Assembly: GCA_027488905.1 (NCBI GenBank)
Contig: JAIYAT010000039.1
Span: 62,001-126,000, forward strand
Source of the DNA: Bacteroidota bacterium
GTDB lineage: Bacteria > Bacteroidota > Bacteroidia > UKL13-3
Direction: 5' to 3'
DNA: 64,000 bases
Positions 1 to 64,000 of this stretch are shown here, piece by piece. The position numbers were made by a program, and so were the translations under genes. Position 1 is the first letter of the stretch, and the number at the start of each line of letters is the position of its first letter. Under the pieces are notes generated by a model. That model had not been told where the DNA came from and searched no databases. It worked only from the letters and a program-made list of their open reading frames with translations.

Positions 1-2
1 CA

Positions 3-89
3 CCTTTAACCATTACAGAGGATGAAATTAAGTTGGCCTCTAAAATTTTGTTAATGGCTATCGAAAAGGTTTATGGGGTTTCGGTTTGA
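3..89 (+). CDS. 3' end of a truncated CDS (…PLTITEDEIKLASKILLMAIEKVYGVSV*), possibly a class III PLP aminotransferase C-terminus
   Basis: Open frame from the window edge to TGA at 87-89. The tail PLTITEDEI resembles class III aminotransferase C-termini. Too short to be sure. Confidence 0.4.
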   Translation, partial: PLTITEDEIKLASKILLMAIEKVYGVSV

Positions 90-466
90 ACCAAATCCAA
101 TAATCCATTTTCCTCAAAATAGGTAACCACCATTTTCCTCAATCTATTTTCTTGGGAGAGTAAATCTGTATAGGGAGGCTTTTTTAACATTCTATAGTGA
201 GGCCATCCATCAGCATCTGTGTGCTCGTAAGCATAATATCCCTCGTAGCTTAATAGTTTACAGGTGGCTATATGCATTAAATCCATTTTTTCATGTTTGG
301 CAAATTCACGCATTTGGCCAAGTTCCCTTACGCCAATTAAGAATAGTATTCCGTTCATATCAGGCTTTTTGCCAAATTGCTTTTTCAGGTCAAATACAAC
401 CCTATACCATTTAGCCTTGCTAGCATCGTCTAGCACAAAGGGGCTATTTTCTGTTTCTGTGTTCAT
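71..466 (-). CDS. Conserved hypothetical protein, 131 aa
   Basis: ORF with ATG start. Convergent with, and overlapping, the upstream partial CDS. Confidence 0.65.
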   Translation of the reverse strand: MNTETENSPFVLDDASKAKWYRVVFDLKKQFGKKPDMNGILFLIGVRELGQMREFAKHEKMDLMHIATCKLLSYEGYYAYEHTDADGWPHYRMLKKPPYTDLLSQENRLRKMVVTYFEENGLLDLVQTETP

Positions 467-545
467 TTAATAACACAAAGGTAACAAAGCTTTTTGCATC
501 TGGATTGAATTCATCACTCAAAACTTTTCTTTACATTTGAACAGA

Positions 546-1916
546 ATGAAAAAACTATTTTCCCTTTTGCTTGCCTGTATAAGTTTGGGCGCACTAGCTC
601 AATCGGCAAAGGAGCCCAGCATTCTTGCAGGACCCATGAATGGATATTCGGAACATACCGAAGTGCTTGTTTGGGTTCAAACCAAGTGCGCAAAAACTAT
701 TTCCATTGAATATCAACTCAAGGGAACCAAGGGTCCGGGTTTGGTTCAAACCGAAACCAATATAGGTAAAGATTTATGTAGGCCTTTGATTACCAAATTT
801 GTTTTAAGTGGTTTGGAAATGGGCAAGACATATGCATATAACATTTTTTTAGATGGAGAGCGAATAGCTCTGCCTTATTCTACAGAAATTTCAACTAAAG
901 TTTTATGGGAATGGAGAACTCCTCCGCCTAATTTTACCTTTATGTTGGGCTCTTGCCTATATATTAACGATTCTGCTTATGACAGACCCGGAAGGCCTTA
1001 TGGGCAGCAAACAAGCATTTTGAAAAGTATGACAGAAACCCCGTCAGATTTTATGCTTTGGCTTGGTGATAATGTTTATTTAAGAGAGGCTGATTATAGC
1101 AGTAGGAGTGGCATTGAATACCGCTACAGACACACCCGCAGCTTGCCAGAACTTCAGCCTTTATTGGCAAAAAGGAACAACTATGCTATTTGGGATGATC
1201 ATGATTTTGGAGACAATGATGCAAATAAGAATTTTGAATTTAAGGACCTTACCTACTCATTATTCAAAGAGTATTGGGGAAATAAAACTTATGGAGAAGA
1301 AGGAAGAGGTATTTATAGTAATTTTAGGTTTAGTGATGCCGAGTTTTTTTTGTGTGATGACAGATTTTTCAGAGACGAATCTGATATGGATGAGCGCTTT
1401 TTTCCTAAAACACAACTTGGGAGCGTGCAACTTTCTTGGTTAAAAAACAAATTGAAGTACAGCAAAGCCAGTTTTAAATTTGTGGCGATAGGAGGGCAAT
1501 TTATCAATGAAAACACGGATAAAGAATCCTATAATTTTTACAAAAAGGAGAGAGAGGAAATTATAAAATTCATTACCGAGCAAAAGATCTCTGGTGTTGT
1601 TTTTTTGAGTGGAGACAGACACCATACGGAGCTATTAAAAAACGAAAAGGTTACAGAAAGTCTTGGTTATCCTTTGTATGATTTAACCTCTAGTTCTATT
1701 ACTGCGGGTGCTTCAAATGCTGCAACTACACCGGAGAAAGATAATCCCCAAAGAATTCCCGGCACTTTGGTGGCTGAAAACAATTATTGTACAATTGCTA
1801 TTAGTGGTCCAAAAAGAGGAGAAAGAACACTATTAATAACCTGCTTTGATGTAAAAGGACTTGTAAAATGGGGTTATAGCATTAAAGAGGCAGAGCTTAA
1901 AGCATTAAAACCATAA
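546..1916 (+). CDS. PhoD-like alkaline phosphatase / metallophosphatase family protein with signal peptide
   Basis: WLGDNVYLRE, AIWDDHDFGDNDA and SGDRHHTEL motifs are typical of the PhoD family. ATG at 546 preferred over the TTG in the track. Confidence 0.85.
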   Translation: MKKLFSLLLACISLGALAQSAKEPSILAGPMNGYSEHTEVLVWVQTKCAKTISIEYQLKGTKGPGLVQTETNIGKDLCRPLITKFVLSGLEMGKTYAYNIFLDGERIALPYSTEISTKVLWEWRTPPPNFTFMLGSCLYINDSAYDRPGRPYGQQTSILKSMTETPSDFMLWLGDNVYLREADYSSRSGIEYRYRHTRSLPELQPLLAKRNNYAIWDDHDFGDNDANKNFEFKDLTYSLFKEYWGNKTYGEEGRGIYSNFRFSDAEFFLCDDRFFRDESDMDERFFPKTQLGSVQLSWLKNKLKYSKASFKFVAIGGQFINENTDKESYNFYKKEREEIIKFITEQKISGVVFLSGDRHHTELLKNEKVTESLGYPLYDLTSSSITAGASNAATTPEKDNPQRIPGTLVAENNYCTIAISGPKRGERTLLITCFDVKGLVKWGYSIKEAELKALKP

Positions 1917-1918
1917 TT

Positions 1919-2923
1919 ATGGAAAGAAAATCATTCTTAATTCAAGAACAATTTTTAGCTAGGGTAAAAAGTGCTGTTCCAACTAATGTTTCATTTGTAG
2001 ATGAATTAGCAGATTTGCTCAAAATTAGCGCAGATAGTGCTTACCGCAGAATTAGAAGTGAAACCCTATTTAATATTGAGGAGATTTCACTCATATGTAA
2101 GCATTTTAAAGTGTCTTTTGATCCAGAAATTCAACATATGAGCAACAAGGTTACATTTGACTACCTAAAGCTTGATGATAAAAAAGATAATTTTAAGTTA
2201 TGGCTTCATTTTCTTTCTAGTGATATAAAAAAAATTGGTGGGTCTATAAATAATCAAATTTTATTTGGAGCAGACGATGTTCCGGTATGGCATCATTTTT
2301 TTCATCGTGATTTAATTGCATTTAAATTGTTTTACTGGTTAAAGTCGATTTTAAACTCTCCTGATTATGCAGATCATAATTTTGATCCGGCCATGATAGA
2401 CGATGAAATGATTAGTACTGCTTACGAAATGCTGCAGAACTACAATCAAATACACTCCATAGAAATTTGGACTGAAGATACGATTAACAGCAATCTTAAG
2501 CAGATTGAGTACTTTTTTGAAAGTGGATTTTTTAACACAAAGCAAGATGCCTTGCATTTATGTGATTTGTACCTAGAAGAGTTGAATTTAGTGCAGAAAA
2601 AGGCTTCAAGAAGCAGCAAGTTAATTGAGCTAGGAGAAAGTGGGAAGGAAAATTTCAAGCTTTATAAGAGTGAGGTGATGATTGGTAACAATAGCATTCT
2701 TGCCAACATTGGTTCAACCAAAATAGCTTACGTTAGCAATAATACTTTTAATATGATGAGCACAACTAGTGCCGATTTTGTGCATGAAAATGAGCTTTGG
2801 CTAAATAACCTTTTGAGAAAAAGCACTCTAATTAGTGGGGTTGCTGAAAAACAAAGAAATCAGTTTTTCAGAGTTTTACGAGATAAAGTTGAAATCTTAA
2901 GACAGAAAATTATTCTCAATTAA
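1919..2923 (+). CDS. Putative helix-turn-helix (BetR-like) transcriptional regulator
   Basis: N-terminal HTH-like segment FVDELADLLKISADSAYRRIRSETLFNIEEISLICKHF. Starts 3 nt after the previous stop. Confidence 0.6.
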   Translation: MERKSFLIQEQFLARVKSAVPTNVSFVDELADLLKISADSAYRRIRSETLFNIEEISLICKHFKVSFDPEIQHMSNKVTFDYLKLDDKKDNFKLWLHFLSSDIKKIGGSINNQILFGADDVPVWHHFFHRDLIAFKLFYWLKSILNSPDYADHNFDPAMIDDEMISTAYEMLQNYNQIHSIEIWTEDTINSNLKQIEYFFESGFFNTKQDALHLCDLYLEELNLVQKKASRSSKLIELGESGKENFKLYKSEVMIGNNSILANIGSTKIAYVSNNTFNMMSTTSADFVHENELWLNNLLRKSTLISGVAEKQRNQFFRVLRDKVEILRQKIILN

Positions 2924-3850
2924 TTTTTTCCTAGCTTCAATATATGTTTTCACTAACTCGCTTATTATTTCTTGTGCAGTTTCCTTTTTATTAATTAACG
3001 AACTTACAGCACCCATTTCTAATTCTCCTTGAGCTAAATCTCCTTCAAATACTCCTTTTTTGGAGCGTCCTCTACCCATAAAAGTTCTTAATTCTTCGCT
3101 TGAAACGCCTTTACTTATCATCGCATCCAACTGAAAATACAGCTCATTTTTAAACATTCTTACTGGTGTAAGTTGTTTTAAGGTAAGTTGTGTTTCCCCT
3201 TCTATTGCTTTTATTATGGCTTCTTTATAATTTGTGTGTGCTGATGACTCTACACATGCAGCAAACCTTGTCCCGATTTGAATACTACTTGCACCTAAGG
3301 CCTCGGCAGCTAACCAACTTCTTCCATCATACATGCCTCCAGCAGCAATAATAGGTAATTGACTAATTCTTGCTATTTGAGGAATCAAGCAAAAGCTTGA
3401 AGTTTCTTCTTTGCCATTGTGACCACCGGCCTCGAATCCTTCTGCTACCAAAGCATCTACTCCTGCTTCAGCAGCTTTTAATGCAAATTTAGAGTTTGCT
3501 ATTACATGCACCACCTTACATCCATTTTCTTTTAATTTTTTTGTGTAAAGTGCTGGATTTCCAGCTGAAGTAAACACAATGGGTACATTATGTTTGAGCA
3601 GAATTTCAATATGAGCTTCAGCATGTGGGTAAAGCAATGGAATATTCACCCCAAATGGTTTGTTGGTTGCTTCTTTGCATTTTAAGATATGAGTTTCTAG
3701 TAGTTCTGGAGTCATACTGCCAGAGCCCAACAGCCCTAAACCGCCGGCATTACTAACTGCTGAGGCAAGTTTCCAACCACTGCACCAAACCATCCCACCT
3801 TGAATGATTGGGTATTTTATTTGGAATAAGCGTGTAACTAAGTTGTTCAT
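2897..3850 (-). CDS. Nitronate monooxygenase / FabK-like flavoprotein
   Basis: YPIIQGGMVWCSGWKLASAVSNAGGLGLLGSG and EGFEAGGHNG…IIAAGGM…ALGASSIQIGTRF motifs. Confidence 0.88.
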   Translation of the reverse strand: MNNLVTRLFQIKYPIIQGGMVWCSGWKLASAVSNAGGLGLLGSGSMTPELLETHILKCKEATNKPFGVNIPLLYPHAEAHIEILLKHNVPIVFTSAGNPALYTKKLKENGCKVVHVIANSKFALKAAEAGVDALVAEGFEAGGHNGKEETSSFCLIPQIARISQLPIIAAGGMYDGRSWLAAEALGASSIQIGTRFAACVESSAHTNYKEAIIKAIEGETQLTLKQLTPVRMFKNELYFQLDAMISKGVSSEELRTFMGRGRSKKGVFEGDLAQGELEMGAVSSLINKKETAQEIISELVKTYIEARKKLIENNFLS

Positions 3851-3992
3851 AGTTCTTCAAATAAATAAAATTTGCTGAAAAATTCAATTTGTTCGCTCTA
3901 ATTCAAATCCACCTTCCCTAACTATTTTTTGTTTATTTGGTAACTATTTGGGAATGTTAGTATTGGAAATTTGAATAATAATAAAAACAGTT

Positions 3993-4262
3993 ATGGAAAA
4001 TAAAATTGAATTTGAGGTTGGTGAAACAGTTCGTCTAAAATCTGGAGGCCCTTTGTTAACAGTTTCAAAATTGTTAGAAAATGAGCATGTTGCTTGTGTT
4101 TGGTTTAACAGCTTGGATGATGTTTGCGTTCACGAATTTGATGCTGCTTTACTTTTCCCTGATGATGATGAGGATTGGTTTGAAGTTGAAGATTACGAAG
4201 AAGGCGATGAAGATGAAGACTTTGAAGACGAAGATTTAGAAGAAGAAGAGGAAAAGGCTTAG
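3993..4262 (+). CDS. YodC/DUF2158-like small protein with a highly acidic C-terminal tail
   Basis: VGETVRLKSGGPLLTVSKL…VWFN core, followed by a D/E-rich tail. Confidence 0.7.
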   Translation: MENKIEFEVGETVRLKSGGPLLTVSKLLENEHVACVWFNSLDDVCVHEFDAALLFPDDDEDWFEVEDYEEGDEDEDFEDEDLEEEEEKA

Positions 4263-4264
4263 AA

Positions 4265-5257
4265 TTAACCAAAGTTTATTTCTGTACTGTCGCCAATATT
4301 TAGGCTTTGACTCATCCCTTTAAGCAAAGCATCATTCCCTATTAGAGAACGATGAAGGATGGCAAATTCTATTTGTGCAAATGGCCCTATTATTGATTCT
4401 TTAATTGTTGCGTAATTTAAGATTGCGTTTTCTCCAATACTTACATTTGGTCCAATAATGCTGTTACTTATTTTACATCCTTCCCCAATAAAAACTGGCG
4501 GAATAATAATTGTGTTTTCAAAGTTATGTATTGGGGCTGTTTGGCTTAGTTTTTTGAGCAATAGAGAATTAGTTTCTAAGAGCACTTCTTTTTTGCCGCA
4601 ATCAAACCAATTGTCCACCATAAAATGATTAAAGTTTAATCCCTGATTAATCATCTCCATAATGGCATCGGTAAGGGTAAACTCGCCATAGGTTTTAAGT
4701 TTTTTGGCTAAATTTGAATCCAAGGCATCCAATAATTGTTGGCTATCTTTAATCTTAAATGCGCCCACCATAGCATAGTTGCTTTTAGGGATAGATGGCT
4801 TTTCTACTACCTTCAGAATATTTCCAACTTTATCTATTTCTGCAACTCCAAAAAATCTTGGGTCTTCTACTTTTTTGAGACCAATCCAATTGCCTTCCAT
4901 TTTTACAATTGATTTGAGGTCTGCATCTATAATTGTATCTCCAAAAATTATGAGTAATTCTTCTTTAGGTAAAACTAAGTTTTTTGCCAGCCAAATTGCA
5001 TGCCCAACGCCTTTGCCTGAGGTTTGAATTACAAATTGGGCATTGATATTGGGATAGTGTTGCTGAATATATTGTTCTATTTTGTCGCCTAAATAACCAA
5101 TGATAAAAACAAAATCATTGATACCTGCCTCTATCAAATACTCGGTGATGTGCGCTAAAATTGGTTTTCCAGCAATTGGAATGAGGGCTTTAGGTTGCGT
5201 ATGTGTGTGTGGTCTAAGGCGTGTTCCAATGCCAGCAACAGGAATTATGGCTTTCAT
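4265..5257 (-). CDS. Sugar-1-phosphate nucleotidyltransferase (RmlA/GalU-like)
   Basis: MKAIIPVAGIGTRLRPHTHTQPKALIPIAGKPI signature plus C-terminal left-handed beta-helix repeats. Start moved to 5257 (MKAIIP). Confidence 0.88.
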   Translation of the reverse strand: MKAIIPVAGIGTRLRPHTHTQPKALIPIAGKPILAHITEYLIEAGINDFVFIIGYLGDKIEQYIQQHYPNINAQFVIQTSGKGVGHAIWLAKNLVLPKEELLIIFGDTIIDADLKSIVKMEGNWIGLKKVEDPRFFGVAEIDKVGNILKVVEKPSIPKSNYAMVGAFKIKDSQQLLDALDSNLAKKLKTYGEFTLTDAIMEMINQGLNFNHFMVDNWFDCGKKEVLLETNSLLLKKLSQTAPIHNFENTIIIPPVFIGEGCKISNSIIGPNVSIGENAILNYATIKESIIGPFAQIEFAILHRSLIGNDALLKGMSQSLNIGDSTEINFG

Positions 5258-5367
5258 TTTTTTAAGTCTCTTGAAATAGTTAAGTAGATAATCTGTAAAC
5301 AAAAATAAACTTTTTCCATAGTATGACTCAAAATACTATTTTGCAGGTCAACAAAACGTTTCAATTT

Positions 5368-6639
5368 ATGAATAGAGATAAGGTAATTTTCGACCTCATT
5401 CAAGAGGAGCAAAACCGCCAAGAACATGGCATTGAGCTTATTGCATCAGAGAACTTTGTTAGTCTTCAAGTAATGGAAGCAGCAGGCTCTGTATTAACAA
5501 ATAAATATGCTGAAGGATTACCTGGAAAACGTTACTATGGTGGATGCGAAGTAGTTGATAAGGTTGAAAACATTGCCATTGATAGGTTAAAACAACTTTT
5601 TGGAGCAGTGTGGGCAAATGTTCAACCGCACAGTGGCGCTCAAGCAAATGCTGCTGTAATGTTAGCTTGCCTAAATCCTGGAGATAAGATTTTGGGTTTT
5701 GATTTATCGCATGGTGGACATTTAACTCACGGCTCTCCTGTAAATTTCTCTGGAAAACTATATAAACCTTCTTTTTATGGCGTAGAAAGAGAAACAGGTT
5801 TAATAAATTGGAATAAGGTGGCTGAAATTGCAAAAGTTGAGCAGCCAAAAATGATAATATGCGGCGCTTCTGCCTACAGCAGAGATTGGGATTATGCTCG
5901 CTTAAGGAAAATTGCGGATGAAGTTGGCGCATTATTATTAGCAGATATTTCGCACCCAGCAGGTTTAATTGCTGGCAAGTTATTAAATGACCCAATGCCA
6001 CATTGCCATATCGTAACTTCTACTACCCATAAAACTTTGCGCGGGCCAAGAGGCGGAATTATAATGATGGGAAAAGATTTTGAAAATCCTTGGGGTCAAA
6101 CCACACCAAAGGGTGAGGTTAAAATGATGAGCGCCATTTTGGATGCTGCTGTTTTTCCTGGTACACAAGGTGGCCCTCTTGAGCATGTTATAGCAGCTAA
6201 AGCTGTAGCATTTGGTGAAGCCCTTTCTCCTGAGTACCAAACTTATATTAAACAAGTGAGAAGCAATGCCCAGGCAATGGCTGCTGCGTTTATGAATTTG
6301 GGTTACCAAATTATCAGTGGTGGAACAGATAACCATTTGATGCTAATTGATTTAAGAAACAAAGGCATAAGCGGAAAGGCTGCCGAGAATGTTTTGATTA
6401 AAGCAGATATTACTATTAACAAGAATATGGTTCCTTTCGACGATAAATCACCATTTGTTACATCAGGTATTAGAATAGGAACTCCTGCTATTACTTCTCG
6501 TGGCTTAAAAGAAGAACACATGGCAACTATTGTTGGGTTTATAGACCAAGTACTAATGAATGCCGATAATGAAGCTTTAATAGGAAATGTTAGAAAGGAG
6601 GTAAATGCTATGATGCAAGCATTTCCGCTTTATAGATAG
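5368..6639 (+). CDS. glyA: Serine hydroxymethyltransferase
   Basis: [44 protein letters not shown] at 5368 preferred. Confidence 0.97.
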
Positions 6640-6656
6640 TCTAATAATACTTTTTT

Positions 6657-6692
6657 AAATGGTTTGAACCTAAACTTAGGTTCAAACCATTT
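6657..6692. terminator. Bidirectional terminator-like perfect inverted repeat built from two copies of GGTTTGAACC
   Basis: AAATGGTTTGAACCTAA-AC-TTAGGTTCAAACCATTT: 17-bp perfect arms between convergent glyA and pulA, flanked by T-rich and A-rich sequence. Confidence 0.8.
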
Positions 6693-6697
6693 TTAGT

Positions 6698-9439
6698 TTA
6701 ATTTCTTATCCAAATTTGCATGCTCAATGGGGATATTTTAAAAGTTCTTTTGCCACCATTTATTTGCTCGTAATATTTCCCAAAACCTGCATCTAATGCT
6801 ATAGCGTTTTCATTCCCAACTTGCTTCCAAATGCCTGCTGGCAAGTTGATTAAGAATTCTTGGTGTTCTGCTCCAGTATTTAACAAAACCAGTATTTTTT
6901 CTTCAATCATATAGCCAAGGGCAGACTCATCTTTTGGTTCAAAAAACTCAAAATTTTTGCTTGTTAAAGTTGCAGAATTTTCCTCCTTGAATTGATAAGT
7001 TGTCAAAGGAAGAAGGTGTCTTTTTCTTAATTCTATGAGCGCACTCCAATAGTTGAGCATGTTGTAGTAATTGGTAATTTTTTTTTCGTATTGATCCAAT
7101 CCAATATTTTCCCAAACAAACTGATTAGCGCTTCGCATGTTATATGTATCGCGCTTACCATGAAAGTAAATTTTGCCGCTAGGGATTTCCTTTACAACCT
7201 CCATCAATGGCGCCATTCCTTTGCTGCGCATCATTTCTGAGCCCCCGTGCATTACCAAAGGTCCAGGTGTAGTAAAAAGTAAAATGGCAGCGATTTTATA
7301 ATTAACCTCATCTACCCCAAAACGGCCATCAAAATTATAGGTGGCAAATTGGTCTGCTAAGGCAAAATTATCATGAATGTCTAAGTAGTTGATTGCACTA
7401 TTGATGTTCTTTTGAGTAGGGAAGGAACAAGTAAGTGCTCTTTTTACATCGTTACGCAAGGAACTATTTCCACCTGCCCAACCTCTGTCTTTTTCTTTGC
7501 TGTTTAATTCAAAAACTGGTCCTTTATAAGTGTTTCTGGTATCATCATTAAAATAGCAAATGGGCGCATCTTCTTTGTACCAATGCCATTCTGGATTTTT
7601 ATTGTAAGCTGGGTCGTTGCTGTCAATCCAAGGTTCACCATAAATAATAATATCTTTTGGTAGGGCTTCTTTTAACTTAATTAAGGTCTGCTTGTCAGTT
7701 TGGCCAGCCAAATCAATTCTAAAACCATCTACCCCAAATTCTTCAATAAAATGTTTGCATTGGTCAATCATCCAACGTTGCACCATATATCTATTTTCGC
7801 TTTTGGTTTCATTACCATATTCGCCAATGTGTTCAAGGTTTTTGGTTCGGTAATAATATTGTTTGTCGAATGCGTTAAAATGAAACAGATACTCTCTACC
7901 ATCCATGTTTTCTGCGGTATGGTTAAATACAAAATCTACTATAACGGCAATTCCTTTTTTATGAAATGCTGCTACTAAGTCTCTAAATTGCTCTCTTTCC
8001 TGACCTGCTTCTGTTCCCTTTTTTCTGTACCGTGTTTCAATGGCAAAACTATGGGAGGTTCTATAGCCCCAATCGTAATTTTCTGTTGCAATTCCTTGCT
8101 CTATCATATATGGGTCGTTTTTAAAAGCGGCCTCCCATTCGTCTTTTGGCCAATGCAACATTTCTTGCACAGGCATTAGATGCACAGTGTTTATTCCAAG
8201 GTTTACTAAATAATCAAAACCAATGGATTTACCTTTTTTATTCTTGAGTTTTGAAATACCCATTGCAGCAATTGTGCCCTTTAAATCATTCGATACAGGC
8301 AGTAAATCTGTGAAGTCTTGCACATGCACCTCATACGCCATCACCGATTCCATTACTGGTCGGCCTTTTGGCAATGGAATTGGTGCAGAAGTTTTATAAG
8401 CAACTCTGCATTTTCCAAAACTATCATCACTTACACGAGCGTATGGGTCGCTTACATGAACTGGGTGCGTTTCAAAAAAGAAGTTTCCTGGGTCAGGGAA
8501 ACCATGCACAGTATAATCATACCAAACCCCCGATAAGTCACTTTGAATACTTGTTTCCCAAACGCCTTGCTTATCTATATTTAGGTTTATGACAGTATCA
8601 GCTTTAGTTTGGCTAGAAGTTTTATAAAGGTATAACTTAACGGCTGTGGCTCTTGGCGCAAATACCCTAAAGCTGGTCTCGGTTTTAAGTAAATTAACGT
8701 TGGCGCCTAATTCTTTATCACTTTTTAGTTCTTTGAACCAACCGTCAAAACTCACCAATTCTTTTAGGTTCAAACCGTTATGAATTAAGTAATAAACGCG
8801 TCTCTTATCAAAGTTTTTGGTGATTTTTAGAATAAGCAGAGCTTTTCCAATGACTTCCCCATTTAAGTTTTTTTGCTTGGGTGAGGGAGTAAAACTATAG
8901 TAAACCTTATCTATTAAAACAGGTGAATTTTTTGCGTTAACCAGGCTTAGATTATTTAGAAAGGGGCCATCTGCCTCGGCCTCAGTAATTCCTGTAATAT
9001 TCGCTTCAATGGTGCTATCATTTAAAATGGTTGCTTGAAGTGAAAGCGGTTCAAACCCCTTTAGAAACAAAAGGTTGCCGCCTTCAATATTTTCTGCATT
9101 TTTGGGTGGGTCGAGCCATTTTCCCTCATGGGTTCTAAATTTAAAAGCTTGTGAAGGTTTCACTCTATCAAAATTTTTATTGTTTAACCATAATATCCAC
9201 CTCCCATTTCCTGTTGGTTTTAATTGCCAGTTTGCATCTTTTAGGTCTTGGCTCCAATTCCTGAAAGCCCCAGTAACCAAAAAGTAGTCAGCTGTTATGC
9301 CATATACTTTTTCATCAAATAAAAATGCGAGGCTATCACCCTTTTGGAAATAACCATTTTTAAAATCAGTATCGGTTTGACCCAATACTAATTGTAAAAT
9401 GAAACTGTTGCAAAACAGAAGTAGAAGAAGTTTTCTCAT
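6698..9439 (-). CDS. pulA: Type I pullulanase (GH13), secreted
   Basis: YNWGY-like ENYDWGY, VIVDFVFNHTAE, GVDGFRIDLAG, IYGEPW, NYLDIHDN motifs. Signal peptide. Confidence 0.93.
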   Translation of the reverse strand: MRKLLLLLFCNSFILQLVLGQTDTDFKNGYFQKGDSLAFLFDEKVYGITADYFLVTGAFRNWSQDLKDANWQLKPTGNGRWILWLNNKNFDRVKPSQAFKFRTHEGKWLDPPKNAENIEGGNLLFLKGFEPLSLQATILNDSTIEANITGITEAEADGPFLNNLSLVNAKNSPVLIDKVYYSFTPSPKQKNLNGEVIGKALLILKITKNFDKRRVYYLIHNGLNLKELVSFDGWFKELKSDKELGANVNLLKTETSFRVFAPRATAVKLYLYKTSSQTKADTVINLNIDKQGVWETSIQSDLSGVWYDYTVHGFPDPGNFFFETHPVHVSDPYARVSDDSFGKCRVAYKTSAPIPLPKGRPVMESVMAYEVHVQDFTDLLPVSNDLKGTIAAMGISKLKNKKGKSIGFDYLVNLGINTVHLMPVQEMLHWPKDEWEAAFKNDPYMIEQGIATENYDWGYRTSHSFAIETRYRKKGTEAGQEREQFRDLVAAFHKKGIAVIVDFVFNHTAENMDGREYLFHFNAFDKQYYYRTKNLEHIGEYGNETKSENRYMVQRWMIDQCKHFIEEFGVDGFRIDLAGQTDKQTLIKLKEALPKDIIIYGEPWIDSNDPAYNKNPEWHWYKEDAPICYFNDDTRNTYKGPVFELNSKEKDRGWAGGNSSLRNDVKRALTCSFPTQKNINSAINYLDIHDNFALADQFATYNFDGRFGVDEVNYKIAAILLFTTPGPLVMHGGSEMMRSKGMAPLMEVVKEIPSGKIYFHGKRDTYNMRSANQFVWENIGLDQYEKKITNYYNMLNYWSALIELRKRHLLPLTTYQFKEENSATLTSKNFEFFEPKDESALGYMIEEKILVLLNTGAEHQEFLINLPAGIWKQVGNENAIALDAGFGKYYEQINGGKRTFKISPLSMQIWIRN

Positions 9440-9552
9440 GAAGCGAAAATCGGATATTTAACGAAAAGATGCTTGTTTACTTTTTTGGCATTTGGTTTGG
9501 TCAATTACAAGCATTGATTCTTGATTAATCAAAGTATAATATAGATAAAGAT

Positions 9553-10011
9553 ATGATTGTTAGCAATTCAACCAAGGATACTAGTAGTAGCCATAAACTT
9601 CAAAACGGTATTTTGAATCCATTTTGGGAAATAAAGATTGTATTGGTTGAAACCAATGGCTCAGTAATTAGAATGGTTGAAAAAATCTTGGAAAATACCA
9701 AAGTCCTACATTTTTTAAGGAGAGTAGATAATACCCATGATTTGCATTTTGAGTTGGTTTATAACAAGCCTGATCTGATTTTAACTGGCAGAACAATGGA
9801 AGAATTTTCTGCTTTAGACGTTTTGAATCTTACTAAAGAATATGCTTTAGGTTTGCCAGTAATTGTGTTAGCTCCAGATTATAACGAAGAAACAAACTTT
9901 GAATTGATTGACAATGGTGCTTATGATATTATTTTTCACCAAGAAATAAAAAGGCTACCCAATGAGGTAACCTTTTTAAGTGAAGCATATAAAAGACGAA
10001 AAAGAGCTTAA
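9553..10011 (+). CDS. Degenerate response-regulator receiver-like protein
   Basis: Receiver-like order IKIVLVETNGSV…KPDLILTGRTMEEF…LPVIVLAPDYNEETNFELIDNGAYDII. Canonical Asp residues are replaced. Confidence 0.65.
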   Translation: MIVSNSTKDTSSSHKLQNGILNPFWEIKIVLVETNGSVIRMVEKILENTKVLHFLRRVDNTHDLHFELVYNKPDLILTGRTMEEFSALDVLNLTKEYALGLPVIVLAPDYNEETNFELIDNGAYDIIFHQEIKRLPNEVTFLSEAYKRRKRA

Positions 10012-10014
10012 GGC

Positions 10015-10458
10015 TTATTGCCTTTGTTTTTCTCTCAACATTTTCAATAATTCTCTTTTAAAGCTTTGTTCGGCCACAAAAAATTTAACAACCTTCTGGG
10101 AGCTTAGTACTTTCTTAAATTCTGAAGTATACTTTTTAGTAATATCTACTTCATTGGTTTTGAAGGCAATCATGTCGTTTAAAGCTTTATCTGCTTCTGC
10201 GGTTGTGAGTTGATCTAAATTAATCAACTCCTCTGACATTTCACCTTTAAAATCTTTACGTAACTTTTCAATTTCTGCTTGGTATTTATTGTAAACAGGC
10301 CAAAACTTTTGCGCTTCTTCTGGGCTAAGGTTAAGTTTTTTTGTGATATAAGCCACTTTAAGCGCTTCAATTTTCTCTTTTCGATTCTCTGGCCCTTGGG
10401 CATAACTCGCAAATATTGGAGTTAAAAGGCAAGTTATGATAACAATATATTTTTTCAT
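10015..10458 (-). CDS. Secreted CpxP/Spy-like hypothetical protein
   Basis: Signal peptide, then a helical segment KKLNLSPEEAQKFWPVYNKYQAEIEKLRKDF. Third gene of the sigma-factor operon. Confidence 0.65.
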   Translation of the reverse strand: MKKYIVIITCLLTPIFASYAQGPENRKEKIEALKVAYITKKLNLSPEEAQKFWPVYNKYQAEIEKLRKDFKGEMSEELINLDQLTTAEADKALNDMIAFKTNEVDITKKYTSEFKKVLSSQKVVKFFVAEQSFKRELLKMLREKQRQ

Positions 10459-10468
10459 GATCTTAATT

Positions 10469-10885
10469 TTATAACTCGTTGATTAATAATTCTGTTTCGG
10501 TATTCAATAAAATCTCTTCTTCTATGTCACTGTTTTTAGGTTCGGTTTGATCCAATTCTAAGCACCAACCAGCATCACAAAGTAAATCCACAGTAATTTC
10601 TTCTTGCTGCAAATGACTGATAATTTCTTCAGCATTTGGTTCTTGGTTTTTATTCCTATTTGGTTCAAACAGAAATAAACCAGAAATTATGAAGAGAGAA
10701 GCTGCAATTGCGGTGATGTTGTTTGAATTTACCCAATGGAGCTTTAAACCAATGGTTTTTTTGCTGTTTACATTTTCTATTACCTTGATATTTAGCTTTT
10801 CAAAGTAGTCTTCAGGCACTTTAAAACCCCCAGTTTTTGGAATTGTATTTAGAAAATCTTCTATATTTTTAATTTCGTTATCCAT
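10469..10885 (-). CDS. Putative membrane anti-sigma factor / hypothetical protein
   Basis: Single TM segment (ITAIAASLFIISGLFLF). Located directly downstream of an ECF sigma gene. Confidence 0.6.
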   Translation of the reverse strand: MDNEIKNIEDFLNTIPKTGGFKVPEDYFEKLNIKVIENVNSKKTIGLKLHWVNSNNITAIAASLFIISGLFLFEPNRNKNQEPNAEEIISHLQQEEITVDLLCDAGWCLELDQTEPKNSDIEEEILLNTETELLINEL

Positions 10886-10913
10886 TTTGTTATTTATTAG
10901 AGGCAACTTTTGC

Positions 10914-11474
10914 CTATTGGTTTAAAGACTGCCTAACAAATTGTTCAATCTTTTTAACTGCGTGGTGGTAGGAAGCCTTAAGGGCGCCCACGCTTGTCCC
11001 AAGTATTGATTCAATTTCTTCGTATTTTAGGTTATCATAATATTTCATGTTAAATACCAATCGTTGTTTTTCTGGTAAAGTCAAAATTGCTTGTTGCAAA
11101 ATTCGCTCAGTTTTGTTTCCATCAAAGTAGCTGCCTTCTTCTAATTGATTAGATAATTCCTCTTGCATTTCTTCCATACTGATATTTCTGGCACTTCGCT
11201 TTTTTTGCAGAAAAGCCAGCGCTTCGTTGGTGGCAATTCTAAAGAGCCAAGTGTAAAACTGACTGTCTTCTCGGAAGCTTTCAAGTTTTTCCCAAACTTT
11301 TATAAAGGTGTTCTGAACTACATCGTTCGCGTCGTCATGGTCTATTACTATGCGCCTAACCTGCCAATAAACTTTGCGGTTATACTTTTCCAATAAAAGC
11401 TGAAAGGCCTCTTTTTTGGTGGCAGAGGTTTTGAACTTTTCCAGTAATTGCTTGTCTGTTTGTGTAACTTCCAT
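10914..11474 (-). CDS. ECF RNA polymerase sigma-70 factor
   Basis: DANDVVQNTFIKVWEKLESF (region 2) and LPEKQRLVFNMKYYDNLKYEEIESILGTSVGALKASYHHAVKKI (region 4). Confidence 0.95.
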   Translation of the reverse strand: MEVTQTDKQLLEKFKTSATKKEAFQLLLEKYNRKVYWQVRRIVIDHDDANDVVQNTFIKVWEKLESFREDSQFYTWLFRIATNEALAFLQKKRSARNISMEEMQEELSNQLEEGSYFDGNKTERILQQAILTLPEKQRLVFNMKYYDNLKYEEIESILGTSVGALKASYHHAVKKIEQFVRQSLNQ

Positions 11475-11590
11475 GCAGTATTTCAAAAGTAAGATAGCAA
11501 TTATCTGTTAAGGTTTAATCAGGTTTATGATTTTTGTCAAAACTAATATAAGTTAATATTGGTCTTAAGGAGCGCTGTTATCTTTGTAGC

Positions 11591-12871
11591 ATGCAAAAAC
11601 ACACAAAATTTGTTAGTGCCGAAGAGGCGGTTAAACATGTATTATCTGGTCAAAGAGTTTTTATTCATGGAAGTGCTGCAACGCCAACAGTTTTGTTGGA
11701 TGCGTTATTAAATAGAAAGCAAGAGTTGAGAAAGGTGGAATTAGTAAGTGTTAGTACTATTGGGTTCGACTTAAATGATGAATCATTGGCTGAACACTTT
11801 TTTATCAATTCATTGTTTGTTTCAGATTCTGTAAGAAAGGCAGTTAATTCTAATAGAGGAGATTATGTTCCAGTATTTTTGAGTGAGATTCCTGGTTTTT
11901 TTAGAAAGCAGATATTGCCTTTGGATGTTGCCTTACTGCACGTTTCTGTGCCAGATAAACATGGTTATGTAAGTTTGGGCACTTCTGTAGACGTTGCACG
12001 TGCAGCTTCTCAAACAGCTAAGGTTTTAATTGCTCAAATCAATCCAAACATGCCTCGTACACATGGCGATGCATTTATTCATATTTCCCAAATTGATTAT
12101 GCTGTTTATGTTAACGAGCCACTACCAGTGGTAAGTTATTCTGAATCCAGAGACGAAGTTTGTGAGCAAATTGGAAAAAATGTAGCAGAATTAGTTGAAG
12201 ATGAGGCCACTTTGCAGCTTGGTATTGGTAATATTCCAGATAATGTGCTCAGGAACCTTGGTTCACACAGAAACCTAGGATTGCATACAGAGATGTTTTC
12301 AGATGGAGCCATTGACTTAATAGAAAAGGGCGTTATTAATAATAGCAAAAAGAGAAAAGTAAATGGCTATTGTGTGAGTGGCTTTTTAGTTGGAACCAAA
12401 CGTTTATATGATTTTGTAGATGATAATCCTATTGTAAAATGTATGGACATTAGCTATGTAAACGACCCACATGTGGTAAAGCAAAACCCTAAAGTTACAG
12501 CAATCAATAGTGCCATTGAAATTGATTTAACAGGGCAAGTTTGTGCCGATTCTATTGGTATGTTTCAATATTCTGGAATTGGCGGCCAAATGGATTTTAT
12601 CAGAGGTGCTTCATTGTCGGAAGGGGGTAAACCTATAATTGCATTGCCATCCCGCACCGGAAAAGGCATTTCGCGCATAACGCCAACTTTAAAAACTGGT
12701 GCTGGCGTTGTTACAACCAGAGGCCATATTCATTGGGTGGTTACAGAGTATGGAGCCGTTAACCTTTATGGCAAAAACATGGAGCAGCGTTCAGAGTTGC
12801 TTACTAGTGTTGCTCATCCAGATGATAGAGAGTTTTTAACCAAGGCCGCTTGGGAGCGATTCAATAAATAG
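11591..12871 (+). CDS. Acetyl-CoA hydrolase/transferase family (4-hydroxybutyrate CoA-transferase-like)
   Basis: LQLGIGNIPDNVL, HTEMFSDGAIDLIEKG, CADSIGMFQYSGIGGQMDFIRGA motifs. Confidence 0.92.
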   Translation: MQKHTKFVSAEEAVKHVLSGQRVFIHGSAATPTVLLDALLNRKQELRKVELVSVSTIGFDLNDESLAEHFFINSLFVSDSVRKAVNSNRGDYVPVFLSEIPGFFRKQILPLDVALLHVSVPDKHGYVSLGTSVDVARAASQTAKVLIAQINPNMPRTHGDAFIHISQIDYAVYVNEPLPVVSYSESRDEVCEQIGKNVAELVEDEATLQLGIGNIPDNVLRNLGSHRNLGLHTEMFSDGAIDLIEKGVINNSKKRKVNGYCVSGFLVGTKRLYDFVDDNPIVKCMDISYVNDPHVVKQNPKVTAINSAIEIDLTGQVCADSIGMFQYSGIGGQMDFIRGASLSEGGKPIIALPSRTGKGISRITPTLKTGAGVVTTRGHIHWVVTEYGAVNLYGKNMEQRSELLTSVAHPDDREFLTKAAWERFNK

Positions 12872-12879
12872 CTAAAAGG

Positions 12880-14136
12880 TTAGAATCCGTATTTTCCTTT
12901 GTATTTGCGGGCAAGTTTTACTTGCTCGTTTTCTAAATTAATTGGTTCACCACAAATAAAAGCTGCAGAAAGTATATTAGTCCTCATATCTAAAATGTCA
13001 CCTTCACAAATTACCAAGGAGGCATCCTTGCCAACTTCTAAACTTCCAATTTTGTTGTCAACTCCCAATACTTGCGCAGCATTTAAGGAAATACACTGTA
13101 ATGCTTGTTCCTTAGTTAAGCCATAAGCAACTGCTGTGCCAGCTAAAAATGGTAAATTTCTAGCCTCCCAACTTCCTTCCTTGGTAAGTACCACCTTTAT
13201 CCCAGCTGCTACCAATTGTGCTGGTGTTTTATAAGGTTGATCAACATCATCTGCCTTTTTTTGAGGCAAAGCATGAATGCTGTTTAGAATAATTGGAATA
13301 TTATATTCTTTCAAGAAATCGATTATCATATAGGATTCTGAAGCACCAACCAAGGCTAATTTTACGTTAGGAAATTTAGTTTTAAAAAAGTTAATGGCAT
13401 GCAAAATTCCTTTGGCCTCGTCTGTATGAATGTATAATGTCTGCTTGCCATTCAGCACATTTTTCATGGCATGCATCCTTGCGTTAAAATCTGGATTTGG
13501 CGCCAATTGGTATTGTTGCGCATCTGAAAAGAAGGTTTCAATTTTGGCAATACTTTCCTCTGTTCGTTTCAATTGTTTTTCTGCATCCTCCCCAGAATAA
13601 GGAGAAAGGTGCATGCTAGGCCAATTAATATGAATACCTTCATCTATAGCAACTGCGGCATCTTCCCAATTCCAAGCCTGCATTTTCATGAGGCTGCTGC
13701 TCCCAGATATAATGCCCCCAACAGGCACCGCTTGTGTGTAAAGTATACCATTAAAACTAGCTGTTGGTAAAATTTTAGAATCAGTATTATAGGCAATAAC
13801 AGAACGAACATTTGGGTTGAATAGTCCTGTCTCCGAATAATCTCTGGTTGCTCTAACGGCATCAATTTCGTTAAGTCCCATATAGTTATTCATGGCAATT
13901 AGTCCAGGATAAATGTGTTTTCCTTTGGCCTCAATTACTTTAGCGTTTTTGTAAAGTACTTTTAGTTCTGAACCAACAAAGGTTATTTTGCCGTTTTCCA
14001 TCACCAAAACCCCATTTTCTATTACTTGCCCATTTCCCAAATGGTAGGTGCCGTTTTGTATAATGGTGGTATTGGTTTGACCCAAAGCACAAAATTTTAA
14101 TGTAACAAGAAGTAGTATAAATTGTAATTTTTTCAT
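12880..14136 (-). CDS. Amidohydrolase-like secreted protein
   Basis: GKHIYPGLIAMNNYMGL and LGVDNKIGSLEVGKDASLVICEGD. Start at MKKLQF (14136). Confidence 0.85.
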   Translation of the reverse strand: MKKLQFILLLVTLKFCALGQTNTTIIQNGTYHLGNGQVIENGVLVMENGKITFVGSELKVLYKNAKVIEAKGKHIYPGLIAMNNYMGLNEIDAVRATRDYSETGLFNPNVRSVIAYNTDSKILPTASFNGILYTQAVPVGGIISGSSSLMKMQAWNWEDAAVAIDEGIHINWPSMHLSPYSGEDAEKQLKRTEESIAKIETFFSDAQQYQLAPNPDFNARMHAMKNVLNGKQTLYIHTDEAKGILHAINFFKTKFPNVKLALVGASESYMIIDFLKEYNIPIILNSIHALPQKKADDVDQPYKTPAQLVAAGIKVVLTKEGSWEARNLPFLAGTAVAYGLTKEQALQCISLNAAQVLGVDNKIGSLEVGKDASLVICEGDILDMRTNILSAAFICGEPINLENEQVKLARKYKGKYGF

Positions 14137-14146
14137 GTCTTTTGAT

Positions 14147-17131
14147 TTAGTATTCCTCAACAGTATCGCAATGGTAGTCCATGTCTGGAGCGCTAACATG
14201 CTTGGTTGTTTTTTCACCTTTTTGTTTGGCCAAAATCATTTTTTGAATGATTCTTTCTCTTTCCTTTTTTATAGAAATTCTTAGTTCCTTATCTTTCTCT
14301 AAGCTGAAATAACAAATTCCATCTACAAAAGTCATTTCTGTTTTTGCATAAATGCTTAATGGGTTATCAGACCAAACTACCAAATCAGCATCTTTTCCTA
14401 CTTGGATACTTCCAGTATATTTTTCAATATGCAGCATTTTTGCAGGATTAAGCGTTACCATTTTCCAAGCAGCTTCTTCGCTTAAATTGCCATACTTAAT
14501 CATTTTTGCAGCTTCTTGGTTTAACCTTCTTCCCATTTCTGCATCGTCACTATTAACTGCGGTAACAATTCCCATTTGGTTTAGAATTGCAGCATTTTGT
14601 GGAATAGCATCAATTACTTCATATTTATAAGCCCACCAATCAGCAAAAGTGCTAGCACTGGCGCCATGCGCTTTCATTTTATCTGCAACTTTGTAGCCTT
14701 CCAAAATATGAGTAAAGGTGTTTACTTTAAATCCTAGACTGTCACCTACTTTCATTAACATATTTATTTCACTTTGCACATAACTGTGACAACTGATAAA
14801 TCTTTTCTTGTTAAGTATTTCAACGAGGGTCTCTAATTCTAAATCTTTTCGCGTAAGACTAGGGTTTTCCTTTAACTTCTTTTCATATTCTTTCGCTCTG
14901 ATGAAAGCATCAAAATAGACTTGCTCAACACCCATTCTTGTTTGGGGGTATCGCGAAGTTTCATTTCCCCAATTGCTTTGTTTTACGTTTTCGCCTAACG
15001 CAAATTTAATAAAGCCATCTGCCTCTTTAAATTTCATTTCTTCGGGAGCTTTCCCCCAACGAAGCTTAATTATACTGCTTTGGCCACCAATTGGATTACA
15101 GGAGCCGTGCAATTGTTGGCACGCAATTACACCTCCTGATAGCTGCCTATAAATATTAATATCATCTGCATTAATTACATCTCCAATTCTTACTTCTGCA
15201 GTGTTGTTTTGAGTACATTCATTTACACCTCTGTAAATGCCAATGTGCGAATGCTCATCAATGATACCGCTGCTTAGATGCTTGCCCTTGCAATCTACAA
15301 TTTTGGCATTTGCAAGTGTTAAATTTTTTCCTATCGCTATAATTTTTCCTTTGCTAATGGCTACATCCGTTTCTTTTAAAATCCCATCTTTTTCATTTGT
15401 CCAAATTGTAGCATTTTTGAAGATAACAGATTCTTGCATAGGCGTTTGGTTCAAACCGAACTCTGAAAATGGGTAAATAATTTGGCCAAATTGCTGGGAG
15501 GAATCTATGTTCTTGTTTTCTTGCTTTGCAATTGTGTTTTCTATTAGTTTACCACTAAAACTATGGGTATTGCCAGTTTTATCCCAAGCCAATCCTTTAA
15601 TTTCGGTCGCTTGTTGACTGGCATTGGTTTTACTAACCCAAAATTCGAGTCTTATAAGCAGTTCACTCTCTTTTGATGCAGGAATGCTAGAACTGTAGTA
15701 GCCCGATTTTTGGCTTAAATTAATTTTTAAAGAGTCTTTTGCCCACACAAAAGTTTCTAGTGTTTTATCGTTTTTGATTACAAGTTTTACCAATCCTAAT
15801 TCTGGCAAGTTTAACTCATATACACCCGCAAGTGTTTGATTGTTCCAAGGTTTTAAGGCATTATGGTTACCATTGGTATAATGGTCCAGAATTTCGGAAT
15901 TAGGTTCAAACAAATCATTGCTACTGATAAAAAAATTGGCCATCATTCCTTTTTGTAGACTGCCTATTTTTGAAGCAACATTTAGCATTTTGGCAGGTGA
16001 GAGGGTTAATGCGTTGAGTGCTGCCTCTTTACTAAGGCCATAGGATACAGCTTTTCTGAGGTTGTTTAAAAATTCCTCTGCATTTGCACAACCACTCGAA
16101 GTAATAGCAAAAGGGATGCCTTGTGCATTTACAATCGCTGGATTTTTTGGCGCCATTTCCCAATGTTTTAAGTCGGCAAGATTGATTCTTTCTGCATCAA
16201 AGGGGTCTTGCACCTCAAAGGGTTTTGGGAAGTTTATAGGAATAATTAGGGAATTTCCAGTGGCCTTTATTTCCTGAATTCTTTGGTAATCATCGCCAGT
16301 AGACTTGAGTAGATAATTTATGCCAAATTCCTTTCCAATTTTTGCTGCTCTAAGTGCCGCGTATTTGTTTTCCGTTTCAAAAATGGCTGGCAAACTTTTA
16401 TGTTTTTGAAACTGCTCAAAGCTTAAATTTACTTCTTCCTTATTTTTGCCGTAATAATCAGCATCATAATAGGTTTGCCTGATAAGCGCAACTACGCCCA
16501 TGGCAGAACCCGGATAATCTTGCTTGCTATTTCCTTTGTTAAAGCTTAGGCCTGTTGCAGTTTCTGTGCTAATAATTAGTTGATGTTCTGGGCCTTTGCC
16601 TGTTAACACCAAAGTTCCGCTACCTCTAAAAATTCCATCCTGTAAAATGCTTAGGGTTGAACCAAAACCAGAGGAAAGGTATTGTTCACTTTTTTTATCA
16701 TCAAATTCAAAAATTTCAACAGATTTTCTATCCAGATGAATGGCATCATTCCAAGTATAAGCCCCAGGTTTGTTATTTTCATATTGTTGCTGTTTTTTAT
16801 GTTTCGATTCTTTTTCTTGGTTCAAACCATAATTGCTAAACAAATCTATAAATGAAGGATAAATATAACGACCATTGAGGTTTATGATTTTTGCTTCTTT
16901 TGGAATTGGTAAACTACTGCTTTGAATCGCATCAATTTTACCCTCTTTGATGATAAGCGTGGCGTCTTTGAGCAATGTATTTGGGGTAGTTTGAATATTT
17001 GCATGAACAAAAGCGATAAGTTGAACCCGTTTATCATTTGGTCCATTTTGGGGAAACCCAATTTGAGCAAAACAATTACTTATAAACAATATTCCAAGGC
17101 TCAAAAGTGTTATCCTAAACAAGTACTTCAT
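14147..17131 (-). CDS. Large amidohydrolase family protein with two amidohydrolase-like halves
   Basis: N-half IYPSFIDLFSNYG…KIGSLQKGMMANF. C-half LSSGIIDEHSHIGI…TGSIQVGKDADLVVWSDNPL. Confidence 0.88.
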   Translation of the reverse strand: MKYLFRITLLSLGILFISNCFAQIGFPQNGPNDKRVQLIAFVHANIQTTPNTLLKDATLIIKEGKIDAIQSSSLPIPKEAKIINLNGRYIYPSFIDLFSNYGLNQEKESKHKKQQQYENNKPGAYTWNDAIHLDRKSVEIFEFDDKKSEQYLSSGFGSTLSILQDGIFRGSGTLVLTGKGPEHQLIISTETATGLSFNKGNSKQDYPGSAMGVVALIRQTYYDADYYGKNKEEVNLSFEQFQKHKSLPAIFETENKYAALRAAKIGKEFGINYLLKSTGDDYQRIQEIKATGNSLIIPINFPKPFEVQDPFDAERINLADLKHWEMAPKNPAIVNAQGIPFAITSSGCANAEEFLNNLRKAVSYGLSKEAALNALTLSPAKMLNVASKIGSLQKGMMANFFISSNDLFEPNSEILDHYTNGNHNALKPWNNQTLAGVYELNLPELGLVKLVIKNDKTLETFVWAKDSLKINLSQKSGYYSSSIPASKESELLIRLEFWVSKTNASQQATEIKGLAWDKTGNTHSFSGKLIENTIAKQENKNIDSSQQFGQIIYPFSEFGLNQTPMQESVIFKNATIWTNEKDGILKETDVAISKGKIIAIGKNLTLANAKIVDCKGKHLSSGIIDEHSHIGIYRGVNECTQNNTAEVRIGDVINADDINIYRQLSGGVIACQQLHGSCNPIGGQSSIIKLRWGKAPEEMKFKEADGFIKFALGENVKQSNWGNETSRYPQTRMGVEQVYFDAFIRAKEYEKKLKENPSLTRKDLELETLVEILNKKRFISCHSYVQSEINMLMKVGDSLGFKVNTFTHILEGYKVADKMKAHGASASTFADWWAYKYEVIDAIPQNAAILNQMGIVTAVNSDDAEMGRRLNQEAAKMIKYGNLSEEAAWKMVTLNPAKMLHIEKYTGSIQVGKDADLVVWSDNPLSIYAKTEMTFVDGICYFSLEKDKELRISIKKERERIIQKMILAKQKGEKTTKHVSAPDMDYHCDTVEEY

Positions 17132-17237
17132 TTTGTGGTGATTTGTGGCAATTTATAAATTATTCTATTTTTTGTTTGTAAGAAATTATGTGAATGGTTT
17201 TTTAACTTTGACTAACTTGGTTAAGTTTGGAGGATAG

Positions 17238-18110
17238 ATGAGTATTTTAGAAGAGATTAAATATCGGTTTAATTATGGGAATGCTATTATTAGAATTATT
17301 CTAGTAAATGTTTTAGTATTCTTAATATTTTCAATTTTTCAATTGATTTCATTTTTGTTTCAACTAGATTTTGGAATTAGCTTGATTAATTGGTTTTCGT
17401 TGCCTGCTTCGTTTTCTAGATTGCTATACCAGCCTTGGAGTATCATAACTTACATGTTCTTACATTCAGGTTTATTTCATTTGATTTTTAACATGTTATG
17501 GTTGTATTGGTTAGGTGAATTATTTCAACAATACTTAGGCAACTCAAAAACTTATCAGGCATATTTTTTAGGAGGTATTTTTGGGGGTTTAATTTATATG
17601 GTGGCTTACAATGTATTTCCAGCATTCTCTAATAGGGTAATGTTTGAAATGGCCTTAGGGGCTTCTGCTGGTGTATTGTCTATTGTAGTTGCTACGGCTA
17701 CTTTGTTGCCAAATTATGGTATTAGCTTACTGTTTTTGGGCTCTATTAAGCTAAAATATATTGCCATAATTACTGTATTAATTGATTTGATTAGTATCCC
17801 ACAGGGTAATCCTGGAGGACATATTGCACATTTAGGCGGTGCGGCATTTGGTTATTTCTTCATAAAACTCATTTACAGTAAATCTGAGGTCCCAAATATG
17901 TTGGATAAGATATTTGAGTTTTTTTCTAATGGTTTTAAGACTAAACCCAAATTAAAGGTTCATCATAAGTCTAACACAAGAGTTACAACTTCTGACTATG
18001 GAAAACCAACCCAAGGAGAAGTAGATGCAATTCTTGATAAAATAATTAAAGGTGGTTATGAAAGTTTAACAAAGAAAGAGAAGGAAATCTTATTTAAAGC
18101 GGGTAAGTAA
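17238..18110 (+). CDS. Rhomboid family intramembrane serine protease
   Basis: HSGLFHLIFNMLWLYWLG, ALGASAGVLSIV (GxSxG) and HIAHLGGAAFGY. Confidence 0.93.
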   Translation: MSILEEIKYRFNYGNAIIRIILVNVLVFLIFSIFQLISFLFQLDFGISLINWFSLPASFSRLLYQPWSIITYMFLHSGLFHLIFNMLWLYWLGELFQQYLGNSKTYQAYFLGGIFGGLIYMVAYNVFPAFSNRVMFEMALGASAGVLSIVVATATLLPNYGISLLFLGSIKLKYIAIITVLIDLISIPQGNPGGHIAHLGGAAFGYFFIKLIYSKSEVPNMLDKIFEFFSNGFKTKPKLKVHHKSNTRVTTSDYGKPTQGEVDAILDKIIKGGYESLTKKEKEILFKAGK

Positions 18111-18111
18111 T

Positions 18112-19200
18112 TTGAAGTTGATTCTTAAAATATTGTTGCTTGTGAATGCCTTAGTTGGTATTGGCATGATAGGAGCATATTTAGCACCAATTTTTTCTCC
18201 ACGCGATTTTTGGTTTCTTGCTTTTCTTGGGTTGAGTTTTCCTTTTTTGGTACTACTAGATTTTTTGTTTTGTGTGGGTTGGCTAGTTGGGAAAAAGTAT
18301 AAATTAGCAATTTTCTCTGTATCACTTTTATTGCCTGCAATTCCTCATGTTCCGGCCTATTTGCAAATAAATCCAAAAGTAAGTGCAAATGAAGCTGGGA
18401 TATTTTTGAATGTTGTTGATTTCAATACACATTACATGGGTGCTTATGATTTTATGGGAAAGGATAGCAATTATTTCTTTGCATTGTTAGACACTTTAAA
18501 ACCTGATGTTATTTGCTTACAAGAGTTTACAAATTTGGGTGGCTATCAGCAAAAGCCCATGTTTAAGCGTTTTTCCAATGAATATAAAAGCTATGCAAAT
18601 TACAATGCAGATATTTTAAGTCAAACCTACCCAACAGGTTATGGCGTTTGCATATTTAGCAAATATCCGATTATCAAGAAAGGCTTTTTAGAAAGAGTGA
18701 CCCAATCTAGCAATCTTTCTCTCTTTGCAGACATTGTAGTAGGGAAAGATACGATTAGAGTAATAAATACTCATTTAAAGTCTATTGTTTTTGATAGAAA
18801 GGATTATTGGGCAGTTGAGCAAATGGCAAGTGGAGAGGATTTATTAGAAACAGCTGATTTCAGAAGAATTGTAGCAAAGTTGAAATATGCTTTTAAGGAA
18901 AGGGCTAAACAAGCTGAGCATTTAAGAGAGCAAATGGAAGGCAGTCCATATAAACTTATTGTTTGTGGAGATTTTAATGATTCTCCAATGAGTTATTCAT
19001 ACCGAACAATTCGCCGCAATTTGAAAGATGCTTTTATGGAATCTGGATATGGGATGAGTAGAACCTATATTGGTAAAATGCCTTCCTTCAGAATAGATTA
19101 TATATTACACGACAAAACTTGGAATAGCTTCAATTATAGAACAAACAAACTTAATTTTAGCGACCATAAAATGATCAGTTGTACCATAAAACTAAGGTGA
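18112..19200 (+). CDS. Endonuclease/exonuclease/phosphatase family membrane protein
   Basis: DVICLQEF, INTHLKS, VCGDFNDSPMSYSYR, DYILHD, SDHKMI motifs. Apparent TTG start. Confidence 0.9.
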   Translation: MKLILKILLLVNALVGIGMIGAYLAPIFSPRDFWFLAFLGLSFPFLVLLDFLFCVGWLVGKKYKLAIFSVSLLLPAIPHVPAYLQINPKVSANEAGIFLNVVDFNTHYMGAYDFMGKDSNYFFALLDTLKPDVICLQEFTNLGGYQQKPMFKRFSNEYKSYANYNADILSQTYPTGYGVCIFSKYPIIKKGFLERVTQSSNLSLFADIVVGKDTIRVINTHLKSIVFDRKDYWAVEQMASGEDLLETADFRRIVAKLKYAFKERAKQAEHLREQMEGSPYKLIVCGDFNDSPMSYSYRTIRRNLKDAFMESGYGMSRTYIGKMPSFRIDYILHDKTWNSFNYRTNKLNFSDHKMISCTIKLR

Positions 19201-19202
19201 TC

Positions 19203-22118
19203 TTATTTTGGCTGATTAACTGGAGAAGGAGTACCACTGCCGCCAGGCCCTGCTGGTGCAAGGTTGTTTTGGCTTGCGGCATTATAATTGAAACGTCTAA
19301 TATTATAAGTTAAAGTCAACATAAAATACCTTTGTAGTACATTACTTCTATTGTCTTCTACATAGGTTTCTGTAATAGTTCTGTTGATGCTAGCGTTTTG
19401 GTTCAATAAGTCGAAAACACTTAGCCTTACCTCTGCCATTTTTTTGAAGAAACGGTAGCCTAAGCCAGCATTCCAAAGAAAATAATCTTGGTTAAAAGAA
19501 CTTCCAATTCCTTTGAAATTCGTGTAGGCAATATCTGTTGAAAACACCCAACTGCTGTTGGGCATTAAGTTAGCCTTAACAGTTGAGGTATTTATAAAAA
19601 AGTTATTGTTTTGAGCTACGATTAAGGTGTTTTCAACTAAATTTATATTAGCACTATGGCCAATAGTAAAATCAATCTTTTCGCTTATGTTACTTCCAAC
19701 TACAAAGCCAGAATTAATGTTGAAGGTGTTTGCAGAATTTTTTAACCCATTTACTAAGCCAGGCACCATTGAGTAGTTCAAACCTAGATTCAAATTCACA
19801 TTGCTTTTTAGCTTTTTTACTGGAATACCGTAAGTGATAAAACTGCGAGTGTTTATGTAGCCACCTAGGTTGGTTGGTTTTGTAAACTGTGCACCACGTG
19901 GGACTAAAATACCATCTATCAGCAAACTACCTTCTGTTGCGGTATAATTTGCATTTGCTATATAATCATTGGTAAATTGTGCCATGGCAAATGCAAAAAA
20001 GGATTGTGCGCTTTGCCAATTGTTTGAACCATATCTTAAAATAAAGTTATGTGAATATTCTTGTCTCAAATTTGGATTTCCAGAACTAAGTAGCAAAGGA
20101 TTGCTGTTGTCTACAACATTTTGTAATTGTGTTACAGAAGGTGTATTTGTGTTTGTTCTGTAAATAACCCGCATACTTTTAGCCTGACTTATTTTATATT
20201 GAAAAGTGGCATTAGGTAAGAGATTGCTAAAATCTTTTCTAAAGTTATCTGTCATTGGAAAGCTTTGCGTGCTTTGAAGTGCTAAAAATTGTTGGGTTAA
20301 ACCTACCGTTAAAGAGTACTTTTCTTTGCTTAGGTTCAAGCTTACATTTCCTTTATGTGTGGTCACCGTATTGTCAAAGGTGTTGCTTAGCGCGCTGTCT
20401 AATAAGCGGTATTCATTAGTTGTACTATCAAATTTGTTGGTTAATCTGTCTGTGTAGTTTTGATTTAAGCTTGGATTATAACTTAATTGTAACTGTAGGT
20501 TTTTGGCAACCATTTCAGTATAGGTTAGGTTTGCATTATAAGTGTTTCCATTGGTTACAGATTCGGCAAATTGTCTGAACCCACTTGTTTGCAAAGCACT
20601 ATTACTATCTAAAAATACATTTTGTGATATTTGGTAAAGCTCACTATTTCTTCTACTTATGTCTGAACCAAGGTTTAAACTAATTGTTCGCCCAGCTTTT
20701 TGAAATTTATGTCTATATAATAAGTTACCACCTAAAGTATACCCTATGTTTTCTGTATTGTTGGTGGTTTGTGTTTGGTTAAGAAAGGTATCTTGTACAA
20801 GATTACCAGCATATTGATCGCTAAAGATATTTGCCTTTTGAAAGTTAAGTTTTGGGGTAAAAACCAAAGAGTTCATGCTGTCGAAGCTATGCTCAAGTCT
20901 TAGGTTGAAGCGATGGTTGTAGTTGCGGTTTTCGCTCCCAGTAGAATCTTCATAAAGCTGCTTTACTTCTGGGTTAACCAAAAAATTTCTGTTAATTACT
21001 TTTTGCGTAAGAGTATTGCTAGCATTAAAAAAATAGCTTCCTTGAACAGTAGTTTTTGTTCCCCATTTGTCTGTGTAGTTTAAACCAATTGAGTTAGTAG
21101 ATGCAATGCCTGGTTGTTGACCCACCAAAAAATCTCCGGCTCCGCCCATGGGTGGACCTCCTCGGCTATTTCCTCTATTGGCCATCATCATACTCATTCT
21201 TCCTGCGTTGCCTCCAAAAAGGTCTTGCATTGAAAAATTTTGTTGATTGATATTATTAGAAATTCCCAGAAGCGTAATACGCCTATTGCCATTAAATTGG
21301 TTCAAACTAACTCCTGCCTGATACCTATTATCGGTGCCGTATCCAGCATAGGCTTTTCCAAATGCACCCTGATTTTTACCATTTTTGGTAGTAATATTCA
21401 TGGTTTTATCTGTATTGCCATCTCTAAAACCTGTAAACTGTGATTGGTCGTTCATTCTATCAAAAATTTGAACCCTATCAACAATTTCGGCTGGCAAATT
21501 TCGCAAAGCCATTTGTGCATCATCCCCAAAGAATTCTTTGCCATCCACTAATACCTTTTTTAAATCCTCTCCTTGGGCTTTAACTTGTCCATTTTCAACA
21601 GTAATTCCAGGCATCTTTTTAACTAAGTCTTCGGCGGTAGCATCTCTATTTACTTTATATGCATCTGCGTTTATGCTGGTAGTATCGCCCTTCTGCTCCA
21701 CTCTAATTTGATTGGTTTGAACAGTAACCTCATTTAGTTTTTGAGCATCAGGTTCTAAAAAAACTCTACCAAGTACTTTCTCAACATCTGTTATGATAAG
21801 GTTTTGCTTTTTGGTAACATATCCAATGAAACTAAATTGAACAGTATAAGTGTCTGGTTTAATGTTTTGAATCATAAATCTACCCACTTCATTAGAAGCT
21901 GCTCCGCCAATTACTTTTGTTCCTTGCATTAAAGATATGCTTACCCCTTGAATAGGTTGAAGTGTGTTTTTATCAACTACAATACCTTTTATTTGGCTGC
22001 TAGTTGACTGAGAATTTGCCCAAAAACAGGTTATGTTTAGCAAAATAAAAAGGATGGAATGTTTAAATTTCAAAGCAAATAGTTTTTTAGCGCTCAAAGA
22101 TGCATATAGATAAGACAA
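19203..22118 (-). CDS. TonB-dependent receptor-like outer-membrane beta-barrel protein with CarboxypepD_reg-like N-domain
   Basis: IKGIVVDKNTLQPIQGVSISL, plug-like DLVKKMPGITVENGQVKAQGEDLKKVLVDGKEFFGDDAQMALRNLPAEIVDRVQIFD. Confidence 0.9.
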   Translation of the reverse strand: MSYLYASLSAKKLFALKFKHSILFILLNITCFWANSQSTSSQIKGIVVDKNTLQPIQGVSISLMQGTKVIGGAASNEVGRFMIQNIKPDTYTVQFSFIGYVTKKQNLIITDVEKVLGRVFLEPDAQKLNEVTVQTNQIRVEQKGDTTSINADAYKVNRDATAEDLVKKMPGITVENGQVKAQGEDLKKVLVDGKEFFGDDAQMALRNLPAEIVDRVQIFDRMNDQSQFTGFRDGNTDKTMNITTKNGKNQGAFGKAYAGYGTDNRYQAGVSLNQFNGNRRITLLGISNNINQQNFSMQDLFGGNAGRMSMMMANRGNSRGGPPMGGAGDFLVGQQPGIASTNSIGLNYTDKWGTKTTVQGSYFFNASNTLTQKVINRNFLVNPEVKQLYEDSTGSENRNYNHRFNLRLEHSFDSMNSLVFTPKLNFQKANIFSDQYAGNLVQDTFLNQTQTTNNTENIGYTLGGNLLYRHKFQKAGRTISLNLGSDISRRNSELYQISQNVFLDSNSALQTSGFRQFAESVTNGNTYNANLTYTEMVAKNLQLQLSYNPSLNQNYTDRLTNKFDSTTNEYRLLDSALSNTFDNTVTTHKGNVSLNLSKEKYSLTVGLTQQFLALQSTQSFPMTDNFRKDFSNLLPNATFQYKISQAKSMRVIYRTNTNTPSVTQLQNVVDNSNPLLLSSGNPNLRQEYSHNFILRYGSNNWQSAQSFFAFAMAQFTNDYIANANYTATEGSLLIDGILVPRGAQFTKPTNLGGYINTRSFITYGIPVKKLKSNVNLNLGLNYSMVPGLVNGLKNSANTFNINSGFVVGSNISEKIDFTIGHSANINLVENTLIVAQNNNFFINTSTVKANLMPNSSWVFSTDIAYTNFKGIGSSFNQDYFLWNAGLGYRFFKKMAEVRLSVFDLLNQNASINRTITETYVEDNRSNVLQRYFMLTLTYNIRRFNYNAASQNNLAPAGPGGSGTPSPVNQPK

Positions 22119-22203
22119 GAAAATTACAAAATAGTTTAATTGGTAAAATTTAGCGTTAAAATTTGGTTATGGTTGATCTTTAATATTGCTTTGCAACTGT
22201 CTT

Positions 22204-22278
22204 TAGGGGTGCCCATGCTTTGGTTTGGGCTGAGAACAAACCCTCCGAACCTGATCAGGATAATGCCTGCGAAAGGGA
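22204..22278 (+). ncRNA. TPP (THI-element) riboswitch
   Basis: ggggtgccc…gggCTGAGA…accctccGAACCTGATCAGGATAATGCCTGCGaAGGGA matches the conserved thi-box. Confidence 0.95.
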
Positions 22279-22283
22279 AAAGT

Positions 22284-24494
22284 ATGAAAAAAATAATATA
22301 TATATCTGCAGCAATGCTGCTTCCTATTTTTGTTGTTGGGCAACAAGATAGTTTAAGTAAACAAATTGGTTTACAAGAATTGGTTATCAAAGAAATCAAT
22401 CCTTCTCTCAATCGTCCGTTAACTTTTAGCAGTCTTGAAAGTAAAAAACTAAAGCAACTCTATTTTGGTGCCGATATTCCTGCGGTGTTGCAACAACTTC
22501 CATCTATAAATTCATATAGTGATAATGGAACTGGAATTGGCTATAGCTTTTTTAGGATGCGTGGCATGGATCAAACCAGAATTAATACAACCATTAATGG
22601 AATTCCAGTAAATGACCCAGAAAACCAAGGAGTCTTTTTCACCAATTTTGCAGATTTATTAAGCGGGGTAGAGGAGGTTCAAGTGCAACGTGGACTTGGG
22701 ACTTCCACTAATGGGACATCTGCCTTTGGAGGCTCTGTTCAAATTACTTTGGCTGCGTTAAAACAAAAACGCGCTACCGAAATTCATTTGGGTGTTGGAT
22801 CATTTGGTTCAAACCGAATTACAGCCAACATACAAAGTGGTTTGATTAATAGAAAGTGGCTTTCTCAACTGAGAATCGGTAGAATTCAAACCAACGGGTT
22901 CAGAAATAATGCTGCTGCACAAGTTAACTCGTATCAAGTTTCGGTAACACGATTATTATCCAAAGGCTCGATTAGGTTCAACTCATTTGGTGGCGCTACC
23001 AGCAACCAGTTATCTTATCTAGGGATTGACAAGCAAACCTTTGAGGCTAATGCTAAAAGTAACCCTTTTGTAAATGGAGAATCCGATGCTTTCAGACAAT
23101 TTTTCAATCAAATTCAATATTTTAGAAGAATCGGTTTGAACCAAACCCTAAATGCAAGCGTGTATTTTGTGCGAAGTGCTGCACCTAAATTTCAATTTCA
23201 ATTTCCCGCAAGTTGGGGCTACTCTTTTGATTGGTTCAATATGCCTTCTGTAATTAATGGAAATGATACCAATGACTTGGCAGGTGATATGATGACTTCT
23301 TATCGTTTGGATCAGAAGTTTTATGGAGCATTTGTTACACACACATTTAAATTAAAGCGCTTTGAACTAAACAGCGGTTTGCATGCAAACTATTTTACGG
23401 CAGATCATTTTATGGAAGTAGATGCTGCTGCACTATTGCCATCTGGCATTTTCCCAAATCATGAAGTGTATAGAAATACCGGGGTAAAAAAAGATTTAAG
23501 TGCTTTTTTAAAAGGAAATTTGAGTGCCACAGATAGGCTGAGTTTGTTTGCAGATGTCCAAGTTAGAATGACAAGCTTTAGTTATCAAGATAAAGAAATG
23601 TCCATTCGCCCAAGTTTTGGAAAAGTAAAGGATATGCAATGGGTGTTTTTAAATCCAAGAATTGGCTTGAACCAAACTTTAAGACATGGTCAAACGCTTT
23701 ATATATTTACTGGCTTAGGTTTTAGAGAACCAACACGCTTTGATTATTTGCAAGATGATTTTGCAATTGGCGAGGTGCAACAAACATCGATTAAGCCAGA
23801 ACAATTATGGAATACAGAAATGGGCTATCGCTTTATAACAAATGGATTTAAGGTTTTGGCTAACGCATATTTCATGGAATTTCAAAATCAGATTGTTGGC
23901 ACAGGGGCACTTAATAACTTTGGCTACCCAATAACTGGAAATATTGGAAGAAGTTGGCGCAGAGGCATAGAGTCCGAGGTTTTGATTCCTTTTGATAAAA
24001 TGTTTTCATTGTTTGCTAATGCATCTTTTAGCATGAATGGTGCAAAGGAATTTACACAAACATTTTCTACCGAAGACCCAATTGGAATATCTATTCAAAA
24101 GACCTTTAAAGGCACCCCACTTGCATTAAGTCCAAGCCAAATTCATTTATTTGGTATTCAATTTATTAGCTTAGATGAAACAATAACTACTGCGTTAAAC
24201 GGACGTTACGTAAGTAAACAATACTTAGATAATACAGGTAATGAATTGCTTAGTATTCCAGCTTTTTATACTTTGGATTTGAGGTTTACCTACCAATTCA
24301 ATTTAAAAGTTATTGAAAAGGCTACATGGCAAATCAGGCTACATGCCAACAATTTGCTTAATGCTAAGTATGCACCATTTGGAAGTATGGGAGGCTCAAA
24401 TACGATAGATGCAATTGGCAATCGTGGAAATTTTCCTTTGTTTATGCCAGCAGCGGGTACAAACTTTTTCTTAACGCTATCTTCATCATTTTAG
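22284..24494 (+). CDS. TonB-dependent receptor, probable thiamin(-related) outer-membrane transporter
   Basis: FRMRGMDQTRINTTINGIPVNDPENQGVFFTNFADLLSGVEEVQVQRGLGTSTNG plug domain. Located directly downstream of the TPP riboswitch. The track start at 22140 lies upstream of the riboswitch. Confidence 0.92.
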   Translation: MKKIIYISAAMLLPIFVVGQQDSLSKQIGLQELVIKEINPSLNRPLTFSSLESKKLKQLYFGADIPAVLQQLPSINSYSDNGTGIGYSFFRMRGMDQTRINTTINGIPVNDPENQGVFFTNFADLLSGVEEVQVQRGLGTSTNGTSAFGGSVQITLAALKQKRATEIHLGVGSFGSNRITANIQSGLINRKWLSQLRIGRIQTNGFRNNAAAQVNSYQVSVTRLLSKGSIRFNSFGGATSNQLSYLGIDKQTFEANAKSNPFVNGESDAFRQFFNQIQYFRRIGLNQTLNASVYFVRSAAPKFQFQFPASWGYSFDWFNMPSVINGNDTNDLAGDMMTSYRLDQKFYGAFVTHTFKLKRFELNSGLHANYFTADHFMEVDAAALLPSGIFPNHEVYRNTGVKKDLSAFLKGNLSATDRLSLFADVQVRMTSFSYQDKEMSIRPSFGKVKDMQWVFLNPRIGLNQTLRHGQTLYIFTGLGFREPTRFDYLQDDFAIGEVQQTSIKPEQLWNTEMGYRFITNGFKVLANAYFMEFQNQIVGTGALNNFGYPITGNIGRSWRRGIESEVLIPFDKMFSLFANASFSMNGAKEFTQTFSTEDPIGISIQKTFKGTPLALSPSQIHLFGIQFISLDETITTALNGRYVSKQYLDNTGNELLSIPAFYTLDLRFTYQFNLKVIEKATWQIRLHANNLLNAKYAPFGSMGGSNTIDAIGNRGNFPLFMPAAGTNFFLTLSSSF

Positions 24495-24507
24495 AACCAG
24501 AAAATGG

Positions 24508-24544
24508 AATAAATTAGGAGGTTTAGTTATCCTCCTAATTTATT
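24508..24544. terminator. Bidirectional terminator hairpin
   Basis: AATAAATTAGGAGG-(9 nt)-CCTCCTAATTTATT between convergent genes. Confidence 0.8.
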
Positions 24545-25112
24545 TAGTTACAAATACCAATAAGTGATTCATTGGATTACTTGCAACATCTATTTCTTTT
24601 ATAATGTTCTGGGCTTGGTATTTTTGGGAAGCATTTACTTCCACTAATTTATTGAGTGTTGCAATTGCCTCATTTTGACGTCCACTTTTTAAATAGGCCA
24701 TTGCTAAATACCATTTGCTTAATTGAATAATCTCAAATTTATTGCCTACTGTAACAGCCTCTTGAAACCTAGAAATTGCTAACAGATTAAAATTTGTTTG
24801 AAGTAAACATATTCCAGTATATAGATTGTACAAACTTTGTTCATTTTCATTGGGCTCAAAGCGTTGAAAAGCCTCTAAAGCTAGGGCATAATCCCCCTTA
24901 TCATACAGCTTCATGGCCTGCATGTGCATACTAACAGTATCTGTATAGCTTGGGTCTGTTGTCCAATAATTCATGCAGGGTTTCATGTTATTATCATAAA
25001 TACCTTGCAAACTATCATTTGGTGCTAGATTTTTTTCACTCACCACCCAGGCTATTATAAATGCAAATAATAATAAACTGATAGCAGAAAATGTTTGTAT
25101 TATTCGGTTCAT
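24540..25112 (-). CDS. TPR-repeat-like membrane-anchored protein
   Basis: AMKLYDKGDYALALEAFQRF…LYTGICLLQTNFNLLAISRFQEAV repeats. N-terminal TM segment. Confidence 0.75.
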   Translation of the reverse strand: MNRIIQTFSAISLLLFAFIIAWVVSEKNLAPNDSLQGIYDNNMKPCMNYWTTDPSYTDTVSMHMQAMKLYDKGDYALALEAFQRFEPNENEQSLYNLYTGICLLQTNFNLLAISRFQEAVTVGNKFEIIQLSKWYLAMAYLKSGRQNEAIATLNKLVEVNASQKYQAQNIIKEIDVASNPMNHLLVFVTK

Positions 25113-25312
25113 AAACGATTGCAAATTAGATACATTGTTTAGGCTATACACAGAAATTATTCAAATGTCCAATTCTTAGGACTTAAGCGTGTTTTTACTC
25201 TTTAAATAGCATTAAAATAAAGGAATCTTTCCACAATGCACATATTCCTTTCGTTAATTCGATTAGTGGCTTACTTTTGCATAATTTATACCTATAAATA
25301 TCCATTTATATT

Positions 25313-28132
25313 ATGCCAAAAGACTCAAGTATTCATTCAGTTCTTATCATTGGAAGTGGTCCAATAGTTATTGGTCAAGCTTGCGAGTTTGATTATAGTG
25401 GCTCACAAGCAGCGAGGTCTTTAAAAGAAGAAGGCATCAAAGTAATTTTGATTAATAGCAATCCAGCAACAATCATGACAGACCCTGTAACTGCTGATCA
25501 TGTTTATTTGTTGCCATTGAATCCGGAGTCAATTGAGAAAATACTTAACGATCACCAAATAGATGCGGTATTACCAACAATGGGTGGCCAAACAGCACTT
25601 AACTTGGCAATTGAGTGTGATGAAATGGGACTTTGGAAGAAATATAATGTGAGAATGATTGGTGTTGACATTGCAGCAATTGATACTACAGAAAATAGAG
25701 AGAAGTTTCGTCAGAAAATGATTGATATAGGAGTACCGGTTGCTGATTCAAAAGTTGCCAATTCATTTTTAGAAGGAAAAGAAATTGCCCAAAAAATAGG
25801 ATTTCCTTTAGTGATTAGGCCTTCTTATACACTAGGAGGAACGGGTGGAGGATTTGTTTGGGTGAAAGAAGAATTGGATGCTGCCCTTCAAAGAGGCTTG
25901 TCTGCTTCGCCTACACACGAAGTTCTAGTAGAAAAAGCAGTTTTTGGTTGGAAAGAATATGAGTTAGAATTATTAAGGGATAAAAATGATAGTGTAGCGA
26001 TTATTTGTACCATAGAAAACTTTGACCCTATGGGCATTCATACTGGTGATTCTATTACAGTAGCCCCAGCAATGACCTTAAGTGATACTGTTTTTCAAGA
26101 AATGAGAACAATGGCCATTCATATGATGCGTTCCATTGGAAATTTTGCAGGTGGGTGTAACGTGCAATTTGCTGTAAATCCAGAAGATGAAAGTATTATT
26201 TCTGTGGAGATAAATCCTAGAGTTTCAAGGTCATCTGCCCTTGCATCTAAGGCTACCGGATATCCAATTGCAAAGATTGCTGCAAAACTTGCAATAGGAT
26301 ATCATTTAGATGAACTAAAGAACCCAGTTACAAAAACCACTTCTGCTTATTTTGAACCAGCAATTGATTATGTAATTGTAAAAATTCCAAGATGGAACTT
26401 TGATAAGTTCAAAGGTTCAAACAAAACACTTGGACTTCAAATGAAATCAGTTGGAGAAGTAATGGGAATCGGCAGAACTTTTATTGAAGCGCTTCAAAAG
26501 GCAACACAAAGTTTGGAAATCAAAAGAAATGGTTTAGGAGCAGATGGGTTTCAGGAAAGAAAATTAGAGGACATAGTAGAGAAATTAAAAAACCCAAGCT
26601 GGGATAGGATTTTTGCAGTTAAAGATGCCTTAAGTCTTGGAATGCCTATTTCTTCTTTAGAAAAAATTACTAGAATTGACCGCTGGTTTCTAACCCAAAT
26701 TAATGACATGGTTCGTTTAGAAAATGATACTAAACGATTTAATTTAAATAATTTACCAAAGGAAATCCTAATAGAATTAAAGCAGAAGGGCTATAGCGAC
26801 ATTCAGATTGCTTATTTATTAGGCGGCGATACAAGTGAAGATGAAGTTTGGAATTTGCGTAAAAAATTTGGTATCAATAGAATTTATAAAATGGTAGATA
26901 CATGTGCAGGAGAATTTCCTTCAGCTACCAATTATTTTTATTCAACCTTTGATGGAGAAAATGAAAGTGTCGTTTCTGATAGAAAAAAAATTATTGTACT
27001 TGGTTCAGGACCAAACAGAATTGGCCAAGGAATAGAATTTGATTACAGCTGCGTGCACGGTTTACTAGCTGCTAAAGAGGTTGGATTTGAAGCCATTATG
27101 ATTAATTGTAATCCAGAAACTGTAAGTACAGATTTTGATATGGCTGACAAACTTTATTTTGAACCTGTTTTTTGGGAAACATTGCGAGAAATCATTGACC
27201 TAGAAAAGCCAGAAGGTGTAATTGTTCAATTGGGTGGTCAAACAGCGTTAAAGCTTGCGCGAAAATTACATGAACTAAATATCAAGATCATTGGTACCAG
27301 TTTTCCAGACATGGATTTATCAGAGGATAGAGGCAGTTTTTCTGATTTGTTAAAAGAACTTGATATACCATATCCTGATTATGGGGTTGCAGAAGATGCC
27401 GAAGAAGCAATAGTGGTAGCAAATAAAGTTGGGTATCCAGTTTTAGTTAGACCTAGTTATGTTTTAGGAGGTCAAGGAATGAAAATAGTAATTAATGATG
27501 AAGACCTAGAACAAGCAGTAATTGATTTATTGGGAGATTTACCTGGAAATCGCTGTTTAATAGACCACTTTTTAGACCGTGCAGAAGAAGCAGAGATAGA
27601 TTTAATCTGTGATGGAGAAGATGTTCATATCGTAGGCATGATGGAACACATTGAGCCAGCAGGTATACATTCTGGAGATAGCTCGGCAGTCCTTCCTCCA
27701 TTTAGTTTAAGTGAATCGGTTCAAAACAAAATGGAACAATATGCTATAGAATTAGCTAAGAACATGAATATCCGTGGATTATTAAATATCCAATTTGCTA
27801 TAAAAAATGAAAAGGTCTACGTGATTGAAGCTAATCCACGCGCAAGTAGAACAGTTCCTTTTATAGCTAAGGCCTACCAAATTCCCTATATAAATATTGC
27901 TACGAAGGTTATGTTAGGCACACACAAGCTAAAAGACTTTACTTTTGAGCGCAAGTTAACAGGTTATGCAATTAAGGAGCCTGTTTTTAGTTTTGATAAA
28001 TTTCCTAATGTTAACAAAGAATTAGGGCCTGAAATGAAGTCAACTGGAGAGGCAATTAGATTTATAAAAGACTTACAAGACCCTCATTTTAGGTTGTTAT
28101 ACAAAGAGAAAAGTATGTATTTAAGCAGGTAA
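25313..28132 (+). CDS. carB: Carbamoyl-phosphate synthase large subunit
   Basis: Duplicated ATP-grasp: LIIGSGPIVIGQACEFDYSGSQA and VLGSGPNRIGQGIEFDYSCVHG. Full length. Confidence 0.97.
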   Translation: MPKDSSIHSVLIIGSGPIVIGQACEFDYSGSQAARSLKEEGIKVILINSNPATIMTDPVTADHVYLLPLNPESIEKILNDHQIDAVLPTMGGQTALNLAIECDEMGLWKKYNVRMIGVDIAAIDTTENREKFRQKMIDIGVPVADSKVANSFLEGKEIAQKIGFPLVIRPSYTLGGTGGGFVWVKEELDAALQRGLSASPTHEVLVEKAVFGWKEYELELLRDKNDSVAIICTIENFDPMGIHTGDSITVAPAMTLSDTVFQEMRTMAIHMMRSIGNFAGGCNVQFAVNPEDESIISVEINPRVSRSSALASKATGYPIAKIAAKLAIGYHLDELKNPVTKTTSAYFEPAIDYVIVKIPRWNFDKFKGSNKTLGLQMKSVGEVMGIGRTFIEALQKATQSLEIKRNGLGADGFQERKLEDIVEKLKNPSWDRIFAVKDALSLGMPISSLEKITRIDRWFLTQINDMVRLENDTKRFNLNNLPKEILIELKQKGYSDIQIAYLLGGDTSEDEVWNLRKKFGINRIYKMVDTCAGEFPSATNYFYSTFDGENESVVSDRKKIIVLGSGPNRIGQGIEFDYSCVHGLLAAKEVGFEAIMINCNPETVSTDFDMADKLYFEPVFWETLREIIDLEKPEGVIVQLGGQTALKLARKLHELNIKIIGTSFPDMDLSEDRGSFSDLLKELDIPYPDYGVAEDAEEAIVVANKVGYPVLVRPSYVLGGQGMKIVINDEDLEQAVIDLLGDLPGNRCLIDHFLDRAEEAEIDLICDGEDVHIVGMMEHIEPAGIHSGDSSAVLPPFSLSESVQNKMEQYAIELAKNMNIRGLLNIQFAIKNEKVYVIEANPRASRTVPFIAKAYQIPYINIATKVMLGTHKLKDFTFERKLTGYAIKEPVFSFDKFPNVNKELGPEMKSTGEAIRFIKDLQDPHFRLLYKEKSMYLSR

Positions 28133-28163
28133 TGGTTTCGGTTTGAATCAAATTTCATTTTTT

Positions 28164-28682
28164 TTAATCAAACAAATGATCTGGTTCTGGAACTTTGAAA
28201 ACCAATTTGTTTGTGCCAAAAAAATTTAGAAAGATGTTAATGAAAATGGCTAATACGTTTGAAACCAATGGGCCATTTTCTAGCATCCATGTGCTTACAT
28301 TGTTTTCTAACATGCCAATTGTAAGATTTGCAATCCACTCATTAGGATGCAAGAAATGATCAAAAATAAAATTGATTGCTAAGTAGATTACGAATGTTAC
28401 TGCATAAACTAGAATGTATTTTAAAAGATATTTCTCATCTTCATCAGTTTGGTCGATGTATGTCCAGAATTTATTTAGGGTGAACCCGACAAAAAACCCC
28501 ATTATGTATCCAATAGCTTTAGACAAAAGATTGAGTGAAGGAAACTGGTTTACTAATAACCAAAATACACCTAAACTAACACTAGCACTTGTGGCTCCTA
28601 CAATTCCAAATTTGATAAATTTCCTTGCTGTTGGATATTGTCTTATCCATGTCCTGAACCTATTAATATATGTTATTGGCAT
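28164..28682 (-). CDS. GtrA family membrane protein
   Basis: KFIKFGIVGATSASVSLGVFWLL…GFTLNKFWTY. Confidence 0.88.
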   Translation of the reverse strand: MPITYINRFRTWIRQYPTARKFIKFGIVGATSASVSLGVFWLLVNQFPSLNLLSKAIGYIMGFFVGFTLNKFWTYIDQTDEDEKYLLKYILVYAVTFVIYLAINFIFDHFLHPNEWIANLTIGMLENNVSTWMLENGPLVSNVLAIFINIFLNFFGTNKLVFKVPEPDHLFD

Positions 28683-28702
28683 TTCTCCTCAAAAATAGTA
28701 TT

Positions 28703-29401
28703 TTACATTAATCCTTCATCAGCAAAACTAAAATATGTTTTATTACCGGTTATGATATGGTCTTGCACCAAAATGTCCAATAACTTACCTCCCTCTTTAA
28801 GTTTTCTTGTAATTTCAATGTCTTGTTGACTAGGTGTTAAATTTCCTGAAGGATGATTATGACATAATATAATCGATGAGGCTAATTCTGAAAGGGCAAT
28901 CCCAAAAATGATTTTCGGGTCAACAACAGTCCCTGATATTCCACCTTCACTTATTTTTTTCTTCGAAATTATTCCGTTTCCGCGGTTTAAAAGTAACATC
29001 CAAAACTCTTCCTTGTTTTTATCTTCTAAAAGATGTTCAAATTGTTCGAAGACCTCTCTGCTTGATTTTATTTTAGTGATTTTTTTCGCTTCTTCTTCTC
29101 TTTGACGCTTACCCAATTCAAAGGCAGCCGTTAAGGTTATTGCTTTTGCCGACCCAATGCCTTTTAACTTACTAAGTTCTTTCCAATTCATTCTTTGAAG
29201 CTGCTTCAGCTCATTTTGTGCTGCACCCAAAATCTGTCTTGCTAGCATAATGGCAGAAGAATGTTTGTTTCCGCTGTTAATCAGGATAGCCAATAACTCA
29301 GCATTTGAGAGATGATTAGGGCCAAATTGCATAAGCTTTTCCCTTGGCTTTTCGTCTTCTGCTAGGTACCTAATTGGTATATTTATTGGAGTATTTTCCA
29401 T
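28703..29401 (-). CDS. radC: RadC family (JAMM domain) protein
   Basis: EKLMQFGPNHLSNAELLAILINSG and HNHPSGNLTPSQQDIEITRKL. Confidence 0.95.
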   Translation of the reverse strand: MENTPINIPIRYLAEDEKPREKLMQFGPNHLSNAELLAILINSGNKHSSAIMLARQILGAAQNELKQLQRMNWKELSKLKGIGSAKAITLTAAFELGKRQREEEAKKITKIKSSREVFEQFEHLLEDKNKEEFWMLLLNRGNGIISKKKISEGGISGTVVDPKIIFGIALSELASSIILCHNHPSGNLTPSQQDIEITRKLKEGGKLLDILVQDHIITGNKTYFSFADEGLM

Positions 29402-29471
29402 TCCCCAAAATTACATATACTTGTGACCCTGCCCAAGAGCCAACGGCTAATAAATCAGGATTATAGGATAA

Positions 29472-29502
29472 AAAAAAAGACCTCCAAAGAGGCCTTTTTC
29501 TA
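29472..29502 (-). terminator. Rho-independent terminator downstream of rpsT
   Basis: Minus strand AAAGGCCTC-TTTG-GAGGTCTTTTTTTT (one G-U). Confidence 0.85.
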
Positions 29503-29519
29503 AATAAAATAATTTTAAA

Positions 29520-29822
29520 TTAAGCTGTTTTCTTTTTGCGAGTAGTTTTTTTCTCAACTACAACTTCAGTTCCAATTTTATTAACAACTTTAGCCAACTT
29601 AGATTTTTGATTAGCAGCTTTGTTTTTGTGTATGATGTTACGCTTTGCTAATTTGTCTAGCATTGCACTAACTTCCTTTAATAAAGTTTCTGCTTCACTT
29701 TTAACAGTGCTAGTACGTAATCTTTTCGCAAGAGTACGAGTAGTTTTAGCTTGATAGCGATTACGTAAGCGCTTTGTAGCGCTATTTCTAATTCTTGTTT
29801 TTGCTGATTTATGATTAGCCAT
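29520..29822 (-). CDS. rpsT: 30S ribosomal protein S20
   Basis: MANHKSAKTRIRNSATKRLRNRYQAKTTRT, HKNKAANQKSKLAK. Confidence 0.96.
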   Translation of the reverse strand: MANHKSAKTRIRNSATKRLRNRYQAKTTRTLAKRLRTSTVKSEAETLLKEVSAMLDKLAKRNIIHKNKAANQKSKLAKVVNKIGTEVVVEKKTTRKKKTA

Positions 29823-29922
29823 GCCTTAATACTTTTCTTTTTATTACGTCTTTTACCCTCTAAAAGGGAGGGCAAATATAGACATAGAATACTAATTTCA
29901 AAAATTCAATTAAAAATTATCC

Positions 29923-30249
29923 TCAAACTGCGAAACTTTCACCACAACTGCAAGTACGTGAGGCATTTGGGTTGTTGAAAGCAAATCCTTTTCCGTTTAA
30001 ACCATCTGTAAAATCTAATTCAGTTCCAAAAAGGTAAAGCACACTGCGTTTGTCTGTTACTACTTTTACACCTTCAAATTCAAATGTTTCATCACCTGCT
30101 TTTACTGTGTTATCAAAATCTAGTTTATAAGATAATCCTGAACAGCCGCCACTTTCAACTCCTACTCTTAAGAAATAATTATGGTCAAATGATTGCTCCA
30201 ACATAAGTTGGGAAATCCTATTCTTTGCTTTTTCGCTTACTGTAATCAT
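29923..30249 (-). CDS. HesB/IscA/ErpA-type iron-sulfur cluster assembly protein
   Basis: LRVGVESGGCSGLSYKLDF and NPNASRTCSCGESF. Confidence 0.95.
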   Translation of the reverse strand: MITVSEKAKNRISQLMLEQSFDHNYFLRVGVESGGCSGLSYKLDFDNTVKAGDETFEFEGVKVVTDKRSVLYLFGTELDFTDGLNGKGFAFNNPNASRTCSCGESFAV

Positions 30250-30336
30250 ATTAATGAGAATTAGTACAAAATTATATTTATTTTGTATAGCAATAGCAAT
30301 GCCTTTTTTGTTTTAAGTAATTTTGACAGGTTAATT

Positions 30337-31185
30337 ATGAAAAAAATCCAAATCATAGCCATAGCTGGTGCAGGTACTATGGGTTCAGGAATTGCACAAG
30401 TATGCGCAACTTCTGGCTATCAGGTGATATTGTATGACATTCAACTTGCAATATTGGATAAGGCAAAAGACGCTATTTTCTCTTCATTGCAATACCTTTT
30501 CGATAAAGGAAAGTTAAATTCAGATCAAATCTCAGCCATAAAAAGCAGGATTGTTTTTTCTTCAAATATTGAATATGTTAAGGCTGATTTAATTATTGAA
30601 GCAATTTTAGAAAGATTAGACTTGAAGCATCAGTTTTTTAAAACGGTGGCAGCCCTCAATCCTGCTGATACAATCCTTGCCACTAATACAAGTTCTATTC
30701 CTATCACTCAAATTGCTGCTGCAATTCCAAATCCTGAAAGAGTTTTGGGAATACATTTCTTTAATCCTTCAACCATCATGAAATTGGTTGAGATAATTAG
30801 TGGGGCACACACAGATCCTTTAATTGCAAATGGTTGTAAAGCACTAATTGAGTCGATGGGAAAAATTTGTGTAATGGCTAAAGACGCACCAGGGTTTATT
30901 GTCAATAGAGTGGCTAGGCATTATTATGTTGAAGGACTTAAAGTACTTGAGGAAAATGTTGCCTCATTCGAGGACATTGATATCTTAATGGAAAGTACAG
31001 GGTTTAAAATGGGGCCATTTCGGTTGATGGATTTAATTGGAGTAGATACTAATTTTTCTGTTACGTCAAGTATTTACAAACTTTTTCACGAAGAAGGAAA
31101 GTTTAGACCTAGCAGAATTCAACAACAAAAAGTAGATGCTGGATTTCATGGAAAAAAAACTGGAAAAGGGTTTTATGAATATTAG
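30337..31185 (+). CDS. 3-hydroxyacyl-CoA dehydrogenase
   Basis: IAGAGTMGSGIAQVCATSGYQVILYD, ATNTSSIPITQIAA, GIHFFNP. Start moved to 30337. Confidence 0.94.
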   Translation: MKKIQIIAIAGAGTMGSGIAQVCATSGYQVILYDIQLAILDKAKDAIFSSLQYLFDKGKLNSDQISAIKSRIVFSSNIEYVKADLIIEAILERLDLKHQFFKTVAALNPADTILATNTSSIPITQIAAAIPNPERVLGIHFFNPSTIMKLVEIISGAHTDPLIANGCKALIESMGKICVMAKDAPGFIVNRVARHYYVEGLKVLEENVASFEDIDILMESTGFKMGPFRLMDLIGVDTNFSVTSSIYKLFHEEGKFRPSRIQQQKVDAGFHGKKTGKGFYEY

Positions 31186-31696
31186 TCAAACTGAAATTCA
31201 AATAAGACTTGCAATCCTTAGTGATGTGCCAGCAATTACAGAAATCTATAATGAAGCAGTGTTAAATGGTGTCGCCACTTTCGATACTGAAATAAAATCA
31301 TTGGAGGACCGCTCAAAGTGGTTTCAATTGCGTGCTGAAAACAATCCTATTATAGTAGCTATTGTTTCAGATGATGTTGTTGGCTGGGCTTCCTTAAATG
31401 CCTGGAGTGAACGCGCAGCATATAATGAAACAGCTGAAGTTTCTATTTACATTCATAAGAATTTTAGGGCAAAAGGCATTGGTAGCTTACTGTTTAAATC
31501 TCTTCTTAAAACAGCAGAAGAGGTTAACTTGCACTATTTGCTCTCAAGAATTACTGAAGGTAATCAGGTAAGTATTGACCTTCACCTTAAGAATGGATTC
31601 TCTATTATTGGGGTAATGCATGAGGTGGGATTCAAATTTGGTAAGTTTTTGGATGTAACCCTAATGGAAAAAGTATTAAAGAAAAACAATGAATAA
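31175..31696 (+). CDS. GNAT family N-acetyltransferase (phosphinothricin acetyltransferase-like)
   Basis: IRLAILSDVPAITEIYNEAV…AEVSIYIHKNFRAKGIGSLLFKSLL. Confidence 0.9.
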   Translation: MNISQTEIQIRLAILSDVPAITEIYNEAVLNGVATFDTEIKSLEDRSKWFQLRAENNPIIVAIVSDDVVGWASLNAWSERAAYNETAEVSIYIHKNFRAKGIGSLLFKSLLKTAEEVNLHYLLSRITEGNQVSIDLHLKNGFSIIGVMHEVGFKFGKFLDVTLMEKVLKKNNE

Positions 31697-32696
31697 AAAA
31701 TTAATTTTAGTCCTTTTGATGATTGCACCTTTTATGAGTTGCGACAATACAACTAGCACTAATAAAAAAACAGACGAAGGTTCGGTTCAAACTGAAAACA
31801 AGCCTAATGCAGTTAAACCAAAGCTAATAGGACCAGTATTTAGTTCAGATACTGCGTATAAATATATTGAAGCTCAACTTGCTTTTGGTCCTAGGGTTTG
31901 CAACAGCTCAGCCCATACAAAGTGTGGAGACTATTTAGTTGCTGAGTTCAAAAAATTTACTGATAGGGTAATTGAACAAAAGGCAAGTGCTAAAAATTGG
32001 GATGGAAAAGCCATTCAAATGAGAAATATAATTGCCAGCATTAACCCTAATGCATCAGAAAGGGTTGTAATTGCAGCGCATTGGGACAGTAGGCCTTATG
32101 CAGATAATGATCCAAATCCAGCTAATCATAACCAAGCCATTCTTGCTGCAGATGATGGTGCAAGCGGTGTTGCTGTTATGTTAGAGCTCGCAAGAATAAT
32201 GAAGCAGCAAAAACCTACAATTGGAATTGATTTTGTTTGTTTTGACGCTGAAGATTTGGGTAAGTCTGAGCATGGCAGTGAGTCTTATTGCTTGGGTTCG
32301 CAATATTGGAGTAGAGTGAAGCATGTTCCTGGATATACAGCAAAATATGGAATTTTATTGGACATGGTAGGTGCTCATAATGCAAAATTTGTTTTTGAAG
32401 GCTATAGTTTAGAGTATGCTGAACCAATTCTTAGAAAAGTATGGGACAAGGCAACTCAACTTGGGTTTACAAATTACTTCTACTATATGCAAGGTGGTTA
32501 TATAACCGATGACCATTTTTTTGTAAATAAAATTGCAGGTATTCCAATGATTGATATTATTCATCACAGTGAAGGCACCTCTAGCAAATTTCCTGCACAT
32601 TGGCATACAGTTAATGATAATATTAATGTGATAAATAAATCAACATTAGAGGTTGTAGGCCAAACTTTATCTGAGGTTATTTATGCTGAGAAATAA
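31689..32696 (+). CDS. M28 family peptidase / glutaminyl-cyclase-like lipoprotein
   Basis: VIAAHWDSRPYAD, ADDGASGVAVMLELAR, LDMVGA. Lipobox-like FMSC. Confidence 0.88.
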   Translation: MNKKLILVLLMIAPFMSCDNTTSTNKKTDEGSVQTENKPNAVKPKLIGPVFSSDTAYKYIEAQLAFGPRVCNSSAHTKCGDYLVAEFKKFTDRVIEQKASAKNWDGKAIQMRNIIASINPNASERVVIAAHWDSRPYADNDPNPANHNQAILAADDGASGVAVMLELARIMKQQKPTIGIDFVCFDAEDLGKSEHGSESYCLGSQYWSRVKHVPGYTAKYGILLDMVGAHNAKFVFEGYSLEYAEPILRKVWDKATQLGFTNYFYYMQGGYITDDHFFVNKIAGIPMIDIIHHSEGTSSKFPAHWHTVNDNINVINKSTLEVVGQTLSEVIYAEK

Positions 32697-33909
32697 ATTG
32701 ATGTGCTTTCATGGATGGTAAAACAGAGGTTACAACACCCATGGTAATTAAGGTTGCCAAAACAATTACCAAATCCTCCCATTTAAGTAAAATTGGATAC
32801 CCACTAAAACCACTGCTGCCTCCATTTTCTAGCGTTAACCATTGATATTTTTCTTGGCCCCATGAAACAATTGACCCTATTAGTATTCCTAAACTGCCAC
32901 CGCTTATTGCAATAAGTACACTTTGAAAACCAAAAACAAATGCTGCCTGCATAGGCTTTAATCCCATGCTTCCATAAACAAACAAATCTTGTTTCTTTTC
33001 AATAACCATCATATATAGAGAACCGATAGTATTGAAGGCTGCTATAAGTAGTATAAAAACTAAAATTACATAACTAATGGATTTCTCACTCTGCATTACC
33101 TTAAAGAAACTTTCTCTTAGCTCGTACCTTGTTGTAATTTGATAGGTTTGACCCAAAAGTGCCTGAATTTTGTTTTTTTCTTTGGTGGCTTTAAATCCCT
33201 CGTGGAGCCTTATTTCTAGTGCACTAGCATGCAAGGTGTCGTCTAACAATGACTGTGTAAATTTTAAAGGAACAATTACAAATTTGCTGTCAACCTCTTC
33301 TTGAATTCCGAAAATGGCCAATGGAAAAATAATTCCATGGGCAAATGCGCCATCTGGATTTAGCATATCTACTTTTCCTTTTTTAGGAAGGTAAATGCCA
33401 AGATAATTAAATTGGTCGTCGGGGTCGATGCCTAGTTGGTAAGCTAATCCTTGCCCCACCCAAGCATAAGAAGTATCTCCTTCCTGTAAAATCATGATGC
33501 CCTTTAACAAATTACTATCTAATGGATTTATGGAATGATACTGCTCATCAACAGCACGAATGGTTCCAATAGTTTGCTTTCCATTGTACCTAAGAAGCGC
33601 ATTTTCTTCATAAATCCAAGAGCTACCTTTTATAGAAGAAATATCAAGAAGTTTATTTCTTGGAAAGGAATCCATTTGAATTACTTTGCCATAAGTAGGC
33701 GTGATTCTCAGGTCTGCATCAAAATTGCTATACATTTTTATGAATAGCGCCTCAAACCCATTGAAAACAGAGAGTACAATGATTAAGGAAGCAGCACCAA
33801 CCGTATAACCTAAAATTGAAATAAAAGAAATTATTGAAATAGCATTGAAGCCACCTTTCTTTCTCTTCGAAAAAAAGTACCTAACTGCAATATAAAGTGG
33901 TAAGCGCAA
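32677..33909 (-). CDS. FtsX/LolE-like ABC transporter permease
   Basis: AVRYFFSKRKKGGFNAISIISFISILGYTVGAASLIIVLSVFNGFE, plus C-terminal TM cluster. Confidence 0.9.
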   Translation of the reverse strand: MRLPLYIAVRYFFSKRKKGGFNAISIISFISILGYTVGAASLIIVLSVFNGFEALFIKMYSNFDADLRITPTYGKVIQMDSFPRNKLLDISSIKGSSWIYEENALLRYNGKQTIGTIRAVDEQYHSINPLDSNLLKGIMILQEGDTSYAWVGQGLAYQLGIDPDDQFNYLGIYLPKKGKVDMLNPDGAFAHGIIFPLAIFGIQEEVDSKFVIVPLKFTQSLLDDTLHASALEIRLHEGFKATKEKNKIQALLGQTYQITTRYELRESFFKVMQSEKSISYVILVFILLIAAFNTIGSLYMMVIEKKQDLFVYGSMGLKPMQAAFVFGFQSVLIAISGGSLGILIGSIVSWGQEKYQWLTLENGGSSGFSGYPILLKWEDLVIVLATLITMGVVTSVLPSMKAHQFISQHK

Positions 33910-33921
33910 AGCTTGTTTTTA

Positions 33922-34728
33922 TTAGTCTTTCCAAGCTTTCACAATCAACCCAGTGCCAGTTGTATGCTTATTATTAGTGTCTATCCAATTTAATAAATAG
34001 GAGAAGGGATAAGTAACAAGGTACCAAACTGGTAAAATAAGGAAGAATACTTTACTGGTATTAAGCATTAACATTGGTAGTTTCATACTTAGTTTCCAAG
34101 CAATTTTTCCAGGATTTCCATAGCTGTATAGGATTTCCATTTTGTTAAATCCAGCTTGCTTTAATTTATCTGCCATTTCTGCAACAGGATAGCCATCTCT
34201 CACATGTTCTCCTATGAAGCTTTCGCCTGTATCTTCATGAACATCACTTCCTCCTTGGTCACTTGGAGTAGAAATTAAAAGCATAGCACCAGATTTCATA
34301 GCGCTATTGAAATTTTTGAAAACTGTAACATCTTCCAAAATGTGCTCCATTACATCTACACACATAACAAGGTCGTATTTGTTATCTGCTATAGGTTTGG
34401 TAAGGTCTCCAAAAGCAAATTTTGCATTACTTAATCCAACTTTTCCAAAAAAGTTATTACAATCGGCAATCTGTTCTTCTTTTACATCAACAGCATCAAT
34501 TGAAAACTGTTGGTTTTTTTTAGCCATATAAAAGCTATACTGCCCAAAACCAGAGCCTGCATCTAAAATTTTTGCTGAGGTTTTGTTTTTCATCCAGGCC
34601 TTTAACTCCCTATGAACATGCCAAGTTCTTAATAGGAGAAGGTCTAATAGCTGATAAAATATTTTTCTTAAAAATGGGCTACTGTTAAAAACAACTCCCA
34701 AATCTTTTTTTATTGGATCGTAGTTCAT
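33922..34728 (-). CDS. Class I SAM-dependent methyltransferase
   Basis: AKILDAGSGFGQYSFYMAK…YDLVMCVDVMEHILED. Confidence 0.9.
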   Translation of the reverse strand: MNYDPIKKDLGVVFNSSPFLRKIFYQLLDLLLLRTWHVHRELKAWMKNKTSAKILDAGSGFGQYSFYMAKKNQQFSIDAVDVKEEQIADCNNFFGKVGLSNAKFAFGDLTKPIADNKYDLVMCVDVMEHILEDVTVFKNFNSAMKSGAMLLISTPSDQGGSDVHEDTGESFIGEHVRDGYPVAEMADKLKQAGFNKMEILYSYGNPGKIAWKLSMKLPMLMLNTSKVFFLILPVWYLVTYPFSYLLNWIDTNNKHTTGTGLIVKAWKD

Positions 34729-34730
34729 GT

Positions 34731-35111
34731 TTAGTTATCGTTTTGATTTTCTTTTCTTTTTCGCTCGTCTTCCTCATTTACCTTTTTAAGCACTTCTTCC
34801 ATTTTAAATACATAGTCTAAACTATCATCTTCAATAAAAGTAAGTTCAGGCACTACTCTGGCTTGATTTCTAATTTTCGCTGCCAAGGCTTTTCTAATTT
34901 CTCTGCTAGACAGTTGCAACATATTCATCACTTCTGCACTTTTTCCTTTCACAAATAAGCTTACAAATATCTTAGCATACCCAAGGTCTGGTGACATTTC
35001 AACTTTACTAATGGTCACAAAATGCTTTCCTACCCACTCCGGATTTCGTTGGATTATTTCAGCCAAATGTTGCTGAATTAAACCTGCAAACTTTTCCTGT
35101 CTAACACTCAT
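34731..35111 (-). CDS. rbfA: 30S ribosome-binding factor A
   Basis: SVRQEKFAGLIQQHLAEIIQR…VTISKVEMSPDLGYAKIFVSLF. Confidence 0.9.
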   Translation of the reverse strand: MSVRQEKFAGLIQQHLAEIIQRNPEWVGKHFVTISKVEMSPDLGYAKIFVSLFVKGKSAEVMNMLQLSSREIRKALAAKIRNQARVVPELTFIEDDSLDYVFKMEEVLKKVNEEDERKRKENQNDN

Positions 35112-35366
35112 AATTTGCAAATATGCGCAAAACAAGCTTGTTTTTAAAGTTTTATTGGTTTGAGCCGATTTAAAATTTCATCCATTATTGTCAATAAAAT
35201 AAAAACACAACTTTTAGTTGTTGTATAAAAGAAGAAACAGATTCTTTTATTAAATTTAAAAGGAATCATTGCCCCTTGGTTGAAGAGGCGTTTGAAAAAA
35301 ATGGGGATCTGCTTATCTATCTGATACTTTTAATCTTAAATGTTTGCACTTATCTTCGAAATCTAA

Positions 35367-36494
35367 ATGAGAAAAATCTATTTTTATAGCTTGTTGCTAG
35401 GGCTTATACCTTTTAAACTTTGGAGCCAATTGCCCAATGAGGCACTTTATAGAGAATATAAGTTAAATGCCCCTGATTCAAACACCATTACATTTGAATT
35501 GCACAACACTAATTATTTTAGAAATACTGAGTATTTTAATAAAACAGAAGAAGGTCGTACACTCTTTGGAAACCATCTTCACCCTCAGTTTGGTTTTCAA
35601 CAAGGCCAGAATGTTAAAATAATGGGAGGTCTTTGGTTCAGACAAGATTTTGGAGGAAAGCAACCCTTTACACAAGTTTTGCCAACCTTCACCTTGAAGC
35701 TTCAAAAGCAATTAGGTGCTGGAACATTTAGTGCTTTGTTTGGAAGCTTAGAAGGTGGAATGAGCCACCAACTTTTAGAGCCAATTTATGACATTAACCG
35801 AGCTATCATTAGCCCTATTGAGTATGGATTGCAGGCAAAATTTAATAATCAATCTCATTGGTTTGATGGCTGGTTGAATTGGGAAAAATTTATTGAACCA
35901 GGTGATCCGTTTAAAGAAAAATTAAGTGGTGGTATTCATTATAGGTTTAGCAAAGGAACCACTACTAAGTTTACAGCCTATAACCAAACCCTCATTTACC
36001 ATGAAGCTGGTCAAATTGATACCGATACCATTACCCCTTTCCAAGTATTAATAAATGAAGCAATTGGATTACGCTTAGAGCATGGCAACAAGAATGCTTG
36101 GCTTTATTATGCCGAATTAAGTGGTTTGCTATTTAACGATGCAACATTTAGTGGCTTGTTTCCTTACAAAAATGGAAGTGGCGTTTTGGCCCAATTAGGC
36201 GCAGCTTTTAAAGGAAATTATTTTGCCTTAAATTATTGGAATGGTAATAATTATGTTTCGCCAAGAGGTACTGGAATTTATCAAAGTATTTCCTCAGTAG
36301 ACTCTTCTAATTATCAAATTAATAGACAGTTAGTTTTTCTTAGGCTTATTAATAATTTTCCTGTGTTTAATTCAAGTGTTCAAGCCTCCTTTAGGTTTGA
36401 ACCTTTTATTGATTTAAACTCGAAGCGAATAGACTACAGCGGCTCGGTTTATTTAGTATTTGCCATTGATAAAGTCTTTAGGTTCAAACCTTAA
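35367..36494 (+). CDS. Hypothetical secreted / outer-membrane beta-barrel-like protein
   Basis: Signal peptide, then alternating aromatic strands ending RFEPFIDLNSKRIDYSGSVYLVFAIDKVFRFKP. Confidence 0.65.
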   Translation: MRKIYFYSLLLGLIPFKLWSQLPNEALYREYKLNAPDSNTITFELHNTNYFRNTEYFNKTEEGRTLFGNHLHPQFGFQQGQNVKIMGGLWFRQDFGGKQPFTQVLPTFTLKLQKQLGAGTFSALFGSLEGGMSHQLLEPIYDINRAIISPIEYGLQAKFNNQSHWFDGWLNWEKFIEPGDPFKEKLSGGIHYRFSKGTTTKFTAYNQTLIYHEAGQIDTDTITPFQVLINEAIGLRLEHGNKNAWLYYAELSGLLFNDATFSGLFPYKNGSGVLAQLGAAFKGNYFALNYWNGNNYVSPRGTGIYQSISSVDSSNYQINRQLVFLRLINNFPVFNSSVQASFRFEPFIDLNSKRIDYSGSVYLVFAIDKVFRFKP

Positions 36495-37975
36495 CCTATA
36501 CTTGGTATCAACTCCGAAACAATTTTTGCAGATTGCAAACAAAGAGGTATACCGCCACCAGGATGAACACTCCCTCCACAAAAATATAGACCTTTTATTT
36601 TACTATGAAAATTAGCATGTCGCAGAAAGGCTGCGTATCTGTTATTACTGGCATTTCCATACAAAGAGCCGCCTAAACTTGAGGTCTTGGTTTCGATGGA
36701 AATTGGGTTGAGTGTATCTTCTGTAACAATATATTTCCCAATATCATCCCCTAAAATTCTGCTTAACTTTTCAAGTATTTGGTTTTTGGCAATTGCCTTC
36801 CATTTTTCCCAATCTTGCCCATTATTATTGGGTGTATTAATCATAACAAACCAGTTCTCACAACCTTCTGGAGCGTCGTCCCTTTTATATTTACAACTTA
36901 TGTTAATATAAACAGTTGGGTCTTCATACAAGCGGCGCTCCTCAAAAATTGCCTTAAATTCTGCCTTATAGTCTGATGCAAAGAATATGTTATGCAAATC
37001 AAGTTGTTGAAACTCCTTGTTAATTCCCCAATAAAAAATAAGCGCAGAGGAGCTTTTTTCTTGTTTCAATAAATGCTCTGGAGCTTTATGGTTTTTAAGT
37101 AATTTTCGATAGGTTGGATGTATATCCATGTTGCTTATCACCAGATTTGATGAATAAAATTTCTCATTTGCCCAAACCCCGGTCACACAGTTTTTTTCGG
37201 TTTGAACCAAATCAACCTTATGATTAAAATGAAAAGTAACACCTAATTCTAAGGCCGTTTGATAAAGTGTTTCTGTTATTTGATGCATGCCATTTTTTGG
37301 AAAAAATGTGCCAATGCCATGTTCCAAATGTGGAATCATATTTAGCAAGGCTGGCGCTTGGTAAGGGTTTGATCCATTGTAAGTGGCAAATCTGTTAAAG
37401 TATTGAACCAAATGAGGATGTTCGAGAACCTTCTCGTTTTCATCGTTCATAGGTTCAAATAAGTTTAGTTTGGGGATGCTAAATATGCCTTTTATTGTTT
37501 CTTTTCTAAGGTAGTTACCCAACTTATGTAAGCTTTTTTCTAAAAAAAGAGGTGCCGTTATTTCATATCTATATTTTGCCTTTTCAAGGTAATCCAAAAC
37601 TATTTTTGGTTCAACACCTAACTTACTTTCTATCTCATGTGCAAATTTTTGAGAGTCTTGATACGCAATTAGTTTTGTACCATCCTCATAAAAGTAATGA
37701 CAACCTTTTTCTAATTTTATATAAGGAAAACAGGTACTCGGGTTTTTTCCAGCTAAGAGTAATAACTCTTCAACTAATTGAGGCATAGTAAACAAAGAAG
37801 GTCCAGCGTCAAACCTATATCCATTGTTTTCAAAAACACTCAGTTTGCCACCAGGATAAGCATTTGCCTCAAAAACTTTTACAGTAAATCCTTTTACCGC
37901 CAACCTTATTGCTACTGCTAGTCCGGCTATACCCCCACCAACAATAGCAACAGAATTATCATTTAATTTCTTCAT
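36491..37975 (-). CDS. Phytoene desaturase-family (CrtI/CrtD-like) carotenoid desaturase
   Basis: VAIVGGGIAGLAVAIRLAVKGFTVKVFEANAYPGGKL and FCGGSVHPGGGIPLCLQSAKIVSE. Confidence 0.92.
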   Translation of the reverse strand: MKKLNDNSVAIVGGGIAGLAVAIRLAVKGFTVKVFEANAYPGGKLSVFENNGYRFDAGPSLFTMPQLVEELLLLAGKNPSTCFPYIKLEKGCHYFYEDGTKLIAYQDSQKFAHEIESKLGVEPKIVLDYLEKAKYRYEITAPLFLEKSLHKLGNYLRKETIKGIFSIPKLNLFEPMNDENEKVLEHPHLVQYFNRFATYNGSNPYQAPALLNMIPHLEHGIGTFFPKNGMHQITETLYQTALELGVTFHFNHKVDLVQTEKNCVTGVWANEKFYSSNLVISNMDIHPTYRKLLKNHKAPEHLLKQEKSSSALIFYWGINKEFQQLDLHNIFFASDYKAEFKAIFEERRLYEDPTVYINISCKYKRDDAPEGCENWFVMINTPNNNGQDWEKWKAIAKNQILEKLSRILGDDIGKYIVTEDTLNPISIETKTSSLGGSLYGNASNNRYAAFLRHANFHSKIKGLYFCGGSVHPGGGIPLCLQSAKIVSELIPSIG

Positions 37976-38585
37976 TTAGCCAATCTTTTTGTGTACCCTT
38001 TAGGTATATTGGTTTGTGAAAATCATCTAATTTCTTCAAAATCTCAAACAAAGTGTCCTTTTCTTTTGCAGTAAGGTTGCCACCTACCAACTTACTTACT
38101 TTTTCCATTAATGGAAACAGTTTATGAATAACTATAATTCCTTTTTCAGAAATCTTTATCAACCTACTTCTACCATCATTAGGATTTACAATTGAGTTAA
38201 CTAAACCATTTTGCTCCATTCTTTTGAGGATTTCCATTCCTGTAGTCTTTTCTGAAACAGCATGCGTGATGAGTTCTGTTTTGCTGAGTTCGCCATATTC
38301 CATCAAAATGATAAGGAATATTAATTCATCCAAATTTTGGGTTTCTTCTTTTTCTAAAATTACCTTAAAATAAAGCCTTGCATATCTATTAAGTGTTGTA
38401 ACAAGTCTGGCAATTTCGCTGTCTTTGTGTTGAACACTATTAATTGTAGTGGCTCTATGCTGTGTTTTATTTAGTTTTTCGCATAAAAAACCACTAAAGC
38501 CCTCAATGGATAAATTATCTCCCATTCGTGCCTCACATTGCTCAACTTCCTCAATGAGTATTTTTATCAATTGAAACTTGTCCAT
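37959..38585 (-). CDS. MarR family transcriptional regulator
   Basis: ELSKTELITHAVSEKTTGMEILKRMEQNGLVNSIVNPNDGRSRLIKISEKG winged-helix. Confidence 0.88.
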   Translation of the reverse strand: MDKFQLIKILIEEVEQCEARMGDNLSIEGFSGFLCEKLNKTQHRATTINSVQHKDSEIARLVTTLNRYARLYFKVILEKEETQNLDELIFLIILMEYGELSKTELITHAVSEKTTGMEILKRMEQNGLVNSIVNPNDGRSRLIKISEKGIIVIHKLFPLMEKVSKLVGGNLTAKEKDTLFEILKKLDDFHKPIYLKGTQKDWLNEEIK

Positions 38586-38769
38586 TTTTATTTGATATTT
38601 TATAATAAGTACAAAATCGGACTAATTGTTTTTACTCTAATGGGTTAAAATTTCCTAAAGTTCAGAAAATCAATATAATAATTTCATATTTATTTTACAA
38701 AAAGGTGACACTGTTCTATATCTGAAAAAAATTTGACGCAACTAAAACAAATTTGTACCAAAATGCTTT

Positions 38770-41250
38770 ATGTATATTAAAATGATTTTAAACGAAATGA
38801 AACAATTCATCAAAATTTTTTTAAATAGTAATCTACTATGCATTTTGCTGCTTGTGCTACCTTATTCAATAAACGCACAAGGATTGGGCACCATTACAGG
38901 TAAGGTAATAGATAAAAATACACAAGAGTCATTAATTGGTGCGACAGTTATTTTGCAAGGCACAACTTTAGGCGCTCAAACAGATGCTGAGGGTAAATTT
39001 GTAATTAAAGGGATTCCAACTAAATCCTACAATTTATTGATTCAATATGTTGGATATGCCTCTAAGACCATTTTCAATATTGTAATTAATTCTGGAAATA
39101 TTTCTACGTTCAATATCGAATTGGAGCCCGCTTCTAATAATTTAGGGGAGGTTTTGGTTCAAACCAGAACTTTTGAGAAGAAAACAGAAACGCCTTTATC
39201 TATACAGAATTTAACTGCCGAAGAAATTAAAAGTAATCCTGGTGGTAATTTTGATATTTCTAGAGTAATACAAGCATTGCCTGGAGTTGGCGGTAACACA
39301 GGTGGAGCAGCTTTTAGAAATGATATTATTATTAGAGGCGGAGGCCCTAATGAAAATGTGTTTTACCTAGATGGAATTGAAATTCCAGTAATTAATCACT
39401 TTGCCACACAAGGAAGTTCTGGAGGCCCACAAGGAATTTTGAATGTTAGTTTTATTCAAGACGTTACTTTAAGTTCTAGTTCTTTTGGCGCTCGAATTGA
39501 CAACCCACTTTCTTCTGTTTTCAACTTTAAACAAAAGGATGGTAATGAAGAAAGATTGCAAGGGAATTTAAGACTAAGTGCCTCAGAAGCGGCATTAACC
39601 TTGGATGGTCCTCTCACGAAAAACACAACTTTTTTGGCCTCAGCACGTAGAAGCTATCTGCAATTTTTGTTTATCTTTTTAGATTTACCTATTCGCCCAA
39701 GCTATTGGGATTTTCAATATAAGACCACAACCAAAATAAACGAGAAAACAACGCTTACTACATTAGGTGTTGGTGCCATTGATAATTTTAAGTTTGCCAT
39801 ACCAGAAGAATCTACTCCAGAAAAGGAATATCAGTTAAGAGAAAGTCCCAATATCAACCAGTGGAATTATACCATGGGGGCTGTTTTAAAAAGAAGGATT
39901 AGCAAAGGTTATATGAATTTATCTGTTAGTCGTAATATGTTTAACAATGCCTTAGATAGATGGGAAGATGGTAAAGAAAATGATGAAAATTTTAGAGCCT
40001 TTAAGGTTAGGTCTCAAGAAATAGAAAATAAGTTAAGATTAGATATCAATAAGTTTCAAGGCAAATGGAAATATGCCTATGGCGGGATGTTTCAGTATGT
40101 TAAATATAATAATACAACTTTCAGCAAAATTAACAATGGAACTTTTGATTCATCGGGTAATCAAATTGTGCCACCATTAACTATAAATTACAATTCTGCC
40201 ATTGAATTTTTTAAAGGTGGTTTATTTGCAGAAGTATCTAGAAGGCTTTTAAATGACAGATTAAATTTGAATTTTGGGGTAAGAACAGATGTTAATTCAT
40301 TTACTACTGATGGGTTAAATCCGCTTCAAACCTTGTCTCCACGCTTATCCGCTTCTTATGCGCTTAATGATAAATGGAATTTAAATGCATCAATAGGTCG
40401 ATATTATAAAATACCAATTTACCCTATTTTAGGATTTAGAAACAGTGCTGGAACATTTGTTAATAAAGACAACAAGTACATTTCGAGTGATCATTATGTG
40501 GGTGGAGTTGAGTTTTTGCCTACAAATAATACTCGTATCACAGTGGAAGGTTTCTTCAAACAATATGGTAATTACCCAGTATCTGTTCAAAATGGAATTT
40601 CATTGGCTAACCAAGGGGTAGATTTTGGAATTTTAGGCAATGAACCAACACTTTCTATTGGGAAAGGTCGGGTTTATGGTTTTGAATTTTTCTTTCAGCA
40701 AAAATTAACTAAAAGTTTTTTTGCTACCTTTTCATACACTTGGTTTGTGAGCAAGTTTAGTGGCGCTGATGGCCGTTTAATTGCCTCAGCTTGGGATAAC
40801 CGTCATTTGGTTTCAACCATTCTTGGTTATAAATTTAAGAAAGGTTGGGAAATAGGTGCCAAATATAGATTGGCAGGTGGTTCGCCGTATACGCCATTTA
40901 ATTTAGATGCCTCTAGAGCGAGCTATTTAAGCACTGGAAGTGGAATTTTAGATTTTTCAAGGCTGAACCAACAAAGATTAGGTGCATTTCAGCAAGTGGA
41001 TATTAGAATTGATAAAAAGTTTAACTACAAAAGAGTTACCTTAGACCTGTTTATAGATATTCAAAACCTTTTACAAACAGCTCAGCAAGCCTATCCTTCA
41101 TATGTTTTCGAAAGAAATACTACTAATACAGGTTGGGCAACAACAGATGGAAACGCAATTCAACAAAACGGTAGCAATGCCATTCCAGTTATTTTGGATA
41201 ATACAAACACAACTTTTCTTCCAACTTTTGGTTTTATTCTAGAATTCTAA
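38770..41250 (+). CDS. TonB-dependent receptor with CarboxypepD_reg-like domain
   Basis: ITGKVIDKNTQESLIGATVILQGTTLGAQTDAEGKF and plug ISRVIQALPGVGGNTGGAAFRNDIIIRGGGPNENVFYLDGIEIPVINHF. Confidence 0.92.
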   Translation: MYIKMILNEMKQFIKIFLNSNLLCILLLVLPYSINAQGLGTITGKVIDKNTQESLIGATVILQGTTLGAQTDAEGKFVIKGIPTKSYNLLIQYVGYASKTIFNIVINSGNISTFNIELEPASNNLGEVLVQTRTFEKKTETPLSIQNLTAEEIKSNPGGNFDISRVIQALPGVGGNTGGAAFRNDIIIRGGGPNENVFYLDGIEIPVINHFATQGSSGGPQGILNVSFIQDVTLSSSSFGARIDNPLSSVFNFKQKDGNEERLQGNLRLSASEAALTLDGPLTKNTTFLASARRSYLQFLFIFLDLPIRPSYWDFQYKTTTKINEKTTLTTLGVGAIDNFKFAIPEESTPEKEYQLRESPNINQWNYTMGAVLKRRISKGYMNLSVSRNMFNNALDRWEDGKENDENFRAFKVRSQEIENKLRLDINKFQGKWKYAYGGMFQYVKYNNTTFSKINNGTFDSSGNQIVPPLTINYNSAIEFFKGGLFAEVSRRLLNDRLNLNFGVRTDVNSFTTDGLNPLQTLSPRLSASYALNDKWNLNASIGRYYKIPIYPILGFRNSAGTFVNKDNKYISSDHYVGGVEFLPTNNTRITVEGFFKQYGNYPVSVQNGISLANQGVDFGILGNEPTLSIGKGRVYGFEFFFQQKLTKSFFATFSYTWFVSKFSGADGRLIASAWDNRHLVSTILGYKFKKGWEIGAKYRLAGGSPYTPFNLDASRASYLSTGSGILDFSRLNQQRLGAFQQVDIRIDKKFNYKRVTLDLFIDIQNLLQTAQQAYPSYVFERNTTNTGWATTDGNAIQQNGSNAIPVILDNTNTTFLPTFGFILEF

Positions 41251-41254
41251 AGAT

Positions 41255-42742
41255 ATGAGCAGTAAAAGGGCAATAGTAATAGGTGGAGGCGTGGCTGGTC
41301 TTTCTGCTGCTGCTTACCTTGCCAAAGGCGGTTTTGAAGTTACCTTGCTTGAAAAAAATGCAAGTTTAGGCGGTAGAGCAAGACAGTTTTCTGAGGAGGG
41401 ATTTACGTTTGATATGGGTCCAAGTTGGTATTGGATGCCAGATGTCTTTGAAAAGTTCTATAATGATTTTGGTTTTACAACTTCAGACTTTTATGATTTA
41501 AGAAGGCTTGACCCAAGTTATAGCGTTGTCAATAAGCAAGGCGAAGCAATTGATATACCTGCAGATAAATTAGAACTTGAAGCGCTTTTTGAAAGAATAG
41601 AACCTGGAAGTGCTTTAAAACTTAGAGAGTTTTTAAAAGAAGCGGCCTATAAGTATGAAGTTGGAATTAATGATTTAGTATATAAACCAAGTTTAAGTTT
41701 ATTGGAATTTGCAGACATAAGATTGCTTAAAGGATTGCTAAAAATGGATGTTCTCACAAATATGAGAAGTCATGTGAAGAAAACAGTTAAACATCCGTTT
41801 TTGCAGGAATTATTGGAGTTTCCCGTGTTGTTTCTTGGCGCCTTGCCGCAAAATACTCCCGCACTTTACAGCTTGATGAACTATGCAGATATGGATTTAG
41901 GCACTTGGTATCCAATGGGAGGAATGTATAAAATTATCGAAGCCTTTGAGAAAGTTGCTAAAAAGCAAGGCGTAAAATTCGGTTTGAACCAAGATGTAAT
42001 TAGTTTTAATTATTCAGGTTCAAAAATTATAGGCGTAAATACCTCAACAGATTCTTATGAAGCAGACGTAGTTGTGGGCGCAGGCGACTATCATCATTTG
42101 GATCAAAACGTAATAGAAAAAAAATACCAATCTTATTCTGCCACCTATTGGGACAGCAGAAAATTAGCTCCCTCTTGTTTGTTATATTATGTTGGGGTCA
42201 ACAAAAAAATAAAAGGTCTTTTACACCACAACCTCTATTTTGATACCGATTTTAATTTACACTCTAAAGAAATTTACACAACGCCAAAATGGCCTGAGAA
42301 ACCACTTTTTTATGCATCTGCACCTTCTGTAACTGATAAAACAGTTGCACCCGAAGGAAAAGAAAATTTATTTTTACTAATCCCAATAGCACCAGGTTTA
42401 AAGGGAGATGATGAAGCAATACGTAAAAAGTATTTTGATGAAATGATAGCACGTATTGAAAAGCAAACAGGTGAAAGTTTTGCCAATGATATATGCTATG
42501 TTAAGACCTACTCGGTAAGCAATTTCGTAAGTGATTATTACGCTTTCAAAGGAAATGCATACGGATTAGCAAATACTTTGGATCAAACCGCAATCTTAAA
42601 ACCAAGTTTAAAATCCAAAAAATTAGAAAATTTATTTTTTGCCGGACAACTAACTGTACCTGGACCTGGTGTGCCTCCAAGTATTATTAGTGGGAAAGTT
42701 GCAGCAAATCAGATTTTTAAAGAGTTTGGTCTTATTAAATAG
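41255..42742 (+). CDS. crtI: Phytoene desaturase
   Basis: AIVIGGGVAGLSAAAYLAKGGFEVTLLEKNASLGGRARQF…MGPSWYWMPDVFE…AGQLTVPGPGVPPSIISGK. Confidence 0.94.
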   Translation: MSSKRAIVIGGGVAGLSAAAYLAKGGFEVTLLEKNASLGGRARQFSEEGFTFDMGPSWYWMPDVFEKFYNDFGFTTSDFYDLRRLDPSYSVVNKQGEAIDIPADKLELEALFERIEPGSALKLREFLKEAAYKYEVGINDLVYKPSLSLLEFADIRLLKGLLKMDVLTNMRSHVKKTVKHPFLQELLEFPVLFLGALPQNTPALYSLMNYADMDLGTWYPMGGMYKIIEAFEKVAKKQGVKFGLNQDVISFNYSGSKIIGVNTSTDSYEADVVVGAGDYHHLDQNVIEKKYQSYSATYWDSRKLAPSCLLYYVGVNKKIKGLLHHNLYFDTDFNLHSKEIYTTPKWPEKPLFYASAPSVTDKTVAPEGKENLFLLIPIAPGLKGDDEAIRKKYFDEMIARIEKQTGESFANDICYVKTYSVSNFVSDYYAFKGNAYGLANTLDQTAILKPSLKSKKLENLFFAGQLTVPGPGVPPSIISGKVAANQIFKEFGLIK

Positions 42743-42829
42743 TTAATTTTATTGTACTTTAAAAACAATTATGACCTGTTAAGAATTATTATTAAACTAT
42801 TTTCCCTAAAAACCTCAACTAAATAGTAC

Positions 42830-43666
42830 ATGAAAGAACTATACGATAAAGTATCAATTGGAAGCAGCAGGCTAGTAACTAAGAGTTATAGTACCTCATT
42901 TTCTATGGGAATAAGTTTTTTGGCTGTTAGGTTTAGGAATCCAGTTTATGCCATTTATGGTTTTGTAAGATTGGCGGATGAAATTGTAGACACTTTCCAT
43001 GGGTTTCCTAAGCGTCAAATGTTGCTCGAGCTAAAGGAGGAAACCAATAAAGCAATTGAAAGGGGAATAAGCACTAATCCTATTTTACATAGCTTTCAAG
43101 ATATAGTAAGGTCATTTCAAATAGATCAATCTAGTATTGATACCTTTTTAAAAAGCATGGAAATGGACTTATACAACCATGATTATGATCAGCAAGGTTA
43201 TGAGGAGTATATTTTTGGTTCAGCCGAAGTTGTGGGTTTGATGTGTTTAAGAGTTTTTACAGAAGGTAATAATGAGTTATATGAAGAGTTAAAACCTTAT
43301 GCAATGAAACTGGGTTCAGCTTTCCAAAAAATTAATTTCTTACGCGATTTCAAAGCAGATAAGGATGGATTAGGGAGATTGTACTTTCCTCAGTTAAAAA
43401 CGCAAGAGTTTAATGAAGAAACAAAGGCACAAATTGAAGAGGATATTTTAGCTGATTTTGAAATGGGTTATGAAGGAATCAAGAAGCTACCTAAAGACGC
43501 AAGATTTGGGGTTTATGTTGCTTATATTTATTATTCAAGATTATTAGCTAAAATAAGAGAAATCCCTGCTTCAAGAATTATGGAAGAAAGAATTAGAATT
43601 AGCGATAAACAAAAATATGCCTTGTTTTTTGGTTCATATCTTCGTCATAGTTTTAATTTGCTTTAA
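42830..43666 (+). CDS. crtB: Phytoene/squalene synthase
   Basis: YAIYGFVRLADEIVDTF, YIFGSAEVVGLMCLRVF, LGSAFQKINFLRDFKAD. Confidence 0.94.
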   Translation: MKELYDKVSIGSSRLVTKSYSTSFSMGISFLAVRFRNPVYAIYGFVRLADEIVDTFHGFPKRQMLLELKEETNKAIERGISTNPILHSFQDIVRSFQIDQSSIDTFLKSMEMDLYNHDYDQQGYEEYIFGSAEVVGLMCLRVFTEGNNELYEELKPYAMKLGSAFQKINFLRDFKADKDGLGRLYFPQLKTQEFNEETKAQIEEDILADFEMGYEGIKKLPKDARFGVYVAYIYYSRLLAKIREIPASRIMEERIRISDKQKYALFFGSYLRHSFNLL

Positions 43667-43674
43667 ATGGCAAA

Positions 43675-44154
43675 ATGAAAATACTTCTTATTCTTACTAT
43701 TTTTAACTTGAGTACTGAAGCCTTAAGAACTATTAGAACACTATATAACAGTGCTATTGATAGTGAAACTTCTGCCATAAAATTAGACGACTATTTAAAA
43801 TCCTTTAAGGCAGATGATGCTTTAATTATAGGATATTTAGGTGCCAATAAAATGTTACTTGCCAAGTATGCAATAATGCCTAACCAAAAGTATGCTTACT
43901 TCTCCGAAGGCAGACAGAAACTAGATAAGGCAATTAGATTAGAGCCAAGCAATTTGGAACTTAGATACCTTAGGTATAGTATTCAACTCAATTCACCTTC
44001 TTTTCTAGGATATAACAAAAATATTATTGAAGATAGAGCTGCATTAATTAAAGGCACTTCAGGATTGTCCGACCATGATTTAAAGGTTAAAATTATTAGC
44101 TTTTTAGTTGTTTCTGGAAAATTATCCGAGGCAGAAAGGAGTTTACTTAAATGA
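43675..44154 (+). CDS. Hypothetical protein, 159 aa, between crtB and idi
   Basis: Intact ORF 9 nt after crtB. Its stop overlaps the idi start (ATGA). Confidence 0.75.
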   Translation: MKILLILTIFNLSTEALRTIRTLYNSAIDSETSAIKLDDYLKSFKADDALIIGYLGANKMLLAKYAIMPNQKYAYFSEGRQKLDKAIRLEPSNLELRYLRYSIQLNSPSFLGYNKNIIEDRAALIKGTSGLSDHDLKVKIISFLVVSGKLSEAERSLLK

Positions 44155-44657
44155 CAAGTGAAATGGTGATTCTTGTAGACGAACAAGACAATGAAATTGG
44201 CCTAATGGAAAAGCAAGAGGCTCATGAAAAGGCCTTACTTCACAGAGCTTTTTCTGTACTTGTTTTTAATCAGAATGGCGAAACGCTGCTGCAACAGCGT
44301 TCCTTAACAAAATATCACTCTGCTGGGCTATGGACTAACGCTTGTTGCTCTCATCCTCGTGCTGGCGAATCTACCCTTGAGGCAGCTCACAGAAGATTAA
44401 TGGAAGAACTTGGCTTCGATTGCCAATTAGCGCTTAAACACTCTTTTATTTATAAAGCCCCTTTTGATAACGGCCTCACAGAGCATGAATTTGATCATGT
44501 GTTTTTTGGGGAATATAATGACGCTATTCATTTCAATTTAGATGAAGTTGCTACAGTTAAATGGGTTAGTATTCCATGGCTTTTAGAAGATATCAATAAG
44601 AATCCAGAGGATTATACTGTCTGGTTTAGAATGATTGTTGAGAAGATTCATTTATAA
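44151..44657 (+). CDS. idi: Isopentenyl-diphosphate delta-isomerase, type I
   Basis: LLQQRSLTKYHSAGLWTNACCSHPRAGESTLEAAHRRLMEELGFD. Confidence 0.95.
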   Translation: MTSEMVILVDEQDNEIGLMEKQEAHEKALLHRAFSVLVFNQNGETLLQQRSLTKYHSAGLWTNACCSHPRAGESTLEAAHRRLMEELGFDCQLALKHSFIYKAPFDNGLTEHEFDHVFFGEYNDAIHFNLDEVATVKWVSIPWLLEDINKNPEDYTVWFRMIVEKIHL

Positions 44658-44700
44658 TCGCTAGTTTCATATCTTCGTTTGCATTAACGCAATTTTGCAG

Positions 44701-47160
44701 ATGAAAAAACTTGTGCTTGCCATTTTATTGCCATTTAATTTATTGGCTCAAAGTCCTTATCAATCATACCATAAAGACCCCGTTCAATTTAGAGAGCATG
44801 TTTTAGATATTACAAAGATGAAGGTAGAGGTTTCGTTTATCCCAGAAGCCAAACAAGTAAATGGAAAGGTAACCCATCAATTTGTGGTTTTAAGAAAACA
44901 AGTTGATTCTGTTTTTTTTGATGCACCAGGAATAACCATTCAACAGGCGCTTCTAAATGGTAAAAAGCTCACTTTTAAAACAAATAAAGCAGGTGTATGG
45001 GTAATTCCTTCCACTCCTTTAACCTGGAATCAATCAGCTGAGATTACTTTTGAATATACTGCAAAACCCAAAAAAGGAATTTATTTTATTGGTTGGAATC
45101 AGCCAGAATTAAACGATTCTGTAAATGATCCATTTAGGGTAAGAAGGCAAATCTGGACCCAAGGACAAGGAATTGATAATCGCCATTGGATTCCAATGTA
45201 TGATGACATGAATGATAAATTCATTACAGAAACCGTTATCAAATTTGACAGCAAATACAAAGTACTTTCTAATGGATTATTAAAATCTAAAACAAAGAAC
45301 AAAGACGGAAGCCTCACTTGGCATTATGCTATGTCTAAGCCACATGCTGGTTATTTGCTTATGTTGGCCATTGGCAAGTACGAGGTTCAAACAGCTAAAA
45401 GCAAATCTGGTGTGCCACTGCAATATTGGTACTACCCAGAGTTTAAAGAAAGGGTTGAACCAACCTTTAGACACACACCTATGATGGTAGATTTTATGGA
45501 GGAACAAACTGGAATTCCTTACCCTTGGGAAAGTTATAGTCAAGTAATGGTGCAAGATTTTATGTATGGTGCAATGGAAAATACTACAGCTACTATATTT
45601 GGTGATTTTTTCTTTGTTGATAATAAAGCATTCCAAGATAAAAATTATATTGGCGTTAATTGTCATGAGCTTACGCACCAATGGTTTGGAGATTTTGTTA
45701 CGGCAAGAGATGGAAGAGATGCTTGGTTGCAAGAAAGCTTTGCAACGTTTTATCCAAAGCAATTAAGTCGCGTTTTAGACGGTGAAGAAGAATGGGATTG
45801 GCAAAGAAGACAACACCAAGTGTCTGCTGTTGAAGCTGGAAAGAAGGATAATTTTGCAGTAAGACATTCGGCTGGAGGAACCGCCCGTGTGTATCCAAAA
45901 GGTGCAGCTGTATTGAGCATGTTGGTGCATTATTTGGGAGAAGAGCAATGGAAAAAAGTGCTTACTTATTATTTAAAAAAACATGCATACGCCAATGTAG
46001 AAACAAATGATTTGCAACAAGCCATTAAAGATGTTTTAGGTTTGAACCTAGACTGGTTTTTTGATCAATGGATTTACCGAGGTGGCGAGCCACATTTTAG
46101 GATTCATTATGAAGACTTAAGTTACCAAGATGGAAGTCGCGCTACAGAAATTGCTATCGAACAAATTCACCCGAACTCAGAAACGGTGCAAGCTTTTAGA
46201 ATGCCCATTGCATTGGAGGTGAATTACACCGACGGTTCTAAATCTTTGATTATAGATGAGATTTCTAAAGATTTTGAGGTGGTAAAGATTCCAAATCCCA
46301 ATAAAAAATTAATTGCCTTTGTTTTGTTTGACCCTAACTCAAACGTTTTAAAGCAAGTCACTTTTAAAAAGGGTTTGGAAGAATTAAAAGCACAACTTCA
46401 GGCTCCCATTGGTTATTTAGACAGATATGATGCTTTGGTTGGATTAAGGCCTTTTTCTTTGGATCAGAAAAGAACGCTTTTGGTTGAAACCGTAAAAAAA
46501 GAGAAACATTACGCCATTTTAAATGAGGCGATTTCTCAACTAACTTCAGATACTTCATCGCAACTTATTCCAGTTTGGTTCAACTTATATAAAAACGCTA
46601 GAGCACAAGTTAGAGCACATCTCATAAAAGAAATTGGTTATAGAGAAGCTACTCGTCCTTTGTTTATTGAAGCAATAAATGATTCAAGTTATGATGTGGT
46701 TAAAAGCGCCATGACAGTTTGGATAGCAGCCGATGAGAAATTTAGTGAGAGAGTATTAAATAAGGGCTATTCTGAGGGTTCTATGAACCATTCATTGGAA
46801 ATAAAACGCATAGAGTTGGCTTTTACCTATGGATATGGAATTTTTGAAGATGACTTCATACAGCTCAAAGACTACGCCTCATCTAAATATGAATTTAGAA
46901 CACGTGTAAATGCTTTTCAGGCTTTAAAGGCCATTCATAGTGCAATTATTGCAAAGCTAGGAAACGATTCTTATCCTATAGATTTATTTGAACCCATGTT
47001 GTCTTTTAATTCCAGATTATCTGGTCCCGCTGCAGAGCTTTGTAGGTTCTTATGCCAAGACGAAAAAATGAGACTATATTTTAAAGAAAGTTTGCAAGAA
47101 TCTGCCCTTTCTTTTGAAGACAAGGAAATAGTTAAGAATCTTATACCTTTGTTAAAATAG
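44701..47160 (+). CDS. M1 family metallopeptidase (aminopeptidase N-like)
   Basis: YGAMENTTATIF and GVNCHELTHQWFGDFVTARDGRDAWLQESFATF (HExxH…E). Confidence 0.95.
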   Translation: MKKLVLAILLPFNLLAQSPYQSYHKDPVQFREHVLDITKMKVEVSFIPEAKQVNGKVTHQFVVLRKQVDSVFFDAPGITIQQALLNGKKLTFKTNKAGVWVIPSTPLTWNQSAEITFEYTAKPKKGIYFIGWNQPELNDSVNDPFRVRRQIWTQGQGIDNRHWIPMYDDMNDKFITETVIKFDSKYKVLSNGLLKSKTKNKDGSLTWHYAMSKPHAGYLLMLAIGKYEVQTAKSKSGVPLQYWYYPEFKERVEPTFRHTPMMVDFMEEQTGIPYPWESYSQVMVQDFMYGAMENTTATIFGDFFFVDNKAFQDKNYIGVNCHELTHQWFGDFVTARDGRDAWLQESFATFYPKQLSRVLDGEEEWDWQRRQHQVSAVEAGKKDNFAVRHSAGGTARVYPKGAAVLSMLVHYLGEEQWKKVLTYYLKKHAYANVETNDLQQAIKDVLGLNLDWFFDQWIYRGGEPHFRIHYEDLSYQDGSRATEIAIEQIHPNSETVQAFRMPIALEVNYTDGSKSLIIDEISKDFEVVKIPNPNKKLIAFVLFDPNSNVLKQVTFKKGLEELKAQLQAPIGYLDRYDALVGLRPFSLDQKRTLLVETVKKEKHYAILNEAISQLTSDTSSQLIPVWFNLYKNARAQVRAHLIKEIGYREATRPLFIEAINDSSYDVVKSAMTVWIAADEKFSERVLNKGYSEGSMNHSLEIKRIELAFTYGYGIFEDDFIQLKDYASSKYEFRTRVNAFQALKAIHSAIIAKLGNDSYPIDLFEPMLSFNSRLSGPAAELCRFLCQDEKMRLYFKESLQESALSFEDKEIVKNLIPLLK

Positions 47161-47173
47161 ATTATTAATTACA

Positions 47174-47845
47174 ATGAGAAAACTATTATCGCTGTTAATT
47201 ATCCTAATTGCTTTTGCACAGACAAGCTTTGCACAAAAGAAATCCTATACTACAACCGATTGGGAACTAATTTTTTCTTTTGCAGATTATCAAATAAATG
47301 ATGAGAAAATTAACACACCACCGCGTTTCAGCTGTTTTTTACATTTTGGTAAATCTAAGCATATAGACCTTTCTAAAAATATTGGTTTGTTTTCTGGTGT
47401 AGCCATGAGAAATGTTGGTTTCTCTTCTAAGATTTCTGATACACTGGTAAAAAGAAGAGTTTATACCATCGGTGTTCCATTAGCTTTTAAAGTTGGAGAT
47501 TTAGGAAACGATAAGTATTTATATGCTGGTGGAGAAGCCGAATTTGCATTTCATTTTAAAGAAAAAACCTTTGTAAATGATAAAAAAACCAAAGAATCAG
47601 AATGGTTTAGTAGTAGGAATAACTTGTTTATGCCAAGCGTTTTTGTGGGTGTAAATTTTAAAAGTGGTTTGAACCTAAAATTTAAGTATTACCTCGAAGA
47701 CTTGTATAACTCGAACTACACTAAAAATGGTCAGAAAGTATATGTGAATGTTAATAGTTCCCAAATGTTTTACTTCTCAATTTCTATGAATGTTAGAAAA
47801 GGAACTTATTATGGTAAAAGTAAAACGTTTAATAAAACATCTTAA
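47174..47845 (+). CDS. Hypothetical secreted / outer-membrane beta-barrel protein
   Basis: Signal peptide MRKLLSLLIILIAFAQTSFAQ, beta-rich remainder. Confidence 0.65.
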   Translation: MRKLLSLLIILIAFAQTSFAQKKSYTTTDWELIFSFADYQINDEKINTPPRFSCFLHFGKSKHIDLSKNIGLFSGVAMRNVGFSSKISDTLVKRRVYTIGVPLAFKVGDLGNDKYLYAGGEAEFAFHFKEKTFVNDKKTKESEWFSSRNNLFMPSVFVGVNFKSGLNLKFKYYLEDLYNSNYTKNGQKVYVNVNSSQMFYFSISMNVRKGTYYGKSKTFNKTS

Positions 47846-47931
47846 AAATCAATTTTCGCATATCAGATTGAAATGTGGACACTTAATTTTTTACAGTTTT
47901 TTTGGTGACCTAATCAATTTTGTTTAAAAAC

Positions 47932-47961
47932 TTTGTTTTTTCCTTATAAGGTATACTTTTG
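47932..47961 (+). promoter_or_regulatory. Bacteroidetes-type promoter for the metK leader (-33 TTTG, -7 TACTTTTG)
   Basis: TTTG 47932-47935 and TACTTTTG (TAnnTTTG) 47954-47961, with an 18-nt spacer. Confidence 0.65.
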
Positions 47962-47965
47962 CAAT

Positions 47966-48045
47966 GCATTAAGAATTCCGCATTAGCGGAATGCCAACCG
48001 GGAAGAACACCACGGTGGTAAAGAGATGCGGACTTTCTTGTCAAT
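47966..48045 (+). ncRNA. Candidate structured cis-regulatory leader of metK (unassigned class)
   Basis: ATTCCGC-ATTA-GCGGAAT hairpin (47975-47992), an alternative long-range helix, and much higher GC than the flanks. Starts just after the promoter. Confidence 0.5.
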
Positions 48046-48126
48046 TTATGTTCAATTAAACTACAAGACGGTTTGCTTCTTTTTTAGTGCTAAACTATAA
48101 ACCAATTTTAAATTTTATAAAATAAT

Positions 48127-49380
48127 ATGGCTTATTTATTTACCTCGGAGTCTGTAAGTGAAGGACACCCAGACAAAGTTGCCGATCAAATTTCGGATGC
48201 TTTAATTGACAACTTTTTAGCCTTCGACCCAGATTCGAAAGTTGCTTGTGAAACTTTAGTAACAACTGGCCAAGTTGTATTGGCTGGAGAAGTAAAATCT
48301 CGCGCTTACCTTGATGTTCAAGAAATAGCTCGTGGTGTTATCCGTAAAATTGGATACACTAAAAGCGAATATATGTTTGAAGCAAACTCTTGTGGAATCT
48401 TATCTGCAATTCATGAGCAAAGTGCAGATATCAACCAAGGTGTTGATCGTAAAAAGAAGCAAGATCAAGGTGCCGGTGACCAAGGAATGATGTTTGGTTA
48501 TGCAACAAACGAAACAGAAGATTTCATGCCATTACCTTTAGATTTAGCACACAAAATCTTAATCGAATTAGCTGCACTTAGAAGAGAAAACAAAGCTATT
48601 AAGTATTTGAGACCAGATGCTAAATCTCAGGTTACTTTAGAATACGATGACAACAACCAACCGGTTAGAATTGATTCAATTGTTGTTTCTACACAACATG
48701 ATGATTTTGATACGGAAGCAAAGATGTTAGCAAAAATTAAGGCTGATATCATTAAAATTTTAATTCCTCGTGTTAAAGCTAAGTACAAGAAATTTGCGCA
48801 TTTATTTAATGATAAAATAAATTACCATATTAACCCAACTGGTAAGTTTGTTATTGGCGGTCCTCATGGCGATACAGGCTTAACTGGACGTAAAATTATT
48901 GTAGATACTTACGGTGGTAAAGGCGCGCATGGTGGTGGCGCATTCTCAGGTAAAGACCCATCTAAAGTAGACCGTTCTGCTGCTTATGCAACTAGACATA
49001 TTGCAAAAAATTTAGTTGCTGCAGGTTTGTGTGATGAAGTTTTGGTACAAGTTTCTTATGCAATTGGTGTAAAAGACCCAATGGGAATTTATGTTAATAC
49101 CTACGGAACTGCAAAAGTTAAAATGACTGATGGAGAAATTGCTAAAGTTGTTGAAAAACTTTTTGATATGACTCCTTATGGTATCGAAACTCGTTTAAAA
49201 CTACGTAATCCTATCTACAGCGAAACTGCAGCGTATGGTCACATGGGACGTAAAAACGAAATCAAAGAAGTTAGTTTCAAAGGTCCTGAGGGTAAAATGG
49301 TTAAGTTTAAAGTTGAATTATTCACATGGGAGAAGTTGGACATGGTTGAGAAAGTGAAAAAAGCTTTTAAAATTAAATAG
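48127..49380 (+). CDS. metK: S-adenosylmethionine synthetase
   Basis: [56 protein letters not shown]. Confidence 0.98.
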
Positions 49381-49410
49381 TTAACTAATTGGTTCAAACC
49401 GATAATTACA

Positions 49411-49438
49411 AAAAGGCAACATGAAAGTGTTGCCTTTT
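49411..49438 (+). terminator. Rho-independent terminator of metK
   Basis: AAAAGGCAACA-TGAAAG-TGTTGCCTTTTTT. Confidence 0.9.
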
Positions 49439-49458
49439 TTATGAATATTTTTTAGCAT

Positions 49459-50088
49459 ATGAAATATTATTTTATTACCTTTTTCTATATTGCTTTTCAA
49501 TTTGCTGCTTGTGATCAAGCACCAAAGAAGAAAACAAATACAGCAATTAATCAAGAGGCCAAAAGTAAAACTCCTAATGCTTCTTTAGAGGCGCATCAAT
49601 TCTTTGATTGGTGGCTAAGTGAAAACAAGCAAGTTGTAAATTTGAATGACCAATTCAGGGCAAAACTATTCTATAAAAGGGATGTTAAAGAACTTTTTTC
49701 TTACTTAAAAAAGAATGGTTTAAAAGCCTCACTTTTCGAAGGTATTCAGGACACCATTGATGGTTTGAGTTACAAGAGATTTAATCCAAGCCTTATTCAA
49801 ACGCCTTCTGTTAAGTGGATTGACCAAGATAGACTTAGATCATGCAGGAAAATTAGCAAGGATGCAATGTGGGATTGCTTAGCCCAAGATTATGGCATTA
49901 AGGATTATTATTATGTTTCAATCCCATTATTTTCTTCTGACAAAAAATGGGCAGTTGTGAGCATAAACTATATGGAAGTTTCAGGGAATAAGAGCAATGG
50001 TGCCAATAGGCTTTTTAAGAAAACTGGCGCTAAAAAATGGGAAGAAGTAGCAATATTAACTTTTTGGGGAAATTTTAAAGCCGATTAA
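49459..50088 (+). CDS. Hypothetical lipoprotein
   Basis: N-terminal MKYYFITFFYIAFQFAACDQ (lipobox FAAC). Confidence 0.65.
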   Translation: MKYYFITFFYIAFQFAACDQAPKKKTNTAINQEAKSKTPNASLEAHQFFDWWLSENKQVVNLNDQFRAKLFYKRDVKELFSYLKKNGLKASLFEGIQDTIDGLSYKRFNPSLIQTPSVKWIDQDRLRSCRKISKDAMWDCLAQDYGIKDYYYVSIPLFSSDKKWAVVSINYMEVSGNKSNGANRLFKKTGAKKWEEVAILTFWGNFKAD

Positions 50089-50762
50089 AACGTTTCTCCT
50101 TTTAGGTATTTGGTTTTAAGTAAAGAACATATTTTGTACCTTTCATCATGGGTGTCTTGGTATAAAGCTTCTAAAGTTTCGTAAACATGTTTAATTCCTA
50201 TTTTATTGGCCCATTCAAATGGTCCAAATGGATAGTTGGTGCCAAGTTTCATGCTTGTGTCAATGTCTGATATACTTGCAGTTCCTTCCTGCACAGTATA
50301 ACAAGCCTCATTTATAATCATAAAAATTATACGAGGCGTAACCATTCCAACTCTGTCTTCTACCATTTTAAATTGCCAATCAAGTTTATCCATTGCGGTT
50401 TGAACCGAGATTTGATTCTCAGAATATGCGATAGAAAGTTCTGCAAAACTTCTGTTGATAAATGTGGGTAAGGCATTTAGGCCAATTAAGTTGCATTCTA
50501 TTGGTCTGCCATAATCGTTGATGGCTTTAGAAAGTTGTTGTTTAACAGCACAAACAAATACTGTAATTCCTTTGAGATTAGCATAATACTTTAATTGATC
50601 AAGTTTTTCATCGAATTTTAGATCAAAAATTACATCGTAATCACGTAAATTGGCACTGAGTAAATCACTATCATCAATTGAAAAAAATTCACATGAAACA
50701 TTTTCAAGCTTTTCTTTTAATTCTTTTATACGGTTCTTTGAACCTCTCGCCAAAATTTTCAT
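50085..50762 (-). CDS. 3-hydroxyacyl-CoA dehydrogenase C-terminal-domain-like protein
   Basis: RVGMVTPRIIFMIINEACYTVQEGTASISDIDTSMKLGTNYPFGPFEWANKIG. Start at MKILARG preferred. Confidence 0.85.
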   Translation of the reverse strand: MKILARGSKNRIKELKEKLENVSCEFFSIDDSDLLSANLRDYDVIFDLKFDEKLDQLKYYANLKGITVFVCAVKQQLSKAINDYGRPIECNLIGLNALPTFINRSFAELSIAYSENQISVQTAMDKLDWQFKMVEDRVGMVTPRIIFMIINEACYTVQEGTASISDIDTSMKLGTNYPFGPFEWANKIGIKHVYETLEALYQDTHDERYKICSLLKTKYLKGETF

Positions 50763-50806
50763 ATTCGCAGCAAATTCATTCAGACAAAGATAAAAACCCA
50801 ACCCTC

Positions 50807-51187
50807 ATGGAAAAGAAAATAATTACATCTTCCGACGCCCCCGCTCCAATTGGACCTTATAGCCATGGTGTTTTATGCAATGGCGTTTTATATACAAGTG
50901 GCCAAGTAGCAAAGGATGCTAAAACAGGCGAAATGATTCAAAGTGATATAAAATCTGAAACCCATAAGGTTATGGAGAATCTTGCTTTCATTTTAAAGTC
51001 TGCTGGTATGGATTTTAAGAATGTTGTTAAAACAACAATTTATTGCACAGACTTATCAAATTTTGCAGCAATTAATGAGGTTTATGGTTCATACTTTAGT
51101 TCAGATTTTCCAGCTAGAGAAACCGTACAAGTGGTTAAATTACCCCTCAACGCTAATGTTGAAATTAGTGTAATAGCTGTTAATTGA
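50807..51187 (+). CDS. ridA: RidA family enamine/imine deaminase
   Basis: SSDAPAPIGPYSHGVLCNGVLYTSGQVAKDAKTG…FPARETVQVVKLPLNANVEISVIA. Start at 50807. Confidence 0.94.
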   Translation: MEKKIITSSDAPAPIGPYSHGVLCNGVLYTSGQVAKDAKTGEMIQSDIKSETHKVMENLAFILKSAGMDFKNVVKTTIYCTDLSNFAAINEVYGSYFSSDFPARETVQVVKLPLNANVEISVIAVN

Positions 51188-51191
51188 TAAA

Positions 51192-51824
51192 ATGAACTTA
51201 CGATTCGCCAATTTTCTTTCTATTGTTGCTCACCCTATTTTCATTAACCTGTTATGTTTAATAACGTTGTTCTCTTTACAACCAAGTTTATATTATGGAA
51301 TTCCTGGCAAGATTAAATTTTACTACATTGGATATATTTTTTTGTTAACCAGTATTATTCCATCCTTGAGTGTAGTTCTTATGAAGTTGCTTGGATCAGT
51401 TCAGAACATTACTTTAGAAAATAAAGAAGATAGAGTATTGCCTTATATTGTTACCGTAATATTTTACCTCTTTACCTATTATAATTTTAGGACTAGTTTG
51501 TTAACTAGCAGTATTTTGCTGATGTACTTAGTTGCATGTGGTTTAATAGTTTTTTCTGTTCTATTAATTAATTTTTATTCAAAAATTAGCATTCACATGG
51601 CAACATTGGGTGCACTTTGTGGATTGATTGCTTCATCAGCACCTGTTTCAATGATTGATATTAGATGGCTATTGATTTTTTTTATTGTAACAAGTGGATT
51701 GGTTGCAACCGCTAGGTATTCTCTCAAAGCGCATTCAGTTGTTCAATTGTATTTGGGCTTTATTTTAGGATTTTTTACGATGTTCGTTTTTCTTTTTAAT
51801 TTAGTTAAACCTTTCACTATATAA
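51192..51824 (+). CDS. Multi-pass membrane protein, unknown function
   Basis: Several hydrophobic segments. Confidence 0.7.
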   Translation: MNLRFANFLSIVAHPIFINLLCLITLFSLQPSLYYGIPGKIKFYYIGYIFLLTSIIPSLSVVLMKLLGSVQNITLENKEDRVLPYIVTVIFYLFTYYNFRTSLLTSSILLMYLVACGLIVFSVLLINFYSKISIHMATLGALCGLIASSAPVSMIDIRWLLIFFIVTSGLVATARYSLKAHSVVQLYLGFILGFFTMFVFLFNLVKPFTI

Positions 51825-51826
51825 TT

Positions 51827-52609
51827 ATGAATTTTCAAACAATTTTATTTTCAAATGAAAATGGGGTAGCAACTATCACGTTGAATAGGCCTGATGTATT
51901 TAATGCTTTTAATGAAGAATTAAGTAAAGATGTAAATGATGCTTTAAAGTTAGTTGGTAAGGATAAAAGTGTTAGAGTTTTGGTTATTACGGGTGCAGGA
52001 AAGGCATTTTGTAGTGGACAAGATTTAAAAGACATTGCTGGTAAAAAGGATAGGAGTTTAAGTGAGAGTTTGTATAAGAGATACAATCCGATGATAAAGG
52101 CAATTAGAAATTTGTCGATTCCTGTGATTTGCAAATTGAATGGAGTTGCAGCAGGTGCGGGTTGCTCGTTGGCCTTGGCATGTGATATAATTGTTGCCGC
52201 TGAAAATGCTTCCTTGATTGAGGTTTTTGTTAATGTTGGTTTAGTCTTGGATAGTGGATCATCCTATTTTTTGCCTAGAATTTTAGGTTCGGCCAGAGCT
52301 TTTGAACTTGCTACAATGGGCACAAAAGTTTCTGCTCAGCAGGCTTACGATTGGGGAATGGTAAATCGAGTTGTAAAACCTGAGGAACTAGAGAATGAGG
52401 TTGGGAAATTTGTTCAATATTATGCTTCAGCGCCTACTAAAGCCATCGGTTTAATGAAAAAGATGCTTCAAAAATCGTACACTGCTAATTTGGATGATAT
52501 GTTAGAGTATGAGGCATTTTGCCAAGAGATTTCAGGTAAAAGTAATGATTATAAGGAAGGTGTTGCGGCCTTTAATGAAAAAAGAAGGCCTCTTTTTAAT
52601 GGAAATTAA
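51827..52609 (+). CDS. Enoyl-CoA hydratase/isomerase family (PaaG-like)
   Basis: VLVITGAGKAFCSGQDLKDIAG and KLNGVAAGAGCSLALACDIIVAAENASLIEVFVNVGLVLDSGSSYFLPR. Confidence 0.93.
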   Translation: MNFQTILFSNENGVATITLNRPDVFNAFNEELSKDVNDALKLVGKDKSVRVLVITGAGKAFCSGQDLKDIAGKKDRSLSESLYKRYNPMIKAIRNLSIPVICKLNGVAAGAGCSLALACDIIVAAENASLIEVFVNVGLVLDSGSSYFLPRILGSARAFELATMGTKVSAQQAYDWGMVNRVVKPEELENEVGKFVQYYASAPTKAIGLMKKMLQKSYTANLDDMLEYEAFCQEISGKSNDYKEGVAAFNEKRRPLFNGN

Positions 52610-52738
52610 TTTTCTTATAATTTTCTTAAAATTTAATTAGCTGAATATTAGTGAATTGTATTTTTGACTCACTTTTTAAATTTTATTTAACATCTAGTTT
52701 AACTGAGTTAAGTTATTTTTAAATAAATATATTTCCTT

Positions 52739-53503
52739 ATGTCAGTTAAATTGTCCAACATTTGCCTTGCAATAAGAGATTCAAAATCTTGTCCCTTTGC
52801 AGTTGATTTGTTATCTAAACTTAGGAGTCAGTTTAATGCTAATTGTTTAGTTATTACTTCTAATTCTGCAGGTTTATCATTTGGCCAAGGTGTAGAAATT
52901 GTTAATGTTACTTCCGAGAGGGAGGCAATTAATACTATTATAAAGAGTAATTCAGATCTGGTTATAGTTTCCATAACCACTGATTCAGGTACTCAAGGAT
53001 TAATTACAGCTAAGGAAGCTAATTCGTTAATTGATAAACTAGGAAGCATAGTACTTACTATACCCACCGTTACCTCTGGGATTGATTTCACGAATATCAT
53101 TGTTCCCTTAGATACATCATCGGAAACCCGCCAAAAGGTTCCTTATGCTGTAGAGTTTGGAAAGATGTTTAATTCCACTATTCATGTTTTAGGTGTGAGT
53201 AGCGAAACAGGAAAGGATGCTGAAGTTTTAATTAAGAATTATATCAGACAAGTTAGCAATAACATAGAAGAAAAGGGAGTTAGAGTAACTACCGACATAA
53301 GATTAGGCGGCAATCCAACTGAGAAAATCTTAGCCTATGCGGAGGAAAAGTCGGCTGGACTAATTGCCATCATGACTGAGCAAGAAACAAGTTTAGCATC
53401 ATTCTTTAAAGGAAAATACTCTGAACAAATGATAAAAAATTCAGAAGTTCCAGTATTATCTATTCACCCAAAGGATTTAATAGTAAGCGAGGCAAGATTA
53501 TAA
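52739..53503 (+). CDS. Universal stress protein (UspA) family
   Basis: NIIVPLDTSSETRQKVPYAVEFGKMFNSTIHVLGV…GLIAIMTEQ…MIKNSEVPVLSIHP. Confidence 0.85.
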   Translation: MSVKLSNICLAIRDSKSCPFAVDLLSKLRSQFNANCLVITSNSAGLSFGQGVEIVNVTSEREAINTIIKSNSDLVIVSITTDSGTQGLITAKEANSLIDKLGSIVLTIPTVTSGIDFTNIIVPLDTSSETRQKVPYAVEFGKMFNSTIHVLGVSSETGKDAEVLIKNYIRQVSNNIEEKGVRVTTDIRLGGNPTEKILAYAEEKSAGLIAIMTEQETSLASFFKGKYSEQMIKNSEVPVLSIHPKDLIVSEARL

Positions 53504-53664
53504 TTCCATGCAATAATCTTATTTAATTCTTATCGTTGGATTTAAATATAAAATCCATTACTTATTTTTACATGCTTTTATAAAGTAAAAACCTTAATTG
53601 GTAATTGATGTTTATTAATTATTTGTAACTGTAAAAGCTGGAAAATTTCTTATTCGACCTAAAA

Positions 53665-55584
53665 ATGAAGATCAACCCTGGAAAAAATTTGGAGCCAATA
53701 ATGCTCCCTTCAGACCTAAAAAAGCTGAATGAAGAAGAATTAGTAAAAATAGCTGCAGAACTAAGGCAATATATTATAGATACAGTATCTGTTTATGGTG
53801 GCCATTTTGGAGCCAGTTTAGGAGTGGTCGAGTTAACTGTAGCTTTGCATTATGCATTCAATACTCCTTTTGATCAATTGGTTTGGGATGTGGGACACCA
53901 AGCGTATGGGCATAAAATTCTTACTGGTAGGCGAGATGTATTTCATACAAATAGAACTTATCAAGGTATTTCTGGTTTTCCTAAGCGAAGTGAAAGTGAA
54001 TATGATGCTTTTGGGGTTGGACATTCTTCTACTTCTATTTCTGCCGCATTAGGTATGGCTGTTGCATCAAAGTTGAAAGGAGAACATGACAGGCAACATA
54101 TTGCTGTTATAGGCGATGGAGCTTTAACAGGTGGAATGGCCTTTGAAGGGTTAAATCATGCTGGGGTTGCTAATGCTAACATTATTGTTATCTTAAATGA
54201 CAATTGTATGAGTATTGATCCAAATGTTGGTGCACTAAAAGAATATCTAACAGATATTACCACTTCTCCAACTTACAATAGGTTTAAGGATGATATTTGG
54301 AAAACATTAGATAAGCTGAGCAAAATGGGAAAAATATCGCAAGATATTTTATCCAAGGTACACGATACATTAAAGGGCGGATTGCTAAAGCACAGTAATT
54401 TATTTGAAGCGCTCGGTTTTAGGTATTTTGGACCAGTTGATGGGCATGATGTGAACCATTTGGTAAAGATTTTTAATGACTTGAAAAAAATCCCTGGTCC
54501 TAAGCTTTTACATTGTGTGACAGTTAAGGGGAAAGGATTTGCTCCAGCTGAGAAAGATCAGACCAAGTGGCATGCTCCAGGATTATTTGATAAAGTTAGC
54601 GGAGAAATTTTCAAATCAGCCATAGTATCACCTCAGCCGCCAAAGTATCAAGATGTATTTGGTAATACATTAGTTGAATTGGCTGAAAAAAATCCATTAA
54701 TTGTTGGTGTAACTCCTGCAATGCCTTCTGGTAGCAGTATGAATATTATGATGAAAGCAATGCCAGACAGGGCCTTTGATGTTGGAATTGCTGAGCAACA
54801 TGCAGTAACATTTAGTGCAGGTTTAGCAACCCAAGGATTGGTTCCTTTTTGTAATATTTATTCAACATTTATGCAAAGGGCCTATGATCAAGTTGTACAT
54901 GATGTGGCTTTGCAAAAACTACATGTAGTATTCTGCATGGATAGAGCCGGATTAGCTGGAGCTGATGGACAAACACATCATGGCATGTTGGATGTTCCAT
55001 ACATGAGATGTGTACCCAATATGGTTGTTTCTGCACCTATGGATGAAGAAGAACTTAGAAACCTAATGTTTACAGCTAGTTTACCTGAAAATGCTGGTCC
55101 GTTTAGCATTAGATATCCTAGAGGTAATGGGGTAATGATTGATTGGAAAAGACCCTTAAACAAACTACCAATTGGTAAAGGAAGAAAGTTAAGAGAGGGA
55201 AAAGATATTGCTATATTGTCTTTTGGAACCGCTGGAAATTTGGCTCAAACCGCATTAAACCTTTTAGAAAAAGAAGGAATACTCGGGGCTCACTATGATA
55301 TGCGTTTTGTTAAACCTATCGATGAAGAAATGTTGCATGAAGTTTTTACCAACTTTAAGCAAATTATAACTGTTGAAGATGGCACAATTGTAGGTGGTTT
55401 TGGTTCTGCGGTATTAGAGTTTATGGCAGATCACCATTATAATTCTAATGTAAAAAGAATGGGTATGCCAGATAGAATTGTTGAGCATGGCGAACCAAAT
55501 GAACTCTACTTAGAATGCGGCTTTGATGCAAAAAGTATTGTTTCGATGACGAAGTCAGTGTTAGGAGTTAGGCAAAGAGCCTAA
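53665..55584 (+). CDS. dxs: 1-deoxy-D-xylulose-5-phosphate synthase
   Basis: GGHFGASLGVVELTVALHYAFNTPFDQLVWDVGHQAYGHKILTGRRD, GDGALTGGMAFEGLNHAG. Confidence 0.97.
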   Translation: MKINPGKNLEPIMLPSDLKKLNEEELVKIAAELRQYIIDTVSVYGGHFGASLGVVELTVALHYAFNTPFDQLVWDVGHQAYGHKILTGRRDVFHTNRTYQGISGFPKRSESEYDAFGVGHSSTSISAALGMAVASKLKGEHDRQHIAVIGDGALTGGMAFEGLNHAGVANANIIVILNDNCMSIDPNVGALKEYLTDITTSPTYNRFKDDIWKTLDKLSKMGKISQDILSKVHDTLKGGLLKHSNLFEALGFRYFGPVDGHDVNHLVKIFNDLKKIPGPKLLHCVTVKGKGFAPAEKDQTKWHAPGLFDKVSGEIFKSAIVSPQPPKYQDVFGNTLVELAEKNPLIVGVTPAMPSGSSMNIMMKAMPDRAFDVGIAEQHAVTFSAGLATQGLVPFCNIYSTFMQRAYDQVVHDVALQKLHVVFCMDRAGLAGADGQTHHGMLDVPYMRCVPNMVVSAPMDEEELRNLMFTASLPENAGPFSIRYPRGNGVMIDWKRPLNKLPIGKGRKLREGKDIAILSFGTAGNLAQTALNLLEKEGILGAHYDMRFVKPIDEEMLHEVFTNFKQIITVEDGTIVGGFGSAVLEFMADHHYNSNVKRMGMPDRIVEHGEPNELYLECGFDAKSIVSMTKSVLGVRQRA

Positions 55585-55600
55585 CCCCTAAATTGAGTTA

Positions 55601-56308
55601 TTAACTAACGGTAGTTCCAACGTTTTCACCGTTACATACGCTAAGTAAATTACCTTTTTTGTTCATGTCAAAAACAACAATTGACATTTTGTTTTCTTGG
55701 CATAATGTAATGGCTGTTAAGTCCATAACATTCAAACCTCTTTCATAAACTTCCTCATAGCTTATGTTTTCAAATCGTGTTGCGTTAGGGTCTTTTTCTG
55801 GGTCTGCTGTATAAATTCCATCAACCCTAGTGCCTTTTAGCACAAGATTGGCTTCAATTTCCACCGCCCTTAAAGAGGCAGCAGTATCGGTAGTAAAATA
55901 TGGATTACCAGTTCCTGCACCAAAAATAACCACTCTTCCTTTTTCAAGGTGTCTTATTGCTTTACGTCTGATAAAAGGTTCAGCAATTTGATCCATATGT
56001 ATGGCACTTTGTAAGCGTGTTTTCATGCCATATTTCTCAAGTGCACCTTGAAGTGCCATAGCATTAATTACCGTTGCCAGCATTCCCATATAATCCCCTT
56101 GTGCTCTTTCTACAAGACCTCCGGAAACCCCTTGAACTCCTCTAAAAATATTTCCGCCTCCAATTACAATAGCAACTTCTACACCAGCATCTACAACTTG
56201 TTTTACTTCTTTGGCATATTGTTCAAGTATGCTAGGGTCTATTCCGTATTGAAGTGACCCCATTAGGGCTTCACCACTAAGTTTTAATAATATTCTTTTG
56301 TATTTCAT
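55601..56308 (-). CDS. pyrH: UMP kinase
   Basis: [14 protein letters not shown]…[10 protein letters not shown]…[20 protein letters not shown]. Confidence 0.96.
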
Positions 56309-56343
56309 AAGTCTAAAAATTGTTGTGAAACAAAAATAAGAAA

Positions 56344-56375
56344 AAAAAATCCTCTCGTTTCGGAGAGGATTTTTT
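56344..56375 (-). terminator. Rho-independent terminator downstream of tsf
   Basis: AAAAAATCCTCTC-GTTTCG-GAGAGGATTTTTT. Confidence 0.88.
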
Positions 56376-56376
56376 A

Positions 56377-57207
56377 TTATAGAGAAACTCTTTTAAATGC
56401 TGTTACTGTGAGTCCCTTTTCAATACTATCGAGCATTTGGGAAATTGTTTTGCTGCTATCTTTTACAAACTCTTGATTCAAGAGTGTTGAATCTTTATAA
56501 AATTTTCCAAGTTTACCTTGAGCAATTTTCTCTAACATATTTTCTGGCTTACCTTCTGCACGGGCTTGATCCATGCCAATCGCCATTTCTCTTTCGATTA
56601 CGCTGGCATCTACATCTTCTTTGTCTAATGCAACTGGATTAAGCGCTGCAATTTGCATAGCAACGTCTTTACCTGCTGAGAAATTATTTTCGTTTGCAGC
56701 GATGTTTAAAGACACAAGCACACCGATTCTATTTCCTGCGTGAATATAAGGGACAAGATTAGTTCCTTCCATTACTTCGTAACGAACTACGTCTATTTTC
56801 TCGCCAATTTTTCCTACTTGTTCAATAATTTTATCCCCTACATTACCACCATCCATTGTTAAAGCTTTCAAAGCATCAACATTTTGAGCTTTATTTGCTA
56901 AAGCAGTGTCAGCTAATTTATGAGCGAATGCTACAAAGTCTTCGTTTTTTGCAACGAAATCTGTTTCACAACTTAATTGAAGTATAATTCCAAAAGTTTT
57001 GTTTTCGGAAACTTTTGCAATAATTGCACCTTCTTTAGCATCTCTGTCAGCTCTATTTGCTGAAATTTTAGCTCCCTTTTTGCGCAAAAAATCAACGGCA
57101 GCCTCGAAATCTCCATTAGTTTCTTGAAGTGCCTTTTTGCAATCCATCATACCCGCACCTGTCATAGTGCGAAGTTTGTTTACATCTGATGCGGTTATTG
57201 TTGTCAT
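56377..57207 (-). CDS. tsf: Elongation factor Ts
   Basis: [37 protein letters not shown]. Confidence 0.97.
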
Positions 57208-57229
57208 TTTATTAAATTTTATATTTTAA

Positions 57230-57259
57230 AAAAAGCCTTCACCAAAAGGGGAAGGCTTT
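57230..57259 (-). terminator. Hairpin terminator between rpsB and tsf
   Basis: AAAGCCTTC-(10 nt)-GAAGGCTTT, T-run on the minus strand. Confidence 0.75.
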
Positions 57260-57264
57260 AAATT

Positions 57265-58008
57265 TTATGCTTCTTCTTTTTCGATAACAGCCTCTTTATC
57301 TACTGTTTCTTCCTTCTCACGTTTACGCTCTGCTAATCCCTCAACAATTGAGTCTGTAATATAGCGTGCAATTAAAGAGATTGATTTTGCAGCATCATCG
57401 TTTGCTGGAATTGGATAGTCAACCAATGTCGGATCAGAATTTGTATCAACAATTCCAAAGGTTGGTATGTTAAGTTTAGTGGCTTCTGAAACTGCGATAT
57501 GTTCTCTACGAATATCAACGATAAACAAAGCTGCAGGTAGTCTGTTTAAGTCTGCAATACCTCCTAAAACCTTTTTTAACTTGATTTTTTCGCGCTCAAT
57601 CATTAAACGCTCTTTCTTGTTAATGTTAACATAAGTACCATCTGAAGAAAGCTTTTCAAGAGTTTGCATTTTCTTGATGCTTTTTCTAACTGTACCAAAA
57701 TTAGTTAACATACCACCAAGCCAACGATCACAGATAAAAGGCATGTTAACCCTTTTTGCTTCGTTTTCAACGATCTCTTTCGCTTGTTTTTTAGTGGCAA
57801 CGTAAAGTACTTTACGACCAGATTTAACGATGTTTTTTATGGCTTGAGCGGCCTCATCCAGCTTTACAGCTGTTTTGTGTAAATCGATGAGGTGGATTCC
57901 ATTTTTTTCCATAAAAATATATGGTGCCATTTTTGGATTCCATTTGCGGGTTAAGTGACCAAAGTGCACCCCCGCTTCCAGCAACTCTTCGTGCGTGATA
58001 TTAGACAT
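57265..58008 (-). CDS. rpsB: 30S ribosomal protein S2
   Basis: LLEAGVHFGHLTRKWNPKMAPYIF, RWLGGMLTNFGTVRKSIKKM. Confidence 0.97.
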   Translation of the reverse strand: MSNITHEELLEAGVHFGHLTRKWNPKMAPYIFMEKNGIHLIDLHKTAVKLDEAAQAIKNIVKSGRKVLYVATKKQAKEIVENEAKRVNMPFICDRWLGGMLTNFGTVRKSIKKMQTLEKLSSDGTYVNINKKERLMIEREKIKLKKVLGGIADLNRLPAALFIVDIRREHIAVSEATKLNIPTFGIVDTNSDPTLVDYPIPANDDAAKSISLIARYITDSIVEGLAERKREKEETVDKEAVIEKEEA

Positions 58009-58030
58009 ATAAAAATTAAAATAATTCGGA

Positions 58031-58417
58031 TTAACGTTTTACGAATTGGAAACGTTTACGAGCTTTCTTTTGTCCTGGCTTCTTACGTTCAACCATTCTT
58101 GGGTCACGAGTAAGTAGTCCATTAACTTTTAAAGCTGGTTTTGTTTCTGCATTGTTTTTTACCAATGCTCTTGCAATAGCTAATTTTAAAGCATCTGCCT
58201 GACCAGTTATACCTCCGCCATCAATATGAGCAGTAACATCAAATTGTCCACTAGTGCTAGTTACTTCAAATGGCTTATTTACAGCAATTTGTAAACTTAA
58301 AGTAGGAAAGTAGGTTTTAAGTTCCTTTTTATTGATAGTAATATTTCCTGTTCCCGGAGTTATATATACTCGGGCTACAGCCGTTTTTCTTCTTCCTAAT
58401 GCGTTATTAACTTCCAT
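58031..58417 (-). CDS. rpsI: 30S ribosomal protein S9
   Basis: ALGRRKTAVARVYITPGTG…DPRMVERKKPGQKKARKRFQFVKR. Confidence 0.97.
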   Translation of the reverse strand: MEVNNALGRRKTAVARVYITPGTGNITINKKELKTYFPTLSLQIAVNKPFEVTSTSGQFDVTAHIDGGGITGQADALKLAIARALVKNNAETKPALKVNGLLTRDPRMVERKKPGQKKARKRFQFVKR

Positions 58418-58420
58418 GTA

Positions 58421-58864
58421 TTAGAATTTTATTTCTTTTGGTTGTTGAGCTCCATGTGGATGTTCAGATCCAGCATATACATGCAAGTTTCTGAATAACT
58501 GAGAGCCTAATTTATTTTTCGGTAGCATACCTTTTATTGCATGCTCTACTACGTAAGTTGGTCTCCTTACTAAAATGTCTTTTGCAACTTCATATCGCAA
58601 ACCTCCTGGGTAACCAGAGAAGAATTTGTACTCCTTGTCGTTTACTTTGTTGCCTGTGAATCTGATTTTCTCAGCGTTAATAATAATCACATAATCACCG
58701 CAATCTGCATGTGGTGTAAATGAAGGTTTGTTCTTGCCACGTAATATATTTGCAATTTTACTGGCAAAACGGCCTAATGTTTGTCCTTCAGCATCAACGA
58801 TTAACCAATTCTTGGTAATTGTTGCCTTGTTGGCTGAAATTGTTTTGTAACTCAATGCGTCCAC
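58421..58864 (-). CDS. rplM: 50S ribosomal protein L13 (apparent GTG start)
   Basis: WLIVDAEGQTLGRFASKIANILRGKNKPSFTPHADCGDYVIIINAEKI. Confidence 0.97.
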   Translation of the reverse strand: MDALSYKTISANKATITKNWLIVDAEGQTLGRFASKIANILRGKNKPSFTPHADCGDYVIIINAEKIRFTGNKVNDKEYKFFSGYPGGLRYEVAKDILVRRPTYVVEHAIKGMLPKNKLGSQLFRNLHVYAGSEHPHGAQQPKEIKF

Positions 58865-59036
58865 GCTTGTATCTGTTTAATAAGGGGTCGCAAAAATAGG
58901 TTAGGAATTTGTAATTCACAACTAATTGTTAAAAATTCTTTTTTGAATTCTAAGAAATTTCAATTTTGTGCCATTTGATAGTACTTTTAATTCACCTCAT
59001 TTCAAAAATAAGTTACCTTGCAGAAAAATTAAAATT

Positions 59037-59555
59037 ATGTTATCCAAGGATATGAATATGGCTTTGAATAAGCAAGTAATGATGGAAGCAGAATCTTCAA
59101 TGGCTTATTTGTCGATGGCATCTTGGGCAGAACAACAGCCTGGCCTAGATGGTGTTACTAGTTTTTTTTACCAACAATCTGATGAGGAAAGATTGCATAT
59201 GTTAAAATTAATAAAGTTTATCAATGAAAGAGGAGGTAAGGCAGAGATTCCTTCGATTGATAAGCCAATGGATGAATTCTCATCTGTTAAAGATGTCTTT
59301 GGTAACTTTCTCCAACATGAATTTAAAGTATCTGAAAGTATTAATGAATTAGTTGAAACAGCCTTGAAAGCAAGAGATTTTGCCACACACAGTTTCCTTC
59401 AGTGGTATGTAAATGAACAGATGGAAGAGGAGCGTGTTGCACGACAATTGAATGATAAATTAGAATTGATAGGTGATGATAAAAGTGGTTTATATCTTTT
59501 TGATAGAGATATTTTATTGCAGGCTGCCACAGCTTCTAGTCAATCTAAGCCTTAG
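59037..59555 (+). CDS. Ferritin
   Basis: LNKQVMMEAESSMAYLSMASWAEQQ…DEERLHMLKLIKFINERGGKAEIP…FLQWYVNEQMEEE. Start moved to 59037. Confidence 0.94.
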   Translation: MLSKDMNMALNKQVMMEAESSMAYLSMASWAEQQPGLDGVTSFFYQQSDEERLHMLKLIKFINERGGKAEIPSIDKPMDEFSSVKDVFGNFLQHEFKVSESINELVETALKARDFATHSFLQWYVNEQMEEERVARQLNDKLELIGDDKSGLYLFDRDILLQAATASSQSKP

Positions 59556-59563
59556 GTAGCTAA

Positions 59564-60049
59564 TTAATATTTAACAAACTTTTTCCAGAGGTAGTCTCCT
59601 CGTGAATTGGTAATTGAAATTACATAAACCCCTTGCCTGTAACTGCTAAGATTAAAAAAGATTTGATAGTAAGGAGGGTTAAAGTTATCAGCAGCTGGTA
59701 AAGCTTGTTGGTGTATTACTTTGCCAAAATTATCAAAAATATAGAGTGTTGCAGGAATCCCTTTATTTTGCGTAAAAGTAAATTCCATTTGCGGATTTTG
59801 TTCTGAAACAAATGTTGGAATTATATCAAATGAAATACCGTTGCATGGTCCATCTGTCCAATAATACACAGCATTTTGGTATTGAGCACTGCAAATATTT
59901 CTGTAAGTTATACCATTGCAACCACACACAGGTTGATATTCCCTATTACAATTAAAGCCTGGTGAAGCTAAAGATGGGTCGGAACATGGTTGTGCCACTA
60001 AAAATGTTGTGCTAAATAAAAAGAATACTATATTAAAAATTGCTCTCAT
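59564..60049 (-). CDS. Secreted Kazal-like domain protein with T9SS type-A-like C-terminal tail
   Basis: CNREYQPVCGCNGITYRNICSAQYQNAVYYWTDGPC, then ATLYIFDNFGKVIHQQ…YRQGVYVISITNSRGDYLWKKFVKY. Start at 60049. Confidence 0.85.
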   Translation of the reverse strand: MRAIFNIVFFLFSTTFLVAQPCSDPSLASPGFNCNREYQPVCGCNGITYRNICSAQYQNAVYYWTDGPCNGISFDIIPTFVSEQNPQMEFTFTQNKGIPATLYIFDNFGKVIHQQALPAADNFNPPYYQIFFNLSSYRQGVYVISITNSRGDYLWKKFVKY

Positions 60050-63000
60050 GCTTCTTCTTGTGTTTCTTCCATTGGCCATGAGAAGAAAAATTTTGCTCCT
60101 TTTCCTTTTTCAGATTCTATCCAAACTTTTCCTCCCTTATCCTCAACCATCTTCTTTACAATTGCTAAACCAACTCCAGTGCTCTCAAAAGTGTCTCTAG
60201 CTTGTAGGGTTTGAAAGATAACAAACACTTTTTCATGAAACTCTTTTTCAATCCCAGGTCCATTATCAGCAACACAAAACTCATATAATTTTCCGTTTTG
60301 GGAACAAGATATTTTAATTGTTGGTTCAAGGCTATTATTGTATTTGATGGCATTGCTTATATAATTAGCAATTACTTGTTCAAATGCAATTTTTTCTGTG
60401 CTGAGGGTTGGTAAATCATTCTGAATCGAAATTTGAAATTTCTCAGGTGGGCTCATGTTTGCAATTAATTCAGTGATAACGTCTTTGGTTGCAAATGTCT
60501 GAGCTTGGTGTTTTACCCTACCTGCCCTTGAGTATTGAAGAATTCCATCAATTAGCCCCTCCATTCGTTTTACGCGTTTTCGCATTAAATCCAGATTGGT
60601 TTTGGTTTCGCCTTCTAGGTGTTCACTAATATCTTCTTCTATCCACATACTCAAGTTGTTAATACCCCTTAAAGGTGCTTTTAAGTCATGTGAAACTACA
60701 TATGCAAATTGATCTAATTCTTTGTTCTTCTTTTCAAGTTCTTCAGTATATTGAAGTAATAATCTACTAGCTTCTTTTTCTTTTGTTATATCTTGGAAAA
60801 TTCCTCTAATTGCTATGATTTTATCATTTTCTTTATAAGGTATCCCTTTAATTCTTACATCAATAATGTTCCCTTTTCGAGTTTTAAGCTGTGCTTCTAG
60901 CTCAAAAGATTCATAATTTTCTATGGAGTTAAAAAAAGCTTGTATTACGCTTTCTCTAGTCTGAGCGCTAAACATTCCATAAGTCTCGTTTAGGCTAGGT
61001 TGTAAATCTTGTTCAAACTCACAAATGTGAAACATCTCTTTTGACCATAAAATAGACCTTTCTTTTACATCTATTTCCCAACCCCCAACTCTTGCAATGT
61101 GTTGTGCCTCCTCTAGGTCTTGTTGTTGTTTTAATAGTTTTTGTTGAGTTAAAGTATTTTCTGTTACATCATAATTTACACCAATCATTCTTAATGGTTC
61201 ATCTTGCTCATTTCTAAATGTTTTGGAGAAAGCAGTTACATATTTTATTTTTTTATTATCAGAAACAATTCTAAAAATACTATTAAAATCTTCATGATTA
61301 TTTAATGAATCTTGTAGTTCTAAATTAACTCTTTCTGCATCTTCAGGATGTAAAGTTTCTGCGAATGCTTCATAATCATTTGAAAATTGTTTAGGGTCAA
61401 CGCCAAAAATACGGTACATCGATTCATCCCAAATTAAAGTATTTGCCTTCAGGTTCCAATCCCAAATCCCTAAATTAGCGCTTTGAGTTGCAAGTTTTAA
61501 ACGTTCTTCACTTTCTCGTGTTTGTCTTTCTGCTTCGATTCTTGAAGTTATATCTATCCCAAATCCTATGATATGGAGCACTTCTTTTCTATCATCTAAA
61601 ATTGGATAGAATCTTCTTAATGTATAAGTGGCTTTTCCATCGGAGTTAACAAGTTTCTCCTCAAATTCTAATTGTAGTTTATTTGAGGTAACATTTTCGA
61701 AAAGTTTTCTTCTTTCTTTTGCAATTTCTATTGGCCTATTAAACTGATTGCAATATTCAAAATCATCGTGACCTACTAGCCATTCTCTTTTTACTTTATC
61801 TTTAACAGCAGTTTCATTTACAAACAGGTACCTATGTTTTTTATCAAAAACTACCACTTCAGATGGAATTTTATTTAATACCGTTTCATAAAATTCTTTC
61901 ATTTGTTTTACAGCCTCTTCATTTCTTTTCCGTTCTGTAATGTCACGAATGGCTGCTACAATGTAGCCTTTATCTTCAATTCTGATGTATTTTACACTAG
62001 CCTCAACTGGAAAGCTGCTACCATCTTTGCGCTTATTTAACCCTTCAACAAGAATTTCCCCTTTTAATTTTACCTCATTGTAATGTTGCTGCCAAGCCCC
62101 TATATCTGGGAATAGTTTTTCCATTTCAATTATGGAACTGCCAATCATTTCAGCTTTAGTTTTGCCTAAATTTCTTGTATGACTTTCATTTACATAGATT
62201 AGTTTTCCATCATAATCAGCAACAGAAATGGCATCACTAATTTGGTCAGACATTTTGTTGTATAATATAATTTGTTTTTCTCTTTCTTTTAGGTCTGTAA
62301 TGTCTGTTATAACGCCTATTAGATAGTCTTTTCCTTGGTTGGTAAAAACAGTCTTTTTTACTAAAAGTATCTTTTCATCTCCACCTTGTTTTTGGAAGGA
62401 GACTTCTCTCATTTTTTCAAGTTTAGTGTTAAATTGTTCTTCGTCTTGGGCTATAAATTCTTCTGCATCCTCTTTTGGTAAAAAATTCAAGTCATTTTTG
62501 CCAATAATTTGATTTTTTTCGATTCCAGTTAATCTCGCATAGGCATCATTAACCATTACCCATTTATGCTCGCGATCTTTTACAAATAGCGGGCTTGGAA
62601 TAGAATCTAAAATTTGGTTCAAAAAATTATGAGAATTTTCTATTTCAAGTTGTGCGTCCTTAAGGCTTGTTATATCTCTTGCTATGGCTTGAATCCCTAG
62701 TCTATCATCACTTGTTTTAATGAGTTGAACATTTTGACCTACCCATGCAGTTTTACCTGCTTTGGTTAAAATTGGAAATTCAAAATAAGTAACCTGTTTT
62801 AATTCAACTGCTTGCCTTAAATAAAAACTTTGAACTTTTTGTCTAGATCTTGGTTCAACCAAATCTAAATAATTCATTTTGAGCAATTCTTCAGTACTAA
62901 AACCTGTTATTTTTGTTGCAATATCATTTACATAGGTAAAGTTCCCATCTCCATCGGTGTAATAAAAAATGTCTGTTGCTGATTCAATTAAAAGTCTAAA

Positions 63001-63924
63001 CTTTTCTTCGTTCTCTTTAATTCTTTTTTCAACTGCTTTTCTTTCAGTAATATCAGATTCAATTGCAATGAACCCAATATGTTTATCGCCCTCTTTAACA
63101 GGTGTAATACTTAGGGAAATCCAATAGCATTCTCCAGACTTTGAGTAGTTTAAAATTTCACCATTGTAGGGTTTGATATCCTTCAAGGCAGCTGTAATTT
63201 CTGCCTTGGTATTTAAATCTGTTTCAGGCCCTTGAAGAAGCCATCCAGGTTTCTTACCTAGCACCTCTTTAACACTATACCCAGTAATTCTTTCGAACCC
63301 TTCGTTTGCCCAAATAGCTATACCATTTGGGTCAGAAATTATTACAGCATTCTGTGTTTTTTGTGCAACTAATGCAAGGGTTTTAATTTCCTCCTCGATC
63401 TTTTTTCTTTGAGAAATATCAAACCTAATTGACAAATATTGATAAGGTTTGCCAGCATCATTTAAAAATGGAATTATTGTCGAATCTACCCAATATAACT
63501 CTTTATTTTTTTTTCTATTACAAACCTCAGATTGCCAAATTTTACCATTTCCTGCAGTTTGCCACATTCCTTTCCAAAACTCCTTATCATGCACACCACT
63601 GTTTACAATACTGTGATTTTTTCCAATAAGTTCACCTAGAGAATAACCGGAAAGTTTACAGAAGTTTTCATTTGCCATTAGGATTTCTCCTTTTGCATCT
63701 GTTAACGACACTAATGCAGCAGTATCTATTGCATTTTTAAAATTACTTAATTCTTTAAATGATTCCTTGGAACTTAGTTCAAGTATCCTTTCTAATTTAT
63801 TGTAATCTGATTGAAAGTGATTATAGCTTTCATCTACAAGGTCAATTAATTGTTTAAGATTATTTTCTACAGGAGCATCTTCTCCAAATAGTTTTTTTAA
63901 TTGGCGTTTAAGCAAACGATGCAT
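60046..63924 (-). CDS. Large multi-PAS sensor histidine kinase
   Basis: Many repeated PAS/PAC units (…FCKLSGYSLGELIGKNHSIVNSG…), HisKA box LDQFAYVVSHDLKAPLRGI, ATPase CVADNGPGIEKEFHEKVF…STGVGLAIVKKMVEDKGGKVWIESEKGKG. Confidence 0.95.
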   Translation of the reverse strand: MHRLLKRQLKKLFGEDAPVENNLKQLIDLVDESYNHFQSDYNKLERILELSSKESFKELSNFKNAIDTAALVSLTDAKGEILMANENFCKLSGYSLGELIGKNHSIVNSGVHDKEFWKGMWQTAGNGKIWQSEVCNRKKNKELYWVDSTIIPFLNDAGKPYQYLSIRFDISQRKKIEEEIKTLALVAQKTQNAVIISDPNGIAIWANEGFERITGYSVKEVLGKKPGWLLQGPETDLNTKAEITAALKDIKPYNGEILNYSKSGECYWISLSITPVKEGDKHIGFIAIESDITERKAVEKRIKENEEKFRLLIESATDIFYYTDGDGNFTYVNDIATKITGFSTEELLKMNYLDLVEPRSRQKVQSFYLRQAVELKQVTYFEFPILTKAGKTAWVGQNVQLIKTSDDRLGIQAIARDITSLKDAQLEIENSHNFLNQILDSIPSPLFVKDREHKWVMVNDAYARLTGIEKNQIIGKNDLNFLPKEDAEEFIAQDEEQFNTKLEKMREVSFQKQGGDEKILLVKKTVFTNQGKDYLIGVITDITDLKEREKQIILYNKMSDQISDAISVADYDGKLIYVNESHTRNLGKTKAEMIGSSIIEMEKLFPDIGAWQQHYNEVKLKGEILVEGLNKRKDGSSFPVEASVKYIRIEDKGYIVAAIRDITERKRNEEAVKQMKEFYETVLNKIPSEVVVFDKKHRYLFVNETAVKDKVKREWLVGHDDFEYCNQFNRPIEIAKERRKLFENVTSNKLQLEFEEKLVNSDGKATYTLRRFYPILDDRKEVLHIIGFGIDITSRIEAERQTRESEERLKLATQSANLGIWDWNLKANTLIWDESMYRIFGVDPKQFSNDYEAFAETLHPEDAERVNLELQDSLNNHEDFNSIFRIVSDNKKIKYVTAFSKTFRNEQDEPLRMIGVNYDVTENTLTQQKLLKQQQDLEEAQHIARVGGWEIDVKERSILWSKEMFHICEFEQDLQPSLNETYGMFSAQTRESVIQAFFNSIENYESFELEAQLKTRKGNIIDVRIKGIPYKENDKIIAIRGIFQDITKEKEASRLLLQYTEELEKKNKELDQFAYVVSHDLKAPLRGINNLSMWIEEDISEHLEGETKTNLDLMRKRVKRMEGLIDGILQYSRAGRVKHQAQTFATKDVITELIANMSPPEKFQISIQNDLPTLSTEKIAFEQVIANYISNAIKYNNSLEPTIKISCSQNGKLYEFCVADNGPGIEKEFHEKVFVIFQTLQARDTFESTGVGLAIVKKMVEDKGGKVWIESEKGKGAKFFFSWPMEETQEEA

Positions 63925-64000
63925 GTGTTTCCGTGTTTTGGAAGAGGATTTGTGTTAGAATTATTCTGCGAAAGTAGTTATTGTCATCGTTTGATTGTGC

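Follow-up and report, generated by a model that had tools for sequence, protein, structure and literature searches.

A convergent gene pair and its hairpin

The serine hydroxymethyltransferase (SHMT) gene glyA (5323..6639, + strand, PF00464) and a pulA-like glycoside hydrolase gene with CBM48 and alpha-amylase domains (6698..9439, - strand) run towards each other in the window (the whole stretch of 64,000 nucleotides that was analysed), and their stops (6639 and 6698) converge around a hairpin. Positions 6657..6692, assigned to neither strand, read AAATGGTTTGAACCTAA-AC-TTAGGTTCAAACCATTT. This is a perfect 17-bp inverted repeat, exactly as an earlier sequence-only reading of this DNA had claimed, and that reading was also right in placing one full decamer in each arm: the word GGTTTGAACC lies at 6661..6670 on the + strand (left arm) and at 6679..6688 on the - strand (right arm). 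Folded as RNA, the repeat gives a 16-bp stem and a 4-nt loop at -21.5 kcal/mol (z -6.4). None of 200 shuffles equalled this fold, and the hairpin ranks first among the terminator-like sites of window positions 1-20000. An Rfam search of the hairpin returned sub-threshold chance matches only, and no known RNA.

The hairpin resembles intrinsic (Rho-independent) terminators in its stable, GC-containing stem, its short loop past a stop codon, its convergent intergenic position and its U-rich tail on the glyA strand, where a T5 run (6690..6694, +; TTT within the stem followed by TT) places UUUUU across the stem end. Unlike in typical intrinsic terminators, A-T pairs dominate the stem beyond the two motif cores and the tail is weak for the opposite gene; for pulA the U-tract is poor, just UUU followed by AAAAAA (UUUAAAAAAG). 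Both arms hold the exact decamer together with the A at position 12 that the motif requires (see below). The usual 5' flank of the motif is TTT, and of the 208 copies in the sampled genome just 3 have AAA at -4..-2; two of these three are the arms of this hairpin. The AAA flank supplies a 5' A-tail and a 3' T-tail, a terminator geometry that suits glyA better than pulA, and since the flanks depart from the motif consensus towards a U-tail, we read the hairpin as a glyA terminator. The earlier suggestion that the pair of copies is terminator-like is thus favoured by the fold, by its first rank in 20 kb and by the T-rich glyA-side tail: judged by its sequence, 6657-6692 likely forms an intrinsic-terminator-like hairpin serving the 3' end of glyA, and perhaps it also serves the 3' end of pulA, more weakly.

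Origin of the hairpin within the genus

The same hairpin, with one loop change, is present in the nearest sister species, G206 (CAMDHZ01; L036), and is common only to that species and the genome of the window (G000). The two stops are separated by 58 bp in G000, and G206 has the matching hairpin. In G202 (JAIYCU01) and several more distant congeners, the stops lie ~3-16 bp apart and the hairpin is absent. G210 (JAIOYZ01) has a single motif copy past the pulA stop, next to a different neighbour gene. All three of these named congeners are uncultured MAGs, and at least some of them come from lakes and ponds. The MAGs of two congeners (L036 and L039) are labelled Chitinophaga pinensis and are probably misassigned, because the genus-level word is common to both and because of the other MAG names.

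The hairpin is most simply read as a recent gain in the G000/G206 lineage. A sequence that two sister species share as a unit, and that outgroups lack, could also be a dispersed mobile mini-element (MITE/REP-like) inserted between glyA and pulA. However, the 70-bp stretch around the hairpin has no second copy in the genome, which rules out such a dispersed element here as far as copies can be detected, and the inverted pairs of G210 differ in their spacers, bar three copies of one repeated tail-to-tail segment. We therefore give an inserted mini-element next to no credence.

Abundance and form of the word

The window contains 20 copies of GGTTTGAACC, where 0.13 would be expected. Besides the two hairpin arms, copies lie on the + strand at 83..92, 23133..23142, 36394..36403, 37199..37208, 41981..41990, 46039..46048, 47666..47675 and 50397..50406, and on the - strand at 674..683, 743..752, 8767..8776 and 9048..9057 (both within pulA), 15448..15457, 16819..16828, 22806..22815, 36481..36490, 39156..39165 and 49391..49400 (intergenic). 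At 36394-36490, two opposed copies separated by 77 bp lie where two convergent ORFs end with a 4-bp overlap. The whole genome (3.55 Mb, 40 contigs) holds 839 copies, 435 forward and 404 reverse, compared with 36 of the reversed control; numbers for the whole genome were obtained by pattern searches and from 0.94 Mb of sampled contigs, in which genes were called simply as the longest ORFs. Such gross over-representation throughout the genome and on both strands is a hallmark of the uptake words of Neisseriaceae (DUS) and Pasteurellaceae (USS). Another word, GTAGCTTCCC, occurs 19 times in 464 kb of sampled contigs from the same genome (0.4 expected).

In its full form the motif has the extended consensus TTYGGTTTGAACCWAA, with TTT on its 5' side and an A-rich 3' side. 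The A at position 12 is near-invariant (130/134 copies). Single substitutions at positions 6, 7, 9 and 10 are found near or below chance (0-3x), whereas positions 1-4 and 8 are tolerant, G at position 3 being 79x and C at position 8 111x above expectation. The site is a pseudo-dyad with half-sites GGKT/AMCC, yet the halves are unequal: the right half and A12 are near-invariant and the left half is tolerant, leaving an asymmetric core, YGANCCNA. GGTTTGAACC is not self-complementary, and so differs from perfect palindromes of the HIP1 type.

Motif spacing is Poisson, with an approximately twofold enrichment in intergenic DNA. The motif is found in all five of the reading frames available to it, and the sixth would carry a TGA stop, ruling out repetition driven by an encoded peptide. 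Being short, abundant and selected (see below), the word might also be a strand-oriented recombination or segregation word like Chi or KOPS. However, only 69 of 134 copies agree with the local GC skew, i.e. there is no strand bias, and the forward and reverse counts given above are similarly balanced. This lack of orientation largely refutes a Chi- or KOPS-like role, which we consider very improbable.

Genus restriction, dialects and selection

Every one of the 18 other genomes in the genus is enriched in the word: 17 congeners carry 60-1318 copies, and the incomplete genome G213 carries 46 (control 10). It is at or near background in 28 family members belonging to other genera and in 197 other genomes of the phylum, where the highest outsiders reach a few tens. 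Within the genus, the preferred form varies. Two congeners (G207 and G209) prefer the full palindrome GGTTCGAACC, three (G198, G200 and G201) prefer CTGAACCWA and one (G208) prefers TTGATCCAA, although these dialects were read from samples of 23-80 kb per genome and are indicative. Restriction to one taxon with related dialects is also typical of DUS and USS. Two further words turned up in these samples. CCAGTTGCTAA occurs 12-13 times in 80 kb of G200 (L100-L103; <1 expected), separately from its TGAACC dialect. In G241, which belongs to another genus of the family, GACCCCTTCAGG/GAAGGGGTC occurs 20 times in 80 kb (L111-L114; 0.2 expected), and is possibly that genus's own repeat or motif.

The word is also conserved beyond its surroundings, as DUS and USS are. 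Of 23 copies compared with the orthologues of G202 (76.7% nucleotide identity over 114 kb), 14 are intact, as against 10% of random 10-mers. Most of the non-intact copies are one step off, and two positions carry the word reversed in orientation. Where the peptide is conserved, 12 of 16 copies are identical, compared with 11-18% of control windows. At the shorter distance of G206 (94.8% identity), conservation is 0.88 for the word and 0.65 for random 10-mers. This retention beyond random 10-mers, also where the peptide is conserved, indicates that the word is maintained as DNA.

The largest motif gap in the sampled genome spans 45 kb (G000 C2:123433-168057, L188-L190) in a run of genes on a single strand. 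This motif-free stretch, a single locus, is a surface-polysaccharide locus, encoding WbsX, NeuB, a flippase, asparagine synthases and glycosyltransferases.

Inverted pairs of the motif

The sequence-only reading had supposed that the word is generally deployed as inverted pairs, and had proposed a genome scan for such pairs and for their enrichment in convergent gaps. In the genome of the window, the scan finds four head-to-head pairs with a spacer of up to 30 bp, against 1.5-1.6 expected (P 0.08), one tail-to-tail pair and no direct pairs. Three of the four head-to-head pairs have long spacers and lie within genes, and 6657-6692 is the sole tight exact pair. These counts rule out pairing as a general arrangement in this genome. 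In 0.94 Mb of the genome, 2 of 41 intergenic hairpins (about 5%) contain the motif. This is far below the shares reported for uptake words in Neisseriaceae and Pasteurellaceae, which are found in up to 37% and 22% of terminators, respectively (PMC13020248), and in roughly 55% and 17-29% of the terminators at operon ends (PMC1852404). The second of the two hairpins (G000 C27:203179-203213, AAAATGGCTTGAACCAACCTGGTTCAAGCCATTTT) has the same build with the variant GGCTTGAACC, its arms being AAAATGGCTTGAACC...GGTTCAAGCCATTTT.

The supposition fares better in G210. This congener, with 1318 copies, has 18 head-to-head, 12 tail-to-tail and 4 direct close pairs, where the densities of intergenic and coding sites predict 7.2, 7.2 and 14.3, respectively. 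A uniform null predicts 3.3 head-to-head pairs, but it ignores the intergenic enrichment of sites in this congener and is therefore too generous. The ratio of inverted to direct pairs is 30:4 (28:4 once copies are collapsed), and clustering does not affect this contrast. Convergent gaps, which make up ~1.6% of the sampled sequence, hold 7 of the 18 head-to-head pairs. Several pairs have a T-rich tail on one strand and others do not, so not all need be intrinsic terminators. Three identical tail-to-tail pairs (GGTTCAAACCATATTGCTTTTAATATTGGTTTGAACC) lie within 5 kb of one another at G210 C49:91374, 92863 and 96211, which suggests a repeated segment.

The pair at glyA might then be a terminator and nothing else, its motif copies being coincidental or a by-product of the motif's abundance. 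The modest head-to-head excess and the single tight exact pair in the window's genome fit this account. Against it, each arm carries not only the exact decamer but also the A that the motif needs at position 12, a second hairpin of the same genome is built with a motif variant, and head-to-head pairs are in excess in G210, where they often lie at gene ends. On balance, we think coincidence unlikely, though it deserves to be taken seriously, and we continue with the reading that the stem was built from two motif copies.

Comparison with known iterated words

Like the DUS of Neisseriaceae (GCCGTCTGAA and its dialects), the word is ~10-12 nt long, numbers hundreds to thousands of copies spread over both strands, is better conserved than its surroundings and varies as dialects within its taxon (PMC3630211, PMC2397512). 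It may further resemble DUS in being under-represented in diversifying regions, as at the one polysaccharide locus, and in forming inverted pairs in hairpins at gene ends. It differs from DUS in its sequence, in its near-palindromic form, in being mostly intragenic and rarely paired in its own genome, and in its host phylum, Bacteroidota. With the USS of Pasteurellaceae (AAGTGCGGT), it shares a strict core, AT-rich flanks and the probable co-option of some copies into terminators (PMC1852404, PMC13020248). Unlike in USS, the flank consensus of the word supplies no A-tail or T-tail for a paired hairpin, and the hairpin in the window departs from this consensus; the near-palindromic form is unlike both DUS and USS. 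HIP1 of cyanobacteria (GCGATCGC) is likewise highly iterated, dyad-symmetric or nearly so, and spread chromosome-wide (PMC4390886). However, the word here has an asymmetric core and a central TG step, and it varies between congeners, whereas HIP1 is identical in all described cyanobacteria (PMC4390886).

DUS and USS are taken up by a type IV pilus machine with a pilin receptor (ComP/ComN type). We found no type IV pilus/T2SS ATPase (PilB/PilT/GspE-type, PF00437) over the cut-off in the window's genome, and none that was convincing elsewhere in the genus, where there was one weak partial match. The same search was positive in 13 of 14 control genomes. The machine of Neisseria and Haemophilus thus appears to be missing, and with it the setting in which a ComP-type minor pilin receptor would act, so that the word is no more than a candidate member of the DUS/USS class. 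ComEC is present in all 19 genomes of the genus, but is uninformative, being near-universal and present in most control genomes too. Transformation in Riemerella, also of the Bacteroidota, depends on ComEC, DprA, ComF and RecA together with several further proteins of unknown function, and its frequency is influenced by an outer membrane protein of the SusC/RagA family (PMC8459023). Given this effect, an outer-membrane receptor for the word is conceivable.

The missing ATPase also speaks for the main rival to uptake, namely that the word is a cytoplasmic site for chromosome maintenance or DNA modification (HIP1-like, or bound by a nucleoid or recombination protein), with the hairpin still a terminator that contains the word by chance. 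Such a site could well be pseudo-palindromic, as the half-sites are here, and could flip its orientation between orthologues. Moreover, the full palindrome is preferred by some congeners, and HIP1, itself palindromic, is linked to methyltransferases (PMC4390886). However, the strong asymmetry between an almost fixed right half with A12 and a tolerant left half sits poorly with this account, and the word's strong genus restriction, its dialects and its thinning in a horizontally variable locus are classical features of uptake words. We regard a cytoplasmic function as rather unlikely, but it is the competitor to be reckoned with.

A candidate self-recognition word in Bacteroidota

The earlier proposal of an uptake-signal-like role therefore stands in part. 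It draws on the word's abundance, genus restriction, dialects, selection and thinning in the polysaccharide locus, but it lacks the expected pilus motor ATPase. By analogy with DUS and USS, we consider an uptake signal a plausible reading. Under this reading, the asymmetric core YGANCCNA would be recognised in double-stranded DNA by a putative cell-surface receptor, the motif would mark DNA of the same kind for transformation, and repeated uptake and recombination would fix and maintain its copies. Some of the copies maintained in this way could then be co-opted into terminator stems, and at the 3' end of glyA two opposed copies of the genus-specific, highly iterated motif would have come to build one. 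Taken as a whole, this combination of an uptake-signal-like motif and a terminator hairpin made from two of its copies is our best explanation, and we judge it about evenly balanced between right and wrong.

In the literature surveyed, self-specific uptake words are established for just two families, Neisseriaceae and Pasteurellaceae, and both rely on type IV pili. Our literature search, whose coverage was incomplete, found no report of GGTTTGAACC or of any uptake word in Bacteroidota. More tentatively, then, and with somewhat more doubt than belief, we propose that a genus of Bacteroidota lacking a detectable type IV pilus motor ATPase possesses an uptake-signal system of its own, with species dialects. 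This would be an independently invented form of self-DNA recognition, using a different kind of receptor (e.g. a TonB/SusC-like or other outer-membrane protein), and its word may be starting to be re-used in terminators. If true, this would be a third, unrelated case, showing that self-DNA recognition evolved independently in Bacteroidota and pointing to a new receptor. The congeners form a graded series, from 46 to 1318 copies and with no, few or many inverted pairs, in which the accumulation of uptake words and their co-option into terminators could then be watched.
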